In this document: in pieces, positions 1 through 64,000 of the stretch
Numbering within the stretch: the first letter of the stretch is position 1
Layout of the letters: every line of letters begins with the position of its first letter
Assembly: GCF_019222765.1 (NCBI RefSeq)
Contig: NZ_CP078145.1
Span: forward strand, 5,642,001-5,706,000
DNA length: 64,000 nt
Source: Nocardia iowensis
GTDB lineage: Bacteria > Actinomycetota > Actinomycetes > Mycobacteriales > Mycobacteriaceae
Reading direction: 5' to 3'
Program-made: the position numbers and the translations under genes
Notes under the pieces: model-generated
Seen by the model: only the letters and a program-made list of their open reading frames with translations
Database searches by the model: none
Told to the model about the DNA's origin: nothing

Positions 1-2
1 GG

Positions 3-719
3 CTCGACACCGCCGCGGACGCGGGCCCCGGCGCCGAAGAGGTACCCGACACGCTGACCCCGCAGGTCGACATGATCCTCGAGGTGCTCGCGGCCGCCGG
101 GATCGCGACCGGCGGCGCGGCGGGGCTGGAAGCCGACGACGTGCTCGGCACGCTGGCCACGCGGGAGAGCACCGACGAGGTGATCGTCGTCAGCGGTGAC
201 CGCGACCTGCTGCAGCTCGTCCGTGACACGCCGTCGCCGCCCGTGCGAGTGCTCTACGCAGGCCGCGGACTGGCCAAGGCCGAACTGTACGGACCCGCCG
301 AAGTAGCCGCCAAATACGGTGTGCCGCTGGAGAATGCGGGCCGCGCCTACGCGGACCTGGCCACCCTGCGCGGCGACGCCTCGGACGGCCTGCCCGGCGT
401 AGCGGGCATCGGCGAGAAGTCCGCCTCCATGCTGATCTCCCGATTCGGTTCCCTCGAGGCGCTGGTCGCCGCCGTCGAGGACCCGGAAACCGACCTGTCC
501 CAGGGCATCCGCGCCAAACTCCGTGCCGCGGAAGACTATTTGAAGGCAGCGGCCCCCGTCGTCCGCGTCGTCTGCGACGCCGACGTCGAACTCTCCCGCC
601 CCGACACCCTCCCCACCACCCCCGCCGACCCCGACCGCCTCCGCGAACTAGCCACCGCATACAACGCCGAAAGCCCCGTCACCCGGCTCATCAAAGCCCT
701 CACCACCCGAACCGCCTGA
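3..719 (+). CDS. 5'-3' exonuclease (N-terminus cut by window edge)
   Basis: The reading frame is open to the window edge, so the start and the first part of the protein lie upstream; about 238 residues are visible. The visible part has the hallmarks of the FEN/Pol I-type 5' nuclease family: an [11 protein letters not shown] acidic motif, a [12 protein letters not shown] metal-binding motif and a helix-hairpin-helix DNA-binding segment around [12 protein letters not shown]. These enzymes cut 5' flaps or RNA primers during DNA repair and lagging-strand maturation. The polymerase domain of Pol I is absent, so this is a stand-alone exonuclease, as in the same position of mycobacterial genomes. 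It converges on the DUF4333 gene, with a hairpin between them. Confidence 0.93.
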
Positions 720-827
720 CCCCCCGGCAATAGTCGCGAGCCGAGCAACAGGCACCGCACCCGCACCGAACTCCGTGCGGCAGAGGAAGAACGCACCCGA
801 ATCGGCCAGTCGGCCGATAGCCACCAT

Positions 828-887
828 GATCAACGGGACATGGTGGTGGCATCGCCCGAGAGCATCCACCACTACGTCCCGTTGATC
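828..887. terminator. Long imperfect inverted repeat between convergent genes
   Basis: Arms at 828-849 and 866-887 pair at 20 of 22 positions around a 16-nt loop; the outer 12 bp (GATCAACGGGAC) are perfect. It lies between the end of the exonuclease gene and the end of the DUF4333 gene, where a bidirectional terminator is expected. There is no U-tract, as is usual in actinobacteria. The rest of the 268-bp gap shows nothing recognisable. Confidence 0.55.
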
Positions 888-987
888 GTGATCGGTACCG
901 GTGGGGGTGCGCGCGGATCAGGTGGCGCAACGACCAACGGTCGACCCACTGGGAGTGGGCCGACCGGGGATACAAGGGAGCCGGGGC

Positions 988-1662
988 CTAGTTGGGGCGG
1001 CCGACCTCGTAGGTTCCGTCTTCCTTGGTGATCTTGATGGTCACCTTCTTGGCTTCGCCGCTGACCTTGAGGTCGCAGTTGAAGGTGGCGTCGACCTTGA
1101 CTTCCTGGCCGGACGGGCAGGCGACGTCGCTGACGTCCTGGATGCCGTAGGAGTCGGTGAGTACCTTCTTGACGCCGTCCTGGACGGCGGACTGGTCCAG
1201 CTTGTCCTTGGAGGTCAGCACGAGGACGAGGGCGACGATGGCACCGATGACCACGACACCGAGCACGACCAGGCCGATGACCAGGCCTTTCCCCTTGCCA
1301 CCCGACTGTTGCGGCTGGCCGGGCTGCTGGCCCCACTGCGGTTGCTGCTGACCCCACTGGGGCTGCTGGCCCTGCTGCCAATCCTGCGGCTGCCCCTGGC
1401 CCCACTGTGGCTGGCCGGGCTGCTGGCCCCATTGCGGATTCGGCTGCTGCCCCCACTGCGGCGGCTGCTGGCCCCACTGTTGCTGCGGGGGCGGCGTCGG
1501 CTCACCCCACTGCTGGGTCGGCTGCGCCGAAGCCGGCGTCTGCGGTTGACCGCCCCAGGGCTGGGCCGGTCCGGTGCCGCCGGGTGTCTGCTGGCCGCCC
1601 CACTGCTGGGTGGGATCGTTGCGCCCCTCCCCGGGTTCGTTGGGTCCAAACGGGCCGCTCAT
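988..1662 (-). CDS. DUF4333 domain membrane protein with Q/W/P-rich N-terminal repeats
   Basis: This 224-residue protein has three parts. The first roughly 110 residues are low-complexity repeats built from QWGQQP-like units. A single hydrophobic segment follows (GLVIGLVVLGVVVIGAIVALVLVL). The C-terminal domain of about 75 residues contains a Cys pair and the pattern of DUF4333 (VACPSGQ ... FNCDLKV). It is probably membrane anchored with the C-terminal domain outside; function is unknown. I chose the ATG at 1662 because GGAGG sits 7 nt upstream; an in-frame upstream ATG at 1725 has no such site. The position next to helY matches a mycobacterial gene of the same type. Confidence 0.88.
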   Translation of the reverse strand: MSGPFGPNEPGEGRNDPTQQWGGQQTPGGTGPAQPWGGQPQTPASAQPTQQWGEPTPPPQQQWGQQPPQWGQQPNPQWGQQPGQPQWGQGQPQDWQQGQQPQWGQQQPQWGQQPGQPQQSGGKGKGLVIGLVVLGVVVIGAIVALVLVLTSKDKLDQSAVQDGVKKVLTDSYGIQDVSDVACPSGQEVKVDATFNCDLKVSGEAKKVTIKITKEDGTYEVGRPN

Positions 1663-1812
1663 CTGATTGCCTCCACTCGCATCGTTGTACACACGGTAGC
1701 CCCCCGCGTGGGAACCGACGTGCAAGCACTATTGATCCGTTCGCTGCGCTCACTCATGCGATTCCTCCGCCACGGTCGGTACGCGAAAGAAATCAAATCA
1801 CAATCGAATCCG

Positions 1813-4515
1813 CTAAGCGGCGTCCACCGCGACGACACCCCGCCGGATCGCCCGCACCGCCTTCGCGGCGGTCGAGGCGACCTCCGGATCGTCGGCGGTG
1901 CCGTGGATCTGATCGAGCAAGTCGATCACCTGCCTGCACCAGCGCACGAAATCGCCCGCGGACAGCGGCGCGGCCTGGTCACCGCTGGCGAGCAACGACT
2001 CGGCCAACCCGTCGCCGCGGGCCCATTTGTGGACGCCGGTGACGAAGCCGAGATCCGGCTCCCTGGTGGGCGGGAGCTTGTGCCGCGCCTCGTCGGAACG
2101 CAGTTCGGTCCACACCCGGATGGTCTCGCCGACCGCCCGTCGGATCGGCGCCGTCGGACCGGATACGCCGAGATATCCACCGTCCTGGCGGGATTCGAAG
2201 ACCAGAATCGACACGACCCCGGCCAATTCGGCCGGTCCGAGCCCGCGCCACAGCCCCTGGCGCAGGCATTCGGCGACCAGCAGATCGCTTTCCGAATAGA
2301 TCCGGGCGAGCCTGCGCCCGTCCGCCGTCACCTCGGACTCGTGCACGAACCCGCGCTCCTCCAGCAGCCCGAGGATCCGATCGAAGGTGCGGGCCAGCGA
2401 GTTCGTGGTGGCGGCAACCTTCTGGCGCATGGTCTCGGTTTCCCGGAGCAGCCGGTTGTAGCGCTCGCCGACGCGGGCCATCTGCTCCCGGTCCGCGCGG
2501 GTGTGCGCCGGATGCGAACGCAGGCTGCGGCGCAACGTGGACAGTTCCCGGTCGTCGGCGGCCGAGGCCCGCTTCCCGCGCCGGGGTCGGCCCGGCGCCG
2601 AGATCCCGGTGCTGCGCAGTGCCGAGGCCAGATCGCGGCGGGTCTGCGCGGTGCGGTGGTCCACCCGGCGCGGCAACCGCATGTGCCCCAACGGTTCCGC
2701 GGGCACCGGGAAGTCGGCCACCGACACCCGGCCTGCCCATTTGTCCTCGGTGAGCACCAGCGGCCGCGGATCGCCCGGCGTCGCGTCGGGTTCCAGGATG
2801 ACCGCGAGCCCGGCGCGCCGCCCGGACGGAATCGCCACCACGTCACCGCGGCGCAACGCCGTCAGCGCGGCGACCGCGACGCCGCGCCGGTCGGACCGGC
2901 CCTGCTGTTCGAGCTGCCGTTCCCGCTGCTTGATCCGTTCGCGCAGGGAAATGTATTCCAGGAAGTCGCCATCGGTGCCGCCGAGCTGATCACGCAGCTT
3001 GCGCAGCGCGGCCTCGTTGCGTTCGATGCCGCGAACCAGCCCGACCACCGAGCGGTCGGCCTGGAACTGCGCGAACGACCGCTCCAGCAGCGCCCGCGAT
3101 TCGTCGGCGCCCATCCGGTCGATCAGGTTGATCGACATGTTGTAGCCGGGCTTGAAAGAGCTGCGCAGCGGATAGGTCCTGGTGGACGCCAAACCGGCGA
3201 CCGCGCTGGTGTCCACCTCGGGCTGCCACAGCACCACCGCGTGTCCCTCGACATCGATGCCGCGCCGTCCGGCACGACCGGTCAGCTGGGTGTATTCGCC
3301 GGGTGTGAGCTCGGCGTGCGACTCACCGTTGTACTTGACCAGCCGCTCCAGCACCACCGTGCGCGCGGGCATGTTGATGCCGAGAGCCAGTGTCTCCGTA
3401 GCGAATACGGCCCGCACCAGACCCTTGACGAACAGTTCCTCGACGGTATGCCGGAAGGCGGGCAGCATGCCCGCGTGGTGCGCGGCCAGACCGCGGTGCA
3501 GCGCCTCGCGCCACTCCCAGTAGCCGAGCACCTCCAGGTCCGCCTTGGGCAGATCGCCGGTGTGCTTCTCGATGATGGCGTCGATTTGTTCGCGGTCGTC
3601 CTCGCGACTCAGGTCGAGCCGGGAACGCAGGCACTGCGCCAGCGCACCGTCGCAGCCCGCGCGACTGAAGATGAAGGTGATCGCGGGTAGCAGGCCTTCC
3701 TCGTCCAGCTTCGCCAGCACCTCGGGACGCGGCAACGGACGGAAGTCGCGTCGCGGGCCACCGCGGCCGTTGCGCGGGCCACCCCAGCTGCTCGCCCGGT
3801 CGGCGGCCTCACGCTGCCGGATGAACCGCACCAGGTCCTCGTCGACGAGCACCTTCTGGTCGGTGGAGTCGGTGTCGAACAGGTCGAACATCCGCCGGCC
3901 GACCATGACGTGCTGCCACAGCGGCACCGGCCTGGTCTCGTCCACCACCACCGCGGTGTCGCCGCGCACGGTTTCCATCCAGGCGCCGAACTCCTCGGCA
4001 TTGCTGACCGTCGCCGATAGGCTGACCAGCCGCACGTCCGGCGGTAGGTGCAGGATCACTTCCTCCCACACCGCGCCGCGGAACCGGTCGGCGAGGTAGT
4101 GCACCTCGTCCATCACCACGAAGGACAACCCGCGCAATGCGTCGGACGACGCGTAGAGCATGTTGCGCAACACCTCGGTGGTCATCACCACAACGGGCGC
4201 GCCGGGGTTGATCGACTGATCACCGGTGAGCAGGCCGACACTGTCCCGGCCGTAGCGCTCGGTCAGATCGGCAAACTTCTGGTTCGACAGCGCCTTGATC
4301 GGCGTGGTGTAGAAGCATTTGCCGCCCGCGGCGAGCGCCAGGTGCACGGCGAACTCGCCGACAACGGTCTTGCCCGCACCGGTCGGCGCACAAACCAGGA
4401 CGCTGTGCCCCTCTTCGAGTGCCGCACAGGCGGTGCGCTGAAAAGGATCCAGGCTGAATTTCAGCTCGGTGGAAAACTTCGCAAGCTCGCCCGTATGCGA
4501 CCGGTGATGTGTCAC
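1813..4515 (-). CDS. helY: DEAD/DEAH-box helicase, HelY/Ski2-Mtr4 type
   Basis: This 900-residue superfamily 2 helicase has Walker A APTGAGKT at residues 43-50, a DEVH box at 136-139 and an SAT motif at 167-169. The second RecA domain carries the TGRAGRRGID motif, and a long C-terminal region resembles the Ski2/Mtr4 helicases. The family unwinds RNA or RNA-DNA duplexes using ATP; the bacterial substrate is not well defined. The ATG at 4515 lies 2 nt after the tatC stop codon, so it is very likely translated from a tatA-tatC-helY transcript. Confidence 0.95.
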   Translation of the reverse strand: MTHHRSHTGELAKFSTELKFSLDPFQRTACAALEEGHSVLVCAPTGAGKTVVGEFAVHLALAAGGKCFYTTPIKALSNQKFADLTERYGRDSVGLLTGDQSINPGAPVVVMTTEVLRNMLYASSDALRGLSFVVMDEVHYLADRFRGAVWEEVILHLPPDVRLVSLSATVSNAEEFGAWMETVRGDTAVVVDETRPVPLWQHVMVGRRMFDLFDTDSTDQKVLVDEDLVRFIRQREAADRASSWGGPRNGRGGPRRDFRPLPRPEVLAKLDEEGLLPAITFIFSRAGCDGALAQCLRSRLDLSREDDREQIDAIIEKHTGDLPKADLEVLGYWEWREALHRGLAAHHAGMLPAFRHTVEELFVKGLVRAVFATETLALGINMPARTVVLERLVKYNGESHAELTPGEYTQLTGRAGRRGIDVEGHAVVLWQPEVDTSAVAGLASTRTYPLRSSFKPGYNMSINLIDRMGADESRALLERSFAQFQADRSVVGLVRGIERNEAALRKLRDQLGGTDGDFLEYISLRERIKQRERQLEQQGRSDRRGVAVAALTALRRGDVVAIPSGRRAGLAVILEPDATPGDPRPLVLTEDKWAGRVSVADFPVPAEPLGHMRLPRRVDHRTAQTRRDLASALRSTGISAPGRPRRGKRASAADDRELSTLRRSLRSHPAHTRADREQMARVGERYNRLLRETETMRQKVAATTNSLARTFDRILGLLEERGFVHESEVTADGRRLARIYSESDLLVAECLRQGLWRGLGPAELAGVVSILVFESRQDGGYLGVSGPTAPIRRAVGETIRVWTELRSDEARHKLPPTREPDLGFVTGVHKWARGDGLAESLLASGDQAAPLSAGDFVRWCRQVIDLLDQIHGTADDPEVASTAAKAVRAIRRGVVAVDAA

Positions 4516-4517
4516 CG

Positions 4518-5471
4518 TCAGAGGGTATCGGAGTAGTCCGACATCGAGCGTGCGGATTTATCCGGGGGTGTCATGATCGAGTCGGCCGGGTCGATCGGGT
4601 CGGGCCCGGTCAGCGGGGACGCCTCTTCGTCGGACAGCGCGGCCATGCTCTCGGCTTCCTTGCGCGCCTTACGCCTGTCGTTGAGCCGGGCGAACTGGAT
4701 CGCGACCTCGAAGAGCACCGTCAGCGCGAACGCCAGCGCGAGCATCGAGAACGGGTCCTGCGGGGTGACGATGGCCGCGAAGACGAAGAGCCCGAAGGTG
4801 ATTCCGCGCCGCCACGCCTTGAGCCGCGCGTAGGTGAGCACCCCGATGAGGTTCAATCCGATGATCAGCAGCGGGGTTTCGAAGCTCACGCCGAAGATGA
4901 CCAGCAGCTGAATGATGAAGCCGAAATACTGCGAACCGCTGAGCGCGGTGATCTGGACGTTGTTGCCGATCGTGAGCAGGAAGCTCAATGCATGGGCGAC
5001 AACGATGTAGGCCAGTGCGGCGCCGGTCGCGAACAGCACGGTTCCGGCCGAGACGAAGCTGACCGCGTACTTACGCTCCTTCGCGTACAGACCCGGTGTG
5101 ATGAACGCCCACAGTTGATAGAGCCACACCGGCGCGGCGAGCACGATGCCCGCGGTCATGCCGACCTTCAAACGCAACGTGAACTGCTCGAACGGCGCGG
5201 TGGCCAGCAGTTTGCACGACCCGTCGGGACTGATCGAGGCGCGCGACGAGTCCGGCAGCGAACAGTAGGGACCGCGCAGGATATCGCCGAGGCTCTTGAT
5301 GCCGAGGAACCCGTACTCGTACCAGATGAACCCCAGCACCGTGGTGAGCAGGACCGCGGCGATCGAGACCAGCAACCGGTAGCGCAGTTCCTGCAGATGC
5401 TCGACCAACGACATCGTGCCGTCGGGGTTGGTCCTGCGCTTGCTGCGCCGGGGATCGAACGGGATTCGCAT
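4518..5471 (-). CDS. tatC: Sec-independent protein translocase TatC
   Basis: This 317-residue polytopic membrane protein is the signal-peptide receptor of the twin-arginine translocation system, which exports folded proteins. The N-terminal [15 protein letters not shown] segment is the conserved cytoplasmic start of TatC, and about six hydrophobic segments follow. A glycerol-like loop typical of actinobacterial TatC, with two Cys residues (PYCSLPD ... SCKLL), lies between the first two helices. The acidic, charged C-terminal tail of about 60 residues extends beyond the enterobacterial protein. tatA lies 97 bp upstream and helY 2 bp downstream. Confidence 0.97.
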
Positions 5472-5568
5472 GGTTGGTGATTGCCCCTGGGTTGGAGTGC
5501 CTCGCTCAGCTCGGCAACAGCACTATGCCCGGAGTGAGTTTCGGCTCACTCCGGACGCGAGATTCCGC

Positions 5569-5835
5569 TCAGAGCGTCTTCGGCTGCGTCTGGGGCTGCT
5601 CGGTGACCGACGGGGTCACCTGCTGCGCGGGCGGCAGCTGCGCCGCGGGCTGCTGAGCCGGGGCCGACGCGTCGGTGGACTCCTTGCCCTCGTTCTGCAT
5701 CTGGCTGACCTCGCTCTTGAAGATGCGCAGCGACCGACCCAGGCTGCGGGCCGCGTCGGGCATCCGCTTGGCACCGAAGAACATCACGAAAACGACCGCA
5801 ATGATCAGCCAGTGCCAGATGCTCAGACTGCCCAT
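5569..5835 (-). CDS. tatA: Twin-arginine translocase subunit TatA
   Basis: This 88-residue protein has the TatA/E layout: a short N-terminal membrane helix ([15 protein letters not shown]), the [17 protein letters not shown] hinge and amphipathic helix, and a Pro/Gln-rich disordered tail. TatA multimers form the pore through which folded twin-arginine substrates pass. GGAGGT sits about 8 nt before the ATG. It is followed by tatC on the same strand. Confidence 0.96.
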
Positions 5836-5948
5836 GATTTTTACCTCCCAAGACTGGTGATGGTTCTGATGCTACCGGAGGGTGACGTGCGCCAACGCCA
5901 CCATCCGGCCTCGTTGGCCCGGCGTTCAGCCGAGCCGCGCGCGCTTGC

Positions 5949-6974
5949 TCAGCGGCCGCTCGCGTGGGCGGCGCGCAGTTGTTCGAGCAGTTCCGCACCG
6001 GTCCAGGTGCGCCGGTCACCCTGCTCGGCGGCCACGATCAACTCGATCAGTCGCTGATTCACCGGTGTCGGCAGGCCGACCATCGCCCCGAGACCGACGA
6101 TTTCGCCACAGAGCCAAGAGATTTCGGTCTTGCGACCGAGCTCGAGATCGTCCGCCATGGACGAGCGGGCCATCGGATCGATGGCGAGCACCCGGCCGAA
6201 GACACGGCGGAAAACCCCGTCGGGGACGGTCAGCAATCTGGCCATCACGGCGGGCGGCAGCGGGGTCAGCCGGGCGGGGGCAATTCGCGCCCTGTTCATC
6301 ACCGTGAGCGCTTCCCGCTGGGTCAGTGCCAGGCAGCGTCGATAGTTGCGATCGGCCAGTTGCTCGCGCAGCGGTCGCCCCGACAGCGCGTTGATCGGGT
6401 TGTTCAGGTTCAGCAGCAGCTTGGCCCACTGCACGGGGCGCAGGTCGGGGTAGCGACGCAGCGCGAGTCCGGCCTGCTGGAAGACGCCGAGGAACGGTGC
6501 GAGCGCCGGATCGTCCTGGACGGCCAGCCCGCCCTCGGTGCCCCGGTGGAACCGGCCGCCCGGGTGGTGCACGACGTTGAACAGCACCATGCCCGCCAGC
6601 ACCACGCAGTGCGGCAGGATCTCCCGGATGACGGTGTCGTTGCCGATGCCGTTCTGCAGGCTCAGCACCACCGTGCCGGGGCGGATCTTGCCGGTGAGCT
6701 CGCGCACCGACTCGGCGGTCGCCGCCGATTTCACGGTGACCAGCACCAGATCGGCCGAGCCGATATCGTCCGGTTCGGTGGCCACCCGGAATCGCCCGAC
6801 AGGCAGCGCGTCGTCACCGCCGTCGAGGTCGGTGAGCCGCACGCCGGACTCGGTGATCTCGTCGAGCAGCCGCGGCCTGCCGACGAAGGTGACGTCCGCA
6901 CCGGCCACGGCCAGCTTGCCGCCGACGAAGATGCCGATACTGCCCGCACCGATCACCATCACGCGGTGTGTCAC
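5949..6974 (-). CDS. 2-dehydropantoate 2-reductase (ketopantoate reductase) family protein
   Basis: This 341-residue protein begins with a Rossmann nucleotide-binding motif (MVIGAGSIGIFVGGKLA) and continues with the ApbA/PanE fold, including the LNNPINALSG region that matches the conserved catalytic-domain start. Family members reduce ketopantoate to pantoate with NADPH in CoA synthesis, but many paralogs act on other 2-oxo acids, so the substrate is uncertain. I chose the GTG at 6974 because GGAAG lies 9 nt upstream; the longer frame to 7631 merely reads antiphase through pafC. Its position between pafC and tatA is an insertion relative to the mycobacterial order. Confidence 0.85.
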   Translation of the reverse strand: MTHRVMVIGAGSIGIFVGGKLAVAGADVTFVGRPRLLDEITESGVRLTDLDGGDDALPVGRFRVATEPDDIGSADLVLVTVKSAATAESVRELTGKIRPGTVVLSLQNGIGNDTVIREILPHCVVLAGMVLFNVVHHPGGRFHRGTEGGLAVQDDPALAPFLGVFQQAGLALRRYPDLRPVQWAKLLLNLNNPINALSGRPLREQLADRNYRRCLALTQREALTVMNRARIAPARLTPLPPAVMARLLTVPDGVFRRVFGRVLAIDPMARSSMADDLELGRKTEISWLCGEIVGLGAMVGLPTPVNQRLIELIVAAEQGDRRTWTGAELLEQLRAAHASGR

Positions 6975-7023
6975 GTCGGCTCGACTTCCGCTGATCGGCC
7001 CACCGTCGGGTGGGCGGTATCCG

Positions 7024-7998
7024 TCATACCGCTTCCTCGAATCCCGCTGCCGCGTAGGCGGCCAGCGCCGCATTGGAGCGCTCGCGCACCGCGGCGACCA
7101 GTTCCGGCGGTCCGAGGACCGTGACGCCCGAGCCGAAGCCGAGCAGCAGCCGCGCCATCCAGTCCAGGGTGGCGAACCGCATGGTCGCCTCCAGGCTGCC
7201 GTCGGGGTGCACCGCGAGCCGATGCATCGGGTACTGATCGAGCACCCACGCGTAGTCGCCGTGAATCCGCAAGCGCGCCAACGGAACCGCGGGATCATCC
7301 TGAAACAGGTCGAGCGCGGCGGACTCTTCGGTGGCGTGGCTCGGCGGCCTGGCCGGTTCGTCGAGCTCGGTGGCCGCCTCGATCCGGTCGAACCGGAACA
7401 GGCGGACGCCCTCGGCCTGCCTGCACCAGGCTTGCAGGTAGCTGTTGTTGTCCACGAGCACGATCCGGATCGGGTCGACGACGCGTTCGGTGACGACATC
7501 GCGGCTCGCCGAGTAGTAGACCAGTCGCAATGCGCGCTGCCTGGCCAGTGCGGAGCGCACCGTGGCGACGGCGGGCGCCTCGGTCGGCGGGGTGCGGGCG
7601 CCGTCGAGCTCGGCGCCGGAACCGCCGACAATCGCCGATTCGATCTTGGCGATGGCCGCGTGCGCCGCGGTCGGATCGACCATGCCCGGCATGTCCACGA
7701 TCGACCGCAGCGCGACCAGCAGCGCGGTCGCCTCGGTGGAGGTCAGCCGCAGCGGACGGTCGATGCCCGCGGAGAAGGTGACCTCGATGCTCTCCTCGGA
7801 GAACGACAGGTCGATCAGGTCGCCGGGCCCGTAGCCGGGCAGGCCGCACATCCACAGCTGGTTCAGATCGCTCATCAGCTGCTTGGTGGTCACGCCGAGG
7901 TCGGCGGCGGCCTCGGCGGCGCTGATGCCGGGGTGAGCGATGAAGTACGGAATCATGTTGAGCAGCCGCGAAAGTCGAACGGAAAGCCGAGAAGTCAC
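7024..7998 (-). CDS. pafC: WYL-domain transcriptional regulator PafC
   Basis: This 324-residue protein has an N-terminal winged helix (PGISAAEAAADLGVTTKQL), a WYL-type ligand-sensing domain (RALRLVYYSASRDVVTERVVDP) and a C-terminal extension. In mycobacteria PafB and PafC act together as the activator of the LexA/RecA-independent DNA damage response; the genes are named for their location with the Pup ligase rather than for a role in pupylation. The ATG overlaps the pafB stop by 4 bp, so the two subunits are translationally coupled. Confidence 0.95.
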   Translation of the reverse strand: MTSRLSVRLSRLLNMIPYFIAHPGISAAEAAADLGVTTKQLMSDLNQLWMCGLPGYGPGDLIDLSFSEESIEVTFSAGIDRPLRLTSTEATALLVALRSIVDMPGMVDPTAAHAAIAKIESAIVGGSGAELDGARTPPTEAPAVATVRSALARQRALRLVYYSASRDVVTERVVDPIRIVLVDNNSYLQAWCRQAEGVRLFRFDRIEAATELDEPARPPSHATEESAALDLFQDDPAVPLARLRIHGDYAWVLDQYPMHRLAVHPDGSLEATMRFATLDWMARLLLGFGSGVTVLGPPELVAAVRERSNAALAAYAAAGFEEAV

Positions 7999-8990
7999 GC
8001 CCTGACCTCCGTGCGATCGAAAACCGAGCGCAGCCGGGCGACGACATCATTGCGCAGTTCTTCCGGCGCGAGCACCACCGCGTCCGGGCCGAGGCCGGTG
8101 ATCAGCCTGGCTATCCAGTCCCGAGAGCGAACCGGCAGCTCCACCACGGCGCCGGCCCGGCCGCCGATGGTGCGTTCGCCGGTCACCTGGCCGATTCTGC
8201 GGAGTTCTCGCCCGCGTCCCTCGGCCACCCACACCGTTGCGGTGCCACTGACCGGCGCCGAGCTGGTGACGTGGTCGACGATCGAGCGAAGGTCGATACC
8301 GTCCGGTTTGCTCACCGCGTTCTCGGGGCCGTACGGCGTCACGTCGTCGCCGATCCTGGACAACCGGAAGCTGCGCACCGCGTCCCGGTCCCGATCGTGC
8401 CCGACGAGATACCAGCGACCATGGTGGGTCACCACACCCCACGGCTCCACGTCGCGCATCAGATACGGCGCGTTGATCGCGCCACGATGCTCGAACCGCA
8501 CCGCCTGGCCCGCGTCGATCGCGGCGAGCAGCTTGCCGAGCACCGGTTCCGAGCCACGGGTGCGCGCGGGCACCGCGGGCACCGAGGCCACCGCGGCGTC
8601 GGTCTCCACGTGAATGCCCGCGGCGCGCAATTTGAGCAGCGCGCCCTCCGCGGCGGCGGCCAGTTCCGGCGATTCCCACATCTGCACGGCGACCGCGACG
8701 GCGGCGGCTTCCTCGTCGGTCAGATCTATCTCGGGCAGCTCGTAGGCGTCCCGGTTGATCCGGTAGCCCTCCACCGTCGAGTACCGGCCGACCGGCCCGA
8801 TCTCCAGGGGTATGCCCAGGTCACGTAGTTCGTTCTTGTCCCGCTCGAACATTCGGCTGAACGCCTCGTCGCTGGCGGAATCCTCGTATCCGGCGACGCT
8901 GTCCCGGATCCGCTCCGCGGTCAGGAACTGCCGGGTCGACAGCAGCGCGATGACCAGATTCATCAGCCGCTCGACCTTGGATATCGCCAC
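7995..8990 (-). CDS. pafB: WYL-domain transcriptional regulator PafB
   Basis: This 331-residue protein is the partner of PafC. It starts [20 protein letters not shown], followed by an HTH ([14 protein letters not shown]), a WYL domain ([20 protein letters not shown]) and a C-terminal domain. I chose the GTG at 8990 because its N-terminus matches PafB from other actinobacteria and a TACCCT -10-like hexamer lies 7 nt upstream, which fits a leaderless mRNA. An in-frame ATG at 9044 would add 18 residues but has no ribosome binding site. Confidence 0.93.
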
Positions 8991-8997
8991 CCGATAG

Positions 8998-9003
8998 AGG
9001 GTA
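8998..9003 (-). promoter_or_regulatory. Leaderless -10 element for pafB
   Basis: TACCCT on the minus strand fits the actinobacterial TANNNT -10 consensus and is separated from the pafB GTG by 7 nt, so transcription should start at or next to the start codon. No convincing -35 box is visible. Confidence 0.45.
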
Positions 9004-9101
9004 ATGGGCCGCGCACCGCGCGTGCGCGTCGGCGCGCGATTCATTCGATCACATGTGCGTCGGCACCGGATGACGGCCGCCCGGACGGCACTATGGAACA
9101 C

Positions 9102-9398
9102 ATGATCATCGCTTTCTCCGTGAGTCCGCTCGGCGCCGGTGTCGACGTCGGTCGCGCCGTGGCCGAGGCCGTCCGAGTGGTCCGCGCCAGTGGGCTGCCG
9201 AACCGGACCGACGCCATGTTCACCACCCTCGAGGGCGAATGGGACGAGGTGATGGGCGTCGTCAAGCAGGCCACCGACGCGATCCTCGCGGTCGCGCCGC
9301 GGTGCAGCCTGGTGTTGAAGGCCGACATCCGTCCCGGCGTCACCGATGCGATGACGTCGAAGGTCGAGTCGGTCGAGCGGTATCTCGCCGAGGGTTAG
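9102..9398 (+). CDS. MTH1187 family thiamine-binding (DUF77) protein
   Basis: This small ferredoxin-fold protein of 98 residues starts [20 protein letters not shown] and carries the [18 protein letters not shown] core typical of the MTH1187/YkoF-like family. Structural members of the family bind thiamine or related small molecules; no catalytic role is established. The start at 9102 gives the family's usual N-terminus; an ATG 9 nt upstream is possible. The gene is divergent from pafB, and its stop overlaps the stop of the convergent gene that follows by 3-4 bp. Confidence 0.82.
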
Positions 9399-9772
9399 TC
9401 CGGGATAGGCGTCTGCTGGTAGAGCACCAGTTTCCATTCGCCGCCCGCGCGCACGTAGACACTCGACATGAGCCCGCGGAAAGCAGGCTTATCGCCCTCG
9501 CGGTAGGCGACGCCGGTGTAGACGAGGATCTTGCTGTCCACTCCGGCGTCTATCACGCGCGGGTCGCGGATCTCGTAGGTCCGCCACGGCGGTGAATCGT
9601 TGAGGGAGGCAATGACTTCGGCGCGGTCCAGCACCATGCCATGGGCGAGGACCATCACCGCGTCGCCGGTCATCATGGAGCCGTAGAAGTCGGCGCCCGC
9701 GCTCTTGCACAGCGAGTCCCAGCCCGCACGCTCGAGGCCTAGCAGCTCGTTCAGGAGTTCTGTATCAGCCAT
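9395..9772 (-). CDS. SnoaL-like / DUF4440 nuclear transport factor 2-fold protein
   Basis: This 125-residue protein has the pattern of the DUF4440/SnoaL-like family: an N-terminal helix ([17 protein letters not shown]), a pocket-lining middle and a C-terminal sheet ending in [15 protein letters not shown]. Such cone-shaped folds bind small ligands or act as isomerases; no specific function can be assigned. I chose the ATG at 9772 because TACCGT, a -10-like hexamer, lies 7 nt upstream, consistent with a leaderless mRNA; an ATG at 9808 would add 12 residues. It sits between pafB and pafA, where mycobacteria have no gene. Confidence 0.78.
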
Positions 9773-9879
9773 ACGTTCCACGGTAGGCAAAGACTCGGGA
9801 ATCGACATCCGTGCAGTTCAGGGCGCTATAAGCGCGTACCGTATCCGGTAATACGACCGAGCGGCGAGTCGAACCCGAC

Positions 9880-9917
9880 GGCGACCGATACCCGAACGGT
9901 CCCCGGGTCCGGTCGCC
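9880..9917 (-). terminator. Candidate pafA terminator
   Basis: A perfect 8-bp inverted repeat (GGCGACCG ... CGGTCGCC) with arms at 9880-9887 and 9910-9917 lies 6 nt after the pafA stop codon. The 22-nt loop is itself rich in complementary G/C runs. There is no U-tract. Confidence 0.45.
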
Positions 9918-9922
9918 CCGTT

Positions 9923-11281
9923 CTACATGGAGGCGATGAGACGATCCACGCGCTCGTCGACCGAGCGGAACGGGTCCTTGCACAGGACCGTGCGCTGCGC
10001 CTGGTCGTTCAGCTTCAGGTGCACCCAGTCGACGGTGAAGTCGCGACCGGCCTCCTGGGCGGCGGTGATGAAGTCGCCGCGCAGCTTGGCCCTGGTGGTC
10101 TGCGGCGGGGTGTCGACCGCGGCGTCCACGGCCTCGTCCTCGGTGATCCGCTTGGCCAAGCCCTTGCGCTGCAGCAGGTCGAAGACGCCGCGGCCGCGCT
10201 TGATGTCGTGGTAGGCGAGGTCGAGCTGGGCGATTTTCGGGTCGGACAGCTCCATGCTGTAGCGGTCCTGGTAGCGCTGGAACAGCTTGCGCTTGATCAC
10301 CCAGTCGATTTCGGTGTCGACCTTGGCGAAGTCCTGTGCCTCCACCGCGTCCAGGGTGCGGCCCCACAGGTCGACGACCTGGTCGATCTGTGGATCCCGG
10401 TCCCGGTTGCGCAGGTGTTCGACGGCGCGGGCGTAGTACTCGCGCTGGATGTCGAGGGCGCTGGCCTGCCTGCCACCGGCGAGACGCACCGGACGACGAC
10501 CGGTCAAATCGTGACTGACCTCGCGAATGGCACGAATCGGATTGTCAAGGGCGAAGTCCCGGAACGAGACGCCCGCCTCGATCATCTCCAGCACCAGCGC
10601 GGCGGTGCCCACCTTGAGCATGGTGGTCGGCTCGGCCATGTTCGAGTCGCCGACGATGACGTGTAGGCGGCGGTACTTCTCCGCGTCCGCGTGCGGCTCG
10701 TCGCGGGTGTTGATGATCGGCCGGGAACGCGTGGTCGCGGACGAGACGCCCTCCCAGATGTGCTCGGCGCGCTGCGACAGGCAGAAGGTGGCCGCCTTCG
10801 GCGTCTGCAGGATCTTGCCCGCACCGCAGATCAGCTGACGGGTCACCAGGAACGGCAGCAGCACATCGGAAATCCTGGAGAATTCCCCGGCCCGGACCAC
10901 GAGGAAGTTCTCGTGGCAGCCGTAGGAGTTGCCCGCGGAGTCGGTATTGTTCTTGAACAGGTAGATGTCGCCGCCGATGCCTTCTTCGGCGAGGCGCTGC
11001 TCGGCGTCGATCAGCAGCTCTTCGAGGACCCGCTCGCCCGCTCGGTCGTGGGTCACCAATTGGTGCAGGCTGTCGCATTCGGCGGTCGCGTACTCCGGGT
11101 GCGACCCGACATCGAGGTAGAGCCGAGCACCGTTGCGGAGGAACACGTTCGAGCTACGGCCCCAGGACACCACCCGGCGGAACAGATACCGGGCCACCTC
11201 GTCGGGGGACAGCCGACGGTGACCGTGGAAGGTGCATGTCACACCGAACTCGGTCTCGATTCCCATGATTCGTCGCTGCAC
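9923..11281 (-). CDS. pafA: Pup-protein ligase PafA
   Basis: PafA attaches the C-terminal glutamate of Pup to lysines of target proteins with ATP, marking them for the proteasome. The protein is 452 residues, the length of the mycobacterial enzyme, and has the glutamine synthetase-like Mg-ATP motif MGIETEFG, the [17 protein letters not shown] segment and the [17 protein letters not shown] segment. The GTG at 11281 gives the conserved [13 protein letters not shown] start; a TAATGT hexamer 7 nt upstream suggests a leaderless mRNA. It is transcribed separately from prcA, with a strong hairpin in the 310-bp gap between them. Confidence 0.98.
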
Positions 11282-11288
11282 ACCATCG

Positions 11289-11294
11289 ACATTA
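11289..11294 (-). promoter_or_regulatory. Leaderless -10 element for pafA
   Basis: TAATGT on the minus strand lies 7 nt upstream of the pafA GTG and fits the actinobacterial -10 consensus. No clear -35 box is visible at the usual distance. Confidence 0.45.
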
Positions 11295-11530
11295 CAGCCA
11301 TGTCATGCAAGCGCGTGGGGCTGCGGACAACGAGAACGCATACGTCTTCACAACGATTCGGCCCGGTTTGCCCTATTCCCTGCAGCTCCCGCCACCCCTG
11401 GACACCATTTCACCCCCGACGCGACGGGCAGGCGGGACCATCGACGAAGCCGCGGAAATTCTTGTCGACCCTGATCAACGTGTCCGATCCGGTGCGCCCG
11501 GTGCCACGGGTGCTCGCGGCGGACAGAGTT

Positions 11531-11575
11531 CGGGCCCGGATACGGGCGGCCGTAGCACGCCCCTATCCGGGCCCG
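11531..11575 (-). terminator. Strong hairpin ending the pup-prcB-prcA operon
   Basis: A perfect 12-bp stem (CGGGCCCGGATA at 11531-11542 with its complement at 11564-11575) continues after one C-C mismatch into a further 5 bp (GGGCG/CGCCC) and a 9-nt loop. It starts 17 nt after the prcA stop codon. The remaining 310-bp interval up to pafA (11282-11591) shows no open frame with this genome's codon use. Confidence 0.75.
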
Positions 11576-11591
11576 GACTTCTCGATGATGG

Positions 11592-12362
11592 TTACTCCGC
11601 CTCCGGAGTTTCCTCCGCTGCGGGTTCCGCGGCCTTGGCCTTGCCCTTCTTGGCCGGGCTCAGCAACTGCTCCAGCGCGGAGTTGGTGACCCGCCGGAAG
11701 GCCCGTCGCGGCCGCGCCTGCTCCAGCGCGGCGACCTCGAGCGAGCTGACGCCGAGCACCCGCTTTTCCTTCTCCGCGCCCTCGGGGACGCCCGCCTGCA
11801 GCGCCTCCACCGCGACCTTGATCGCGGCGGCCAGATCCAGGCCCGGCCGGTAGGACGCCTTCAGCGCGGTGAGGATCGGCTCGGTCGTGCCGCCCATCAC
11901 CACGTATTCGCGCTCGTCCACGATGGACCCGTCGAAGGTGATCCGGTACAGCACCGACGTCGGCTGCTGCTCCGGGTAGCCCACCTCCGCCACACAGATC
12001 TCCACCTCGTAGGGCTTGAGCTGATCGGTGAAGATCGAACCGAGCACCTGGGCGTAGGCGTTGGCCAGTGCACGGCCGGTCACGTCGCGGCGGTCGTACT
12101 GGTAACCGCGAATGTCGGCCTGCAGGATCCCGCTGCGGCGCAGATTCTCGAACTCGTTGTACTTGCCGACCGCGGCGAACCCGACCCGGTCGTAGAGCTC
12201 ACTCACCTTGTGCAGCGTCGCGGACGGGTTCTCCGCGACGAACAGCACACCCTTGTCGTACACCAGAACCACGACGCTGCGACCTCGACCGATGCCCTTG
12301 CGGGCGAGCTCGGTCTTGTCGCGCATGATCTGCTCGGCCGACGCGTAGTACGGCAGTGTCAT
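11592..12362 (-). CDS. prcA: Proteasome subunit alpha
   Basis: This 256-residue protein is the alpha subunit of the 20S proteasome, which forms the outer heptameric rings and the gated entry pore. It starts [31 protein letters not shown], the typical N-terminal gate and helix, and has a Glu/Ala-rich C-terminal tail as in other actinobacteria. The gene overlaps prcB by 4 bp (ATGA), giving equal coupled synthesis. It has no catalytic threonine, as expected for alpha. Confidence 0.97.
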
Positions 12363-13219
12363 GCGCGGGCACTCCCTTCCTCGGCCGCCTCGCGATCGGC
12401 GACGATCCCACGGGCGATCGCCTCGAGCCGGTCCTCGGTCACCTCGACCGCACCTTCCTCATCGATCACGATCGCCGTCGGGTAGATCCCGCGCAGCAGA
12501 TCGGGGCCGCCCGTCGCGGTGTCGTCGTCGGCCGCGTCGAACAGCGACTCGACGGCGACGCGCAACGCGCGCTCCTGATCGATTCCCTTGCTGTACAGCT
12601 TCTTCAGCGATCCCTTGGCGAAGACCGAACCCGATCCCACCGCGGCGTAACCGAACCGCTCCTCGCTGCGTCCACCCACTACGTCATACGACACGATGCG
12701 GCCGACCTTGTCCGGATCGGTGGCATTCAGGTCGTAACCGACCAGAATCGGCACCACCGCCAGACCCTGCAGGGCCGCGGGCAAGTTCTCGCGCACCATC
12801 TTCGACAGCTTGTTGGACTTACCGTCGAAGGTCAGTGGCACGCCCTCGAGCTTCTCGTAATGCTCCAGCTCCACCGCGAAGATCCGCACCATCTCGACGG
12901 CCATACCCGCGGTGCCTGCGATGCCCGCCGCGGAGTAGCTGTCGGTGATGTAGACCTTCTCGATGTCCCTGCTGGCCAACAGGTTTCCCTGAGTGGCCCG
13001 CCGGTCACCCGCGATGAGCACGCCGCCGCGGTAGCTGATCGCGACGATGGTGGTGCCATGCGGCGCGACATCCTTAGCACTGGTGGCGCTCAAACCCGCG
13101 CCATCAATCGGTCCGAACTTGTTGCCGGGCAACATGTCCGGAGCGTGCATGCGGAGATATTCGGAGAAGGACGAGAGGGCGTACCCCAAGTGGAGACGCG
13201 AGGGGTCACCTACTGTCAC
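12359..13219 (-). CDS. prcB: Proteasome subunit beta (with propeptide)
   Basis: This 286-residue precursor is the catalytic subunit of the 20S core. Cleavage of the propeptide between Gly55 and Thr56 ([13 protein letters not shown]) would expose the N-terminal threonine nucleophile; Asp and Lys partners are in the following AGDRRAT segment and strand. The protein degrades Pup-tagged substrates delivered by the Mpa/ARC ATPase, whose gene is not in this window. Stop and start codons overlap those of pup (upstream) and prcA (downstream) by 4 bp each. Confidence 0.97.
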
Positions 13220-13410
13220 TGGCCGCCTTTCTGAACGTACGCACGGACGAAGTCTTCGGCGTTCTCCTCGAGCACATCATCGATCTCGTCGAGCAGGTCG
13301 TCGGTCTCCTCCGCCAGCTTTTCGCGGCGCTCCTGACCGGCGGCGTCTACGCCGTCCGGACCCTCATCCTCGTCGCCGCCCCCGGCGCGCTTGGTCTGCT
13401 CTTGTGCCAT
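13216..13410 (-). CDS. pup: Prokaryotic ubiquitin-like protein Pup
   Basis: This 64-residue acidic, mostly disordered protein is the tag attached by PafA. The C-terminus is Gly-Gly-Gln, so Dop must deamidate it to Glu before ligation. The central coiled-coil region ([21 protein letters not shown]) matches the Mpa-binding segment. GGAGG is 9 nt before the ATG. pup, prcB and prcA are joined by 4-bp overlaps and form one operon. Confidence 0.98.
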
Positions 13411-13599
13411 GGCAGCCGACCTCCTCTGTCCTCATCATGACCGGAGCTCAATTCTGAGCACGGCCCCGATCATGAGCAATGTCCGTGCTCGTTCTTCAAC
13501 ACTACCCAGCCGAACCGACCCGATGAGGTATTCCGTGCCGATGTGGACTGTGTTGAGATCTGCAGCGCCTACGGCGCTGCGTGTTCGCGGCCCCTTTAT

Positions 13600-13666
13600 G
13601 GCTCGCGTCCGAGCGGCCGCGACTTGCGACTTCGTCGCTTGCGCTGCGGCCACTCGGACGCGAGCC
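13600..13666 (-). terminator. Large hairpin pair between dop and pup
   Basis: Arms at 13600-13620 and 13646-13666 pair at 20 of 21 positions; the 25-nt loop holds a smaller GCGAC/GTCGC hairpin. A second perfect 8-bp hairpin (GCAGCGCC with 3-nt loop) lies at 13562-13580. Together they fill much of the 314-bp gap between the dop stop and the pup start, consistent with termination of dop transcription before a separate pup promoter. I see no convincing -35/-10 pair for pup in 13411-13560. Confidence 0.55.
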
Positions 13667-13724
13667 GGGCCACGAACGGCGCTCGAAAGCCTCGCGCGTG
13701 GTGGCCGAGCTGTGACGGACGTCG

Positions 13725-15224
13725 CTAGGTTGTGAGCTGTTCCACAAGATCGGCGGCCGAGGTCACGCCGTCCAGCAGCTTGCCGACGTGCGCCTTTGTC
13801 CCCCGGCGCGGCTCCAGCGTCGGGATCCGGACCAGCGAATCGCCGCCAAGATCGAAGATCACCGAATCCCAGCTCGCCGCCGCGATATCGGCGCCGAACC
13901 GACGCAGGCATTCCCCGCGGAAGTAGGCGCGAGTGTCGGTGGGCGGGTTGGTCATCGCGTCGAGCACCTGCTGCTCGCTGACGAGCCGCTTCATCGAGCC
14001 GCGGGCGACCAGGCGGTTGTACAGGCCCTTGTCCAGGCGCACGTCGGAGTACTGCAGGTCCATCAGGTGCAGCTTGGGCGCCGCCCAGCTCAGCCCCTCA
14101 CGCTGGCGCATGCCCTCGAGCAGGCGCAGCTTGGCCGGCCAGTCGAGCAGGCTCGCGCACTCCATCGGGTCGCGCTCGAGCAGGTCGAGCACCATGGCCC
14201 AGTTCTCGATGATGTCCGCGACGCGCTTGTCGTCGTTGCCGGTGCGGTCAACGAACTTGATCACCCGGTCCAGGTACATCCGCTGCAGTGCCAGGCCGGT
14301 CAGCTCACGGCCGTCGGTGAGCGCGACGGTGGCGCGCAGCGTCGGGTCGTGGCTGATCGTGTGCACGGCGGTGACCGGGCGGGCCAGCTGCAGGTCGGAC
14401 AGGTCCTCGCCCGCCTCGATCAGGTCGAGCACCAGCGCTGTGGTGCCTACCTTGAGGTAGGTGGACATCTCGGCCAGGTTGGCGTCGCCGATGATGACGT
14501 GCAGCCTGCGGTATTTGTCCGCGTCGGCGTGCGGCTCGTCGCGGGTGTTGATGATGCCGCGCTTGAGGGTGGTCTCCAGCCCGACCTCGACCTCGATGTA
14601 GTCGGCGCGCTGGGACAGCTGGAACCCGGCGTGGTCGCCGGACTGGCCGATGCCGACCCGGCCGGAACCGGTGATCACCTGGCGTGACACGAAGAACGGC
14701 GTGAGGCCGAGGATGATCTGGTTGAACGGGGTGTCGCGGCTCATCAGGTAGTTCTCGTGGGTGCCGTAGGAGGCGCCCTTGCCGTCGACGTTGTTCTTGT
14801 ACAGCTGCAGCCGCGGGGCGCCGGGCACACTCGACGCGTGCCGCGCGGCGGCCTCCATCACCCGCTCCCCCGCCTTGTCCCAGATCACCGCGTCCAGCGG
14901 ATCGGTGACCTCGGGGGCGGAGTACTCGGGGTGGGCGTGGTCGACGTACAGGCGGGCGCCATTGGTGAGGATCATGTTGGCCGCGCCGACCTCGTCGGCA
15001 TCGATCACGGGCGCGGGGCCGTTCATCCGGCTCAGGTCGAAACCGCGCGCGTCGCGCAGCGGCGACTCCACCTCGTAGTCCCAGCGGGTGCGTTTCGCGC
15101 GCGGCACACCCTCGGCGGCGGCGTAGGCGAGGACGGCCTGCGTTGAGGTGAGGATCGGGTTGGCCGACGGCTCGGTTGGGGTCGAAATGCCGTACTCGAC
15201 CTCGATTCCGATGATGCGCTGCAT
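13725..15224 (-). CDS. dop: Pup deamidase/depupylase Dop
   Basis: Dop converts the C-terminal Gln of Pup to Glu and also removes Pup from tagged proteins. The protein is 499 residues and homologous to PafA, with the N-terminal [13 protein letters not shown]g-ATP motif, [19 protein letters not shown] and [19 protein letters not shown]. It contains the extra N-terminal loop ([19 protein letters not shown]) that distinguishes Dop from PafA. A TAGGCT hexamer 6 nt before the ATG suggests a leaderless mRNA. Confidence 0.97.
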
Positions 15225-15230
15225 AGGTCG

Positions 15231-15236
15231 AGCCTA
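15231..15236 (-). promoter_or_regulatory. Leaderless -10 element for dop
   Basis: TAGGCT on the minus strand, 6 nt from the dop ATG, fits TANNNT. There is no ribosome binding site in the short interval. Confidence 0.45.
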
Positions 15237-15377
15237 ACGGGCACCGCCGGACGAAGTCCGTCCGCAGCCTGCGCCGGGCCGCGCGACGGACGCCGAGCCG
15301 GTGTGGACGTCGATCTCATACCGCAGTGGTACTTCCGGAGGATCTGCCCGAGTGCGGCCACACGCGATAGTCGAGAC

Positions 15378-16592
15378 ATGACCGAATCAATTGCCGAGAC
15401 GCGCGCCGCCGCGGAGCGGCCCGGGGCCGTGAAGGGGGCGGCCCCGGGCGGACGCTCGCGCGTGATCGCGCTGGATGTGCTGCGCGGTATCGCGATTCTC
15501 GGGACCCTCGGCACCAACATCTGGATCATGACCAACCGCGAGGGAATCATCGGCTACATCGATGAACTGAACGGACCGGCAACCGGCTGGATGTGGGCCG
15601 AGCGGGTGTTGCAGCAGTTGGCGCAGGGCAAGTTCCTCGGCCTACTCACCGTCATGTTCGGCATCGGATTGGCGATCCAGCAGGCCTCGGCCCAGCGCGG
15701 CGGGCGGCGCTGGCCCGGCAAGTATCCGATTCGCGCCGGGTTGCTGCTGCTGGACGGTCTGCTGAATTTCGTGTTCATCGCGGAGTTCGATGTGTTGATG
15801 GGGTACGCGGTCACCGGCTTGGTCGTCGCCTTCGTCCTCGCGACAAGTGACCGCGCGCAACGTCGTTGGATGATCGTGATGGCGGGCATCCACGTCGCGG
15901 TGCTGACTGCCATCGCGCTCGCGATGGTGTTCGCGCCGCAGCAGAATTCGAAGCCACGCCCACCGCTCGACCCGAATCCCTTTGCGGATGGGTCGTTCTG
16001 GGATCTCGTGGTGTTCCGCGTGCAGAACGCGGCCCCGTTCCGGGTGGAGACGATCTTCGTGTTCGCCATGTCGGTCGCGCTGTTCCTGCTCGGTGCCAGG
16101 CTGTTCCGGGCCGGTGTCTTCCGGCCCGAGGGCGCGCGGATCCGTAAGTGGCTGATGCTCATCGGCTTCGGCGTCGCGGCGCCGATCGACCTCGTCGCGG
16201 GCGTCGCGGGTGGCGGTGACCTGTTCCTGTTCACCCGTTACGGCACCGCGCCCTTCGTCGCCCTCGGCATTCTCGCCCTGGTCGCCGAGTTCTATCTGCG
16301 CAAGTCGCACGTGGGGTTCCTCGGCCGCAGGCTCACCGAGGTCGGGCGCACCGCGCTCAGCTGCTATATCTTGCAGAACCTGGTGGCGTCGATCTTCTGC
16401 TACGGCTGGGGTTTCGGCCTCGCCGCCCGCTTCTCCGCCGACGCGCGGGTGCCGTTCACCGTCGGCATGTACCTGTTGGTCTCGCTGATCATCGTGACCG
16501 GCGCGCACCTGTGGTTGCGGCGGTTCGAGCGTGGTCCGGTCGAGTGGGCTTGGCATCGGAGCTACCAGGCACTGGCCCGCGAAAAGGCCTGA
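15378..16592 (+). CDS. DUF418 domain-containing membrane protein
   Basis: This 404-residue polytopic protein has the N-terminal signature of the family (SRVIALDVLRGIAILGTLGTN), about eight to ten hydrophobic segments and a C-terminal DUF418 region (FLGRRLTEVGRTALSCYILQNLVAS ... GPVEWAWR-like end, here GPVEWAWHRS). The family resembles acyltransferase-3-like membrane proteins; its function is unknown. The ATG at 15378 is preceded 6 nt upstream by GATAGT, a possible leaderless -10. The gene is divergent from dop. Confidence 0.85.
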   Translation: MTESIAETRAAAERPGAVKGAAPGGRSRVIALDVLRGIAILGTLGTNIWIMTNREGIIGYIDELNGPATGWMWAERVLQQLAQGKFLGLLTVMFGIGLAIQQASAQRGGRRWPGKYPIRAGLLLLDGLLNFVFIAEFDVLMGYAVTGLVVAFVLATSDRAQRRWMIVMAGIHVAVLTAIALAMVFAPQQNSKPRPPLDPNPFADGSFWDLVVFRVQNAAPFRVETIFVFAMSVALFLLGARLFRAGVFRPEGARIRKWLMLIGFGVAAPIDLVAGVAGGGDLFLFTRYGTAPFVALGILALVAEFYLRKSHVGFLGRRLTEVGRTALSCYILQNLVASIFCYGWGFGLAARFSADARVPFTVGMYLLVSLIIVTGAHLWLRRFERGPVEWAWHRSYQALAREKA

Positions 16593-16608
16593 TTCGCCGC
16601 GCCCTCGC

Positions 16609-17370
16609 TCAAAGAGAGTTCGCCGATTGCGCTTTCGTCTCCGCCGGGAGTTCGATGCGATCGATGACCATACCGACATCGAGGTTCGCGACCTGCCCGT
16701 CATCGTCGAACTCGACCGCCCCCGCCACGCCCGAACCGCTGAATTCGAGCAGCCGATAGTCCTCGAGGAACCCGGTGACCAGGCCCCGCCTGCTCAAATA
16801 GCTCTGCACGGCGCGTCGATGGTCGGCCAGCGGCAATGCGTTGATGCCATGCGCGAGAACCCGGGCAAGGCCTGCCGCGGTAGGCGGTGGTAGCAGAAAG
16901 GCCGGATGTTCGACCAGGAACGCCACGCAGGTGCCGTCGGTGACACCGCAGTACGAACTCCAATGCCCGGAAATCACTTTCGCGGCGTCCGCCAGCAGGC
17001 CCGCCACCTGATGCGGTTCCGGTGCGGCGCGCCCGAGCGCGACGGGTAGCTCCGCGACGGACAATTCGGCGACGCCGTAGCGGAAGCCGAACTCGCGCAC
17101 CATCTGCGCGACCGCGATCAGCGGCGGCGCGAAGCCCCAGGGATTCGCCCAGGCCCACAGCCACGACTCGGCGTCGGCCGTGCCAAGTAGGTGAAAGTCC
17201 GTGCACACGAATGTGTGCTCGGCACCGATGAATTCGAGCCGACGCTCCTCCATGTCGGCCTGCCACCGGTGCGTACCCAGCACTTCTTCGACGTGTAGGC
17301 GGTGCTCGAGCGACAGCAACCCCGCGTCGTCGAGCAGCCTCGTCAAGGGCACAGGTTCGGACACCGGCAT
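16609..17370 (-). CDS. DUF6882 family protein
   Basis: This 253-residue soluble protein contains WLWAWANPWGF and GVTDGTCVAFLVEHPAF segments characteristic of the DUF6882 family; no catalytic motif is visible. The ATG at 17370 is the first start that fits; upstream the same frame only runs antiphase through the tetR gene. It converges on the DUF418 gene with a 16-bp gap. Function is unknown. Confidence 0.75.
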   Translation of the reverse strand: MPVSEPVPLTRLLDDAGLLSLEHRLHVEEVLGTHRWQADMEERRLEFIGAEHTFVCTDFHLLGTADAESWLWAWANPWGFAPPLIAVAQMVREFGFRYGVAELSVAELPVALGRAAPEPHQVAGLLADAAKVISGHWSSYCGVTDGTCVAFLVEHPAFLLPPPTAAGLARVLAHGINALPLADHRRAVQSYLSRRGLVTGFLEDYRLLEFSGSGVAGAVEFDDDGQVANLDVGMVIDRIELPAETKAQSANSL

Positions 17371-17429
17371 AGCGTAGTCAACGCTCGCGCACGGCCGGCT
17401 ACCCGACGCGCGGCTGTCGAGTAGTCGAA

Positions 17430-18140
17430 TTACTTGACGCGCAGTGCTTCCGGACGGGCCAGCAGATCGCCGACGATCACGTCGCGCTCCAGGGGAACGC
17501 CGAGGCTGCGGGCATTGCCCTCGAAGAGCGCGAGGACCGATTCGGTGAGGATGCCTTCGACCTGGTCGGAGGAGAGCGTGGTGGCCGGGTCGGCGCGCCA
17601 GCTGTTCACCACGCCGTCGACGAAGCCGATGATGCCGAAGGCCATCGGCCGGGCGCGTCCGGGGTCGATGCCGAAGCGGGACAACCAGATGGCGAACAGG
17701 TCGGCCAGCCGGCCGCCGATGCGGTCCCTGGCACCGGCCAGCGATGAATCGCCCTGGGGCGCGGCACCGCCGATGAAGCGGTGCAGGTTCGGGTGGCGCT
17801 CGACCCATCGGACGTAGGTGCCGACGGCGCCGCGCACGGCATCGCGGACGGTGCCGTCGGGATGCAGCGTCGGCATGATCTGCGCCAGCAGGGATTCCAG
17901 GATCTGGCGCCGGATCTGCTCGTCGAGGTCGGTGCGGCCGTCGAAGTGGCGGTACACGACTGGGCGGGGCAGCTTCAGCTGGTCGGCGATCTGCTGCACC
18001 GACACCTCGACGCCGTGCTCCTCGATGACGGTGATCGCGGCGTCGATCACGTCGGCGCGACGCTGTGCCTTGTGGCCGATCCAGCGGGTGGCACGGCCGT
18101 CGGTGGCGGGAGGCTCGAGGTTTCCGCTGGTCGTGGTCAC
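17430..18140 (-). CDS. TetR/AcrR family regulator of the divergent oxygenase pair
   Basis: This 236-residue protein has an N-terminal TetR-type HTH (VSVQQIADQLKLPRPVVYRHFDGRTDL) and a large helical ligand-binding domain. The GTG at 18140 leaves a short N-terminal extension before the HTH. It is divergent from the diiron oxygenase/monooxygenase pair with only 99 bp between them, so it probably represses that pair and itself; the inducer is unknown. Confidence 0.88.
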   Translation of the reverse strand: MTTTSGNLEPPATDGRATRWIGHKAQRRADVIDAAITVIEEHGVEVSVQQIADQLKLPRPVVYRHFDGRTDLDEQIRRQILESLLAQIMPTLHPDGTVRDAVRGAVGTYVRWVERHPNLHRFIGGAAPQGDSSLAGARDRIGGRLADLFAIWLSRFGIDPGRARPMAFGIIGFVDGVVNSWRADPATTLSSDQVEGILTESVLALFEGNARSLGVPLERDVIVGDLLARPEALRVK

Positions 18141-18164
18141 AGAATCACGATACTCGCACAACGG

Positions 18165-18193
18165 TTGACTGCGACACCCTGTCTCACTAATCT
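18165..18193 (+). promoter_or_regulatory. Sigma-A-type promoter of the diiron oxygenase operon
   Basis: TTGACT at 18165-18170 and TAATCT at 18188-18193 are separated by exactly 17 nt, a near-consensus housekeeping promoter. Transcription would start near 18200, about 40 nt before the ATG at 18240. Confidence 0.75.
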
Positions 18194-18219
18194 GACTGTG
18201 ACAGCTTGTATCGGTTAGT
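18186..18219. promoter_or_regulatory. Candidate TetR operator
   Basis: An inverted repeat (ACTAATC ... GGTTAGT, 6 of 7 pairs, 20-nt spacer) overlaps the -10 box of the oxygenase promoter and lies between the divergent tetR and oxygenase genes. This is where a repressor would be expected; assignment is by position only. Confidence 0.35.
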
Positions 18220-18239
18220 CGACATGTTGGAGAGCAGTC

Positions 18240-19139
18240 ATGGGCAACGACGCCGCACTGATCCCGCAAGAGTCCTTCGCGCAGCGCCTGCTGACCGGAT
18301 CGGTCAAGAAGTCCTACGACCCGGTGGTCGACATGGACTGGGACGCACCGCTCGACCCGGACAAACTCTTCCTCCCCGCGGAGGTCGTTTCGCTGTACGG
18401 CACCGACCTGTGGGAGTCGATGACCCCGCAGCAGCGCCGCGAACTGTCCCGGCAGGAACTGGCGAACGTCCTGTCCGTCGGCATCTGGTTCGAGAACCTG
18501 CTCAACCGGCTGCTGCTGCGCGAACTGCTGGCCGACGACCCGACCACCCGGCATTCGCACTACACCCTCGTCGAAATGGGTGACGAGTGCAGGCACATGA
18601 TGATGTTCGGCAAGCTGATCGATCGCATCGAGGCGCGTCCGTACTGGCCGCGCCGCACGGGCAGACTGGTGATCGGCGTGCTGCCGCTCTTCTTGCGCGG
18701 CTCCATGACCTGGGTCGGCGCGCTGGTCGGCGAGGAGATTTTCGACGCGATCCAGCGGCGCACCCTGGACGACCCGGAGTTGCAGCCCTTGGTTTCTCGG
18801 GCGATGCGCATTCACGTCACCGAGGAGGCGCGCCATATCGGTTTCGCCCGTGACGCGCTGGCCCGGCGGGTGCCCACCATGTCGCGGGCCGAACTCGCCT
18901 ACACCAGACTGTGTGTCGCGATCGCCGCCCCGCTGTTCGTCTACCTGCTGACCAACCGGCACATGTACACCCGCGCCGGTTTGGACGGGCGCGCCGCCCG
19001 GCGGATCGCGACCAACAACCCGGACGCCAAGAAGGCACTGGGCATCGGCGCCGCGAATCTCGGCGTGTTCCTGCAGAAGCAGGGTCTCATCGGGCCGATC
19101 GGCGAGTGGATCTGGCGGCGGCGGGGACTGCTCGCATGA
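18240..19139 (+). CDS. AurF-like diiron oxygenase
   Basis: This 299-residue helical protein has two ExxH-type metal motifs, ECRH (in VEMGDECRHMMMF) and EARH (in HVTEEARHIGF), with further Glu ligands in the preceding helices. This is the pattern of the AurF/p-aminobenzoate N-oxygenase-like ferritin-fold oxygenases. Characterised members oxidise arylamines to nitro compounds, but most actinobacterial members have unknown substrates. GGAGAG lies 5 nt before the ATG. The stop overlaps the next gene's ATG by 4 bp, so the two are coupled. Confidence 0.85.
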   Translation: MGNDAALIPQESFAQRLLTGSVKKSYDPVVDMDWDAPLDPDKLFLPAEVVSLYGTDLWESMTPQQRRELSRQELANVLSVGIWFENLLNRLLLRELLADDPTTRHSHYTLVEMGDECRHMMMFGKLIDRIEARPYWPRRTGRLVIGVLPLFLRGSMTWVGALVGEEIFDAIQRRTLDDPELQPLVSRAMRIHVTEEARHIGFARDALARRVPTMSRAELAYTRLCVAIAAPLFVYLLTNRHMYTRAGLDGRAARRIATNNPDAKKALGIGAANLGVFLQKQGLIGPIGEWIWRRRGLLA

Positions 19140-20905
19140 CCCTCGAACCCGAAATCGTCATTGTCGGTGCGGGTTTCGGTGGCCTCGGCATGGCCATCGA
19201 GCTGCGCAAGGCGGGTATCGACGATTTCGTCGTGCTGGAGAAGGCCGACGAGATCGGTGGCACCTGGCGGGAGAACACCTATCCCGGCGCGGGCTGCGAC
19301 GTGATGTCGCTGATGTATTCGTACTCGTTCGAGCCGAACAAGCGGTGGACGCGGATGTTCGCCCGCCAGCCGGAGATTCTGGACTACCTGCGCCGCACCG
19401 TCGACAAGTACGACCTGCGCGGGCACATCCGGTTGCGTTCGGAGGTGGTTTCGCTCGACTTCGACGACGCGGACGATCGCTGGGATGTCGGCCTCGCGGA
19501 CGGGCGGCACTTGCGGCCGCGGCTGGTCGTGATGGCGCCCGGCCCGCTGCACGAACCCTCGATTCCGGCTTTTCCTGGTCGAGACACGTTCCGCGGCACG
19601 AGCTTCCACTCAGCGGAGTGGGATCACGACTTCGACGTCAGCGGAAAGCGCATCGCTGTCATCGGAACCGGCGCCAGCGCGGTGCAGTTCGTGCCGCAAA
19701 TCGCCAAGGAAGCCGCGCAGGTAACCGTGTACCAGCGCACCCCGCACTGGATCGTGCCGAAACCGGACCGTCCGCTGTCGGCGCTGGAGCACCGAATGTT
19801 CCGGTATCTGCCCGGCTCGCAACGGCTCTACCGGTGGGCGATCTATTGGGGCTACGAGTCGTTGATCCCCGCGTTCATGAATCCGGAACTGATGCGTCAG
19901 GTGGAAAAGGTCGCCCGTGGCCATCTGCGCCGCCAGGTCAGCGACCCGGAACTGCGCGAACGGCTCACCCCGGACTACCGGCTGGGCTGTAAGCGAATCC
20001 TGGTGTCCAACAACTTCTATCCCGCGCTACAGCGCGACAATGTCGATCTGGTGACCACGCCCATCGCGGGCCTCACCGAGACCGGTGTCGCCACCGTGGA
20101 CGGGTCCGCCGAGGCGTTCGACGCGATCGTCTACGGCACCGGTTTCAAGATCTCCGACCGGTTCGCCGACCAGCACATCGTCGGCGCCAACGGCCTTGCT
20201 CTGCAAGACGCGTGGCGCAATGGGATGGAGGGTTTCCTCGGCGTCGCGGTACACGGCTTCCCCAACCTGTTCCTCATCGTCGGCCCGAATTCCGGTGGCG
20301 GACACCAATCCATCGTGTTCATGATCGAGGCGCAGGCCCGCTACATCCGCCAGTGCGTCGAGCTGCACCGCAAGACCTCCAGCACTCGCATCGAAGTGCG
20401 CGCCGCCACCCAGCACGAATTCAACCGCCGCACCCAAGCGAAACTGGCTGGCACCGTCTGGAACTCGGGCGGCTGCAACAGCTGGTATCTCGATGAGCAC
20501 GGCCTCAACCGCGCCGCCTGGCCCGGCTCCAGCGTCTCCTACTGGCGCACCATGCGCCATCTCGACCCCGGCCACTACGACCTCACCGTCCCCGCGGACC
20601 GCGAACCAGCCCACGAATATTCGGGCCCCGCCACCCTCGACGCCCCCGGCGCACTGCTCCCGGTGACCGTCACCCTCAGCGGCCACGCCGACCCCACCGA
20701 CGGCCGCTACCACTGGTACGGCCGCATCACCCCCACCACCGGCACCGAGCTGCCCGACCCCGGCCGCGCCGAAGTATTCCTGACCCTCCCGGGTTGCTAC
20801 CCCACCGCGGGCCGCCTCCAGGAACGCGACCCCTGGGGCAATCTGCGTATCGTCGGCATCGGCGAGCCGCCCTATCCCCTGGAACCGGCCTACACGTCGA
20901 AGTAG
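19136..20905 (+). CDS. FAD-dependent Baeyer-Villiger-type monooxygenase with C-terminal DUF4873 domain
   Basis: This 589-residue protein has an FAD Rossmann motif ([11 protein letters not shown]), the [11 protein letters not shown] fingerprint of Baeyer-Villiger monooxygenases (FxGxxxHxxxW) and a second NADPH Rossmann motif ([10 protein letters not shown]). After the catalytic core (about residue 490) comes a DUF4873-like beta domain ([19 protein letters not shown]). Such enzymes insert oxygen into ketones or hydroxylate amines. The ATG overlaps the diiron oxygenase stop. Its 3' end overlaps the 3' end of glnA by 16 bp on the opposite strand. Confidence 0.9.
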
Positions 20906-22326
20906 AGCTCGAATTCGAAGGGGTGCGGGCGGACGTTTATCTCGGCGATTTCGGTGTCGCGCTTGAGGCGAATCCAGGTTTCCAGAAGATCGTCGGTGAA
21001 GACGTTGCCTTCGGTGAGGTAGTCGTGATCGGCCTCCAGGCGGTCGATGACGCTGGCGAGGCTGGGCGGGGTTTGGGTTACCTCGGCGGATTCTTCGGGG
21101 CTCAGCTCGTAGAGGTCTTTGTCGATGGGGGCGGCGGGTTCGATCTTGCGGCGGATGCCGTCGATGCCTGCCATCAGCATGGCGGCGAAGGAGAGGTATG
21201 GGTTGCCGGAGGAGTCGGGGCAGCGGAATTCCAGCCGCTTCGCCTTCGGACTGGTTCCGGTGACCGGGATGCGGACCGCCGCTGATCGATTGCGCTGACT
21301 GTAGACGAGGTTGACCGGCGCCTCGTAGCCGGGAACAAGGCGCTTGTAGGAGTTCACGGTCGGGTTGGTGAAGGCGAGCAGCGACGGCGCGTGCCGCAGC
21401 AGCCCGCCGATGTAGTGCCGCGCCAGGTCGGAAAGTCCCGCGTAGCCCACCTCGTCGTAGAACAGTGGATCGCCGTTCTTCCACAGAGATTGGTGCACGT
21501 GCATGCCGGAACCGTTGTCGCCGAAGAGCGGCTTCGGCATGAAGGTGACGGTCTTGCCTTCGGCCCAGGCGGTGTTCTTGATGATGTATTTGTACAGCTG
21601 CAGGTCGTCCGCGGCGGAGAGCAAAGTGTTGAACTTGTAGTTGATCTCGGCTTGGCCCGCCGTGCCGACCTCGTGGTGCCCCTTCTCCAGTTCGAAGCCC
21701 GCGTTCTGCAAATTGGTGCACATCCGGTCACGCAGGTCGACGTCGGCGTCATACGGTGCGACCGGAAAGTAGCCGCCCTTGGGGCGAACCTTGTAGCCGC
21801 GGTTGAGGCTGCCATCCGGGTTGTATTTGGTGCCGGTGTTCCAGCTCGCCGATCCCGAATCCACCTCGTAGAAGGCGCCGTTCATGCTGGTGTCGTAGCG
21901 GACGGCGTCGAAGATATAGAACTCGGCCTCCGGACCGAAGTACGCGGTGTCCGCGATGCCGGTGCTGCGCAGATAATCCTCGGCCTTGCGCGCGACATTG
22001 CGTGGATCGCGACTGTATGCCTCGTGCGTGTGCGGGTCGTGCACGAAGCAGTTCATGTTCAGCGTCTTCGCCGCACGGAACGGATCCAGTTGCGCCGTAT
22101 CGAGGTCGGGGAACAGCAGCATGTCCGACTCGTGGATCGACTGGAACCCGCGCACCGACGAGCCGTCGAACGCGATCCCGTTCTCCACCAGATCGGCGCC
22201 GAAGGACTGGGCAGGGATCGAGAAGTGCTGCTGCACACCGGGAACGTCACAGAATCGGATGTCGACGTAGGTGACTTCCTCGGCGCAGATGTACTCCAGA
22301 ACTCCCTCGGTAGTCGGCTTCAACAC
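20890..22326 (-). CDS. glnA: Type I glutamine synthetase
   Basis: This 478-residue enzyme makes glutamine from glutamate, ammonia and ATP. It contains the GSI signatures [29 protein letters not shown] ([12 protein letters not shown]), [16 protein letters not shown] and NRSAAVRIP. Tyr406 in [11 protein letters not shown] is the site adenylylated by GlnE in GSI-beta enzymes, so activity is probably controlled by nitrogen status. The start is GTG at 22326 with GGAG 6 nt upstream. It may be the main glnA1 or a close paralog; the window cannot decide. Confidence 0.95.
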
Positions 22327-22626
22327 GACTCACTCCTCGCACTCGCGGCATCCGCGGATCGGCGAGGCGGGCGCATCCCGCGGCGCGCCCGAGCGGGCGT
22401 GGCAGGTCCGGCTCGCCGAATCCACCATACGACGCCGCGCTCGGCGCCGGAGGTGAATCGCGGTGGCCCGACCACGGTTCGGCGTGTCCTGCGCGTTCAC
22501 TCCGGGCAACGGCACAAAGAACCGCCGTGAGCTTCGGCATTCTGCCGATACCACGCGCCAGGCGCATGGGGTGGGCTGGACCACACGGTGGTGCGCGGCA
22601 CCGCCGGCTCGATCCGGAAGGTCGCC

Positions 22627-24249
22627 ATGAAATTGTCTTCGCCGCGGTTGGCCGTGGTGGGCGCGCTGTGCTGCGCGCTCGCCGTCGGCACGGCTCCGAT
22701 GTACGCGTCCGCCGACCCTAGACAGACCTGGTACGTGAGCGCGGTGGCCCCAGCGGGCGGAAACGGTTCGGAAACAGCACCTTTCAACACCTTGCAGGGC
22801 GTCCAGCAGGCTTCGAATGACGGTGACACGATCGTCGTCCTCGCCGCGCCCGTCGGCACACCACCGCTGGACGGCGGCATCGCCCTCAAACCGGGCCAGC
22901 GCCTGCTCGGCCGCCAGACTCCCGGAAGTGTTCCGGCTGTGGCCAACACGACCACCGCCAACGACGGTGACGCGGTCCGCCTGGCACCGAAGACCGAAGT
23001 CCGCGATCTCACCATCACCAGCGCTCAGCGCGGCGGCATCTACGGCCGCAATGTCGGCGCGGCGGTCCTCGCGGGTAACACGGTCGCCGCCAGCAACCGC
23101 GCCTGCCACGACGGCTTCCTCGTCCAGCCGTTCCCGCCGATGCTCGGCGTCCCGTTCGGCACGTCGCTCCCGGCGGCCCCGAACGTGATCGCGCTGAACA
23201 ACGGCTGGGCGGGCATCATGATCGACTCCGATGCGGGCGCACATACCCTCGTCATCGAACGCAATACTGTGCGCGACACCGCATGTGGTGACGGCATCGA
23301 TGTCCGCACCACCGGCGCGGCGCAAGCCACCGCCACTATCACCGACAACCTGACCGAGAACATCAATCAGGGCATCGCGAAACTCTCCGTCCTCGCCGTG
23401 GGCATGCAGAGCACCGGAACCTCCTCGCTCACCGCCACATTGCGCGGCAACACCCAGCGCAATATCGCCATTCCGGCGAACGACCCACTCAACGCCGCCG
23501 CCGACAGCGAGGGCATTTTCGTCAATGCCGCCGACCGCGCCCGTATGCGAATCACTATCGACCGCAACAGTTATCGGCACGGTGGCGGCCACTTCTCCGC
23601 CAACGGAATCGAATTCGTCACCAGCAACGGCACGCCGGACAGCGAAGTAACCCTTACCAACAGCGAATTCATCGATGTCCCAGGCGATATCGTGGAGAAC
23701 CTCAATCTGAGTGCCGAGGGCGCCAGCCACCGCATGACCATCGACGGCCTTACCGCCGCCCGGTCCAGCTTCCTCGCCGCGGTGTTGAATCCGGTGGTGC
23801 CCGGCAACCTCGGCAGCTGCCTGTTCTCCGCCAGCTTCGGCCGCGACAACACCACCGCGCTGACCCTGCGCAATGCCCATCTCAGTCAGTGCAGCGCCGA
23901 CGGCATCGGCATCTACGCCTACTCCCCCGGCGGCCCCGCCCCGGCGAAGGCGACCATGAGCTTCGACATCGCCGACACCACCGTCGCCGATGCCGCCATC
24001 GCCGACCTGCACGTGCACACCGTCGGCGACCTGGCCGCGCTCACCGGCAAGGTCGAGCGCTCCCGATTCGGCGGCGACGTCGTGCTCACCCAGAGTGGCG
24101 GCAACCTTGGCGCCGGCTCGGTCATCGACTTCGGCGGCGGCCGCCTCGGCAGCGCCGGAAACAACTGTTTCGCCCCCACCACCGAGACCGCGCTCGCGGC
24201 GCCGAACCTACCGGTCGAACATTCGGGATCCTGGCCCACCTGTCGCTGA
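22627..24249 (+). CDS. Secreted right-handed beta-helix protein
   Basis: This 540-residue protein starts with a Sec signal peptide (LAVVGALCCALAVGT ... YASA|DP). The rest consists of repeating short strands typical of pectate-lyase-like parallel beta-helices, for example VIALNNGWAGIMID, VIERNTVRDTACGDGIDV and LTNSEFIDVPGDIVENL. No lyase or hydrolase catalytic set is recognisable, so it could be a surface-associated carbohydrate-binding or degrading protein. I chose the ATG at 22627, preceded by GGAAGG at 6 nt, over an in-frame ATG/GTG upstream. The 300-bp gap to glnA holds only divergent upstream DNA. Confidence 0.8.
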   Translation: MKLSSPRLAVVGALCCALAVGTAPMYASADPRQTWYVSAVAPAGGNGSETAPFNTLQGVQQASNDGDTIVVLAAPVGTPPLDGGIALKPGQRLLGRQTPGSVPAVANTTTANDGDAVRLAPKTEVRDLTITSAQRGGIYGRNVGAAVLAGNTVAASNRACHDGFLVQPFPPMLGVPFGTSLPAAPNVIALNNGWAGIMIDSDAGAHTLVIERNTVRDTACGDGIDVRTTGAAQATATITDNLTENINQGIAKLSVLAVGMQSTGTSSLTATLRGNTQRNIAIPANDPLNAAADSEGIFVNAADRARMRITIDRNSYRHGGGHFSANGIEFVTSNGTPDSEVTLTNSEFIDVPGDIVENLNLSAEGASHRMTIDGLTAARSSFLAAVLNPVVPGNLGSCLFSASFGRDNTTALTLRNAHLSQCSADGIGIYAYSPGGPAPAKATMSFDIADTTVADAAIADLHVHTVGDLAALTGKVERSRFGGDVVLTQSGGNLGAGSVIDFGGGRLGSAGNNCFAPTTETALAAPNLPVEHSGSWPTCR

Positions 24250-24328
24250 CCGGCACCGCGGTGCACGAGTGACCCAGGAGGCGCGAATTTGGTCAAGTGC
24301 ACAATGCCGTGCGCCACACTCTGCGCGT

Positions 24329-24385
24329 TTGCCGCTAGCGCACACACTCGCTCATGCGTTCTGCTGATAGGTGACGATGAGGTCA
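24329..24385 (+). promoter_or_regulatory. 57-bp upstream element, copy A (before fadD)
   Basis: This segment aligns without gaps to 27495-27551, with 42 of 57 identical bases. Conserved blocks are TTGCCG, then after 16 variable bases CTYATGCGTTSTGCTGA, and GYGACGATGAGGTCA. The spacing of TTGCCG and the YATGCG block resembles a promoter; TGAC-N6-GTCA at its end is a possible operator. It ends 58 nt before the fadD TTG start. Confidence 0.6.
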
Positions 24386-24443
24386 TCCGCGTCCCCCACG
24401 GCGACCGGCATGGCCTCAGCCCTTCGCTAGCAGAGGTTAGGTC

Positions 24444-26249
<1,806 letters not shown>

Positions 26250-26269
26250 ATCCGGGAAGAAGAACCAGC

Positions 26270-27442
26270 ATGATGCCATCGCGGACTCGGGTGTTCGACG
26301 ATCTCCATCGGCGGACCGCGTCGATGCTCGACGGGTTCTACGCCGCGCTGCCGCCGTACCAGCGGCTGCCGCAATCCTTGGTGGAGACCGACTTCGCCCG
26401 GGGCACCAAGCTCAACGTGGACCTGTTCTTCGAGTACCTGCGCCGCGGCGAGGAGCCGACGGAGGAGGACACCAGGGAACTCGTCGAGCTCGCGATGGAC
26501 CGGTTGCGCGACGGCACCCCGCTGCCCGAGGTGCTGGAGCGCTACCGGCTCGGCGCGGCGTTCATCTGGGAGCGGTTGCGCGCGACGGCCAGCCCGCCGG
26601 AGCGCGAACTGCTGCTCGACGCCTCGCTGGTGCTGCTGAAGTACGTCACGCTGGTCACCTCGCGGATCGCCACCGCGGCCACCCAGCGCGTGCACGACCC
26701 GCGCTGGGAGCTGTTGGAGCGCCGGCGCGGCATCGCCGACGCGCTGCTCACCGGCCGTGACCCGGTGGAGTGGGCCAACGATCCGGTGATTCCGGTGTCC
26801 GACGCGTTCCTCGTCGCGGTGTTCCGCCTGTGCGGCACCCGCGGCGGGCCAGCGTCGGCGCTGCGGCACCGGGTCGAGGCGATACCTGGGGTCTTCCTGC
26901 GGTTGGACGCGGGCGGCTGGACCGCGTTGATTCCACTACAGACCGGTGACGACGGCTCGGCCACGCTGTCCGGGCTCACCGCCCGGCTGCCCGCGCAGGA
27001 GCCCGCCGAGCCGCCGCCGTACTGGGTCGGCGTCGGCGCGGCGCGCAGCAAGGACGCGATCCCGACGATGTACGCCGAGGCGCGGGTACTCGCCGAGCTC
27101 GGCCGGTGCCTGCTCCGGCGCGACATCCTGTGCCGCAGACAGGATTTGCAGTTCGAATACACCGTCGCGGTGAGCGACGCGGCCCGCCCCGGGCTGGCCT
27201 CGGTGCTCGCGCCACTGGATGCGCAGCCGATGCTCGCCGAGACCCTGGAGGTGTTCGTCGACAGCGGCTTCAACCAGCTGGCGACGGCACGGCAGCTCAA
27301 TGTGCACCGAAATACGGTCACCTATCGGCTTTCCCGGGTGCACGAGTTGACCGGACTCGACCCGCATCGTCCCGCCGACGCGATGACCCTGTCCGCCGCA
27401 CGGCTGGCCAGGCGACTCGAATCCGCCGGGTTCGCCCCATAA
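26270..27442 (+). CDS. PucR/CdaR-type helix-turn-helix regulator
   Basis: This 390-residue protein ends with a PucR C-terminal HTH (LAETLEVFVDSGFNQLATARQLNVHRNTVTYRLSRVHELTGLD). The N-terminal two thirds have the RsbRD-like and GGDEF-like layout common in actinobacterial members of this family. It starts with tandem ATG codons at 26270, with GGGAAGAAG upstream. It lies 20 bp after fadD and probably forms an operon with it. The duplicated element in front of fadD and of the downstream hydrolase makes those two genes its likely targets (inference). Confidence 0.88.
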   Translation: MMPSRTRVFDDLHRRTASMLDGFYAALPPYQRLPQSLVETDFARGTKLNVDLFFEYLRRGEEPTEEDTRELVELAMDRLRDGTPLPEVLERYRLGAAFIWERLRATASPPERELLLDASLVLLKYVTLVTSRIATAATQRVHDPRWELLERRRGIADALLTGRDPVEWANDPVIPVSDAFLVAVFRLCGTRGGPASALRHRVEAIPGVFLRLDAGGWTALIPLQTGDDGSATLSGLTARLPAQEPAEPPPYWVGVGAARSKDAIPTMYAEARVLAELGRCLLRRDILCRRQDLQFEYTVAVSDAARPGLASVLAPLDAQPMLAETLEVFVDSGFNQLATARQLNVHRNTVTYRLSRVHELTGLDPHRPADAMTLSAARLARRLESAGFAP

Positions 27443-27494
27443 TCGGACCCACTTTTAGGCACTTTCCCAAAGACGCGTCGTTCTCTCTTGCGAA

Positions 27495-27551
27495 TTGCCG
27501 GTGTCGCCGCACCCCGCTTATGCGTTGTGCTGAGTAGCGACGATGAGGTCA
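27495..27551 (+). promoter_or_regulatory. 57-bp upstream element, copy B (before CocE-like hydrolase)
   Basis: This is the partner of 24329-24385: same length, same block order and spacing, 42 of 57 bases identical. It ends 131 nt before the TTG start of the hydrolase gene. The remainder of the interval to that gene is open from an ATG inside the element (27543) to a TGA at 27684-27686. Confidence 0.6.
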
Positions 27552-27682
27552 GGCGTGGGCCCTGAACGTCCGGACACAATCCGGAATCAACTCGCCCGGT
27601 CGACGGCACTCGATCCCCGGCAGCGCCGCGGACGGGTAGCCTCCAGCCCGACTTCGACCACCGCCAGCAAAGGTTCAGGTAG

Positions 27683-29740
27683 TTGAGAATTGCATCCCGG
27701 GCACGGGCTCCCCGCCGCACCGTGACGGTCGCCGCCGCGATCACCGCCATCGGCTTGATCCTCCAGCTCACGCCCGCCGCGAACGCCGTGCCCGCCGCGG
27801 GACCGGTGCCGAACGCGCCCGCGAATTTCGGCCTGCCCGCCGGTTATCAGCCCACGCCGGAGCGCTACGGCATCGCCTACGAACTGGGACATATCGTCCC
27901 ACTTTCGGACGGCACCCAATTGCAGACCGAGGTGCGCTACCCGACCGATCCCGCCACCGGAGCGCGCGCCGCGGGCGAGTTCCCGGTCGTCGTCAACTTC
28001 ACTACCTACGGCGCGCTGTCGAGCGCACTGACGGCCGCGGTGACCAGCGTGATCGACACACTGCACATCCCGCTGCCCGACCAGCTGAAGGACGCGCGCC
28101 GAATCATCAACCAGGCCACCAGCGCTCAGGACATGCTGGTCCGGCGCGGCTACATCGAGGTGATCGCCGACGTGCGCGGCACCGGCGGATCGACCGGCGC
28201 CTGGAACCCTGCCTCCCAGCAGGACGGCCTGGACGGCGCCCAACTGGTCGACTGGGCGGCGAAGCTGCCCGGCTCCAACGGCAAGGTCGGCATGTTCGGG
28301 TACTCGTTCCCGGCGCTGTCCGCATTGCGCACGGCCGAATCCGTTTCGCCCGGTTCGCCGTTGAAGGCGATTGTGCCGATGGCCATGCCCAACAACATCT
28401 TCAACGAGGTGCTCGGCCACGACGGCATGATGAGCCCGATCCTGCTCACCGCCATCTCGGTGCTGGTGCCGTACCTGAGCTTGATCGGCCCGTTCATGAC
28501 GGCGGTGGTCTCGCCGCAGCTGTTCATCAAGACCCTGGTCGATCATTTGCAGGCGGTGGTGTCCTCGGACAGCACGATCAAGCTGCTGCTCGAGGCGTAC
28601 GCGGGCGGCCCACTGGCCTACGACGGCCAGTGGTGGCAGGACCGCCGGTTCGAGACCGATCTGCACAAGGTCGTCGAGAACGACATCGCCATGTACCAGG
28701 TCGGTGGGCTCTGGGATCTGTACCAGGAAGGCCCGTGGCGCAACTACTCCCAGCTGCAGAACCTCGCCGCGGGCAAGGACCAGTTCGCGCCGATGGCGCC
28801 GGGGCAGCCCACCGACGGACGGTTCCAGCTGCTGATGGGCCCGTGGTACCACGTCGGCCTCGGCTTCGGGCCCGGCTCGCGGCTGGACACCGACATGATC
28901 ACGGTGGCCTGGTTCGACCGCTGGCTCAAGGACATTCCGAACGGAATCGACAAAACCGACAAACCGCTGCACGTGATCGATCCGAACAACATGGCGGTCG
29001 CGACCGCGCGATATCCGTTCGAGCAGGCGGGGATTCAGCAGCGGTACTTCGACGGTGATCGACTGGTCGCGCAGCCGCCCGCGGTCGAGGACGCGTCGGA
29101 TCGGCTGGATTACACCGGCATCGACACCATCTGCAACCGGCAGAGCCTCGGCCAGTACAGCGCGGGCCTGTTCGATTTCCTGTTCCGCCTGTTCAACGCC
29201 TACAACCCGTGCACGGAGTGGGTGCAGGAACCGGTGGCCGGACGCCGCTACACGATGGACCCGGTGACCGAGCCGACCGTGCTGGCCGGACCCAGCAGCG
29301 TCACCCTCTACGCGTCCTCTACCAGCAACGATGCCGCCTTCCAGGTCTGGCTCGACGATGTCGCGCCGGACGGTTCGGCGGTCAACATCACCGGCGGCTC
29401 CCAGTTGGCCAGCCAGCGCACGTTGAACGACGAAAAGACTTGGCGCGCAACGGATGGCACGATCTACGCGCCGGAACACGTCATCCGCAAGGATGCCGAA
29501 CAGCTGTTGACGCCCGGCGAGGTGACCAAACTGGAAGTCAAGATCCGCCCCACCTTCTACCGATTGGAGCCGGGACACGCCCTGCGCCTTCGCATCACCA
29601 GCGGCACGTTCCCGTCGACCATACCGATTCCGACTGATTTGCCGCGGTTGCTCGGTTCGTCCCAGCAGATCCACCGGGACGCCGCCCGCCCGTCCAGCCT
29701 GGTCGTGCCGCTCGCACCGGCATCCGCCTTCGGCGGCTGA
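27683..29740 (+). CDS. Exported CocE/NonD-family alpha/beta hydrolase (X-Pro dipeptidyl-peptidase-like)
   Basis: This 685-residue protein starts at TTG with an Arg-rich n-region (MRIASRARAPRRT) and a signal peptide ending near NAVPA. The hydrolase domain has the nucleophile elbow FGYSFP (Ser208) within the family pattern after ADVRGTGGSTG; a lid region and a C-terminal jelly-roll domain (PTVLAGPSSVTLYAS ...) complete the CocE architecture. Family members hydrolyse esters, acyl groups or prolyl peptides outside the cell. Here the usual GxSYxG is GYSFPA, so the residues after the Ser differ. AGG-type ribosome binding sequence precedes the TTG. Confidence 0.88.
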   Translation: MRIASRARAPRRTVTVAAAITAIGLILQLTPAANAVPAAGPVPNAPANFGLPAGYQPTPERYGIAYELGHIVPLSDGTQLQTEVRYPTDPATGARAAGEFPVVVNFTTYGALSSALTAAVTSVIDTLHIPLPDQLKDARRIINQATSAQDMLVRRGYIEVIADVRGTGGSTGAWNPASQQDGLDGAQLVDWAAKLPGSNGKVGMFGYSFPALSALRTAESVSPGSPLKAIVPMAMPNNIFNEVLGHDGMMSPILLTAISVLVPYLSLIGPFMTAVVSPQLFIKTLVDHLQAVVSSDSTIKLLLEAYAGGPLAYDGQWWQDRRFETDLHKVVENDIAMYQVGGLWDLYQEGPWRNYSQLQNLAAGKDQFAPMAPGQPTDGRFQLLMGPWYHVGLGFGPGSRLDTDMITVAWFDRWLKDIPNGIDKTDKPLHVIDPNNMAVATARYPFEQAGIQQRYFDGDRLVAQPPAVEDASDRLDYTGIDTICNRQSLGQYSAGLFDFLFRLFNAYNPCTEWVQEPVAGRRYTMDPVTEPTVLAGPSSVTLYASSTSNDAAFQVWLDDVAPDGSAVNITGGSQLASQRTLNDEKTWRATDGTIYAPEHVIRKDAEQLLTPGEVTKLEVKIRPTFYRLEPGHALRLRITSGTFPSTIPIPTDLPRLLGSSQQIHRDAARPSSLVVPLAPASAFGG

Positions 29741-30181
29741 GACAGCAGGGGCGCCCGCGCCGGAAAGATCCGACTCAGGTGTGTCTCAGGTCACGTTTAG
29801 CGCTCCTTAAGCGTCAGGACCTGTAAAGATCATGCAAACCTGGGATGAATTCCAGGTGCATTGAGACACACTGTCCGGCAATCTATCAGCTACCTGAACA
29901 TTAAGCATTTCACATTGTCGCTGGCAGCGGCGTTGCACTGGCCCATTGCATGGCCCGCAACGCCGTTGTCCGCGTTCGGGGGGCAAATACCGGTGATCGA
30001 GCTCACCGTCACATTCACCGAGAATTTCTTCTACAGTTTCTCTCGTTCCGGTTCGACGATGACGTCCCGGGACCGGTTCCGACAAAGTTTCTCGGATGCA
30101 GGCCGATATTCTTGTCACTATTCGGATCGGCAATTCCCTTACCGCGCATGGGAATTACCGATGGGCAGCTGAAGGTGTGTC
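29741..30181 (+). other. 441-bp non-coding stretch with nested inverted repeats
   Basis: No frame here has the codon use of the neighbours, and base composition is visibly less GC-rich. It contains a perfect 10-bp inverted repeat (GTGTGTCTCA at 29779-29788, complement at 29862-29871). Inside that lies a 6-bp hairpin (ACCTGG/CCAGGT, 29838-29857). It probably combines the terminator of the hydrolase gene with the control region of the condensation-domain operon, whose first ATG is preceded by GAAGGTG. Confidence 0.5.
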
Positions 30182-31633
30182 ATGGAATTCATCGAACTGG
30201 CCGACTACCCGTTGCCGAGCGGCCGTGTGATCGAGTGGCTCCCGACTGCCACTTCACACTGGGCCGACTGGCCACGAGATACTCGCGCCGTTTCTTATAA
30301 CCACGAGCATCATCTTCGAGATGCGGTGGAGCACAGTCGAATACGAGACCGTCGCCACTACTGGCTCGGACACGCGTTCCGCATCGACGGACCGCTGGAT
30401 CCGCAGGCCTGGCGTAGCGCCTTCGATGCCTGGATCGACCGGCACGAAGGACTGCGCTCGCATGTCGCCATCGAGGGCGGCAAGCCGGCCAGGTACACCC
30501 TGCCGCCCGGTGAGATCCGGGTGCAGCCGGTCGACGCGGGCGCGCCCACCTCGACCATGGCGACATACCGCCTGGTCCACGGCCTGCTCGACGACGGCAC
30601 CTCACCGCTGCGGTGGCCGTCCTACGTCTGCGTGACCATTGCCGGTCGCGACGGCTTCACCGTGGTATTCGCGGCCGACCATTCGATCATGGACGGCTAC
30701 TCGACCATCTCCACCGGTGGCGAGCTGCACGCGCTCTACAACGCGGCTCGCGCGGGCGAAACGGCACAGCTGGTCGAGACCGGCAGCTACGTCGACTTCT
30801 CCCAGGACGAGCGCGTCCGCGCCGCCACGGCCACCGCGGACAACCCCGCGGTGGAGACCTGGCGCACGTTCTTTCCGGAGAACACCGAGAACGACCTGCC
30901 CTGCGGCACGCTCAGCAAGGTCGCCGCGGCACCGATCGAGCTCAACGGTCCCGCGGAGGCGCCGACGCGGCGGGTGGCGCAGCGCAACCTGTCGGTGGAG
31001 GTGCTCGACGCCGACGCGGCCGATGCCGCGTCGGTGGTCGCCAGGGAACACGGTCAGGGCTTGTTCGCCGCCCTGCTCGCCGCGTTCGCGGTGACGACCA
31101 CCGAACTCGGTGCGGGACGGGATTTCCGCACAGTGATCCCGCTGCATACCCGTACCGAGCCACAGTGGGTTGACACCCTCGGCTGGTTCGTCGGGCTCGC
31201 GCCGTTCCAGCTGGATTGCGGTCCGGCCCGCAATCTGTCCGACCTCATCACCCCGGCGGGCGAGGAGCTGCGGCGCACCCGCAGCGCGGCAACGGTGCCG
31301 TTCGCCAGGGTCTGCGAGCTGCTCGGCACTCGGCCGCGCATCTCGTTCATGGTGTCCTACATGGATGTTCGGGCGGCAGCGTCCGCCGCCACCTGGGCCG
31401 ATACCGACACCCGGTGGCTGCGCAGCCGCAATGTGTCCGCCGACGAGTTCTTCTTCTGGTTCCTTCGCACGCCACACGGCGTGACGCTCAACATGCGCTA
31501 CCCCGGCACCACCAAGGCGACGCGCGATATCCACCGCCATGTCCTGCGCATGCGCGATCTGCTCGCCGAGTTCACCCGCTATGGAGACGCCCGAATCCGT
31601 CCGATCGAAGGAGCGCCGCTGTCATGGAGATGA
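30182..31633 (+). CDS. Stand-alone condensation-domain acyltransferase-like protein 1
   Basis: This 483-residue protein has the fold pattern of NRPS condensation domains and PapA-type acyltransferases. The catalytic HxxxDG motif is HSIMDG at residues 167-172 (FAADHSIMDGYS), and GWFVGLAPFQLD corresponds to the conserved segment that lines the acceptor tunnel. No adenylation or carrier domain is attached. PapA relatives move acyl groups from CoA or carrier proteins onto lipid or sugar hydroxyls. GAAGGTG lies 4 nt before the ATG. Its end overlaps the next gene by 10 bp. Confidence 0.85.
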   Translation: MEFIELADYPLPSGRVIEWLPTATSHWADWPRDTRAVSYNHEHHLRDAVEHSRIRDRRHYWLGHAFRIDGPLDPQAWRSAFDAWIDRHEGLRSHVAIEGGKPARYTLPPGEIRVQPVDAGAPTSTMATYRLVHGLLDDGTSPLRWPSYVCVTIAGRDGFTVVFAADHSIMDGYSTISTGGELHALYNAARAGETAQLVETGSYVDFSQDERVRAATATADNPAVETWRTFFPENTENDLPCGTLSKVAAAPIELNGPAEAPTRRVAQRNLSVEVLDADAADAASVVAREHGQGLFAALLAAFAVTTTELGAGRDFRTVIPLHTRTEPQWVDTLGWFVGLAPFQLDCGPARNLSDLITPAGEELRRTRSAATVPFARVCELLGTRPRISFMVSYMDVRAAASAATWADTDTRWLRSRNVSADEFFFWFLRTPHGVTLNMRYPGTTKATRDIHRHVLRMRDLLAEFTRYGDARIRPIEGAPLSWR

Positions 31634-33075
31634 CCCTCACCGAAGACTGGTTGCCGAAGCCGGGCGTGCTGCTGGAATTCACTCCCACCGCGGCCAGCCG
31701 GGCGGCCACCGCGGCGGCCACGCCGTCCGACGCGCCCGCGACCTACGTGCAGGAGTCGCACATCCGCCGCTGGGCCGCGCGCAGGCATACCGCGGATCCG
31801 CTCGCGTCCGAGCTGTCGCTGTGCTTCTCCGTCGCCAGCCCGCTGGACGCGGACGCGCTGCGGCGCGCCTTCACCACGTTCCTGCAGCGTCACGAAAGCT
31901 TGCGGTCGTGGTTCGAGCTAGACGAGTCCGCAGGCAAGTTCGCGCTCACCCGCTACCTGCTCGAACCCGGCGCTGTCGAGCTGGAGACGACGACCGTCGG
32001 CGCCTTCGACTCCGGCGAGGAACTGCGCGACCTGCTGGTCGAGAAGTTCCATGCCAGTGCCGAGCCGATCAAGTGGCCGGCGTTCCTCTGCGGCGCCATC
32101 GATCACGGCGCCGACGGCTTCACCCTGGTCTACAACACCGACCACGCGTTCAGCGACGGCCTGTCGCTGGTCACCGCGATCTTCGAATTGCACGCCCTCT
32201 ACACGGCCTACTCGACCGGTCAGGAGCCCGTGCTGCTCCCGGTGGGCAGCTACGTGGAGTTCGCGCGGAACGAGCGGGCCGCGGTGGCCGCCAATCCGCC
32301 CGAACTGGACAAGCTCGCCACCCTGATCGCCGACAGCCTGGACAAGGTGCGGCCGCTGCCGATCGACCTCGGACTCGCCCCCGGTGAGCTCGCCGACAGC
32401 AGGGGAACCAAGGTCGATCTGCTCGATGCCGCCGAATGCGAGGCGTTCTCGGAGGCGTGCAAGGCCGCGGGTGGTTCGTTCTCGGCGGGCCTGTTCGCCG
32501 CGATCGCCCTGGCCGAGCTCGAATTCGCCGGGCGCACCCACTATCTCGGCCTCAATGTGGTCGGCACCAGGCAGGAGCCGCAGTATCAGCTCGCACAGGG
32601 TTGGTTCATCAACCTGCTGCCGATCTCGTTCGAGGTCGACCCGACCGACCACTTCACCGATCTCATCGGCCGCGCCGGTGTCGCGCTCGACTGGGTGAAA
32701 CCCCTGGCGAGCGTGCCGATTCACGCCGCACTGGAGCGGGCCGCCGAGCTGACCGGCGCATCGGTGCCCGCCACGACGGACTGGCCTTGGGTGTCGTACA
32801 TGGATGTGCGCGCGATTTCCGGTGCGGCACTGGAGAACGCGCTGCCCAACGTGCACGGGATCAACGGTCTCGGCTCCCGCGCCCGGATGGGCCAGACCTC
32901 GCCCATGTGGTTCAGCCGGGAGCTGGACCGCCTGCACGTCAGCATGATGTTCCCGGACACCCCGGCCGCGGCGACATCGGCGGCGGCCTATCTGGATTCG
33001 ATCCGCACCGCCCTGCGCGCCATCGCCACCACCGGCGAGTACACCGCGACCACACCGGATTTCGCGAGGTCATAA
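31624..33075 (+). CDS. Stand-alone condensation-domain acyltransferase-like protein 2
   Basis: This 483-residue paralog of the preceding gene carries the catalytic motif HAFSDG at residues 174-179 (YNTDHAFSDGLS) and the matching GWFINLLPISFEV segment. The ATG at 31624 overlaps the end of the first gene by 10 bp, and its stop shares one base with the ATG of the third, so the three are translationally coupled. Sequence divergence between the paralogs suggests different substrates rather than simple gene dosage. Confidence 0.86.
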   Translation: MEMTLTEDWLPKPGVLLEFTPTAASRAATAAATPSDAPATYVQESHIRRWAARRHTADPLASELSLCFSVASPLDADALRRAFTTFLQRHESLRSWFELDESAGKFALTRYLLEPGAVELETTTVGAFDSGEELRDLLVEKFHASAEPIKWPAFLCGAIDHGADGFTLVYNTDHAFSDGLSLVTAIFELHALYTAYSTGQEPVLLPVGSYVEFARNERAAVAANPPELDKLATLIADSLDKVRPLPIDLGLAPGELADSRGTKVDLLDAAECEAFSEACKAAGGSFSAGLFAAIALAELEFAGRTHYLGLNVVGTRQEPQYQLAQGWFINLLPISFEVDPTDHFTDLIGRAGVALDWVKPLASVPIHAALERAAELTGASVPATTDWPWVSYMDVRAISGAALENALPNVHGINGLGSRARMGQTSPMWFSRELDRLHVSMMFPDTPAAATSAAAYLDSIRTALRAIATTGEYTATTPDFARS

Positions 33076-34454
33076 TGCAGCTGCTGTTTCTCGACCAGCT
33101 GAGCGCGCCGCCGGGCACCCTGCTCGAGTGGACCGCGCTCGCCGAGCCCGGCCCCACGCCGGACGCGACGCCCCCCTCCGCCAACCAGTCCATCCATCTG
33201 TCCTCGGCCGGACCGACCACCTGGCTCGCCGCCACCTTCGACGTGGCCGGTCCGATCGACGAATCCGCACTGCAGACGGCGTTCTCGGCGTGGCTGCCGC
33301 GCCACGACGCGCTGCACTGCAGCTTCGAACCACCGCGGGACGGCAAGCCGCCGTCGGTGCACGTGGTGATGGACACCGACATCCGGCTGGTCCCCCAGCA
33401 GGCCGTCGAAACCGCGTCCACCGAGGAGCTGCGCGCGGTGCTCGGCGCGCGGCTCGATCAGGCCTGCTCGCCGTTCAGTTTCGCGCCGTATTTCCTCGGC
33501 GCGGTCAGCAGGCCCGAAACGTCCACCATTGTCTGCGGTTTCGACCATGCCGTGTGCGATGCCTGGTCGATCACCATCGCGGTGGCCGAACTGGACGAGC
33601 TGTACCGGGCCGCCTGCGAAGACGGCCACGACGGTGCCGTCGCGGCCGCCGACCGGCTGCCCGAACCGGGCAGTTTCCTGTCCTATTCGACCCGGGAAGC
33701 CGCCATTCCGGCGGCGGCCACCGGCCCGCTGATTCGTGCGTGGCGTGACTTCTTGCACGCCGCGGGCAACGATCTGCCGCACTTCCCGCTCGATCTGGGC
33801 CTGCCCGCCGGGTCGGTGGCCCCGTTCGGCAGCGATGTGCGGTTGCTGCTCGGCGCCATGGCCACCGATGCGCTGCACCGCAAGTCGCGGGCGGACGGAT
33901 ATTCGATGTTCGCGGCGCTGCTCGCTGCGGTGGCGATGGCCGCGGCCGAGCTCGGCGGGCGCACCGGGACCGACCTGGTGTTCCCGGTGCATACCCGGCG
34001 AGAGCCGCGGCACCACAACACCTTCGGCTGGCTGGTGTCGAACGCGCCGGCGCATGTGCCGGTGGCGCACGACTTCTGCGCCACCGCGCAGGCCGCCGAC
34101 GACGCGGTCCGGGCAGGACAGCGCTTGGCGCAGGTCCCGGCGAACCGGGTACTCGCCGCGATGGGCAGCGACCTGAAGCGGACGAGGCAGGATCTGTTCA
34201 GCGTCTCCTACACCGACTACCGGCGACTACCCGGCGGTTCGCGCAGCGACACCACCCGCACGGTGCCCCGAAATCCGGCCCAGCTCAGCCGCTGCGCGCC
34301 GTTGGACGACGTGCAGATGTGGTTCACCCGCACCGACGACGGGCTCGCGCTGCGCACCCGTTTCCCCGCGACACCCACCGCCGGGCCGTTGATCGCCGAG
34401 TTCCTCGACAAGGTCGCCGCGACCTTGTCCACCGCGATCTCGGTTCGGGTATGA
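33075..34454 (+). CDS. Stand-alone condensation-domain-like protein 3 (HxxxDA variant)
   Basis: This 459-residue paralog is the last of the three. The active-site motif reads HAVCDA at residues 158-163 (GFDHAVCDAWS): His and Asp are kept, but the usual Gly is Ala. GWLVSNAPAHV matches the tunnel segment. It may be active with altered specificity, or a non-catalytic partner of the other two. Its ATG overlaps the previous stop (TAATG). No other domain is attached. Confidence 0.82.
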   Translation: MQLLFLDQLSAPPGTLLEWTALAEPGPTPDATPPSANQSIHLSSAGPTTWLAATFDVAGPIDESALQTAFSAWLPRHDALHCSFEPPRDGKPPSVHVVMDTDIRLVPQQAVETASTEELRAVLGARLDQACSPFSFAPYFLGAVSRPETSTIVCGFDHAVCDAWSITIAVAELDELYRAACEDGHDGAVAAADRLPEPGSFLSYSTREAAIPAAATGPLIRAWRDFLHAAGNDLPHFPLDLGLPAGSVAPFGSDVRLLLGAMATDALHRKSRADGYSMFAALLAAVAMAAAELGGRTGTDLVFPVHTRREPRHHNTFGWLVSNAPAHVPVAHDFCATAQAADDAVRAGQRLAQVPANRVLAAMGSDLKRTRQDLFSVSYTDYRRLPGGSRSDTTRTVPRNPAQLSRCAPLDDVQMWFTRTDDGLALRTRFPATPTAGPLIAEFLDKVAATLSTAISVRV

Positions 34455-34560
34455 AGACTCCTCGACCATCCACAAAGCACAACTGCGCTTCAGCCCGACC
34501 CGTTAGGCTCAGCGCAGGAACCAGCGAGAGATTTCTCGTGAAAGCCGGGAGCGTCCGAAG

Positions 34561-35421
34561 ATGAAGGCTCTGGTCAGCAACGACTTCTCGACGTCACCGG
34601 ACGCCGAAGCCCCCGACGGACCGCAGTGGCAGGGCAGCGCACTACTGCGGCCGGGCATCCTGGCCTTCGCCGGGGAAATCCTGCCGACGGAACTCCATGC
34701 CCACCACGCCGTGCAGGTCGTCGCCGCCTGCACCCCCGTAGTCATCGTGGACGGTAGCGGGGTGCGGCGGCAGGGCACGCACATCATCGTGCCCACCGAC
34801 GCGCCGCACCGGGTCTGTGTCGGCGCCACGCACGGCATCGCCGTCTACCTCGACCCGGAAACCGTCGCCGGTGCGGCCGCCGACCGGCGGGCGCACCTGC
34901 ACGGCTGGGCGCAGCCGCTAAGTGTCGATCCGGCAGACGCGCCCGGCGTCGATCGAACACACACGCCCGGCGTCGATCGAACACACACGCCCGGCGTCGA
35001 TCGAACACAGCGCCAACTCGCCGGGCACGTGGCCGACGTCCTCGCGGATCTCCTGCGGGACAACGCGGCACCGTCCACCGACGATCGGCAGGGTGTGGTG
35101 GCCGCGGCCTTGCAGTTGCTGCCCGACCTGGTCCGGGACGGCTCGGTCCGCGGCTCGGATGTGGCACGCCAACTGGGCATTTCGGCGACCCGGCTCACCC
35201 ACCTGTTCACCGAACAGGTGGGCATTCCGTTGCGCCGCTACATCCTCTGGCTACGTCTGCACATCGCGATGACGCGGGTGATGGCGGGCGACGATGTGAC
35301 CACCGCGGCCGCCGCGGCCGGTTTCACCGACAGCGCCCACCTGACCCGCACCTGTCGGCGCACCTTCGGGCTGCCGCCGTCGATGATGAGCCGCGAGGTC
35401 GACTGGGATATCGGACTCTGA
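34561..35421 (+). CDS. AraC-family transcriptional regulator with tandem-repeat linker
   Basis: This 286-residue protein has an N-terminal cupin-like sensing part (HAHHAVQVVAACTP) and a C-terminal AraC DNA-binding domain with two HTH motifs (SDVARQLGISATRLTHLFTE and VTTAAAAAGFTDSAHLTRTCRRTFG). The linker contains three in-frame PGVDRTH/Q units encoded by a 24-bp tandem repeat. It lies 106 bp after the third condensation-domain gene on the same strand, so it may control that operon. Confidence 0.87.
   Translation: MKALVSNDFSTSPDAEAPDGPQWQGSALLRPGILAFAGEILPTELHAHHAVQVVAACTPVVIVDGSGVRRQGTHIIVPTDAPHRVCVGATHGIAVYLDPETVAGAAADRRAHLHGWAQPLSVDPADAPGVDRTHTPGVDRTHTPGVDRTQRQLAGHVADVLADLLRDNAAPSTDDRQGVVAAALQLLPDLVRDGSVRGSDVARQLGISATRLTHLFTEQVGIPLRRYILWLRLHIAMTRVMAGDDVTTAAAAAGFTDSAHLTRTCRRTFGLPPSMMSREVDWDIGL
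34940..35009 (+). repeat. 24-bp tandem repeat, 2.9 copies, inside the AraC gene
   Basis: The unit starts CGCCCGGCGTCGATCGAACA and runs 34940-34963, 34964-34987 and 34988-35009; the copies are identical over their shared length. Being a multiple of three, it keeps the frame and encodes an eight-residue repeat in the linker between sensor and DNA-binding domains. Confidence 0.92.
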
Positions 35422-35445
35422 GCTGACAGGACGTATGCTCGGAGG

Positions 35446-35745
35446 ATGATCACGCGCGCTCGGCTGATGACGTATGCGGTTGTCGCATTCGTCCTGCCCG
35501 CGCTCGTGCTGTTCGCGATACCGGCCGGTGAGCCGGGATCGGTGGCCGTCGTCGGCATGGTCGCGGCGTCGCTGTTCGTCGCGTTCGCCACGCTGCACAC
35601 CGCCGCCGGTCTGCCGCTCCCCCAGGTCGGTTCGGGTCCGCCGCCGTCCGCGCAACGGCGCCGACGTGGCTCTTTCCTGCGCCAGAGCAATCCCGACACC
35701 CCCGGGCGTCCACGCCCACGAGCACCAGGGTTCGCGACCGCCTGA
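35446..35745 (+). CDS. Small membrane protein, DUF6412-like
   Basis: This 99-residue protein has two hydrophobic segments (LMTYAVVAFVLPALVLFAIP and SVAVVGMVAASLFVAFATL) and a basic Pro/Arg-rich tail. It matches what is found next to a YidC/Oxa1 gene in related genomes (DUF6412 family, from memory). TATGCT lies 6 nt before the ATG, and CGGAGG is directly adjacent, too close to act as a normal ribosome binding site, so a leaderless mRNA is likely. The YidC gene follows after 94 bp. Confidence 0.72.
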   Translation: MITRARLMTYAVVAFVLPALVLFAIPAGEPGSVAVVGMVAASLFVAFATLHTAAGLPLPQVGSGPPPSAQRRRRGSFLRQSNPDTPGRPRPRAPGFATA

Positions 35746-35839
35746 CGTCCACTCCGCAGCTGCTGCGGGGTGCCGTCGGCGTTGTCGTCGAACCCTTCCG
35801 TTCTCGTGCGCGCACGCACGCCCACAGTCAGGTGCTCTC

Positions 35840-36724
35840 ATGCTCGACTTCGTCTACTACCCCGTGTCCGCCATTCTCTGGCTCTGGCACTACGCCTTCG
35901 CCGCCGTCCTCGGACCCGCCAGTGCACTCGCCTGGGTGCTTTCGGTGGCTTTTCTCGTCCTCACTCTTCGCGCTGCCCTTTTTGTGCCATTTCTAAAGCA
36001 GGCTCGCACGCAAGCGATTGTTAAAAAATTGCAGCCGAAGGTCGCTGGGTTGAAACAAAAATACGCAAACGATCGTCGCCGCCAGGCGACCGAGCTACAG
36101 AAATTGTATAAAGACAATGGCATCAATAGCTTCGCGACACTGATTCCGCTCATCGGTCAGCTATTTGTCTTCGCCGGGTTGTTCCATGTGCTGCGCTCGT
36201 TCGACCGCACCGCCGCACTCGGACACCTGCCGTTCCAGGCAATCGCGACACCGATGACACCCGAGCAAAACGCCGCGACACCCAATTACGTGTTCGGCGC
36301 CACCGATGTCCAGTCGTTCCTACAGGCGAAAATCTTCGGTGCACCGCTGTCGGCCACCGTCGCGGGCGCTGGCGACCTGCTGGCAACGGTGGCCGTCATC
36401 GCCATCCCGTTGACCTTGATCGCCGCTGTAGCAACACATTTCACCGCCCGGGCGTCACTGTCCCGGCAGGACACCCCCACCCAGTTCGCCTTCATGCGCC
36501 CGCTCACCCTGTGGGCGTTCCCGGCGGCTGCCCTCGTCGGCGGCGCCCTACTCCCGGTGGCGATCCTGCTCTACTTCGTCACCAACAACGCCTGGACCCT
36601 GGCCCAACAACACTTCGTCTACCACCGTCTCGACGCCGAAGCCGCCGCCGAAGCACAACGCACGGCCGCCGTCCGCGCGGCATCGGCCCCGAAACCCGGC
36701 GCCAAGCCGGTCCGCCGCCGCTAG
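35840..36724 (+). CDS. YidC/Oxa1 family membrane protein insertase (accessory paralog)
   Basis: This 294-residue protein has the five-helix YidC/Oxa1 core: an N-terminal helix, the charged cytoplasmic hairpin (LQPKVAGLKQKYANDRRRQATELQKLYKDNGIN), then FATLIPLIGQLFVFAGLFHVLR and three further helices. YidC inserts membrane proteins and helps fold them. It is not in the rnpA-yidC-jag context of the housekeeping copy, so it is probably a second insertase. Codons across 35,950-36,150 are unusually AT-rich for this genome. A hairpin overlaps its stop codon. Confidence 0.88.
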   Translation: MLDFVYYPVSAILWLWHYAFAAVLGPASALAWVLSVAFLVLTLRAALFVPFLKQARTQAIVKKLQPKVAGLKQKYANDRRRQATELQKLYKDNGINSFATLIPLIGQLFVFAGLFHVLRSFDRTAALGHLPFQAIATPMTPEQNAATPNYVFGATDVQSFLQAKIFGAPLSATVAGAGDLLATVAVIAIPLTLIAAVATHFTARASLSRQDTPTQFAFMRPLTLWAFPAAALVGGALLPVAILLYFVTNNAWTLAQQHFVYHRLDAEAAAEAQRTAAVRAASAPKPGAKPVRRR

Positions 36725-36749
36725 CGGTTGACGGCGGCGTCAACCCGCT
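36723..36749 (+). terminator. Hairpin terminator of the YidC gene
   Basis: GTTGACG/CGTCAAC form the core of a stem with a 4-nt loop (36727-36744), extended by G-C and, after a one-base bulge, by AGC/GCT. It overlaps the YidC stop codon and borders the SRPBCC remnant on the other strand. Confidence 0.5.
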
Positions 36750-36983
36750 TCACATGGTGTCGAGTGCCTTGCCGAGGTTTCGGACGACGGTGGGCCAGCC
36801 GCTGCCCATGATGCTGCGGGACAGCTGCTGGACCGGGTCGTCGGGGTCGAAGCCGCTGTGCCGCAACAGGACCCGGGTGCCGCAGCCTTCCGGGTGCAGG
36901 GTCCAGGTGATCCGCCAGTCGGCGGGGTGGGCGGCGGTGGCATCGGCCCAACTGATCTGTAGCCGCTCGGCCTCCGCATCGGC
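36750..36983 (-). pseudogene. SRPBCC (Aha1-like) protein, C-terminal remnant
   Basis: In the minus-strand frame ending at the TGA 36750-36752 I read a typical SRPBCC C-terminus: WRITWTLHPEGCGTRVLL, RHSGFDPDD and then MGSGWPTVVRNLGKALDTM. This is about 75 residues of a family whose members are usually 140-160 long. The N-terminal half is missing: directly upstream lies the end of the nitroreductase-fold gene, and the frame has no ATG, GTG or TTG before the next stop. It is therefore a deletion remnant rather than an intact gene. Confidence 0.65.
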
Positions 36984-36984
36984 C

Positions 36985-37368
36985 CTACTCGCGCACAGGC
37001 CGGGCTTCGACGTAGTACTCGGCCGACAATGCCTTCAGCCACGGGCGGACGAGCGGTGGCGCCCACTGCACCGACGGGTCGTGCCGCACCGCGGGATCGC
37101 CAAGTTCGATTGCGTGACCGCGCGTATGCAGAATGAAACTGCCTGCGGCACAGATGTTTTTAACCCAGTCGGCATTGCGACCGTAGGTCAGCGAGATGCG
37201 GTATACGCCATCGCGTTCGAACACGGCGACCGGAGTTCGATAGTCCCGCCCGGACTTTCGGCCCTTGTGCCGCAAGATGGCGAAGCCGGGAGCACGACCC
37301 GCGAACAGGCCCGCCGCGGGATTGGTGGCATGCCGGTTGAATTTCGCCAGTGCGCGGGGAAGCACCAT
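36985..37368 (-). CDS. Nitroreductase-fold deazaflavin-dependent oxidoreductase (DDN family)
   Basis: This 127-residue split-barrel protein has GRKSGRDYRTPVAVFERDGVY and LTYGRNADWVKNICAAG, the F420-binding pattern of the deazaflavin-dependent nitroreductase family. Members use reduced F420 to reduce quinones or other electrophiles. The ATG at 37368 is close to and divergent from the NUDIX gene. The SRPBCC remnant abuts its 3' end. Confidence 0.85.
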   Translation of the reverse strand: MVLPRALAKFNRHATNPAAGLFAGRAPGFAILRHKGRKSGRDYRTPVAVFERDGVYRISLTYGRNADWVKNICAAGSFILHTRGHAIELGDPAVRHDPSVQWAPPLVRPWLKALSAEYYVEARPVRE

Positions 37369-37420
37369 CGGCGCGGTCCTCTCTCGAGATGGCGTGCTGA
37401 GCTCACGTTACCCTCGAGCG

Positions 37421-37969
37421 GTGTCAGCGCAGCCGGAACGTGTCCAGCAGAAGTCCGAGATGATCGCCGTCTACGACGCGGCCGGTCGAGTGGTCGGCGC
37501 GGCCGATCGGGCCGCGGTCTACCGCGACGGATTGTGGCACGCCAGTGCCGGTGTGCTGGTCCGATCCGGCGACGGCGAGCGGATCTACGTGCACCGCCGC
37601 ACCGACACCAAGATGGTCTTCGCGGGCATGCACGACTGCCTGGCAGGCGGCGTGGTCGGCCCGGGGGAATCCCCGAGGAAGACGGCCTTGCGCGAACTCG
37701 CCGAAGAACTCGGCATCACGCTCACCGGCGCCGATCCGGCACCCCGGCCGGTGGCCGAAGTCGCGTGGGATGGCGAATGGCAGGGCAAACCCATGCGCTG
37801 CCACCTGTTCGGCTACGAACTGCGCTACGACGGCCCGATCCGCCACCAGCCGGAGGAGATCGTCGACGGCTGGTGGTGGACCGACGCGGAACTGCGCGCC
37901 CACCTCGCCGACCCGGACTGGCCGTTCGTGCCGGACACCCGGGTGCTCGTCGACGATCTGCTCACCTGA
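37421..37969 (+). CDS. NUDIX hydrolase
   Basis: This 182-residue protein has the Nudix box in recognisable form (GGVVGPGESPRKTALRELAEELGI), in an IDI-like variant that begins with a substrate-activation domain (VYDAAGRVVGAADRAAVYRDGLWH). Such enzymes hydrolyse nucleoside diphosphate-linked compounds; the substrate is unknown. The GTG at 37421 is preceded by TACCCT at 6 nt (37409-37414), suggesting leaderless transcription. The alternative ATG at 37460 would remove 13 residues. Confidence 0.88.
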   Translation: MSAQPERVQQKSEMIAVYDAAGRVVGAADRAAVYRDGLWHASAGVLVRSGDGERIYVHRRTDTKMVFAGMHDCLAGGVVGPGESPRKTALRELAEELGITLTGADPAPRPVAEVAWDGEWQGKPMRCHLFGYELRYDGPIRHQPEEIVDGWWWTDAELRAHLADPDWPFVPDTRVLVDDLLT

Positions 37970-38009
37970 GCGCGCTACGCGCGAGCCCTCGGCTTACTCG
38001 GCGACGCGA

Positions 38010-38081
38010 TCAGGCCGCGCTGCCGCTGCCTGCCTGCAGCATGGTGGTGAAGATACTGACGACGACATCGAACAGTTCCAT
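38010..38081 (-). CDS. Possible 23-residue hydrophobic peptide
   Basis: A short frame starts at ATG 38081 with GGAG 6 nt upstream and encodes MELFDVVVSIFTTMLQAG followed by a small-residue tail. It lies 73 bp after the AIM24 gene on the same strand, beyond a perfect ATCGATG/CATCGAT inverted repeat (38101-38139). The peptide is amphipathic or weakly hydrophobic. I do not recognise a family, and chance cannot be excluded. Confidence 0.3.
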   Translation of the reverse strand: MELFDVVVSIFTTMLQAGSGSAA

Positions 38082-38154
38082 GGTTCTCCATTTGTCGGGT
38101 ATCGATGGGGCACCGGAACTTTGACGACCGGCATCGATCCTCGCCGCGCCGGTT

Positions 38155-38835
38155 TTACCCGGAGGAGGCTACCGAACTGGCCCAGGCGGCGAAAGCGCCG
38201 GGGTTCCTGGTTTGCAGCAGCACCCGGCCGGGCCCGACGAAGTCGAACACGAAGCCCTCACCGGACTTCAGCGACTGGATGGATCGGCCGGACACCGCGC
38301 GCCGGATGGCGAAGTTCATCGCGAGGTCGTATGCCACGACATGCCCGGTGTCGATGGTGATCGGCTCCCCCGGCTGCAGATCGATGACGTCGATGGCGCC
38401 GAATACGCCGACGACGATCTCGCCCTCGCCGTGCGCGCGCAGGCCGAAGCCGCCCTCGCCGCCGAACAGGTTCGCCAAGCCGCCCCACTTGCTTTCTATT
38501 TGCACCCCATGCGAATTCGCGATCCAACCGCCGCGGCTGATGAAGAACGGCCGGTCCTGGGTGATCTGCAGATTGAGCATGTCGCCGGGCAGCGCGGGCG
38601 CCACATCCACCCAGCCGCCTTGCTGCGGCGCGGTGAAGGTGGAGACGAAGAACGATTCACCGGCGAGCACCGACCGCTTCAAGCCGGCCAGGATGCCGCC
38701 TTCGGCCTTGGCCGCCAACGTGACTCCGGCCGAGTGGGCGACCATGGCGCCGCTCTCGACGCGCATCGGCTCGCCGCCCGCGAGGAAGCACCGCGCGATG
38801 GTCGAGGCCGGATTGTGGCGCAGTTGTACCTTCAT
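38155..38835 (-). CDS. AIM24 family protein
   Basis: This 226-residue beta-rich protein shows the family's repeated pattern: FLAGGEPMRVESGAMVAHSAGV, GILAGLKRSVLAGESFFVSTFTA, then a mirrored half with GHVVAYDLAMNF. AIM24 proteins in bacteria are cytosolic trimers of unknown function; the mitochondrial homolog supports inner-membrane organisation. Catalytic residues are not evident. It starts at ATG 38835. Confidence 0.86.
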   Translation of the reverse strand: MKVQLRHNPASTIARCFLAGGEPMRVESGAMVAHSAGVTLAAKAEGGILAGLKRSVLAGESFFVSTFTAPQQGGWVDVAPALPGDMLNLQITQDRPFFISRGGWIANSHGVQIESKWGGLANLFGGEGGFGLRAHGEGEIVVGVFGAIDVIDLQPGEPITIDTGHVVAYDLAMNFAIRRAVSGRSIQSLKSGEGFVFDFVGPGRVLLQTRNPGAFAAWASSVASSG

Positions 38836-38892
38836 ATTCGCCGACCCTACCGCCTGATTCGAGGCGGTAGGACGGCACGGCGACGCCAGTTG

Positions 38893-39210
38893 TCAGGGGT
38901 AGGTGATCACCTCCCAGGTTTGCATGGTGAAGGGCAGATCACACGCTGTTTCCGAGTGCCATCCGCCGAAAGCCGGGTTGCCCCAACGCTCATAGCTACT
39001 GAACCAAGCCCACCACGCCCAGCAGGTGATGCGGACCTGATGCCAGACCGGCGCTCCGCATTGCGAATACGCGCCGGTGCCCGCCACCGGATTCACCGAA
39101 CAGTGCGGCGCGGGCTGTGCCTGCGCGGGAGCCGCGCTCAGCACCGTGGACGCACCGATCAGGGTGGCGGCGGACACGCCGACCACCATCCTCTTCATGA
39201 CCGAGTTCAT
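38893..39210 (-). CDS. Small secreted protein
   Basis: This 105-residue protein has a clear signal peptide (MKRMVVGVSAATLIGAST ... AQA|QPAP). The mature part of about 70 residues contains four Cys residues and is Trp-rich (ITCWAWWAWFSSYERWGN). No known domain is visible. I chose the ATG at 39210, preceded by GGAGGT at 6 nt, over the upstream ATG at 39264. A signal peptide of similar type is found at the window end (63725). Confidence 0.78.
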   Translation of the reverse strand: MNSVMKRMVVGVSAATLIGASTVLSAAPAQAQPAPHCSVNPVAGTGAYSQCGAPVWHQVRITCWAWWAWFSSYERWGNPAFGGWHSETACDLPFTMQTWEVITYP

Positions 39211-39370
39211 GACGACCTCCAACCGCGTGGGGTTGCGACGCCCCGACCCGTTGACAGGCTCCACGCTCTAATCGATCGGGACACCGAGTCCCGCTGACGT
39301 GATCTACATCACTAATCGATCGTCCGATGTTACGGGTTCCCGATCCGGCACCGGGTGGGCCGACCGAGGG

Positions 39371-39739
39371 TCAGCCGAGCGACCGCAGCGCGGCATCGTC
39401 GCGCGCGACCACCGCGCCGCCGTCCGCGGTCAACACGATGGGCCGCTGGATCAGCTTCGGATGCTCGGCCAGCGCCTCGATCCACCGGTCCCGGTCGGCG
39501 GGCGTGCGGCCCCACCCGGACATCCCGAGGTCCTTGGCGATCCGCTCACCGGTGCGGGTGATGTCCCACGGTTCGGCGCCGAGCCGGTGCAGCACGGTAC
39601 GCAGTTCCGCGGCGGTCGGCGGCTCGTCGAGATAGCGGCGCACCGAGTACTCGATGCCCGCCTCGTCCAGGAACGCGGTGGCGTTGCGGCTCTTGGTGCA
39701 CCGCGGGTTGTGCCAGATCTCGGTCTGCCCAGATGTCAT
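39371..39739 (-). CDS. ArsC-like glutaredoxin-type arsenate reductase family protein
   Basis: This 122-residue thioredoxin-fold protein has the ArsC/Spx active site NPRCTKSRNA with Cys14 and the downstream QRPIVLTADGGAVV segment that carries the conserved Arg. It may reduce arsenate with glutathione- or mycothiol-type thiols, but the context has no arsenic genes, so another disulfide or regulatory role is possible. Start at ATG 39739. Confidence 0.85.
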   Translation of the reverse strand: MTSGQTEIWHNPRCTKSRNATAFLDEAGIEYSVRRYLDEPPTAAELRTVLHRLGAEPWDITRTGERIAKDLGMSGWGRTPADRDRWIEALAEHPKLIQRPIVLTADGGAVVARDDAALRSLG

Positions 39740-39830
39740 GCGGGCAGGGTACCGAGCGGCGGATCGGCCGCGGCCGACGCGCCCGCGCCGTCCCGGTTTG
39801 AGGACCGGCTCGCTGGCTAAACTCGACTCG

Positions 39831-41312
39831 ATGCGTAACCGACTTCGTCCGACCAATGCCCTGGATCGCCGACTCGTAGAGCGCACCGCGCGCTTGCGGC
39901 CGTCGCCCGCCGATCAACTGCTGCGTTCGCTGAGCATGAGCGCGAACCACAGCCGCCTCTGGATGGCGGTCGCCGCAGGCCTTTTCGTGGCAGGCGGTCG
40001 CGCGCAGCGGCGTGGCGCGGTGCGCGGTCTCGCCGCGGTGAGCCTGGCGAGTGGGCTGGCCAACGGTGTGGCCAAACCGCTTTTCCCGCGTCGCCGACCG
40101 CCGGCCAAGGCGGTGCCGCTGATGCGGCGGCTGGTCAAACCACCCGTGTCCTCCTCGTTCCCATCCGGCCATGCCGCATCGGCGGCGGCGTTCACCACCG
40201 CGGTGGCGCTGGAGTCCCCGGCGACGGCCGCGGCCATCGCGCCGGTCGCACTGGCGGTCGCCTATTCGCGGGTGCACATCGGCGTGCACTGGCCCTCCGA
40301 TGTGGTGGTGGGGGCCGCGCTTGGTTCCGGCGTCGCGCTGGGGACCCGGCGCTGGTGGGCGGTGCGCGATGATGAACCCGCCACGCTCGGGGCCGCGAAG
40401 CTGACCGATCCGCTGCCGGACGGGCGCGGACTGCTGCTGGTGGTCAACCCGTCCTCGGGCAGTGGCGAAGGCATTGAACAGCTGGCCACCTTGCGAGGCA
40501 GGCTGCCCGCGGCGCAAATCCTCGAGCTCGATGATTCGCTCGAGCTCAGCGCCGAGATCGACGCGCGCGTGCGCCGGGACGATATCGTGGCTCTCGGTGT
40601 GCTCGGCGGTGACGGAACGGTGTCGGGTGTCGCGGAAGCCGCTGTGCGGCAAAATCTTCCGTTGGCAGTGTTCGCGGGTGGGACGCTCAATCACTTCGCG
40701 CGCGATATCGGCGTCGAGGAGCCAGGAACGACCTTCGCCGCGCTCGATTCGGGCCAGCTGGTGCTGGTCGACACCGCCCTCGTGCGGCTGGACGGCACGG
40801 AGGAGCGCGTCTTCGTCAATACGGCCAGCCTCGGCGGCTACCCGGACTTCGTCCGGCTGCGGGAACGGTGGGAGCGGCGGGTGGGCAAGTGGCCTGCGGC
40901 GGGACTTGCCATGCTGTGCGTGCTGTTTCGCGCGCAACCGCTGCGCGCGATGATCGACGGCGAACGCGCCGATCTGTGGATGCTGTTCGTCGGCAATGGC
41001 GCGTACCACCCGGCGGACCAGATCCCGATGTCGCGTCCCCGGCTGCACGACGGGACCCTCGACATCCGGTATCTGCGTGCGGACCTTCGCTTTTCGCGCA
41101 CCCGGCTGATCTGGGCCACCTTCACCGGGACGCTGGACCGTTCGGCGACCTACGTGCATCGGCGCGTCGCGCAGCTCGGCGTCCAGGTCGACGGCGCCCC
41201 CGTCTCACTTGCCACCGATGGCGAGGTGAACCACCAGGCAATGACCTTGGACTTCGCCAGCCAGCCCGCCGCGCTGGCCGTCTTCCGATCGCTGCCGGAC
41301 GAGACCGAGTGA
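39831..41312 (+). CDS. Bifunctional PAP2 phosphatase / diacylglycerol kinase family protein
   Basis: This 493-residue fusion joins an N-terminal PAP2 membrane phosphatase with a C-terminal lipid kinase. The PAP2 part shows KPLFPRRRPP, SSFPSGHA and SRVHIGVHWPSD, the three phosphatase motifs. The kinase part shows VVNPSSGSG, VLGGDGTVSGVAEA and AGGTLNHFARDIG. It probably acts on membrane phospholipid or polyprenyl intermediates. TAAACT lies 7 nt before the ATG and no ribosome binding site is present, suggesting a leaderless mRNA. Confidence 0.92.
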   Translation: MRNRLRPTNALDRRLVERTARLRPSPADQLLRSLSMSANHSRLWMAVAAGLFVAGGRAQRRGAVRGLAAVSLASGLANGVAKPLFPRRRPPAKAVPLMRRLVKPPVSSSFPSGHAASAAAFTTAVALESPATAAAIAPVALAVAYSRVHIGVHWPSDVVVGAALGSGVALGTRRWWAVRDDEPATLGAAKLTDPLPDGRGLLLVVNPSSGSGEGIEQLATLRGRLPAAQILELDDSLELSAEIDARVRRDDIVALGVLGGDGTVSGVAEAAVRQNLPLAVFAGGTLNHFARDIGVEEPGTTFAALDSGQLVLVDTALVRLDGTEERVFVNTASLGGYPDFVRLRERWERRVGKWPAAGLAMLCVLFRAQPLRAMIDGERADLWMLFVGNGAYHPADQIPMSRPRLHDGTLDIRYLRADLRFSRTRLIWATFTGTLDRSATYVHRRVAQLGVQVDGAPVSLATDGEVNHQAMTLDFASQPAALAVFRSLPDETE

Positions 41313-41316
41313 CCGG

Positions 41317-41463
41317 TCAGCCGGTGAATCCGCCGCTCGGGTCGGTGTAGCGGGCCTCCTCGACATCGTGCAGCAACGCGGCCGCGGCCTGCGCGAACTG
41401 GTACATGGCGGCGACCGCCGCGTTCTCCTCCGGACTGGTCGACCACGGGTCTTCGACGGTCAT
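41317..41463 (-). CDS. Small conserved-looking protein coupled to the amidase
   Basis: This 48-residue acidic protein (MTVEDPWSTSPEENAAVAAM then a helical Ala-rich part) begins 14 bp after the amidase stop codon on the same strand. GGAGA lies 7 nt before the ATG at 41463; the in-frame ATG at 41469 is too close to it. Codon use fits the genome. No family recognised; it may be an accessory of the amidase. Its stop lies 5 bp from the stop of the convergent PAP2-kinase gene. Confidence 0.6.
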   Translation of the reverse strand: MTVEDPWSTSPEENAAVAAMYQFAQAAAALLHDVEEARYTDPSGGFTG

Positions 41464-41476
41464 CGACATTCTCCGA

Positions 41477-42907
41477 TCATCGGACGGCAGTGGGGATTCG
41501 GGTGTGGTGGTCGGTGCGGCGCTGATAGGCGTCACCGGCGCGCAGGACGGCCGCCTCGGCGAAGTGCCTGCCGGAGATCGACATCGACAGCGGGGTGTGC
41601 GTGCTGGACAGGCCGATGGGCACGGCAAGCGTGGGATTACCCAGCGGACTCCAGTACATGGTGTGCAGGGAGTCGAGAAAGGTCAGCGGCTGTAGCTGAT
41701 CGAAGGAGTCGAGCGCGGGCGCACTCAGATGGCAGGTGGGCGTGACGACCAGGTCGACCTGGCCGAGTAGTTCCGCCATCCGCTCCTTGGCGAGCCGCCG
41801 GACTCGTTGCGCCTGAACGTAATCCGCACCGGTGACCGCTGCGCCACCGGCCAGGAGTATGCGGGTGGCCTGACCGTAGTCCGACCACTGGGCACGCAGG
41901 GTGCGCCGGTGGTAGGCGTGCGCTTCGGCGAGCATCACCACGGCGAGAACGGCGTTCACCTCGGGGTACATCGGCAGCTCCACCGGGACGATGCTGGCCC
42001 CGGCCTCCCGGAGAACATCGATTGCCGCCGTAAACCGTTGTTGCTGGAGGGGATCGATGCCCACGCCGGCGTACCGGTCCAGATTGTCGACGCCGATGGT
42101 GATCCCCCGCAGGTCGCCGGTGAGTGCGCCGACGTAGTCGTCGATCGGCACGCGGGCACTGTACGGGTCCGTGTCATCGGGTCCGGCGAGCACCGAGAGC
42201 AGCAGGGCACAGTCGGCCGCGCTGCGGGCGATCGGCCCGACATGGTCGAGGGTGTAACCCAGTGGCACCACACCGGATTTCGGCACCCGGCCGAAGGTCG
42301 GCTTCAGGCCGGTGGTTCCGGTGTGCGCGGCGGGCATTCGAATGCTGCCGCCGGTATCGGTGCCGATCGCGCCGAGGAACATGCCTGCCGCGACGCCGCT
42401 TGCCGATCCGGAGCTCGATCCGCCCGCCCAGCGTGCCGGATCCCACGGATTGCGCGGCACCGGAAAGGGCTTGCCCGGGTCCGGAATTCCGATGGCGAAC
42501 TCCATGGTGGTGGTCTTGCCGGTGACAATGGCACCGGCCTGCTCGAGCCTGCGCACGACGGTGCAATCACCGACCGAGGTGCCCCATGCCGGGTCGAGCA
42601 CGAGACTTTGCGCCGTGGTCGGGGCGTGCGAGTGGGCGAGAATGTCTTTGACTCCCAGCGGGATTCCGTCCAACGGTGCGAGGGGTAGACCGGCGGCGAT
42701 CTTGTTGTCCACCGCCTCAGCCTGCGCACGGGCCCGCTCGTCGAACCGGGCCAGGTATACGCCCAGGATGGTGTCGTGCTTGTCGGCGTTGGCCAGGACG
42801 CGGTCCACCAGGTCGGTCGCGGTTAGTTCACGGCGGCGCAGCGCGGCTGCTGCCTCGGTCAGGCTGGGCAACGCGGGAGCGGCAGGTGGCGTCATGATTT
42901 GCCCCAT
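41477..42907 (-). CDS. Amidase signature family enzyme
   Basis: This 476-residue enzyme has the Ser-cisSer-Lys triad of the family: Lys in GIPLGVKDILAH, cis-Ser in RWAGGSSSGSASGVAAG and the nucleophile in GTDTGGSIRMPAA. It hydrolyses a carboxamide to acid and ammonia; the substrate is not evident. A GatA role is unlikely because gatB and gatC are absent. ATG at 42907. A short Cys-rich frame lies just upstream. Confidence 0.9.
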   Translation of the reverse strand: MGQIMTPPAAPALPSLTEAAAALRRRELTATDLVDRVLANADKHDTILGVYLARFDERARAQAEAVDNKIAAGLPLAPLDGIPLGVKDILAHSHAPTTAQSLVLDPAWGTSVGDCTVVRRLEQAGAIVTGKTTTMEFAIGIPDPGKPFPVPRNPWDPARWAGGSSSGSASGVAAGMFLGAIGTDTGGSIRMPAAHTGTTGLKPTFGRVPKSGVVPLGYTLDHVGPIARSAADCALLLSVLAGPDDTDPYSARVPIDDYVGALTGDLRGITIGVDNLDRYAGVGIDPLQQQRFTAAIDVLREAGASIVPVELPMYPEVNAVLAVVMLAEAHAYHRRTLRAQWSDYGQATRILLAGGAAVTGADYVQAQRVRRLAKERMAELLGQVDLVVTPTCHLSAPALDSFDQLQPLTFLDSLHTMYWSPLGNPTLAVPIGLSSTHTPLSMSISGRHFAEAAVLRAGDAYQRRTDHHTRIPTAVR

Positions 42908-42945
42908 CAGTCGGCGAGCTGAAAGTCAGCGGCGCAGCGTGTGGA

Positions 42946-43035
42946 TCATGTCGATACGAGGAGCGTGGCCGATCCCCCTGGATCCCCGCCACAGCAGCAC
43001 CCCGAGCATAGTCGATCGAGCGCAGCGCAGACCAT
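42946..43035 (-). CDS. Possible 29-residue Cys-rich leader peptide upstream of the amidase
   Basis: A short frame starts at ATG 43035 (or GTG 43038), with AGGAAAGGAA 7 nt upstream, and ends 38 nt before the amidase start. Its peptide has five Cys residues, four of them in CSGCCC-like spacing (C10, C13-C15). Cys-rich upstream peptides act as cysteine-sensing attenuators in mycobacteria, but here the link is only positional. An overlapping frame also looks open. Confidence 0.3.
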   Translation of the reverse strand: MVCAALDRLCSGCCCGGDPGGSATLLVST

Positions 43036-43092
43036 CACGAATTTCCTTTCCTACCAACAACACTGGCCGAGCCGGGCAGCACCCGCGACCGC

Positions 43093-44628
43093 CTACAGGT
43101 GCATCAGCGCGGGCCACACCTGCGACCATGGATGGCGCAGCCCGGCGCACTTCCAGATGACCACTTCCTGAGTGTTGCCGGGATAGCCGATGCGCGAATC
43201 CACCTTGCCGACCGGCTCGACGCGTTCGAAATCCCACCGCAGAAACGCCTCGTTCATGGCCACGGCGATCACCACCGTCGCGGCGTCGGGCGGTGCGCCG
43301 AAGTAGCCGTAGCCGCGGCTCGGACTGTAGATCGGCGGCAGTCGATCGCGCGCGAACTGATCCAAAGCGCTTGCCTGCCAATAAGTGTCGGTGACGATCA
43401 CCGCACCGGACCGCTGCGGCGGAGGCAGTGTGTCGTAGCTCCGCTCGACGGCATCGGTCAGCTCCGGCCAGCCGAATTCGCCGTAGACACCGATATTGAT
43501 GGTGGCCTCCGCGTCGTCGGCTGGCGGCTCGATCGTGGACGCGTCCCGCCACGGCGTGGCCCACAACACAAACCCCGTCGCGGCCAGCGCCAACACAACC
43601 CCCGCTCCGGTGCACACGCGCCGACCGATGCCCCGCAGACCCCGCACCAGCTCCACCAGCCCGACCGCGCCCGCGGCCAGCACCACGCCGTACATTCCGG
43701 CCACGTAGTAGATCCGCCCGCCGATCGTCAGAAAGATCGCCACCAGGACCAGCAGCGTCCAGCCGAGGAACCGGTACGGCCGCAACGAGGCATTGCGCAG
43801 CAGCGCCCACACCCCGTACAGCAGCACCACCGCGCCGAGGTACCCGGCGGTCAGCACCGCCAGCGGCACGAACATCAGCCTGCCGCCGAGAACGCCCTGC
43901 TCGCCGCTGATCACCTCGCCCATCGCCAACTGCGGCCAGTCGTGCTCGGCCTGCCAGATCAAGGTCGGCACCGTCGCGAGAACCACGATCGCGCCACCCA
44001 GCCACAGCAGCGGCCTGCGCACCAGTTCACGCGGCCCGAACACCAGCGAGGTCACCGCGACACCGATCCAGAAGAACGGGATCAGCCACTTCACCTGCAT
44101 GTCGACCGCCGTCACCAGCGCCGCGCACAGCAGCAACCCGTCGCGGCGGGTGCGCACCCAGCGCACCACGAGCCAAGTGATGATCACCCACAACACCGTG
44201 TCCACCGCGTTGGTCGTCAGCATCTTGCCCTGCAACAACAGGAACGGCGATGTCGCGTAGGCGATGGCGGCGACGAGCTGGGCGGCACGACCGCCACCGA
44301 GTTCGCGGGCGATGAGCGCGGTGAGCACGATCGCCAGCACGGTCAGCAGCACGGCGGGCAGGCGAAGCACGAAGAACGAACCCGGGGCGAGGATGTCCAT
44401 CAACCGGGCGAGCATCGGCAGCACGGGGCCTTGGTCGGCATAGCCGAACGAGGGGTGCCGTCCGGCGGCCAGGAAGTAGAGCTCGTCGCCGAAGTAGTCG
44501 TAGCGGCTCGCGGAGAACAGCAGCACCGCCGCCGAGATCGCGGCAACGACGGTGATGCCCGAGGTCGCGAGGGGTGGGCGAAGGTCTGCTCCGGTGTCGA
44601 GCTCCGGGCGTTCTGCGGTGTGGGTCAC
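43093..44628 (-). CDS. Polytopic GT39-like glycosyltransferase (copy 1)
   Basis: This 511-residue protein has about ten to twelve membrane segments. The first periplasmic loop has the motif RYDYFGDELYFLAAGRHPSFGYADQGP, with the conserved acidic residues of GT39/ArnT-type transferases that use polyprenyl-phosphate sugars. The C-terminal part is soluble (AVIVTDTYWQASALDQF). Likely role: transfer of a sugar to a cell-envelope acceptor outside the membrane. GTG start at 44628 with AGGAG 6 nt upstream. A paralog with the same layout lies at 60132-61652. Confidence 0.85.
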   Translation of the reverse strand: MTHTAERPELDTGADLRPPLATSGITVVAAISAAVLLFSASRYDYFGDELYFLAAGRHPSFGYADQGPVLPMLARLMDILAPGSFFVLRLPAVLLTVLAIVLTALIARELGGGRAAQLVAAIAYATSPFLLLQGKMLTTNAVDTVLWVIITWLVVRWVRTRRDGLLLCAALVTAVDMQVKWLIPFFWIGVAVTSLVFGPRELVRRPLLWLGGAIVVLATVPTLIWQAEHDWPQLAMGEVISGEQGVLGGRLMFVPLAVLTAGYLGAVVLLYGVWALLRNASLRPYRFLGWTLLVLVAIFLTIGGRIYYVAGMYGVVLAAGAVGLVELVRGLRGIGRRVCTGAGVVLALAATGFVLWATPWRDASTIEPPADDAEATINIGVYGEFGWPELTDAVERSYDTLPPPQRSGAVIVTDTYWQASALDQFARDRLPPIYSPSRGYGYFGAPPDAATVVIAVAMNEAFLRWDFERVEPVGKVDSRIGYPGNTQEVVIWKCAGLRHPWSQVWPALMHL

Positions 44629-44784
44629 GCCAGCTCCTGGAGGACTTCCGGGACGGGACTGCTCGAATGTAGCGGGAAACGGCCGTCGCGCCCGGTCACC
44701 CGCCGGGCGCGTCCGACCCGGCGTTTCGCGGTACCGGCAGGTACTTGTCTGGTTTCGATCCGTGCCGCGTTCGATACTGAGGTC

Positions 44785-45288
44785 ATGAGCGACGCAGTAC
44801 CGGGCGAAAACCCTTATGGCACACCGTCCACGACCGGACCGCAACCGATCCCCTCGGCACAGGCCGTGACCAACAAAATCGTCCGGACGCTACTGCGCGT
44901 ACCCGCGGTCTCCGGCCTCGTCGGCAAACGCCTGCTGACGCTGCACGTCGTCGGGCGCAAGTCCGGCAAGGTCTACGACGTGCCGGTGGCCTATACCAGG
45001 CACAACGGCACCCTGCTGATCGGCACCGCCCTGCGGCCGTGGGTGAAGAACCTGCAGGCGGGCGGCCCGGTCCAGGTGTCGATGGGCGGCAAGCCGCGGA
45101 CCTTCGACCCGGTGGTGCACACCGAGCAACGCGACGTCATGCGGCTCTACGAGGTCATCGCCAGGGACAACGCGACCAACGCGAAGTTCAACGGGATCGG
45201 TTTCACCGCCGATGGTTCGCCGAACAAGGCCGACCTGTACCAGACGTGGCAGCAGGGTGGCGTCGTCATCGCGCTGACGCCGCGCTGA
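44785..45288 (+). CDS. Nitroreductase/quinone reductase family protein (deazaflavin-type)
   Basis: This 167-residue split-barrel protein has LTLHVVGRKSGKVYDVPVAYTRHNGTLLIG and RPWVKNLQAGGPVQVSM, the pattern of the F420-dependent DDN-related family. The substrate is unknown. GATACT lies 6 nt before the ATG and may be a leaderless -10. A strong hairpin follows the stop codon. Confidence 0.83.
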   Translation: MSDAVPGENPYGTPSTTGPQPIPSAQAVTNKIVRTLLRVPAVSGLVGKRLLTLHVVGRKSGKVYDVPVAYTRHNGTLLIGTALRPWVKNLQAGGPVQVSMGGKPRTFDPVVHTEQRDVMRLYEVIARDNATNAKFNGIGFTADGSPNKADLYQTWQQGGVVIALTPR

Positions 45289-45315
45289 GGCTCCGCGAGA
45301 CACGCTCGCGGAGCC
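45289..45315. terminator. Bidirectional hairpin terminator
   Basis: A perfect 11-bp stem (GGCTCCGCGAG/CTCGCGGAGCC) with a 5-nt loop begins directly after the stop codon of the nitroreductase-type gene and ends 15 bp before the stop of the convergent aminotransferase gene. Confidence 0.8.
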
Positions 45316-45330
45316 GACCGGGGACTTACC

Positions 45331-46638
45331 TCAGGTCACGTACTCGTCGGCGACCTCGAGCACTTCGTCGACGATCTCCAGCCCGGTGCGCAGCTCGTCC
45401 GCCGACGTGGTGAGCGGCGGCGCGATTTGAAAACGGTTGCCCACGTTGAACGGCCACACCCCGCGCGCCTTCGCGGCGGCGGTCACCTTCGCCATCGGCT
45501 CGGCCGCCGCACCGGCGGCGGCGAACGGGACCAGCGGCTCCCTGGTCTCCGGGTCACGCACCAGTTCCAGTGCCCAGAAGAAGCCGAGCCCACGCACCTC
45601 GCCGACACTCGGATGCCGGGCGGCCAACTCGCGCAGGCCTTTTCCGAGCACATCGGCACCCACCGAGCGCACGTGGTCGAGGATGCCATCGCGCTCGAAC
45701 ACCTCGATGGAGGCGACACCGGCCGCACAGGCCAGCGGATGCCCCGCGTAGGTGAGGCCGCCGGGATACACGGTGTGGTCGTATCGCTGCGCGATGCGTT
45801 CGGCGATCAGTACCCCGCCGAGCGGGACATAGCCGGAGTTCACCCCCTTGGCGAAGGTGATGAGATCCGGTGCGACGCCGAATTCCTGCACCGCGAACCA
45901 CTGTCCGACCCGGCCGAAGCCGACCATCACCTCGTCGGCGATGTAGACGATGCCGAATTCGTCGCAGAGCGCGCGCACCCCGGCGAGGTAGCCGGGCGGC
46001 GGGACGAGCACTCCGTTGGTGCCGACGACAGTTTCGAGGATCAGCCCCGCGATGTTCTGCGGCCCCTCCAGTTCGATCACCTGACGCAGATGGCGCAGTG
46101 CCGCCGTTGTCTCTTCCTCGGGAGTGCTTGTCTCCCAAGGTGATCGGTACGGATAGGGGCCGAAGAAGCGCACCACGTCGACATTGGTCGGCTCGGCGCC
46201 CCAGCGGCGCGGTTCACCGGTAAGCCCGATCGCCACGCCGGTGCCGCCGTGATAGGAGCGGTACGCGGCGAGCATTTTGGTGCGGCCGGTGAAGCTACGG
46301 GCCAGGCGCACAGCATGTTCCACCGCTTCCGCGCCGCCGGTGGTGAACAAGATCCGGTTCAGGTCACCGGGTGCGCGTTCGACGATCAACCGAGCCAATT
46401 CGCTGCGCACCTCGTTGCCGACGGTCGGCGAGATGGTCGCGAGCTGCTGGGCTTGCGCGATGATCGCGGCGACGATATCCGGGTGCTGGTGGCCGATATT
46501 GACATTCACCAGTTGCGAGGAGAAGTCGAGGTAGCGGTTGCCCTTGTCGTCCCAGAAGTGGGAGCCGGACGCGCCGACGATCGTCGGCGCGTTCAGTCCG
46601 GCTTGGGCGCTCCACGGATAGAAGACGTGGTCGGTCAA
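45331..46638 (-). CDS. Class III PLP-dependent aminotransferase (probable beta-alanine transaminase)
   Basis: This 435-residue enzyme has YLDFSSQLVNVNIGHQHP, TTGGAEAVEHAVRLAR and IVYIADEVMVGFGRVGQW, with the PLP lysine in LITFAKGVNSGYVPLG. It belongs to the omega-aminotransferase group. As the last gene of an operon with dihydropyrimidinase and beta-ureidopropionase it probably converts beta-alanine (or 3-aminoisobutyrate) to the semialdehyde. It starts 1 bp after the binding-protein stop codon. Confidence 0.88.
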   Translation of the reverse strand: MTDHVFYPWSAQAGLNAPTIVGASGSHFWDDKGNRYLDFSSQLVNVNIGHQHPDIVAAIIAQAQQLATISPTVGNEVRSELARLIVERAPGDLNRILFTTGGAEAVEHAVRLARSFTGRTKMLAAYRSYHGGTGVAIGLTGEPRRWGAEPTNVDVVRFFGPYPYRSPWETSTPEEETTAALRHLRQVIELEGPQNIAGLILETVVGTNGVLVPPPGYLAGVRALCDEFGIVYIADEVMVGFGRVGQWFAVQEFGVAPDLITFAKGVNSGYVPLGGVLIAERIAQRYDHTVYPGGLTYAGHPLACAAGVASIEVFERDGILDHVRSVGADVLGKGLRELAARHPSVGEVRGLGFFWALELVRDPETREPLVPFAAAGAAAEPMAKVTAAAKARGVWPFNVGNRFQIAPPLTTSADELRTGLEIVDEVLEVADEYVT

Positions 46639-46639
46639 A

Positions 46640-47782
46640 TCACTTACCGCCTTCGGTCAGGGTGACCTGGCGCGGTGCGAACCCCGCACCGGTCACGTCG
46701 ATACCATCGGATTTCAGCAGTTCCAGTGCCTTGGTGACGTATTCGTTGGTGTAGGCGCTCGCATCGGGGTCCTTCGTCAGGACGGTGGCGCCCTCTTGGT
46801 TCTTGGTGTCCTTGGCGATCCGCACGGTGCGCGCCCAGGCGGCCGTGTCGATCATGCCGATGCCCGCGAGTGACGGCCAGATCAGCTTGTTGACCTCGTT
46901 GATCTGCCACTGCTGATGGGTCGCGCCGAGGGTGGTGCCCGCGGCGACGGTGATGTCGCGGCACTTGTCGAGGTTGTCGCGGCAGAACGCCCAGCCCTTC
47001 AGCGAGGCCGCGATGAATTTCACGGTCTGCTCTTGGTATTTCGTGTCGTTCAGCTTCTCGCTGTTGGCCCAGATGGCGTCCTGCAGCATCGCGACGCCTT
47101 CGTCGTTCCAGTCGATGGTGGCGAAATCCTCCGCGGTGTAGAGCTTTCCGGTGGCGGGGTTCTTCGTCTCCAGCAGCTGGGCGTACTCGTTGTAGGACAT
47201 GGCCTGCGCGGCGGCGATGTCTTTGCCGAGGAAGGCGTTCATGTCGAACTGCTGCTGCACCAGTTTGACGTCCTTTGCGGGGTCGATGCCCGCCTTCGTC
47301 ATGCCCGCGAACAGCTCGAATTCGTTGCCGTAGCCCCAGTTACCGACCGTCTTGCCGCGCAGGGCGGCGGGACCGGTGATGTTCTCCGACTTGAACGACA
47401 CCTGCTTGGTGCCGGAACGCTGGAAGATCTGCGCCACGTCGGTGATGCCCGCACCCGCCTCGCGGGACGCCAAAGCCTTCGGTACCCAGGCGATGGCGTA
47501 ATCGGCCTGCCCCTGCGCGAGTACCGTCTGCGGGACGATATCGGTTCCGCCGTCGAGGATTTCGACCGATAGGCCCTGCTCTTTGTAGAAACCCTGATCG
47601 ACCGCGGCCAGGTAGCCCGCGAACTGTCCCTGCTTGAACCACTGCAATTGCAGGCGGACCTTGGTGAGCCCATCGGCCGTCGTGCCGGACGTGCTGTCGG
47701 TGGTGCTGCAACCGGTCAGCGTGGCCGCGGCCAGCGCGACGAGCGCTAGGCTCGCCCGGAATCGCTTGGTGGGCTTTCTCAT
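46640..47782 (-). CDS. ABC transporter substrate-binding lipoprotein, NMT1/THI5-like
   Basis: This 380-residue protein has a lipoprotein signal with the lipobox LTGC (Cys25). The mature part starts with KVRLQLQWFKQGQFAGYLAAVDQGFY and GGTDIVPQTVLAQGQADYAI, the hallmark of the NMT1/THI5-like family that binds pyrimidine precursors and similar compounds (ThiY, SsuA relatives). With the operon's catabolic enzymes it probably binds a pyrimidine or hydantoin. It overlaps the downstream end of the first permease gene by 4 bp. Confidence 0.9.
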   Translation of the reverse strand: MRKPTKRFRASLALVALAAATLTGCSTTDSTSGTTADGLTKVRLQLQWFKQGQFAGYLAAVDQGFYKEQGLSVEILDGGTDIVPQTVLAQGQADYAIAWVPKALASREAGAGITDVAQIFQRSGTKQVSFKSENITGPAALRGKTVGNWGYGNEFELFAGMTKAGIDPAKDVKLVQQQFDMNAFLGKDIAAAQAMSYNEYAQLLETKNPATGKLYTAEDFATIDWNDEGVAMLQDAIWANSEKLNDTKYQEQTVKFIAASLKGWAFCRDNLDKCRDITVAAGTTLGATHQQWQINEVNKLIWPSLAGIGMIDTAAWARTVRIAKDTKNQEGATVLTKDPDASAYTNEYVTKALELLKSDGIDVTGAGFAPRQVTLTEGGK

Positions 47783-48552
47783 CTAGATCTCCAGAGGGTG
47801 GTGCGGGGTCTACGGGTGAGTTGTTCGAGGAGTAGGACAGCGGCCAGGAAGAGCAAGCCGACGAGCATGGCGCCGACCACGTAGGCCCAGGCCCTGGGAT
47901 AGGCGGTGTTGGCTGCCGCGGAGGTGATGCGGCTGCCGAGGCCGTTCTGCAGGCCGCCGAAATATTCGGCGATGATGGCCGCGATCACCGCGCCCGGTGC
48001 GGCGATCCGCAAGCCGGTGAACAGGTACGGCAGTGCCGCGGGCAGCCGGACGGTGCGGGTGACCTGCCAGCCGCCCGCCGCGTACGACGTCATCAGATCC
48101 GTATGGACCTGCGGCACCTGGCGCAACCCCCGGGCCGTGCTGACGAACATCGGGAAGAACACGACGATGGTGACGACCATGCGGCGCGGGGTGTCCGTGG
48201 TGGTCGAGTACATCGAATTCAACAGGGGCGCAAGGGCAACGATCGGCACCGCGGCCGCCGCGGCGGCGAGCGGGCTGAGCAGCCCATCGACCAGATGGAA
48301 CCGGACGGCCAGCATCGCGGCGACAATGCCGAGCACCGCGCCGATCAGTAGCCCGATCAGCGCATTGGTTCCGGTCGCGGTGGCAGCGTCGGCGATGCGG
48401 TCGAAATTCTCGGTGAATTCGGTCGCGATCGCGGTGGGTGCGGGCAGCAGGAAGGACGGGACACCGGCGGCGACGGTCAGCAGCTGCCACAGCACCAGCC
48501 CGCCGATGCCGAACGCCACGGGCGGCAGCACCGTCTTCCACGGTAACGTCAT
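47779..48552 (-). CDS. ABC transporter permease (SsuC/TauC type), first subunit
   Basis: This 257-residue protein has about six membrane helices and the EAA loop with GGWQVTRTVRLPAALPYLFTGLRIAAPGAV. It forms the membrane channel of the importer together with the second permease at 49618. Start and stop codons overlap the neighbouring ATPase and binding-protein genes by 4 bp. Confidence 0.92.
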   Translation of the reverse strand: MTLPWKTVLPPVAFGIGGLVLWQLLTVAAGVPSFLLPAPTAIATEFTENFDRIADAATATGTNALIGLLIGAVLGIVAAMLAVRFHLVDGLLSPLAAAAAAVPIVALAPLLNSMYSTTTDTPRRMVVTIVVFFPMFVSTARGLRQVPQVHTDLMTSYAAGGWQVTRTVRLPAALPYLFTGLRIAAPGAVIAAIIAEYFGGLQNGLGSRITSAAANTAYPRAWAYVVGAMLVGLLFLAAVLLLEQLTRRPRTTLWRSR

Positions 48553-49490
48553 CGAACGTCCCGCCCCGCTGCCGTGCCGGTGTCGCCATGACCGCTCCGC
48601 AATGCGGCGCGGACGGCGGCGACAGCCTCGAAAAACGGTGCGCTGGAACGCACATCGTCGTCCGCGAAGGCTGCGTCACGGCCCCAGCCGCCGGTCGGCA
48701 CGATGTCGGTGATCCGACCGGGCCGCGCCGACATGACCACCACCCGATCGGACAGGAACACCGCCTCGGGAATGGAGTGGGTCACGAAAACCACGGCAGC
48801 CCCGGTCTCCCCGGCAATGCGCAGCAGCTCGCCCTGCATCCGCTCGCGCGTCATCTCGTCGAGCGCGCCGAACGGCTCGTCCATCAGCAATAGCGAGGGC
48901 TTCGGCGCCAGCGCCCGCACGATCGCGACCCGCTGCTGCATGCCACCGGACAGTTCGGCCGGATAGCGCTTGGCGAAGTCGGTGAGTCCGGCCATCTCGA
49001 GCAGTTCCGCACTGCGCGCGCGGCGTTCGCTCTTCGGCACCTTGTGCAACTCGAGCGGCAGTTCCACATTCGCCTGCACGGTGCGCCAATCCAGCAGACC
49101 GGACTGTTGGAAGGCGATGCCATAGTCCTGGTCGATTCTGGCCCGTCGCGCGGTCTTCCCGTGCACGGTCACGGTGCCGCTGGTCGGCTGTTCCAGATCG
49201 GCGATGATGCGCAGCAAGGTGGACTTGCCACACCCGGAAGGGCCGATGAGCGAGACGAATTCGCCAGGGGCGACGGTGAGTGACACATCCGTGAGCGCGG
49301 TGACCGAACCGGCGGCGTAGATCTTGCCGACGTCGGCCAGCTCCACCGCGGCGGTCCGCTCTAGAGCTGCTGTTGCGTCGGTGCGGATGTTTCCCGCGCT
49401 GACGTCGGCGGATCCGAACTGCCCGTCGGCCGAAACCTGTTCTCCCTCTGCGGTTGCCGTGGCGACAGCAGGTCGTCCTTTGGCGGTCAA
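48549..49490 (-). CDS. ABC transporter ATP-binding protein (SsuB/TauB type)
   Basis: This 313-residue ATPase powers the importer. Walker A GPSGCGKST is at residues 83-91, followed by the Q-loop (AFQQSGLLDW), signature LSGGMQQRV and Walker B SLLLMDEPFGALDE. The start is TTG at 49490 with a strong GGAGGT 5 nt upstream. This gives an N-terminal extension of about 45 residues rich in Ala/Thr, not usual for the family; no ATG or GTG occurs before the ATPase domain. Stop overlaps the next gene by 4 bp. Confidence 0.9.
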   Translation of the reverse strand: MTAKGRPAVATATAEGEQVSADGQFGSADVSAGNIRTDATAALERTAAVELADVGKIYAAGSVTALTDVSLTVAPGEFVSLIGPSGCGKSTLLRIIADLEQPTSGTVTVHGKTARRARIDQDYGIAFQQSGLLDWRTVQANVELPLELHKVPKSERRARSAELLEMAGLTDFAKRYPAELSGGMQQRVAIVRALAPKPSLLLMDEPFGALDEMTRERMQGELLRIAGETGAAVVFVTHSIPEAVFLSDRVVVMSARPGRITDIVPTGGWGRDAAFADDDVRSSAPFFEAVAAVRAALRSGHGDTGTAAGRDVR

Positions 49491-49617
49491 CGGATACCTC
49501 CTGATGAGCTGCCGCGCGGGCGGCGGTAATGATGAAGCGCGCGTTCGGGATCGGCGCTCCCCGCGTTGGGCGCGCTGATAGCACAGCGAGTCTGACCAGC
49601 GAACATCTGACGGGCGA

Positions 49618-50505
49618 TCATCGGTCGCCTCCCGAGGAGCGCGCCGCTCCGGCGGGACGGCTGTACCGACGCAGCGCGAGTTCGGCGAGGCCGACGACGG
49701 CGGTGACCGCGACGCCGAGTAGTGCGGCGGCAAGGACCGCCGCGTAGAGCCGCGACGCATCGCCGGTCGCCTGCTGGGCGAAAACAATGATCTGGCGGCC
49801 GATTCCGCCCGCGGTGCCGGTGGAGATCTCGGCGACCACGGCACCGATCACCGAGGCGGCCGCGGCCAATCGCAAGGCCGGAAGCAAGTGCGGCACCGCG
49901 GCGGGAAGGCGCAGGTGCACCAAGGTTTCCCACCAACCGGCGGAGTAGCTGTACAGCAGTTCGACCGACGCCTTCGACGGTGCTTGCAAGCCGCGCAGCA
50001 TACCGACCGCGACCGGGAAGAAAGCGAGATACGAAGCGATCACCGCGATGCTCATCCAGGGCCGCCACGGCTCGCCCGCGATCACGATCTTGCCGCCCCA
50101 CCCGGCGACGAGCGGAGCCAGCGCGATCAATGGAACCGTTTGCGACACAATGATGTACGGCAACAGCCCGCGTTCGACCCAGGCGAACCGCTGCATGAGC
50201 ACGGCCAGCGCGACTCCCACCGCGGTGCCGATCAACAACGCCAGCAGTGCGAGGCCGAACGTGAATCCAGCGGTCCGCAAAAGGGTTTCGCCCACTGTGC
50301 CGGTGCCGTCCCGCTCACCGAGCACCGTCACCACCGACCACACGTGCGGCAGCGCACCATCGCCGGTGCGCGGCAGGATGCGTTGCTCCCCGATGCTCAC
50401 TCCGCTTTCCGGGACGACGAGCTTCACCAATTCCCAGCTGGCCAGCACCGAAACCAGAACGGCCACGGCATAACCGACCCGCGCCGTCCCCAAGCTCACC
50501 CTCAT
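49618..50505 (-). CDS. ABC transporter permease (SsuC/TauC type), second subunit
   Basis: This 295-residue protein has a similar topology and the EAA loop YSAGWWETLVHLRLPAAVPHLLPALRLAAAASV. Two different permeases suggest a heterodimeric channel, as in HMP/thiamine-precursor importers. It lies between the LLM oxidoreductase and the ATPase genes on the same strand, with a 127-bp gap downstream that contains no gene. Confidence 0.9.
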   Translation of the reverse strand: MRVSLGTARVGYAVAVLVSVLASWELVKLVVPESGVSIGEQRILPRTGDGALPHVWSVVTVLGERDGTGTVGETLLRTAGFTFGLALLALLIGTAVGVALAVLMQRFAWVERGLLPYIIVSQTVPLIALAPLVAGWGGKIVIAGEPWRPWMSIAVIASYLAFFPVAVGMLRGLQAPSKASVELLYSYSAGWWETLVHLRLPAAVPHLLPALRLAAAASVIGAVVAEISTGTAGGIGRQIIVFAQQATGDASRLYAAVLAAALLGVAVTAVVGLAELALRRYSRPAGAARSSGGDR

Positions 50506-50635
50506 CGGCCCCCCACGTACACCCGCCGCGCACCTTCCGTCGTGCCGAGCGCGAAACAGCTAGCAATTCCATGCGCAGCGGAACAACTCATGCGCGGCGG
50601 GGGCTGCCGGAGCGCACCGGTCAGCCGGCGCGCCA

Positions 50636-51670
50636 TCAAGCGCCCTCCGTCGCGGTGACAGGGTGGGCGAGACGGGGTAGGACCGATTCGCCGTAGGCTT
50701 CCAGGGTTGCGGTTTTCGCGTCGTGCTGCAGGTAGACGGCGAATTGGTCGACGCCGAGCTTTTCCAGTTCCCGCAATCGGATCAGCTGGTCATCGGGGGT
50801 GCCGAGCAGGCAGAAGCGGTCCACGATGGTGTCGGGCACGAACTCGGCGTGGGTGTTGCCCGCGCGCCCGTGCTGGTTGTAGTCGTAGCCCTGCCTGCCC
50901 GCGATGTACTCGGTGAGCGCGGCCGGAACGTCGCTGCCCGTACCGTATTTCGCCACGATATCGGCCACATGGTTGCCGACCATGCCGCCGAACCAGCGGC
51001 ACTGCTCGCGGGCATGGGCCAGTGCGGCATCCGTGCCGTCGGTGACGTACGCCGGTGCGGCGACACAGATTTTCACCGACGCCGGGTCGCGACCGGCGCG
51101 TTCGGCGGCGGCCCGTACCCGGGCGACGGTCCACGCGGCGATATCCGGATCGGCCAGTTGCAGGATGAAGCCGTCGGCGACCTCCCCGGTGAGATCCAAG
51201 GCGCGCGGGCCGTACCCGGCCATCCAGACCTCCAGCCGGGAATCAGCGGCCCACGGGAACCGCACGATCGTGTCATCCACCTGGGCGCTGCGGCCGTTGC
51301 CGAGTTCCCTGATCACCTCGATGGCTTCGCGCAGGGTGGCCAGGGTGGTCGGCTTGCCGCCGAGCGTGCGCACCGCCGAGTCACCGCGTCCGATACCGCA
51401 CACGGTGCGGTTGCCGAACATGTCGTTCAGCGTGGCGAAGGTCGACGCGGTCACCGTCCAGTCGCGGGTGGCCGGGTTGGTCACCATCGGGCCGACCACG
51501 ATTTTGCGAGTGGCGGCGAGGATTTGGCTGTAGATGACGTAGGGCTCCTGCCACAGCAGGTGCGAGTCGAACGTCCAGACGTGCGAGAACCCATGTGTCT
51601 CGGCCTGTCTGGCCAGTTCGACCACGCGGGAGGCGGGGGGTGTGCATTGCAGCACCACACCGATGTCCAT
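50636..51670 (-). CDS. LLM-class F420-dependent oxidoreductase (TIGR03842-like)
   Basis: This 344-residue TIM-barrel protein has the start MDIGVVLQCTPPASRVVELARQAE, VWTFDSHLLWQEPYVIYSQILAAT and IGRGDSAVRTLGG, typical of bacterial-luciferase-like enzymes using F420. In this operon it sits between hydA and the transporter. Related genes occur next to dihydropyrimidinase in other actinobacteria. It may carry out a redox step on a pyrimidine or hydantoin with F420H2, or another oxidation; not shown. Confidence 0.86.
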   Translation of the reverse strand: MDIGVVLQCTPPASRVVELARQAETHGFSHVWTFDSHLLWQEPYVIYSQILAATRKIVVGPMVTNPATRDWTVTASTFATLNDMFGNRTVCGIGRGDSAVRTLGGKPTTLATLREAIEVIRELGNGRSAQVDDTIVRFPWAADSRLEVWMAGYGPRALDLTGEVADGFILQLADPDIAAWTVARVRAAAERAGRDPASVKICVAAPAYVTDGTDAALAHAREQCRWFGGMVGNHVADIVAKYGTGSDVPAALTEYIAGRQGYDYNQHGRAGNTHAEFVPDTIVDRFCLLGTPDDQLIRLRELEKLGVDQFAVYLQHDAKTATLEAYGESVLPRLAHPVTATEGA

Positions 51671-51719
51671 GCGGCACTCTCCGTTTCGAGTCGGATACAG
51701 CTGTGCGGAAGCTGTGCGG

Positions 51720-53141
51720 TCAGATCAGGTTCTGCGACAATTCACGTTTGACGAACCGGCCGTGCCCGGCGCTACCCAGGTACTTGCCGTCGTCGATGAC
51801 CACCCGGCCCCGCGACAGCACGGTGTCGACGTGACCGTCGATCTCGAAGCCCTCGTAGGCCGAGTAGTCCATGTTCATGTGGTGGGTCTTGCCGAGGCCG
51901 ATGCTGGTGTGCCCGTTGGGGTCATAGATCACGATGTCGGCATCCGCGCCCGGACTGATCACACCCTTGCGCGGGTACATGCCGAACATCCTGGCGGGCG
52001 TGGTGCAGCACACCTCCACCCAGCGCTCCAGCGAGATCTGACCGCTCTTGACGCCCTGGAACATCAGGTCCATCCGGTGCTCGACGCCGCCGATCCCGTT
52101 CGGGATCTTGCTGAAATCGCCGATGCCCATTTCCTTCTGGTCCTTCATGCAGAACGGGCAGTGGTCGGTGCTGACCGCCGTGACGTCACCGGTGCGCAGG
52201 TAGCGCCACAGTTCGTCCTGATGGCCCTCGGCCCTGGACCGCAGCGGCGTGGAGCAGACCCACTTCGCGCCCTCGAAACCTGGTGCGCCCAACTGCTCTT
52301 CGAGTGAGAGGTACAGGTACTGCGGGCAGCTCTCGCCGAAGACGTTCTGGCCGTTGCCGCGTGCGGTGGCGATCTGTTCCAATGCCTGCTTCGCCGACAC
52401 ATGCACCACATACAGCGGCGCACCGGTCACCTGCGCCAGCATGATCGCGCGGTGGGTGGCCTCCTCCTCCAACTGCCATGGGCGACTGGTGCCGTGGAAG
52501 TACGGCGCGGTGTCGCCGCGGGCGATGGCCTGCTCGACCAGCACGTCGATGGCGATACCGTTCTCCGCGTGCATCATCAGCAGTGCGCCGAGATCGCCCG
52601 CCGACTGCATGGCGCGCAGGATCTGGCCGTCGGTGGAGTAGAAGACGCCGGGGTAGGCCATGAACAGCTTGAAGCTGGTGACGCCCTCGGACACCAGTTC
52701 GCTCATCCCCTTGAGGGATTCGTCGTTGACCTCGCCGATGATCTGATGGAATCCGTAGTCGACCGCGCACTTCCCCGCGGCCTTCTGATGCCAGGCACCC
52801 AGCGTGTCCTGCACCCGCTCCCCCGGCTTCTGCACCACGAAATCGACGATCGTGGTGGTGCCGCCCCAGGCGGCGGCGCGGGTGCCGGTCTCGAAGGTGT
52901 CGGACGCCTCGGTGCCGCCGAACGGCATCTGCATGTGCGTATGTCCGTCCACGCCACCGGGAATCACGTATTTGCCGGTCGCGTCGATGACCACCTCGGC
53001 GGTGCCGGTCAGGTCCGCGCCGAGGGCGGTGGCGCCGGGTTGCAGGACGGCGACAATGGTTTCGCCGTCCACCAGCACGTCGAGCGGTTGCGAGCCGGTG
53101 GCCGAGACCACCGTGCCGCCATGGATGAATGTCAATGTCAT
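51720..53141 (-). CDS. hydA: Dihydropyrimidinase (D-hydantoinase)
   Basis: This 473-residue amidohydrolase opens dihydrouracil or dihydrothymine to the N-carbamoyl beta-amino acid. All binuclear zinc ligands are visible: His67 and His69 (GHTHM), the carbamylated Lys158 (TSFKLFM), His191, His247 and Asp326 (STDHCPF). I chose the ATG at 53141, which gives the usual MTLTFIHGGTVV start and has GGTGA 8 nt upstream. It lies 16 bp after the beta-ureidopropionase gene. Confidence 0.95.
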   Translation of the reverse strand: MTLTFIHGGTVVSATGSQPLDVLVDGETIVAVLQPGATALGADLTGTAEVVIDATGKYVIPGGVDGHTHMQMPFGGTEASDTFETGTRAAAWGGTTTIVDFVVQKPGERVQDTLGAWHQKAAGKCAVDYGFHQIIGEVNDESLKGMSELVSEGVTSFKLFMAYPGVFYSTDGQILRAMQSAGDLGALLMMHAENGIAIDVLVEQAIARGDTAPYFHGTSRPWQLEEEATHRAIMLAQVTGAPLYVVHVSAKQALEQIATARGNGQNVFGESCPQYLYLSLEEQLGAPGFEGAKWVCSTPLRSRAEGHQDELWRYLRTGDVTAVSTDHCPFCMKDQKEMGIGDFSKIPNGIGGVEHRMDLMFQGVKSGQISLERWVEVCCTTPARMFGMYPRKGVISPGADADIVIYDPNGHTSIGLGKTHHMNMDYSAYEGFEIDGHVDTVLSRGRVVIDDGKYLGSAGHGRFVKRELSQNLI

Positions 53142-53157
53142 GTGATCGTCACCGGCC

Positions 53158-53994
53158 TCAGGGAGCCACCAGCGGGCCATAGGCGTCCGGTCGGCGGTCG
53201 CGGTAGAAGGCCCACCGGTCGCGTACCACCTTGATCAGGTCCAGGTCGAGGTCGCGGATCACCAGTTCGGGGTCTCGATCCGAGGCGACCTCGCCGACGA
53301 ACTTGCCCTCCGGGTCGACGAAGTAGCTGGTGCCGTAGAAGTCGTCGTCGCCGTACTCCTCGATGCCGACCCGGTTGATCGCGCCGATGTAGTACTCGTT
53401 GGCCACCGCGGACGCGGGCTGCTCCAGCTTCCACAGGTAACCCGACAGCCCACGCGAGGTGGCGGACGGATTGAACACGATTTCCGCACCTGCCAGGCCC
53501 AATGCGCGCCAGCCCTCCGGGAAATGCCGGTCGTAACAGATGTAGACGCCGACTCTGCCGACCGCAGTGTCGAACACCGGCCAACCGAGATTGCCCGGCC
53601 GGAAGTAGAACTTCTCCCAGAAGCCGTTGACGTGCGGAATGTGGTGCTTGCGGTACTTGCCGAGGTACGTGCCATCGGCGTCGATGACGGCCGCCGTGTT
53701 GTACAGCAGGCCCGGCTGCTCCTGCTCGTACACCGGCAGGACCATCACCATGCCCAATTCCTGTGCCAGCGCGGCGAATCGGTCCGTCGTCGGGCCCGGC
53801 ACCGACTCCGCGTACTCGTAGAACTTGGTGTCCTGTACTTGGCAGAAGTACGGGCCGTAGAACAACTCCTGGAAGCAGATCACCTTCGCGCCCTGCGCTG
53901 CGGCCTGCCGCGCGTAATCCTCATGCGCTTTGATCATGGACTCTTTGTCGCCGGTCCAGTTCGTCTGGACGAGCGCCGCTCGAACGATTCCCAT
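53158..53994 (-). CDS. Nitrilase-superfamily beta-ureidopropionase
   Basis: This 278-residue enzyme has the nitrilase Glu-Lys-Cys triad: Glu43 (CFQELF), Lys116 (KYRKHHIPH) and Cys153 (YICYDRHFPE). Close relatives hydrolyse N-carbamoyl-beta-alanine to beta-alanine, CO2 and ammonia, the step after dihydropyrimidinase encoded next. It is the first gene of the eight-gene operon; TATAAC lies 5 nt before the ATG, so the operon may be leaderless. Confidence 0.92.
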   Translation of the reverse strand: MGIVRAALVQTNWTGDKESMIKAHEDYARQAAAQGAKVICFQELFYGPYFCQVQDTKFYEYAESVPGPTTDRFAALAQELGMVMVLPVYEQEQPGLLYNTAAVIDADGTYLGKYRKHHIPHVNGFWEKFYFRPGNLGWPVFDTAVGRVGVYICYDRHFPEGWRALGLAGAEIVFNPSATSRGLSGYLWKLEQPASAVANEYYIGAINRVGIEEYGDDDFYGTSYFVDPEGKFVGEVASDRDPELVIRDLDLDLIKVVRDRWAFYRDRRPDAYGPLVAP

Positions 53995-53999
53995 GCTTT

Positions 54000-54026
54000 G
54001 TTATACTTCACTCCGAACCAATTCGG
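54000..54026 (-). promoter_or_regulatory. Promoter and palindrome of the pyrimidine operon
   Basis: On the minus strand TATAAC (54000-54005) lies 5 nt before the ATG of the first gene. A perfect CCGAA-CCAA-TTCGG palindrome (54013-54026) sits just upstream, in the 235-bp gap to the divergent MocR gene. This is a plausible operator for that regulator. The rest of the gap shows no gene. Confidence 0.45.
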
Positions 54027-54229
54027 TTGTGTTACAAGAATGCGGAAACAGTTTCGTAGCCGTAAACCTTGCGGCAGGCCATAGTCCTGGCCCCGCGCCC
54101 GACGCAGAATGACGGTGTGAGCGAGCGAACCGGAGACGCGGCGCCCCTGGGCACGAGGCCTCCGTATGCCCCTCACCGGCCACAACAGGCAAAGGTCAGG
54201 GCCGCCTCGCGGGCTGGCGAGGCAGAGCT

Positions 54230-55672
54230 GTGACGATCGAGCCTGTGACAACACAGTGCGCACCCGCAGACGAGGCCACCGTCCCCGACAATGGATCGGG
54301 CCAGTTCATCGCGGACTTGGATGACCGGACACCCGCCGGTATCGCCGCAGCGGTCAGTCGGCAGATTCGTTCGGGGGCGTTGACGCCCGGCTCCCGGCTG
54401 CCGACCGTCCGCGAGGTCGCCCGTGAGTTGAAGGTCTCGCCCGCGACGGTGAACCAGGCGTGGCGGGCGCTCGCCGCGGCCGGGGCGATCGTGGCGCGCG
54501 GGCGGGCGGGCACCTTCGTCGGCGCACCCGTCGCCACCAGGCCCGCCACCGCCGTCGGACGCTATCAGCGGCTGCATCCGCCGTCCTACAGCGCCTTTCG
54601 CATCGACCTGTCCGGTGGCACACCCGATCCCGAGCTGCTGCCCGACCTCGGTGCCGCGCTGCGCGACCTCACCAAGGATGGGGCGAGCGACCTCGCCGCC
54701 GACTACCTCGGCGAGGCGGTGCTGCCGGAACTGGCCGCTAAAGTCCGGGCCGACTGGCCGTTTCGCGCCGAACGGCTCGCCGTACTCGACGGTGCGCTGG
54801 ACGCCGTCGACCGACTACTCTCCGCGCACGTTCGGCTCGGCGACGCCGTGGCGGTCGAAGATCCCTGTTTCCCACCGTTTCTCGATCTGCTCGCCGGCCT
54901 CGGTGCCCGGCCCATCCCGGTCCGGATGGACGAATCCGGCTTACTGCCGGACGAACTCGCCCGCGCCGTCACCGAACAGGAGGCCACCGCGCTCATCCTG
55001 CAACCGCGCGGCCAGAATCCCACCGGCGTCTCCATCACCGCGCGGCGCATCCGCGAACTGTCCGACATCCTCCAGGACACCGGCACCCTCGTCATCGAGG
55101 ACGACCACTCCGCCGGAATCGCCGCCGCCCCACTGCGTTCCCTCGGCAGCAGGCTGCCCCGGCGCACCGTGCACATCCGCTCCTACTCCAAATCGCACGG
55201 CGCCGACCTGCGCCTCGCCGTTGCGGGCGGCCCGGCCGACCTGCTCGATCCCGTCATCGAACGCCGCATGCTCGGCGCGGGCTGGACCAGCAGGCTGCTG
55301 CAGCGCGTCCTGTTGAGCATGCTCGACGACGAGAACGCGGTGCACGCCGTCACCACCGCACGCGCCGAATACCGCAGGCGCTCGGCCGAACTCCGGCGCG
55401 CACTGGCCCGGCGCGGTGTCGCCGTCGCGCGCGGCGACGGCATCAACCTGTGGCTGCCGGTCGCCGACGAGAACGCCGCGATGATCTCGCTGGCCGCGGC
55501 GGGCATCAAGGCCGCTCCCGGCGGCCCCTTCGTCGTCGGCGAGCACCCGCCCACCGATCACCTCCGCATCACCATCTCCCCCGTCACCGATCCCGACCTC
55601 GACTGGCTCGCCACCGAACTCGCCGCCGCGACTACCGCCGTCCCCACCTACCGCCGGATCCGCCGCGGCTGA
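54230..55672 (+). CDS. MocR-type GntR regulator with aminotransferase-like domain
   Basis: This 480-residue fusion has an N-terminal GntR winged helix (SRLPTVREVARELKVSPATVNQAWRAL) and a class I aminotransferase-fold domain with the PLP lysine in RSYSKSHGADLRLAV. MocR proteins sense amino compounds through PLP and control adjacent genes. It is divergent from the pyrimidine operon and probably controls it. The start is GTG at 54230. Confidence 0.9.
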   Translation: MTIEPVTTQCAPADEATVPDNGSGQFIADLDDRTPAGIAAAVSRQIRSGALTPGSRLPTVREVARELKVSPATVNQAWRALAAAGAIVARGRAGTFVGAPVATRPATAVGRYQRLHPPSYSAFRIDLSGGTPDPELLPDLGAALRDLTKDGASDLAADYLGEAVLPELAAKVRADWPFRAERLAVLDGALDAVDRLLSAHVRLGDAVAVEDPCFPPFLDLLAGLGARPIPVRMDESGLLPDELARAVTEQEATALILQPRGQNPTGVSITARRIRELSDILQDTGTLVIEDDHSAGIAAAPLRSLGSRLPRRTVHIRSYSKSHGADLRLAVAGGPADLLDPVIERRMLGAGWTSRLLQRVLLSMLDDENAVHAVTTARAEYRRRSAELRRALARRGVAVARGDGINLWLPVADENAAMISLAAAGIKAAPGGPFVVGEHPPTDHLRITISPVTDPDLDWLATELAAATTAVPTYRRIRRG

Positions 55673-55796
55673 TCGGCCGCGGCGAGTGCGGTTTTCGTAG
55701 TGATCGAGGCGGTCCCAGCCCGCTGTAGGCCGGGAGATGGAATGATTCGGCACGGCATCGTCCGGTGCGCAATCCGAATGAAGGAGATTCCTAGCG

Positions 55797-56522
55797 GTGA
55801 GCAGCGAAGTGCAGGGGCGGCAGTTCGACAACAGCAAGCGAGGGTGGCGGCTCGGGGTGCCGCGAGGAGTCCTACGGGCGGTCGGCGTGGCGGCGGTTGC
55901 CGCGGCGCTGGCGGCGTTCGCGACCGGTGGTGTTTCGGCCAATTCGTGGAGTGTGCGCGCACAGGCGCCCGCGCAGTGCAACGCACCGGCGGGCGCACCG
56001 GCCTCCCGCACCGACTATCCGGCACCTGCCCAGGTGACCCAGCCCGGTGCCACGTACACCGCCACACTCGAAACCACCTGTGGGGCAATCCAAATCGCCC
56101 TCGAACCGAAGGCGCCGCAGACGGTCAACTCGTTCGCCTTCTTGTCCGGCGAGCGCTACTTCGACCACACCAAGTGCCACCGGATCACCACCGACGGCAT
56201 CTTCGTCCTGCAATGCGGTGACCCCACCGCCACCGGCATGGGCGGTCCCGGCTACCAGATCCCGGACGAGAACCTGGCCGGCGCCACCTACCCGGCGGGC
56301 ACCGTCGCGATGGCGAACGCTGGCCCGAACACCAACGGCAGCCAGTTCTTCCTCGTCTACAAGGACAGCCCGCTGCCCCCGAGCTACACCCCGTTCGGCC
56401 GCATCGCGGCGGGCATGGACGTCCTCGAGTCCATCGCCGCCGCGGGCACGCAGGACGGCAGCCCCGACGGCGCTCCCCGAAACGACGTAGTCATCAACTC
56501 GGCAACCACCGTCCAGAACTAA
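55797..56522 (+). CDS. Membrane-anchored or secreted cyclophilin-type peptidyl-prolyl isomerase
   Basis: This 241-residue protein has a basic N-terminus followed by a hydrophobic segment (VGVAAVAAALAAFATGGVSA) that is a signal anchor or signal peptide. The cyclophilin domain has HRITTDGIFVLQCGDPTATG and NTNGSQFFLVY, keeping the core His-Arg and Gln-Phe-Phe residues. It likely assists folding of exported proteins. The start is GTG at 55797 with AGGAG 11 nt upstream. Confidence 0.92.
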   Translation: MSSEVQGRQFDNSKRGWRLGVPRGVLRAVGVAAVAAALAAFATGGVSANSWSVRAQAPAQCNAPAGAPASRTDYPAPAQVTQPGATYTATLETTCGAIQIALEPKAPQTVNSFAFLSGERYFDHTKCHRITTDGIFVLQCGDPTATGMGGPGYQIPDENLAGATYPAGTVAMANAGPNTNGSQFFLVYKDSPLPPSYTPFGRIAAGMDVLESIAAAGTQDGSPDGAPRNDVVINSATTVQN

Positions 56523-56534
56523 CCCTTTCCCACC

Positions 56535-56565
56535 CCGATGGCGGCGTCCTCGACGCCGCCATCGG
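56535..56565. terminator. Perfect bidirectional hairpin terminator
   Basis: A 14-bp perfect stem (CCGATGGCGGCGTC and its complement) with a 3-nt loop lies 12 bp after the cyclophilin stop and 47 bp before the end of the convergent hydrolase gene. Confidence 0.85.
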
Positions 56566-56612
56566 TCTACCCAGACGTCGAGAGTCGCCCGCCGTGGTGT
56601 GCCACTCGTCGC

Positions 56613-58562
56613 CTACTTGTGCGGGGTGAGCTCGAACGAGGTGGCGCCGTTGTCCCCGGCGGGAATGATGGGGACGGTTACCGAGGAGGGGTGTTCGGGG
56701 TCCTTGTAGATGGACTGGGTGGCTGTTTCGGTGCGGGTGCTCTCGCCGAAGGGTTCGCCGGTGTTGGGGTTCGGGGCGTATTGCGGATAGTCGCTGCTGG
56801 ACAGGGCGATTCGGATGCGGTCGCCCGCCTTGAACTGGTAGCTGGTGGGCCAGATCTTGATGGTGAACTGGTAGGGCTGGCCAGGCACGATCGGGGTGGG
56901 GTTGGTGAGCGAGTCGCGGAACGCGGCGCGCAGGATGCCGTTATTGAGGTTGATCGCCGAACCGTCGGGGGCGAGCACTTCCAGGCGTGCGACGAAGTCG
57001 GTGTCGACGGCCGTCGAGGCGGCCCACAGCTGCACCGTGATCGGGCCGGTGAGTTCGGTGTCGGTGCCGAGCGGTTCGGTGTCGTAGGTGAGTACGTCCG
57101 TGCGCTGTTCCACCGCGGCCTGATCGAACGGTCCCTGCGGTCCGGTACCCACACCGCAGCAGGAGTGGCCGCCGACGCTGGGCGCCGGATCGGTGGGGTC
57201 GTAGAGGTAGCGGTCGGGTTCGGCCGGTCCGCTCGGTGCCTGCTCCACCAGCTTGCCGGTGCGGCCCGCGCCGCCGTTCTCGCCGTCGCCGCTGAAATAG
57301 TAAGTCTTCCACTGGGTTTGCGGCAGCGGCCAGCTCGGCGCCGACTTCCACCGGTTGGCGCCCATCACGTAGTAGTCGACCCGCGGCTTACCCGAGACGC
57401 CGTTGTCGACGCCCTTGAGGAAGTGGTCGTACCAGGCCAGCATCAGTTCGTTGATCGGGCTGTTGCCCACCGGGCCGAGCTGATCCAGTTCGGGAGCGAT
57501 CGTCGACGTGGGCCGCCCCCAACCGAGGTGGTCCCATGGGCCGATCACCAGTCGCTGATTCTGCCGCGCTTCCGGCGTCCCGCCCTTGTCGACCATGCCG
57601 GTGAAGTTTTCGATGCCGCCGGCCAGGAACGAGTCGTACCAGCCCTGCATGTCGAGCACCGGTACCTTCACGTTCGGGTAGCGCTCGCGGATGCTCCACT
57701 TCTTCCAGTAGTCGTTGTAGGTCGAGTTGCGGATCCAGTCGAAGTACCACGGCGCGACCGCCGGATTATTCGGCTGCAGCGGCGGAAAGTCCTTGTACGG
57801 ACGGAAATTCATCCACGAGGTGGCGTTCTGCATGGCCGCGCGGATCTGCTCAACGGCGGCGGTGTCGCGGCGGTGCTCGGCCGCGGCGAGCCCGATGGTG
57901 CTCACCGCCCACGGTTCGACGAAGCCGAGGCGGAACTGGCCGCCCTCGTAGGTCCAGCCGTCGTAGTAATCCGATGAGGTGTTGGCCGGGACGATGGTGG
58001 TCAAATGCGGTGGGGTCTCGACCGCGGCGAGCCACTGGGTCGCGCCGATGTACGACGAGCCGTACATGCCCACTTTGCCGTTCGTGCCGGGCAATTGGGC
58101 GGCCCACTCGACGGAGTCGTACCCGTCCTTCAGGTCGTTGTCGAACTCGGTGAACGTCCCGTCCGACTTCCCGATCCCCCGAATGTCTTGAATCACCACC
58201 AGATAGCAGTGCGAGGCGAACCAGTCCGGTGTCTGGTAGCGCGAAGGTTGTACCTGCGCAGCCGATTTGCCGTACTGGGTGCGCATCAGGATGACGGGAA
58301 CGGGATCCCTGGTCTTGGGCCGATACACATCCGCCCGCAGTACCGTTCCGTCCCGCATCGCGCCCGGGACATCGGTCTCTTTCGCGACTTCGCATTTCCC
58401 GCGCCCCTCTTTCGGCGGCCAAGCCCCCACCTGGCCCGGGGCTCCCGGCTGCGTGGTCGACGCGTCATTGGTGTCGGAGCCCGACGTGCATCCGCCGACC
58501 AACACGCCGACGCATACCACTGCGGTGAGCAAGCGACCGATGCCAATACCCTGACCGGACAA
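56613..58562 (-). CDS. CocE/NonD-family hydrolase, lipoprotein
   Basis: This 649-residue protein has a lipoprotein signal with lipobox LVGGC (Cys25), so it is anchored on the outer face of the membrane. The hydrolase has QDIRGIGKSDG and the nucleophile GSSYIG (Ser170), then GPWDHLGWG with the likely His, and a C-terminal jelly-roll domain (ELTGPITVQLWAAS). It is related to the exported hydrolase at 27683, but here the GxSYxG motif is complete. Likely substrates are acyl esters or prolyl peptides. Confidence 0.9.
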   Translation of the reverse strand: MSGQGIGIGRLLTAVVCVGVLVGGCTSGSDTNDASTTQPGAPGQVGAWPPKEGRGKCEVAKETDVPGAMRDGTVLRADVYRPKTRDPVPVILMRTQYGKSAAQVQPSRYQTPDWFASHCYLVVIQDIRGIGKSDGTFTEFDNDLKDGYDSVEWAAQLPGTNGKVGMYGSSYIGATQWLAAVETPPHLTTIVPANTSSDYYDGWTYEGGQFRLGFVEPWAVSTIGLAAAEHRRDTAAVEQIRAAMQNATSWMNFRPYKDFPPLQPNNPAVAPWYFDWIRNSTYNDYWKKWSIRERYPNVKVPVLDMQGWYDSFLAGGIENFTGMVDKGGTPEARQNQRLVIGPWDHLGWGRPTSTIAPELDQLGPVGNSPINELMLAWYDHFLKGVDNGVSGKPRVDYYVMGANRWKSAPSWPLPQTQWKTYYFSGDGENGGAGRTGKLVEQAPSGPAEPDRYLYDPTDPAPSVGGHSCCGVGTGPQGPFDQAAVEQRTDVLTYDTEPLGTDTELTGPITVQLWAASTAVDTDFVARLEVLAPDGSAINLNNGILRAAFRDSLTNPTPIVPGQPYQFTIKIWPTSYQFKAGDRIRIALSSSDYPQYAPNPNTGEPFGESTRTETATQSIYKDPEHPSSVTVPIIPAGDNGATSFELTPHK

Positions 58563-58737
58563 GCTGATACACCTCCCGGAGAGGCGCTACCGGACACTCG
58601 ACGCGTGCCACCCAGCGGTGAGAGAACGCCTCCGTCGAGCCGATGCTATCAAGAACACGAACATACCTCCCATGAATTGCGTCCCGACATCCACTCCGGC
58701 TCGCCCGAATCGCGCCTCTCGATGCCTGCGCCGTCAG

Positions 58738-59178
58738 TCAGTTGGGGCGCTGTCCGTCCAGGAAGTAGACGGCTTCCCAGAGGTGTCCGTCGGGGTCGGT
58801 GAAGTAGCCCGAGTAGATGCCCCAGGGGCGCTCGAGGGGCGGGCGGACGATGGTGGCGCCTGCCTGATGCGCCTGCGCGAGGATACGGTCGACGTCTTCC
58901 CTGGTGTCGACGAAGTAGCCGAGGCTGACGGGGGATCCGGCGATTCGGTCGAGGGGAAGAGCGGCGTCTTTGGCGAGATCGGTGCGCGAGTAGAGCGCTA
59001 GGACGAGACCGTTGTCGAGGGTGAACATTGCGGCAGCACCGCCGGGCGTGTCGCGGTCGCCGACGTGCTCGGTGCCGATGATGCCCGGCGAGGACAAGCC
59101 GAGGCCATCGCTGTAGAAACGGAACGAGCGTTCGAGGTCGCTCACAGCCAGGGTGATCGCGTTGACGTGGGCTTTCAT
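58738..59178 (-). CDS. VOC family (glyoxalase/bleomycin-resistance fold) protein
   Basis: This 146-residue protein has the paired beta-alpha-beta layout: VNAITLAVSDLERSFRFYSDGLGL in the first half and SLGYFVDTREDVDRILAQ followed by FTDPDGHLWEAVYF in the second. His and Glu metal ligands are present. Function cannot be assigned; such proteins include glyoxalases, dioxygenases and resistance proteins. I chose ATG 59178, with GAGGAG upstream; the longer frame from 59226 lacks a site. Confidence 0.87.
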   Translation of the reverse strand: MKAHVNAITLAVSDLERSFRFYSDGLGLSSPGIIGTEHVGDRDTPGGAAAMFTLDNGLVLALYSRTDLAKDAALPLDRIAGSPVSLGYFVDTREDVDRILAQAHQAGATIVRPPLERPWGIYSGYFTDPDGHLWEAVYFLDGQRPN

Positions 59179-59222
59179 ACCTGCACTCCTCTGCTTCGGA
59201 CCGATTGTCTGTGCAGATCTAG

Positions 59223-60011
59223 TCAACTCCTCGCGGCGTCAGGTGGTCTTGAACGAATCGGACAACCGGTCACGCGGCGCGCGACGGTGATGATTTCCGG
59301 GCTGGACTCCGTCAACGGACTGCGATCCCAATCCCCGAACTGCTCTGCGACGACCAGGCCCGCGTCGGCCAGGAAGGTAGCCAGCGCGCCCGCGTCGGGG
59401 AATCGCAATGTCGTGTGACTGACCTCGGCCTCGTCCCAGCTGTCGCTGGTGAAGGTGTGCGTGAACGACACCAGGTCGCCCTCGACCGGCTCCGCGACCC
59501 GGCACACGCATCGCACCACCGCACCCTCCTCGTCCGACACCTCCCCCGAGTACCGCCGATGCCACGTCTCCCATTCCCGCACAGCCGGATTGCGGGTTTC
59601 GAACGCGAAACTACCGGCGTCGGTCAAGGCCGCCGCGATCACCGCCAAGGTGGTCCGCAGTTCATCGTCGCCGACGAGCACTTGGAACGCATGACCGGTC
59701 ATCACCACCAAGTCGAACTGACGGTCCCACCCCCGTATCGCCCCCGCATCCCCGAGCACCCACTCGATGTCGCCCCGTTCCCGCGCCACCTCCAACATCC
59801 CCCGAGCCGGGTCCACCCCACACAACCGACCGCTGTGCCCGTCCACCCGCGCCCGCCGCAGCAACGCCCCCGTCCCACAACCGACATCCAGCACCGACCG
59901 CGCCCCCATCACCAACGGCAGATAGAACGTGAAATCCCCCCGCCCCTCCCACGGACTGAACCTGTCGTACAACGCAGCAAGCCGCACCTCATCGAACACC
60001 CTGTCGACCAT
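59223..60011 (-). CDS. Class I SAM-dependent methyltransferase
   Basis: This 262-residue protein has the SAM-binding motif I (SVLDVGCGTGALL), acidic motif II (CGVDPARGMLEVA) and GDAGAIRGWDRQFDLVVMTGH, typical of small-molecule methyltransferases. The substrate is unknown. It lies 44 bp upstream of the VOC gene on the same strand and may be co-transcribed with it. Confidence 0.9.
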   Translation of the reverse strand: MVDRVFDEVRLAALYDRFSPWEGRGDFTFYLPLVMGARSVLDVGCGTGALLRRARVDGHSGRLCGVDPARGMLEVARERGDIEWVLGDAGAIRGWDRQFDLVVMTGHAFQVLVGDDELRTTLAVIAAALTDAGSFAFETRNPAVREWETWHRRYSGEVSDEEGAVVRCVCRVAEPVEGDLVSFTHTFTSDSWDEAEVSHTTLRFPDAGALATFLADAGLVVAEQFGDWDRSPLTESSPEIITVARRVTGCPIRSRPPDAARS

Positions 60012-60131
60012 GATCGAAGAGTGCCAAAGACCACCCCCTTCCGCGACCCGATTTCCCCCTCACCCCCGCACCCGCCGGATCCCGGCCGGTGCGGGGTGAC
60101 GTAACCGAACGCTAGGACACCCGGTATGCGC

Positions 60132-61652
60132 TCACAGGCGGAGCAGGTTGGGCCAGGTTTGGGACCAGGGGGCGTGGGGTTGGTCGCAGCGCCAGATGGT
60201 GACGTCGCGGGTGGCGCCGGGGAAGCCGAGGCGGGCGTCGGCGCGGCCGATGGGGGTTATCGAGGCGAAGAGGGGGGCGACGTCGGCGGGGTCGTTGCCG
60301 ACCCATAGGACGGTGGTTGCGGAGTCGGGTGGGGTGCCGAAGTAGCCGAAGCCGCGGTTGGGGCTGTAGCTGGCGGGGAGGCCGTAGCGGGTGCGGTAGA
60401 CGTCGAGTGCGCTTGCCTGCCAATAGGAGTCGGTGACGATGACGGTATCGGCACGGGTGGATTCGGGGAGAGACAGGTAGGCGGTGGCGGTCGCGTCGGC
60501 GAGTTCGGGCCAGCCGAACCTGCCGTAGACGGTGAGGGCGAGTCCGGCCTCCACCTCGTCCTTCGGCGGGGCGATGTCCGCCTCGGACTGCCATGGCGTC
60601 GAATACGCGACGACCGCAACGGATACCACGATCAGCGCGATGGTGAGAATTTTGCGCCAGCGCGGTGGATGCTGAGTCCAGCGGACCGCGCCCGCCGCGA
60701 TGATGGCCGCGTAGCACCCGGCGGCGTAGTACGACCTGCCGTCGGTGGCGATGAAGGCAACGGCGAGGAGCAGCGGGACGAGGGCAAGGAATCGCCACGG
60801 ACGCAACGGTTCCCACCGAAACAGCGTTACGATGCCGTAGATCAGCAGCACCCCGCCGAGCACGCCCGCGGCGGCCACGGCGAAGGGCAGCCAGGTGTAG
60901 CGACCCCCGACCGTGGCCTGCTCCTCGGCGATCTGCGCACCGAGCCGTAGTTGCGGCCAATCGTGGGTGGCCTGCCAGACCAGGCTCGGCAGCGTCACGA
61001 CGACGACCAGCACCGCGCCAAGCCACAGCACGGGACGCCGCAGCAGATCGCGCGGACCGTAGCTCAGCACACCGATCGCGACCGCCATCCAGAAGAACGG
61101 GATCAACCACTTCACCTGCATATCCAGCGCGGTGGCCAGCGACGCCCACAGCAGCAGCGAGTCCTGCCGGGTCCGCACCCAGCGGATGAGCAGCCAGCTG
61201 ATCAGCACCCACAGCGCCGTGTCGATGGTGTTGGTAGCCAACTGGGTTCCCTGCACCAACAGGAACGGCGAGGTGGCGTAAGCGGTGGCGGTCAGCATCT
61301 GCGCGCCGCGTGAACCGCCGAATTCCCTGGCTATCTGCGCGCTGATCAGCACGGCGGCGACCGTGACCAGTGCCGCCGGAATGCGCAGCGCCACCAGCGA
61401 TCCCGGTGCGAGCAGGTCCATCAGTCGGGCGATGGCGGGCACCAGCGGACCCTGATCGGCGTAGCCGAAGGCCAGCCTGCGCCCCGCGGAGATGAAATAC
61501 AGTTCGTCGCCGAAGAACCCGTACCGGCCCAGCGACGCGAGCAGCGCGACGGCGGCGACAACAGCGATCGCGCCTACCCCGGCCAGCGCGAAGGGAGGCA
61601 GCGGATCTCGCGTATCTGCCTGCGGCACAGCGGTTCCCACCATACTAGTCAT
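60132..61652 (-). CDS. Polytopic GT39-like glycosyltransferase (copy 2)
   Basis: This 506-residue paralog of the gene at 43093 shares RYGFFGDELYFISAGRRLAFGYADQGP in the first loop, DMQVKWLIPFFWMAVAI in the middle and the soluble C-terminal part (TVIVTDSYWQASALDVY). It probably transfers a lipid-linked sugar to an envelope acceptor. The ATG at 61652, with AGGTGG 7 nt upstream, overlaps the end of the tetR gene by 8 bp, so it is translationally coupled to it. Confidence 0.85.
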   Translation of the reverse strand: MTSMVGTAVPQADTRDPLPPFALAGVGAIAVVAAVALLASLGRYGFFGDELYFISAGRRLAFGYADQGPLVPAIARLMDLLAPGSLVALRIPAALVTVAAVLISAQIAREFGGSRGAQMLTATAYATSPFLLVQGTQLATNTIDTALWVLISWLLIRWVRTRQDSLLLWASLATALDMQVKWLIPFFWMAVAIGVLSYGPRDLLRRPVLWLGAVLVVVVTLPSLVWQATHDWPQLRLGAQIAEEQATVGGRYTWLPFAVAAAGVLGGVLLIYGIVTLFRWEPLRPWRFLALVPLLLAVAFIATDGRSYYAAGCYAAIIAAGAVRWTQHPPRWRKILTIALIVVSVAVVAYSTPWQSEADIAPPKDEVEAGLALTVYGRFGWPELADATATAYLSLPESTRADTVIVTDSYWQASALDVYRTRYGLPASYSPNRGFGYFGTPPDSATTVLWVGNDPADVAPLFASITPIGRADARLGFPGATRDVTIWRCDQPHAPWSQTWPNLLRL

Positions 61653-62280
61653 CGTTGCCCACCTTCCGGGTCGCCACATCGAACAAGCGGCACACGTGCA
61701 CCGCGTACGCATCCAGGTCGAAGTCTTCGCCGCGGACGGCGCGACCGGCCGCACCGTCGATCGCGTCCCGTATCGACTTGGCCATCAGCTCCGCGTCGAA
61801 CTCACCGAAATCCCCGGCCTGCTGCCCCTCGAGCAGGATCTGGATCAGCGGCTCGATGATCTCCCGTTCCCCGTCGGCCGAGGCGAACCGTGGATGCCCC
61901 TGCGCGTCACGCAGATTCAGCACCACGTCCATCAGCGCCGCGACATAGTTCCGGTTCGCATCGATGAAGCCCAGATTCGATTCGATATAGGCCAGCAACA
62001 TGTTTCGCGGCCCGACCGCCGCGCCGACCTTCGGCCCGATGTATTCCGCCGCCGACACGTACAGCTGAATCACCAGCTGCGTCATCAGGTCGTCCTTGCC
62101 CGCGAAGTGGTAGGAGATGACCCCCTTGGAGATCCCGGCATGCTCGGCGATCCGCGCCAGTGACGCATTGCCGTAGCCGACCTCGGAGATCACTTCCACC
62201 GCGGACGCGATGATCTGGCGACGCCGCGCCTCCTCGATGAACGACCTCGGTTGGCCATCCGAACCATTTTCTGACCGCAT
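61645..62280 (-). CDS. TetR/AcrR family regulator
   Basis: This 211-residue protein has an N-terminal HTH (ASLARIAEHAGISKGVISYHFAGKDDLMTQ) and a helical sensor domain. It is the middle gene of an esterase-tetR-glycosyltransferase operon: 18 bp after the esterase and overlapping the glycosyltransferase. Being encoded within the operon suggests autoregulation. Confidence 0.92.
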   Translation of the reverse strand: MRSENGSDGQPRSFIEEARRRQIIASAVEVISEVGYGNASLARIAEHAGISKGVISYHFAGKDDLMTQLVIQLYVSAAEYIGPKVGAAVGPRNMLLAYIESNLGFIDANRNYVAALMDVVLNLRDAQGHPRFASADGEREIIEPLIQILLEGQQAGDFGEFDAELMAKSIRDAIDGAAGRAVRGEDFDLDAYAVHVCRLFDVATRKVGNDD

Positions 62281-62298
62281 GGCCAGATTTTAGCACGA

Positions 62299-63558
62299 TC
62301 AGCCAGTGAAGTGCGTGGTGCTGCCCTGCTCCCACCCCGGATCGCCATCCTTGATGAACCCGAGCCAGCTGCGGCGCATCTCGTCGACCAGGCCCTGCGG
62401 CCGCTCGCCGCCGAGCATGGGTGCGTGCTGCCACGCCGCCGCGCTACCGAGCAGGAAAGCCAGTTCGAGGCAGTGACACGCACCGAACTCGCTGTGCCCG
62501 GGATGCCAGTCGAACTCGTAGCTCCAGGCATTGCCGCCGTGCTCGATGAGCGACTCGCCCAACTGCCGGGTTGGCGCGCGGAACAACTGCTCCGACACCG
62601 CCTGCATCGCGGTCCAGTCGTCGGAGAAGAACGCTGCCGCCTCGTCCCACGTCGTGCCCAGCAGGATCCGCATACCGTCCCCGCGCCGGCTCACCGTGTC
62701 CACCGGGTCGGCGGCAACTACCCTCCCGTCCCCCACCAGTTGAAAGGGCGGTATCACCCGCGACGGTGCGGCCGCTCGGCTCGCGACAGCCAATTGCGCG
62801 GCCAGCAACGCACCGACCGGCACCTCGCCGAGCTGGTCCGCCTCGATGCCCAACTCCTGCAACAACATCGCGCCGGTCCGCGCCGCCTCATCCGGCGTCG
62901 CGGGCAGCATGCCGAGCGGTGCGCTCTGCAGAATCGCCTGCTGGAACAGTCCGCTGCCCCCCTCACCCGACAAGATCGCCACCAGCGAGATCGCGCCCGC
63001 GGACTGGCCCGCCGCGGTCACCCGGTCCGGGTCACCGCCGAACGCGGCGATGTTGTCCCGCACCCAGGTGAACGCGGCGATCTGGTCGAGCAGACCGAGG
63101 TTGCCGTCGCTCACCCCCGGCAACCGAAGGAACCCGAGCGCACCGAGCCGGTAGTTGACCGTCACCACGACAACGTCACCCTGCGCCGCGAACTCTGCCC
63201 CGTCGTACCAGTCGAGTCGGCCTGCGCCACTGGAGAATCCGCCGCCGTGCAGAAAGACGAGCACCGGATGACCCGCTCCCGGCGGTGCCCACACGTTCAA
63301 CGAGAGGCAATCCTCCGCCTGTGGCACCTCGAACGGCCCCATCACCCGTTCCAGCCGCGACGGCAATTGCGGTGCGGCCGGACCGAATTCGGTGGCGTCG
63401 CGCACATCGTGCCATGGCCGCACCGGCTGCGGTGCGCCGAAGCGCGCAGCCTGCGCGTACGGAATTCCGCGGAAGATGGTCACCGGACCGTCGGCAACGC
63501 CGCGCACCTTGCCCGCAGCGGTCTCTACGATCATCGAACGATTGAGCTCACTGGTCAT
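62299..63558 (-). CDS. Type B carboxylesterase
   Basis: This 419-residue alpha/beta hydrolase has the oxyanion hole HGGG (residues 104-107), the nucleophile elbow GQSAGA (Ser186) and EDCLSLNVW, the type B signature. It lacks a signal peptide, so it is cytosolic. At 419 residues it is shorter than the usual 480-550, with a reduced C-terminal lid region. ATG at 63558. It heads the operon with tetR. Confidence 0.92.
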   Translation of the reverse strand: MTSELNRSMIVETAAGKVRGVADGPVTIFRGIPYAQAARFGAPQPVRPWHDVRDATEFGPAAPQLPSRLERVMGPFEVPQAEDCLSLNVWAPPGAGHPVLVFLHGGGFSSGAGRLDWYDGAEFAAQGDVVVVTVNYRLGALGFLRLPGVSDGNLGLLDQIAAFTWVRDNIAAFGGDPDRVTAAGQSAGAISLVAILSGEGGSGLFQQAILQSAPLGMLPATPDEAARTGAMLLQELGIEADQLGEVPVGALLAAQLAVASRAAAPSRVIPPFQLVGDGRVVAADPVDTVSRRGDGMRILLGTTWDEAAAFFSDDWTAMQAVSEQLFRAPTRQLGESLIEHGGNAWSYEFDWHPGHSEFGACHCLELAFLLGSAAAWQHAPMLGGERPQGLVDEMRRSWLGFIKDGDPGWEQGSTTHFTG

Positions 63559-63626
63559 GCGTTCGAGTCTGCCCCGCCCAGGTCCACCGAGCCACCACGC
63601 GCCGCTCCCCGACCCGTCACAACGGA

Positions 63627-63639
63627 TTCGGTCACCGAA
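63627..63639. promoter_or_regulatory. Palindrome in the divergent esterase upstream region
   Basis: TTCGGT-C-ACCGAA is a perfect 6-1-6 palindrome 69 bp upstream of the esterase ATG and 85 bp before the divergent secreted-protein gene. A TetR-family operator is possible; no direct support. Confidence 0.3.
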
Positions 63640-63724
63640 CTACACCTGCAAGATCCTCCGTTCGGAGGACGCCGCGCCTACCACCGGCCGCCATGCTCAG
63701 GTGATTCCAACCTAGGAGGAGAAC

Positions 63725-64000
63725 ATGATGATGCGCCAACGCGGCATGATCGCGGCCCTCGGCGTCACCCTCGGTGCCGCAGCGGTCACGGTCCTCGGCA
63801 GCACCGGCACCGCAAACGCCCAGGACTGCACCTTCAACCGGCAACTCACCGGTGCGACCGTGACCTGCCCGGCCGACCCCGCCCGCTGGGGCATCGTCGA
63901 CATCACCTGCGTCGGCCCCTACCTCACCTACGGCTTCGGCCCCGGCCTGGGCCCCTACAACCAGTGGGCTTTCGGCAACCTCTCCCAGGGCGTCACCGTC
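63725..64000 (+). CDS. Small secreted protein (C-terminus cut by window edge)
   Basis: Ninety-two residues are visible before the edge. A signal peptide (MIAALGVTLGAAAVTVLGST ... ANA|QD) is followed by a Cys-containing, Gly/Pro/Tyr-rich mature part (CVGPYLTYGFGPGLGPYNQW). AGGAGGAG lies directly before three consecutive ATG codons; the second or third gives better spacing. No family recognised. Confidence 0.75.
   Translation, partial: MMMRQRGMIAALGVTLGAAAVTVLGSTGTANAQDCTFNRQLTGATVTCPADPARWGIVDITCVGPYLTYGFGPGLGPYNQWAFGNLSQGVTV

Follow-up and report, generated by a model that had tools for sequence, protein, structure and literature searches.

Why does an actinomycete keep three stand-alone condensation-domain proteins side by side, and what do they build together? 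The question is raised by a 64,000-nucleotide stretch of the Nocardia iowensis genome (NZ_CP078145.1, positions 5,642,001 to 5,706,000; hereafter, the window), in which three overlapping genes, here called C1, C2, and C3, follow one another on the same strand (Table 1). An earlier note on this DNA proposed an acyl-transfer pathway with no described counterpart, whose product would be a lipid or small molecule bearing several acyl groups.

Table 1. Features of the locus, with positions counted from the first nucleotide of the window.
Feature	Position	Strand	Details
Shared promoter element GACGATGAGGTC	24373-24384	+	Upstream of FadD
FadD-type acyl-CoA ligase	24444-26249	+	AMP-binding and AMP-binding_C_3; presumed acyl-CoA supplier
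PucR-family regulator	26291-27442	+	PF13556, gene call; alternative start 26147
Shared promoter element GACGATGAGGTC	27539-27550	+	Upstream of hydrolase
CocE/NonD-type hydrolase	27683-29740	+	TIGR00976, 200.6 bits (cut-off 66.3)
Dyad GGTGA-N6-TCACC, operator candidate	29992-30007	+	Upstream of C1
Shared promoter element GACGATGACGTC	30055-30066	+	Upstream of C1
C1, PapA-type acyltransferase, C1 clade	30182-31633	+	ATG..TGA, 483 aa; motif DHSIMDG; PF00668 86.6 bits
C2, PapA-type acyltransferase, C2 clade	31624-33075	+	ATG..TAA, 483 aa; motif DHAFSDG; PF00668 80.5 bits
C3, PapA-type acyltransferase, C3 clade	33075-34454	+	ATG..TGA, 459 aa; motif DHAVCDAWS; PF00668 47.5 bits
AraC-family regulator	34561-35421	+	PF12833; downstream of trio

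Family and active sites of the three proteins

The coordinates bear out the description of three overlapping paralogs of 459 to 483 residues. C1 and C2 share 10 bp and C2 and C3 share 1 bp, and the pairwise identity of the proteins is 31-33%. All three lie above the Pfam cut-off for PF00668 (30.6 bits), which is the sole domain in each; none has an adenylation, thiolation, or PKS domain. PapA2 (6AEF) is the top match of C1, C2, and C3 in every PDB sequence search, including that of C1, for which it is the nearest PDB chain at a single-sequence score of only 69.6 bits. It also ranks first in structure comparisons of the predicted C2 and C3. The absence of PapA5 from the best 50 structure matches of C2 and C3 is uninformative about their relation to it; in the curated PapA5 model NF006787, C1 reaches 22.3 bits where 396 are required, and C2 and C3 are not listed. 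Taken together, the comparisons support the assignment, already suggested in the earlier note, of the trio to the PapA-type acyltransferases and place it, over the full length, nearer to PapA2 than to NRPS condensation domains. Enzymes of this type would esterify sugar hydroxyls with acyl groups taken from acyl-CoA.

The HxxxD motif claimed for each protein is invariant, together with the preceding aspartate, in the ortholog alignments of C1 (19/19), C2 (26/26), and C3 (24/24). The residue that follows the motif is less constant in C3, being alanine instead of glycine in 18 of the 24 orthologs. This exchange and the weakest PF00668 score of the trio could mean that only one or two of the proteins are catalytic; C3, which has HxxxDA, would then be the likeliest partner or scaffold. 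However, alanine also follows the motif in 5 of 19 C1 orthologs, and the C3 model shows a complete fold (pLDDT 93.5). Since the histidine and aspartate are invariant and glycine is kept in 6/24 orthologs, the alanine looks tolerated, and a trio with only one or two catalytic members is considered quite improbable.

Genome-wide scans agree with the claim that no NRPS or PKS module lies in the window. Other than C1-C3, none of the 80 PF00668 matches of the genome falls inside it, nor do any of the 106 carrier-domain (PF00550) or 34 ketosynthase (PF00109) matches. FadD is the only AMP-binding protein among the genes examined. An NRPS module is defined by adenylation and carrier domains in cis or adjoining, and the trio has neither. 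Of the PKS and MmpL partners that are typical, though not defining, for mycobacterial PapA loci, neither a ketosynthase in the window nor an MMPL among the genes examined was found; a PapA locus of the PKS/MmpL type is present elsewhere in the genome (L067).

SgcC5 is a free-standing condensation enzyme that joins carrier-bound or free amines or alcohols. The trio resembles it in superfamily and in being free-standing, and might by analogy work in trans with an NRPS of the genome to join amines or alcohols. PF00668 membership, the abundance of family matches in this NRPS-rich genome, and the presence of SgcC5 (4ZNM) among the structure matches listed for C3 and C2 fit such a role. But the sequence and structure scores for SgcC5 are far below those for PapA2, which is a far better match for all three proteins than any NRPS domain; some 74 kb separate C1 from the nearest NRPS, which lies upstream and beyond the window, and the window itself has no carrier-domain match. 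Action in trans is thus the least probable of the alternatives considered, with very small odds.

Neighboring genes and promoter elements

The trio is flanked by a FadD ligase, a PucR regulator, a hydrolase, and an AraC regulator, as originally described. FadD scores 719.8 bits in the FadD11 model, under its cut-off of 950, and probably forms one transcription unit with PucR. The hydrolase is probably exported, judging by eye from its hydrophobic, signal-like N-terminus. FadD-PucR is found upstream of the trio in 14/16 loci with an uncut upstream side and the hydrolase in 9/16; since they are missing in 2/16 and 7/16, respectively, neither is indispensable nearby. Downstream, AraC occurs in 9 of the 17 window-type relatives retrieved; among the others, TetR is present in five and an FAD monooxygenase in four.

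A promoter element is shared by the FadD, hydrolase, and C1 upstream regions, and together with proximity it supports a coupling of FadD, PucR, and the hydrolase to the trio. The 12-mer GACGATGASGTC occurs 29 times in the genome (reversed control, 0), which corresponds to about 0.2 per 64 kb compared with three in the window. It was rejected as a genome-wide regulon marker: among the 24 other copies with context examined, 20 are inside called genes and 4 are intergenic, and the last 2 copies lie by coordinates inside NRPS condensation matches. A kinase-domain gene and an FMO-like gene each follow one of the intergenic copies, with no evident link. When up to two mismatches are allowed, the C1 site has 39 matches in the window against 14.6 expected, so similar sites abound in this DNA. 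What makes the element informative is its position in the window, not rarity alone.

Upstream of C1, 12 of the 13 loci aligned retain both halves of the dyad GGTGA-N6-TCACC. Its single occurrence in the window compares with 0.10 expected, a count that is weak by itself because at least one occurs in 10/100 shuffles. A small ORF, open in the window from 29993 onward, was discarded as a gene; relatives have indels that break the frame, so this conserved stretch is read as non-coding and taken as promoter or leader DNA.

Three ancient clades and their distribution

In a tree rooted with an NRPS domain as outgroup, C1, C2, and C3 fall into three ancient paralog clades (bootstrap/SH-aLRT 100/99, 100/99, and 98/99, respectively). 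The order C1-C2-C3 is kept in Nocardia, Rhodococcus, Williamsia, and Amycolatopsis. True C1 and C3 were recognized by scores of at least 626 bits (next, 394.2) and at least 566 bits (next, 291.8), respectively. By these thresholds, C1 and C3 occur together in 27 of 148 genus genomes, with C2 between them in all 27. The window form accounts for 21 genomes, that of N. iowensis included, and another form for six more. Recurrence of the trio in unchanged order in 21 + 6 of 148 genomes argues that the arrangement is not due to chance, and the co-conservation that the earlier note had called for holds.

Counts at weaker thresholds are blurred by other PapA-like genes: C2 matches appear in 148/148 genus genomes at E 1e-3, the C3 profile matches 129/148 at E 1e-60, and the C1 profile 61/148 at E 1e-70.

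Comparison with glycolipid loci

PapA2, PapA1, and PapA3 belong to mycobacterial acyl-trehalose biosynthesis (6AEF, PMC6996325, PMC4183827). The trio shares with them the stand-alone condensation fold of about 450-490 residues, the HxxxD motif, and a FadD in the setting; the residue preceding the motif histidine is aspartate in the trio and alanine in PapA2. Whereas the window places three clades side by side without a PKS, the mycobacterial-type PapAs (genus inferred; 53 found, 33 placed in the tree) all fall inside the C2 clade (33/33). Of ten such PapAs retrieved together with wide flanks, six have as neighbor a gene of PKS size (about 2,080-2,100 residues), and one neighbor was confirmed as MMPL.

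Outside Nocardia, a glycosyltransferase gene adjoins the trio in 27/28 loci, and the relatives' loci carry glycosyltransferases and DrrAB or MMPL exporters. One strain and one species with a glycosyltransferase-linked trio, matched by name and not by mutants, have been reported to make oligosaccharide lipids with several acyl groups. The product of R. fascians NBRC 12155, a carrier of the cassette, has been reported. For Rhodococcus sp. I2R, the published account describes papA3-papA1-papA3 followed by a fourth papA, together with succinoyl di- and trisaccharide esters; the link from cluster to product is the authors' inference, not a knock-out, and the same account also covers TlsA, the succinoyl-trehalose-lipid transferase of Rhodococcus sp. 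SD-74 (PMC8396431). I2R thus resembles the window in its three head-to-tail papA genes and differs by the fourth. Judged by its printed spacing, the cluster is consistent with the C1-C2-C3-sseA-sufE-PapA arrangement of loci L085-L100; two of these loci, L097 and L100, were included in trees, where their papA genes fall in the C1, C2, and C3 clades. These look-alike loci carry glycosyltransferases, in place of which the window has FadD, PucR, and the exported hydrolase. The fourth PapA of the R. fascians-type loci belongs to the C1 clade and is without an equivalent at the window locus. Identity between the window and R. fascians or Williamsia is about 33% for C2 and 34-41% for C3.

A second version of the cassette occurs within Nocardia itself (L053, L054, L058, L059, L064, L066). 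It has the same clades and order as the window trio, but with its own ABC exporter, two GT28 genes, and in part also GT2; its C1 is 33-37% identical to that of the window (five of six loci aligned).

Given the I2R cluster, the claim that the locus lacks a described counterpart holds only in part, and homologs do match a pathway, in the form of a partly characterized glycolipid locus. In the open-access literature searched, no recognizable description of the three-clade cassette and no study of the C1 and C3 enzymes was found. In a Nocardia gene-cluster survey (PMC7413640), "condensation domain" is absent and "papa" appears only within "papaic".

At the window, no exporter, PKS, or trehalose gene was recognized among the genes examined (18240-41312), no MMPL was found among the window genes examined, and the nearest glycosyltransferase-like gene recognized, PMT_2 (43093-44844), lies 8.6 kb beyond C3; the case for a sugar acceptor is therefore drawn from the relatives. 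A GT28 partner elsewhere in the genome was considered and set aside: one 43% match at 2134701 has an ABC-permease-like neighbor, and nothing ties that locus to the trio. The trio might instead acylate a glycosylated or polyol small molecule, a specialized metabolite rather than a cell-surface trehalose lipid. That no linked trehalose or exporter gene was recognized near the trio would suit this alternative, as would the patchy occurrence in the genus and the PucR and AraC regulators, which fit inducible metabolism. It is nonetheless unlikely, given the glycosyltransferases and exporters beside the relatives, the presence of these in strains or species known for acyl-oligosaccharides, and the absence of carrier and ketosynthase domains from the window.

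Probable accelerated protein change of C2 within Nocardia

Identity to N. suismassiliense falls from edge to edge of C2, which first suggested import of C2 from a distant species. The substitution rates argue otherwise: dS is 0.50-0.61 for C2 against 0.36-0.51 for C1 and C3, and dN is 0.17-0.19 against 0.03-0.09. Since dS is only slightly raised and dN clearly higher, faster protein change is the better reading, with C2 changing its amino acids at about two to six times the pace of C1 and C3 at similar synonymous divergence. Of the fixed differences, 17/47 fall in residues 121-210 (binomial p 0.0035), a clustering that is only suggestive because the region was chosen post hoc. Two types of C2 are distinguished, that of the window and that of N. 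ninae.

Proposed function and implications

The preferred reading, held at a probability of roughly two in three (0.68), is that the trio forms a PapA-type cassette for the PKS-independent synthesis of a glycolipid with several acyl groups, its acyltransferases acting sequentially on one sugar. The multi-acylation pathway of the earlier note is retained here, and its open choice between lipid and small molecule is narrowed by inference to a sugar lipid, most likely one of the cell surface. The acceptor would be a single sugar, most likely trehalose or a trehalose-based oligosaccharide, and FadD would supply the acyl-CoA. The PapA2-like C2 is the strongest candidate to start the acylation, and C1 and C3 would then acylate other hydroxyls to give a tri- or more-acylated glycolipid. 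The hydrolase may act outside the cell to trim or relocate acyl chains. PucR probably turns on FadD, the hydrolase, and the trio jointly via the shared promoter element.

A broader evolutionary scenario is offered tentatively, at somewhat less than even odds as a whole. The paralogs would have split before Amycolatopsis, Rhodococcus, Williamsia, and Nocardia separated, and the ancestral C1-C2-C3 cassette would survive in mycolic-acid bacteria and their kin, with one position of the sugar core per paralog. The mycobacterial PapA1-PapA3 group would derive from the middle gene alone and have been coupled later to PKS and MmpL. In Nocardia, the cassette would make an undescribed, PKS-independent multi-acyl glycolipid, and the faster amino-acid change of C2 would reflect a re-tooled middle enzyme in one clade.

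C1 and C3 can be assayed without a PKS. If the proposal is true, the well-studied mycobacterial trehalose-lipid acyltransferases would be one branch of an older three-enzyme system. It would also account for the assembly of sugar lipids with three or four chains from plain FadD-activated acids, and would provide a candidate enzyme for each acyl position of the glycolipids of Rhodococcus and Nocardia, which are important as biosurfactants and envelope lipids.

Gene organization of the PapA-type trio

C1, C2, and C3 follow one another head to tail, C1 overlapping C2 by 10 bp and C2 overlapping C3 by 1 bp, and the encoded PapA-type proteins share pairwise identities of 31 to 33%. None of the three matches a Pfam family other than PF00668, which is matched 80 times in the 8.95-Mb genome of Nocardia iowensis. 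The window takes up bases 5642001-5706000 of this genome and contains none of the 106 carrier-domain and none of the 34 ketosynthase matches of the genome-wide scan; the closest NRPS lies upstream, its end about 74 kb from C1. The three genes make up an acylation cassette of PapA-type enzymes that includes no PKS.

Trio genes and neighboring features, in window positions
Feature	Position	Strand	Remark
AurF-type N-oxygenase gene, directly followed by a flavin monooxygenase gene with C-terminal DUF4873 domain	18240-20905		
Right-handed beta-helix protein gene	22588-24249		just upstream of FadD; same place in several close relatives
C1	30182-31633	+	PF00668 above cut-off
C2	31624-33075	+	PF00668 above cut-off
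C3	33075-34454	+	PF00668 above cut-off
Second YidC-type insertase gene	35474-36724		downstream of AraC; the genome's other copy at 8945630
PAP2-DAGK lipid enzyme	39654-41312		5 kb past C3
PMT_2-type (mannosyltransferase-like) transferase	43093-44844		9 kb past C3

Seventeen of the 20 relatives with a window-type locus were fetched with wide flanks, one of them on a contig that is cut upstream. FadD and PucR precede C1 in 14 of the 16 uncut loci, and in nine of the 16 the hydrolase gene is placed between FadD-PucR and C1. Downstream of the trio, AraC (9/17), TetR (five loci), and FAD monooxygenase (four loci) genes are found. A YidC paralogue also lies downstream, close to the trio, in 11 of the 17. 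Members of the PMT_2 cluster occur near the trio in four of the 17 and, in the genus, also accompany other PapA genes that stand singly.

The promoters of the locus share the 12-mer GACGATGASGTC, which has three copies in the window, one each in front of FadD (24373), the hydrolase gene (27539), and C1 (30055). A Markov model predicts 0.05 copies per window on average, and the genome-wide density of the element (29 copies in 8.95 Mb) corresponds to about 0.2. The test is partly post hoc because the C1 site came to light first, as a conserved block, and then served to find the other two. Across the 17 fetched relative loci, the exact element precedes C1 in nine, FadD in eight, and the hydrolase gene in five, and is never located inside a gene; the looser form RACGAYGASGTC precedes C1 in 15. 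A longer block, ATGCGTTSTGCTK-N6-GACGATGAGGTC, is common to the FadD and hydrolase promoters. PucR may bind the shared element.

Distribution of the cassette

Among 148 genomes of the genus, strong matches to C3 occur in 27 (at least 566 bits; next 291.8) and to C1 in 28 (at least 626 bits; next 394.2), including all 27 with C3. In each of these 27, C2 sits between C1 and C3. The window type accounts for 21 of them, N. iowensis included; the other six (G021, G038, G111, G124, G128, and G136) are of a second type, whose loci include an ABC exporter together with glycosyltransferases. The 28th C1 genome, G113, lacks a strong C3 match but has a divergent tandem set (L051), and such a set is also present in G128. 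At L051 and L052, loci of two Nocardia genomes, tandem genes of 451, 491, 473, and 441 aa lie next to genes for an ABC exporter and a PucR regulator. This set is a divergent relative of the cassette in its 451-, 491-, and 473-aa genes, with the 441-aa gene as a candidate member. A lone C2 ortholog adjoins FadD-PucR in three genomes (L048-L050), and weaker PapA-like genes are widespread across the genus.

With the C1 profile, 75 named loci were fetched. Clustering places C1, C2, and C3 next to each other in 42 of them (14 from Nocardia, 28 from elsewhere), and the tree adds a further adjacent trio, L139. Eleven more received the clustering label C1-C3, among them loci of R. erythropolis, R. opacus, and Prescottella defluvii; L107, the sole one of these placed in trees, has adjacent C2- and C3-clade genes, with a gene of the C1 clade about 1.5 kb beyond them. 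An adjacent trio was not seen in the remaining 21 of the 75, which mostly carry a single gene beside sufE-accA3 and of which some are cut by contig ends. Many rhodococci have a PapA-type gene between sufE and accA3, even at loci without a visible trio; where placed, the gene in this interval (L097, other Rhodococcus and Williamsia loci) belongs to the C1 clade.

The 28 non-Nocardia trio loci harbor a glycosyltransferase gene of the GT28 or GT2 kind in 27 cases, a DrrA/B-type ABC pair in eight, and sseA or accA3 nearby in all. The R. fascians-type order is trio, sseA, sufE, a fourth PapA gene (C1 clade), and accA3, and in Amycolatopsis genes for an alpha/beta hydrolase and an MMPL exporter come after the trio.

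Origin and divergence of the paralogues

In a careful tree built from 68 proteins, for which an NRPS condensation domain and one other N. iowensis protein served as outgroup, the paralogues form three clades: C1 (19 rows, support 100/99), C2 (32 rows, 100/99), and C3 (14 rows, 98/99), with one extra protein, L209, joining the base of C3. The branching order among the clades is poorly supported (83/22). Amycolatopsis anabasis (L139) contributes one gene to each clade, in the order C1-C2-C3, as does L204, a genome from another family of the order, one gene to each. Since all three clades hold these genes besides those of Rhodococcus, Williamsia, and Nocardia, the triplication is older than the split of these genera.

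C1 and C3 were also searched against 28 genomes of another genus. We take them as mycobacteria because, of ten PapAs whose wider surroundings were fetched, six lie next to a gene of about 2,080-2,100 aa and one PapA neighbor was confirmed as MMPL. The C1 search listed 53 places, and the proteins of 33 of these were fetched. All 33 fall into one clade inside C2 (SH-aLRT 99), and the 14 in the careful tree form a single clade with 100/100 support. The scores of PapA2, the mycobacterial acyl-trehalose acyltransferase, agree with a C2 origin. The known PapAs thus seem to descend from the C2 paralogue, as judged from genomes of inferred genus and one named protein. A separate locus of the N. iowensis genome (L067, 3329001-3349000) resembles mycobacterial acyl-trehalose loci: it combines a C2-clade PapA with a polyketide synthase (KS, AT, DH, reductase, and KR domains) and also carries genes for an MMPL exporter, an AMP-binding ligase, and members of the putative-esterase family.

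C2 follows an evolutionary course separate from that of its neighbors. Compared with N. ninae, suismassiliense, colli, altamirensis, and tenerifensis, the window's proteins are 86-92% (C1), 86-94% (C3), and 71-75% (C2) identical; all three are 88-90% identical to those of N. vulneris and two kin. Against the N. ninae group, dN is 0.17-0.19 for C2 and 0.03-0.09 for C1 and C3, and dS is 0.50-0.61 and 0.36-0.51, respectively. The amino-acid change of C2 is two- to six-fold above that of C1 and C3 (loci L034, L035, L036, L038, and L039). In the alignment with N. suismassiliense, the boundaries of the identity drop lie at the gene edges. The two C2 types are separated by 47 fixed differences, and the stretch around the motif, residues 121-210, holds 17 of these. 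A shift in C2 specificity is a reasonable guess.

Probable product

The PapA family is already known. In the open-access literature searched, no description was found of such a cassette, with its three clades and conserved gene order, nor any account in which mycobacterial PapAs branch off from the middle gene.

According to PMC4365757, Rhodococcus fascians NBRC 12155 makes a succinic trisaccharide tetraester; the product listed there for "Nocardia corynebacteroides" SM1 is a pentasaccharide succinic octaester, and that for Nocardia farcinica BN26 is a succinic trehalose tetraester. C1-C2-C3 and a fourth PapA are present in R. fascians NBRC 12155 (L097) and also in Rhodococcoides corynebacterioides NBRC 14404 (L130). 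For Rhodococcus sp. I2R, papA starts at 137187, 138665, 140099, and 143010 are listed with lengths in PMC8396431; these coordinates fit three head-to-tail genes, a 1.5-kb gap of sseA-sufE size, and a fourth papA. The links between trio and product in the strains of both reports are strain-product associations. The product of the cassette is most likely a multiply acylated trehalose-type glycolipid.
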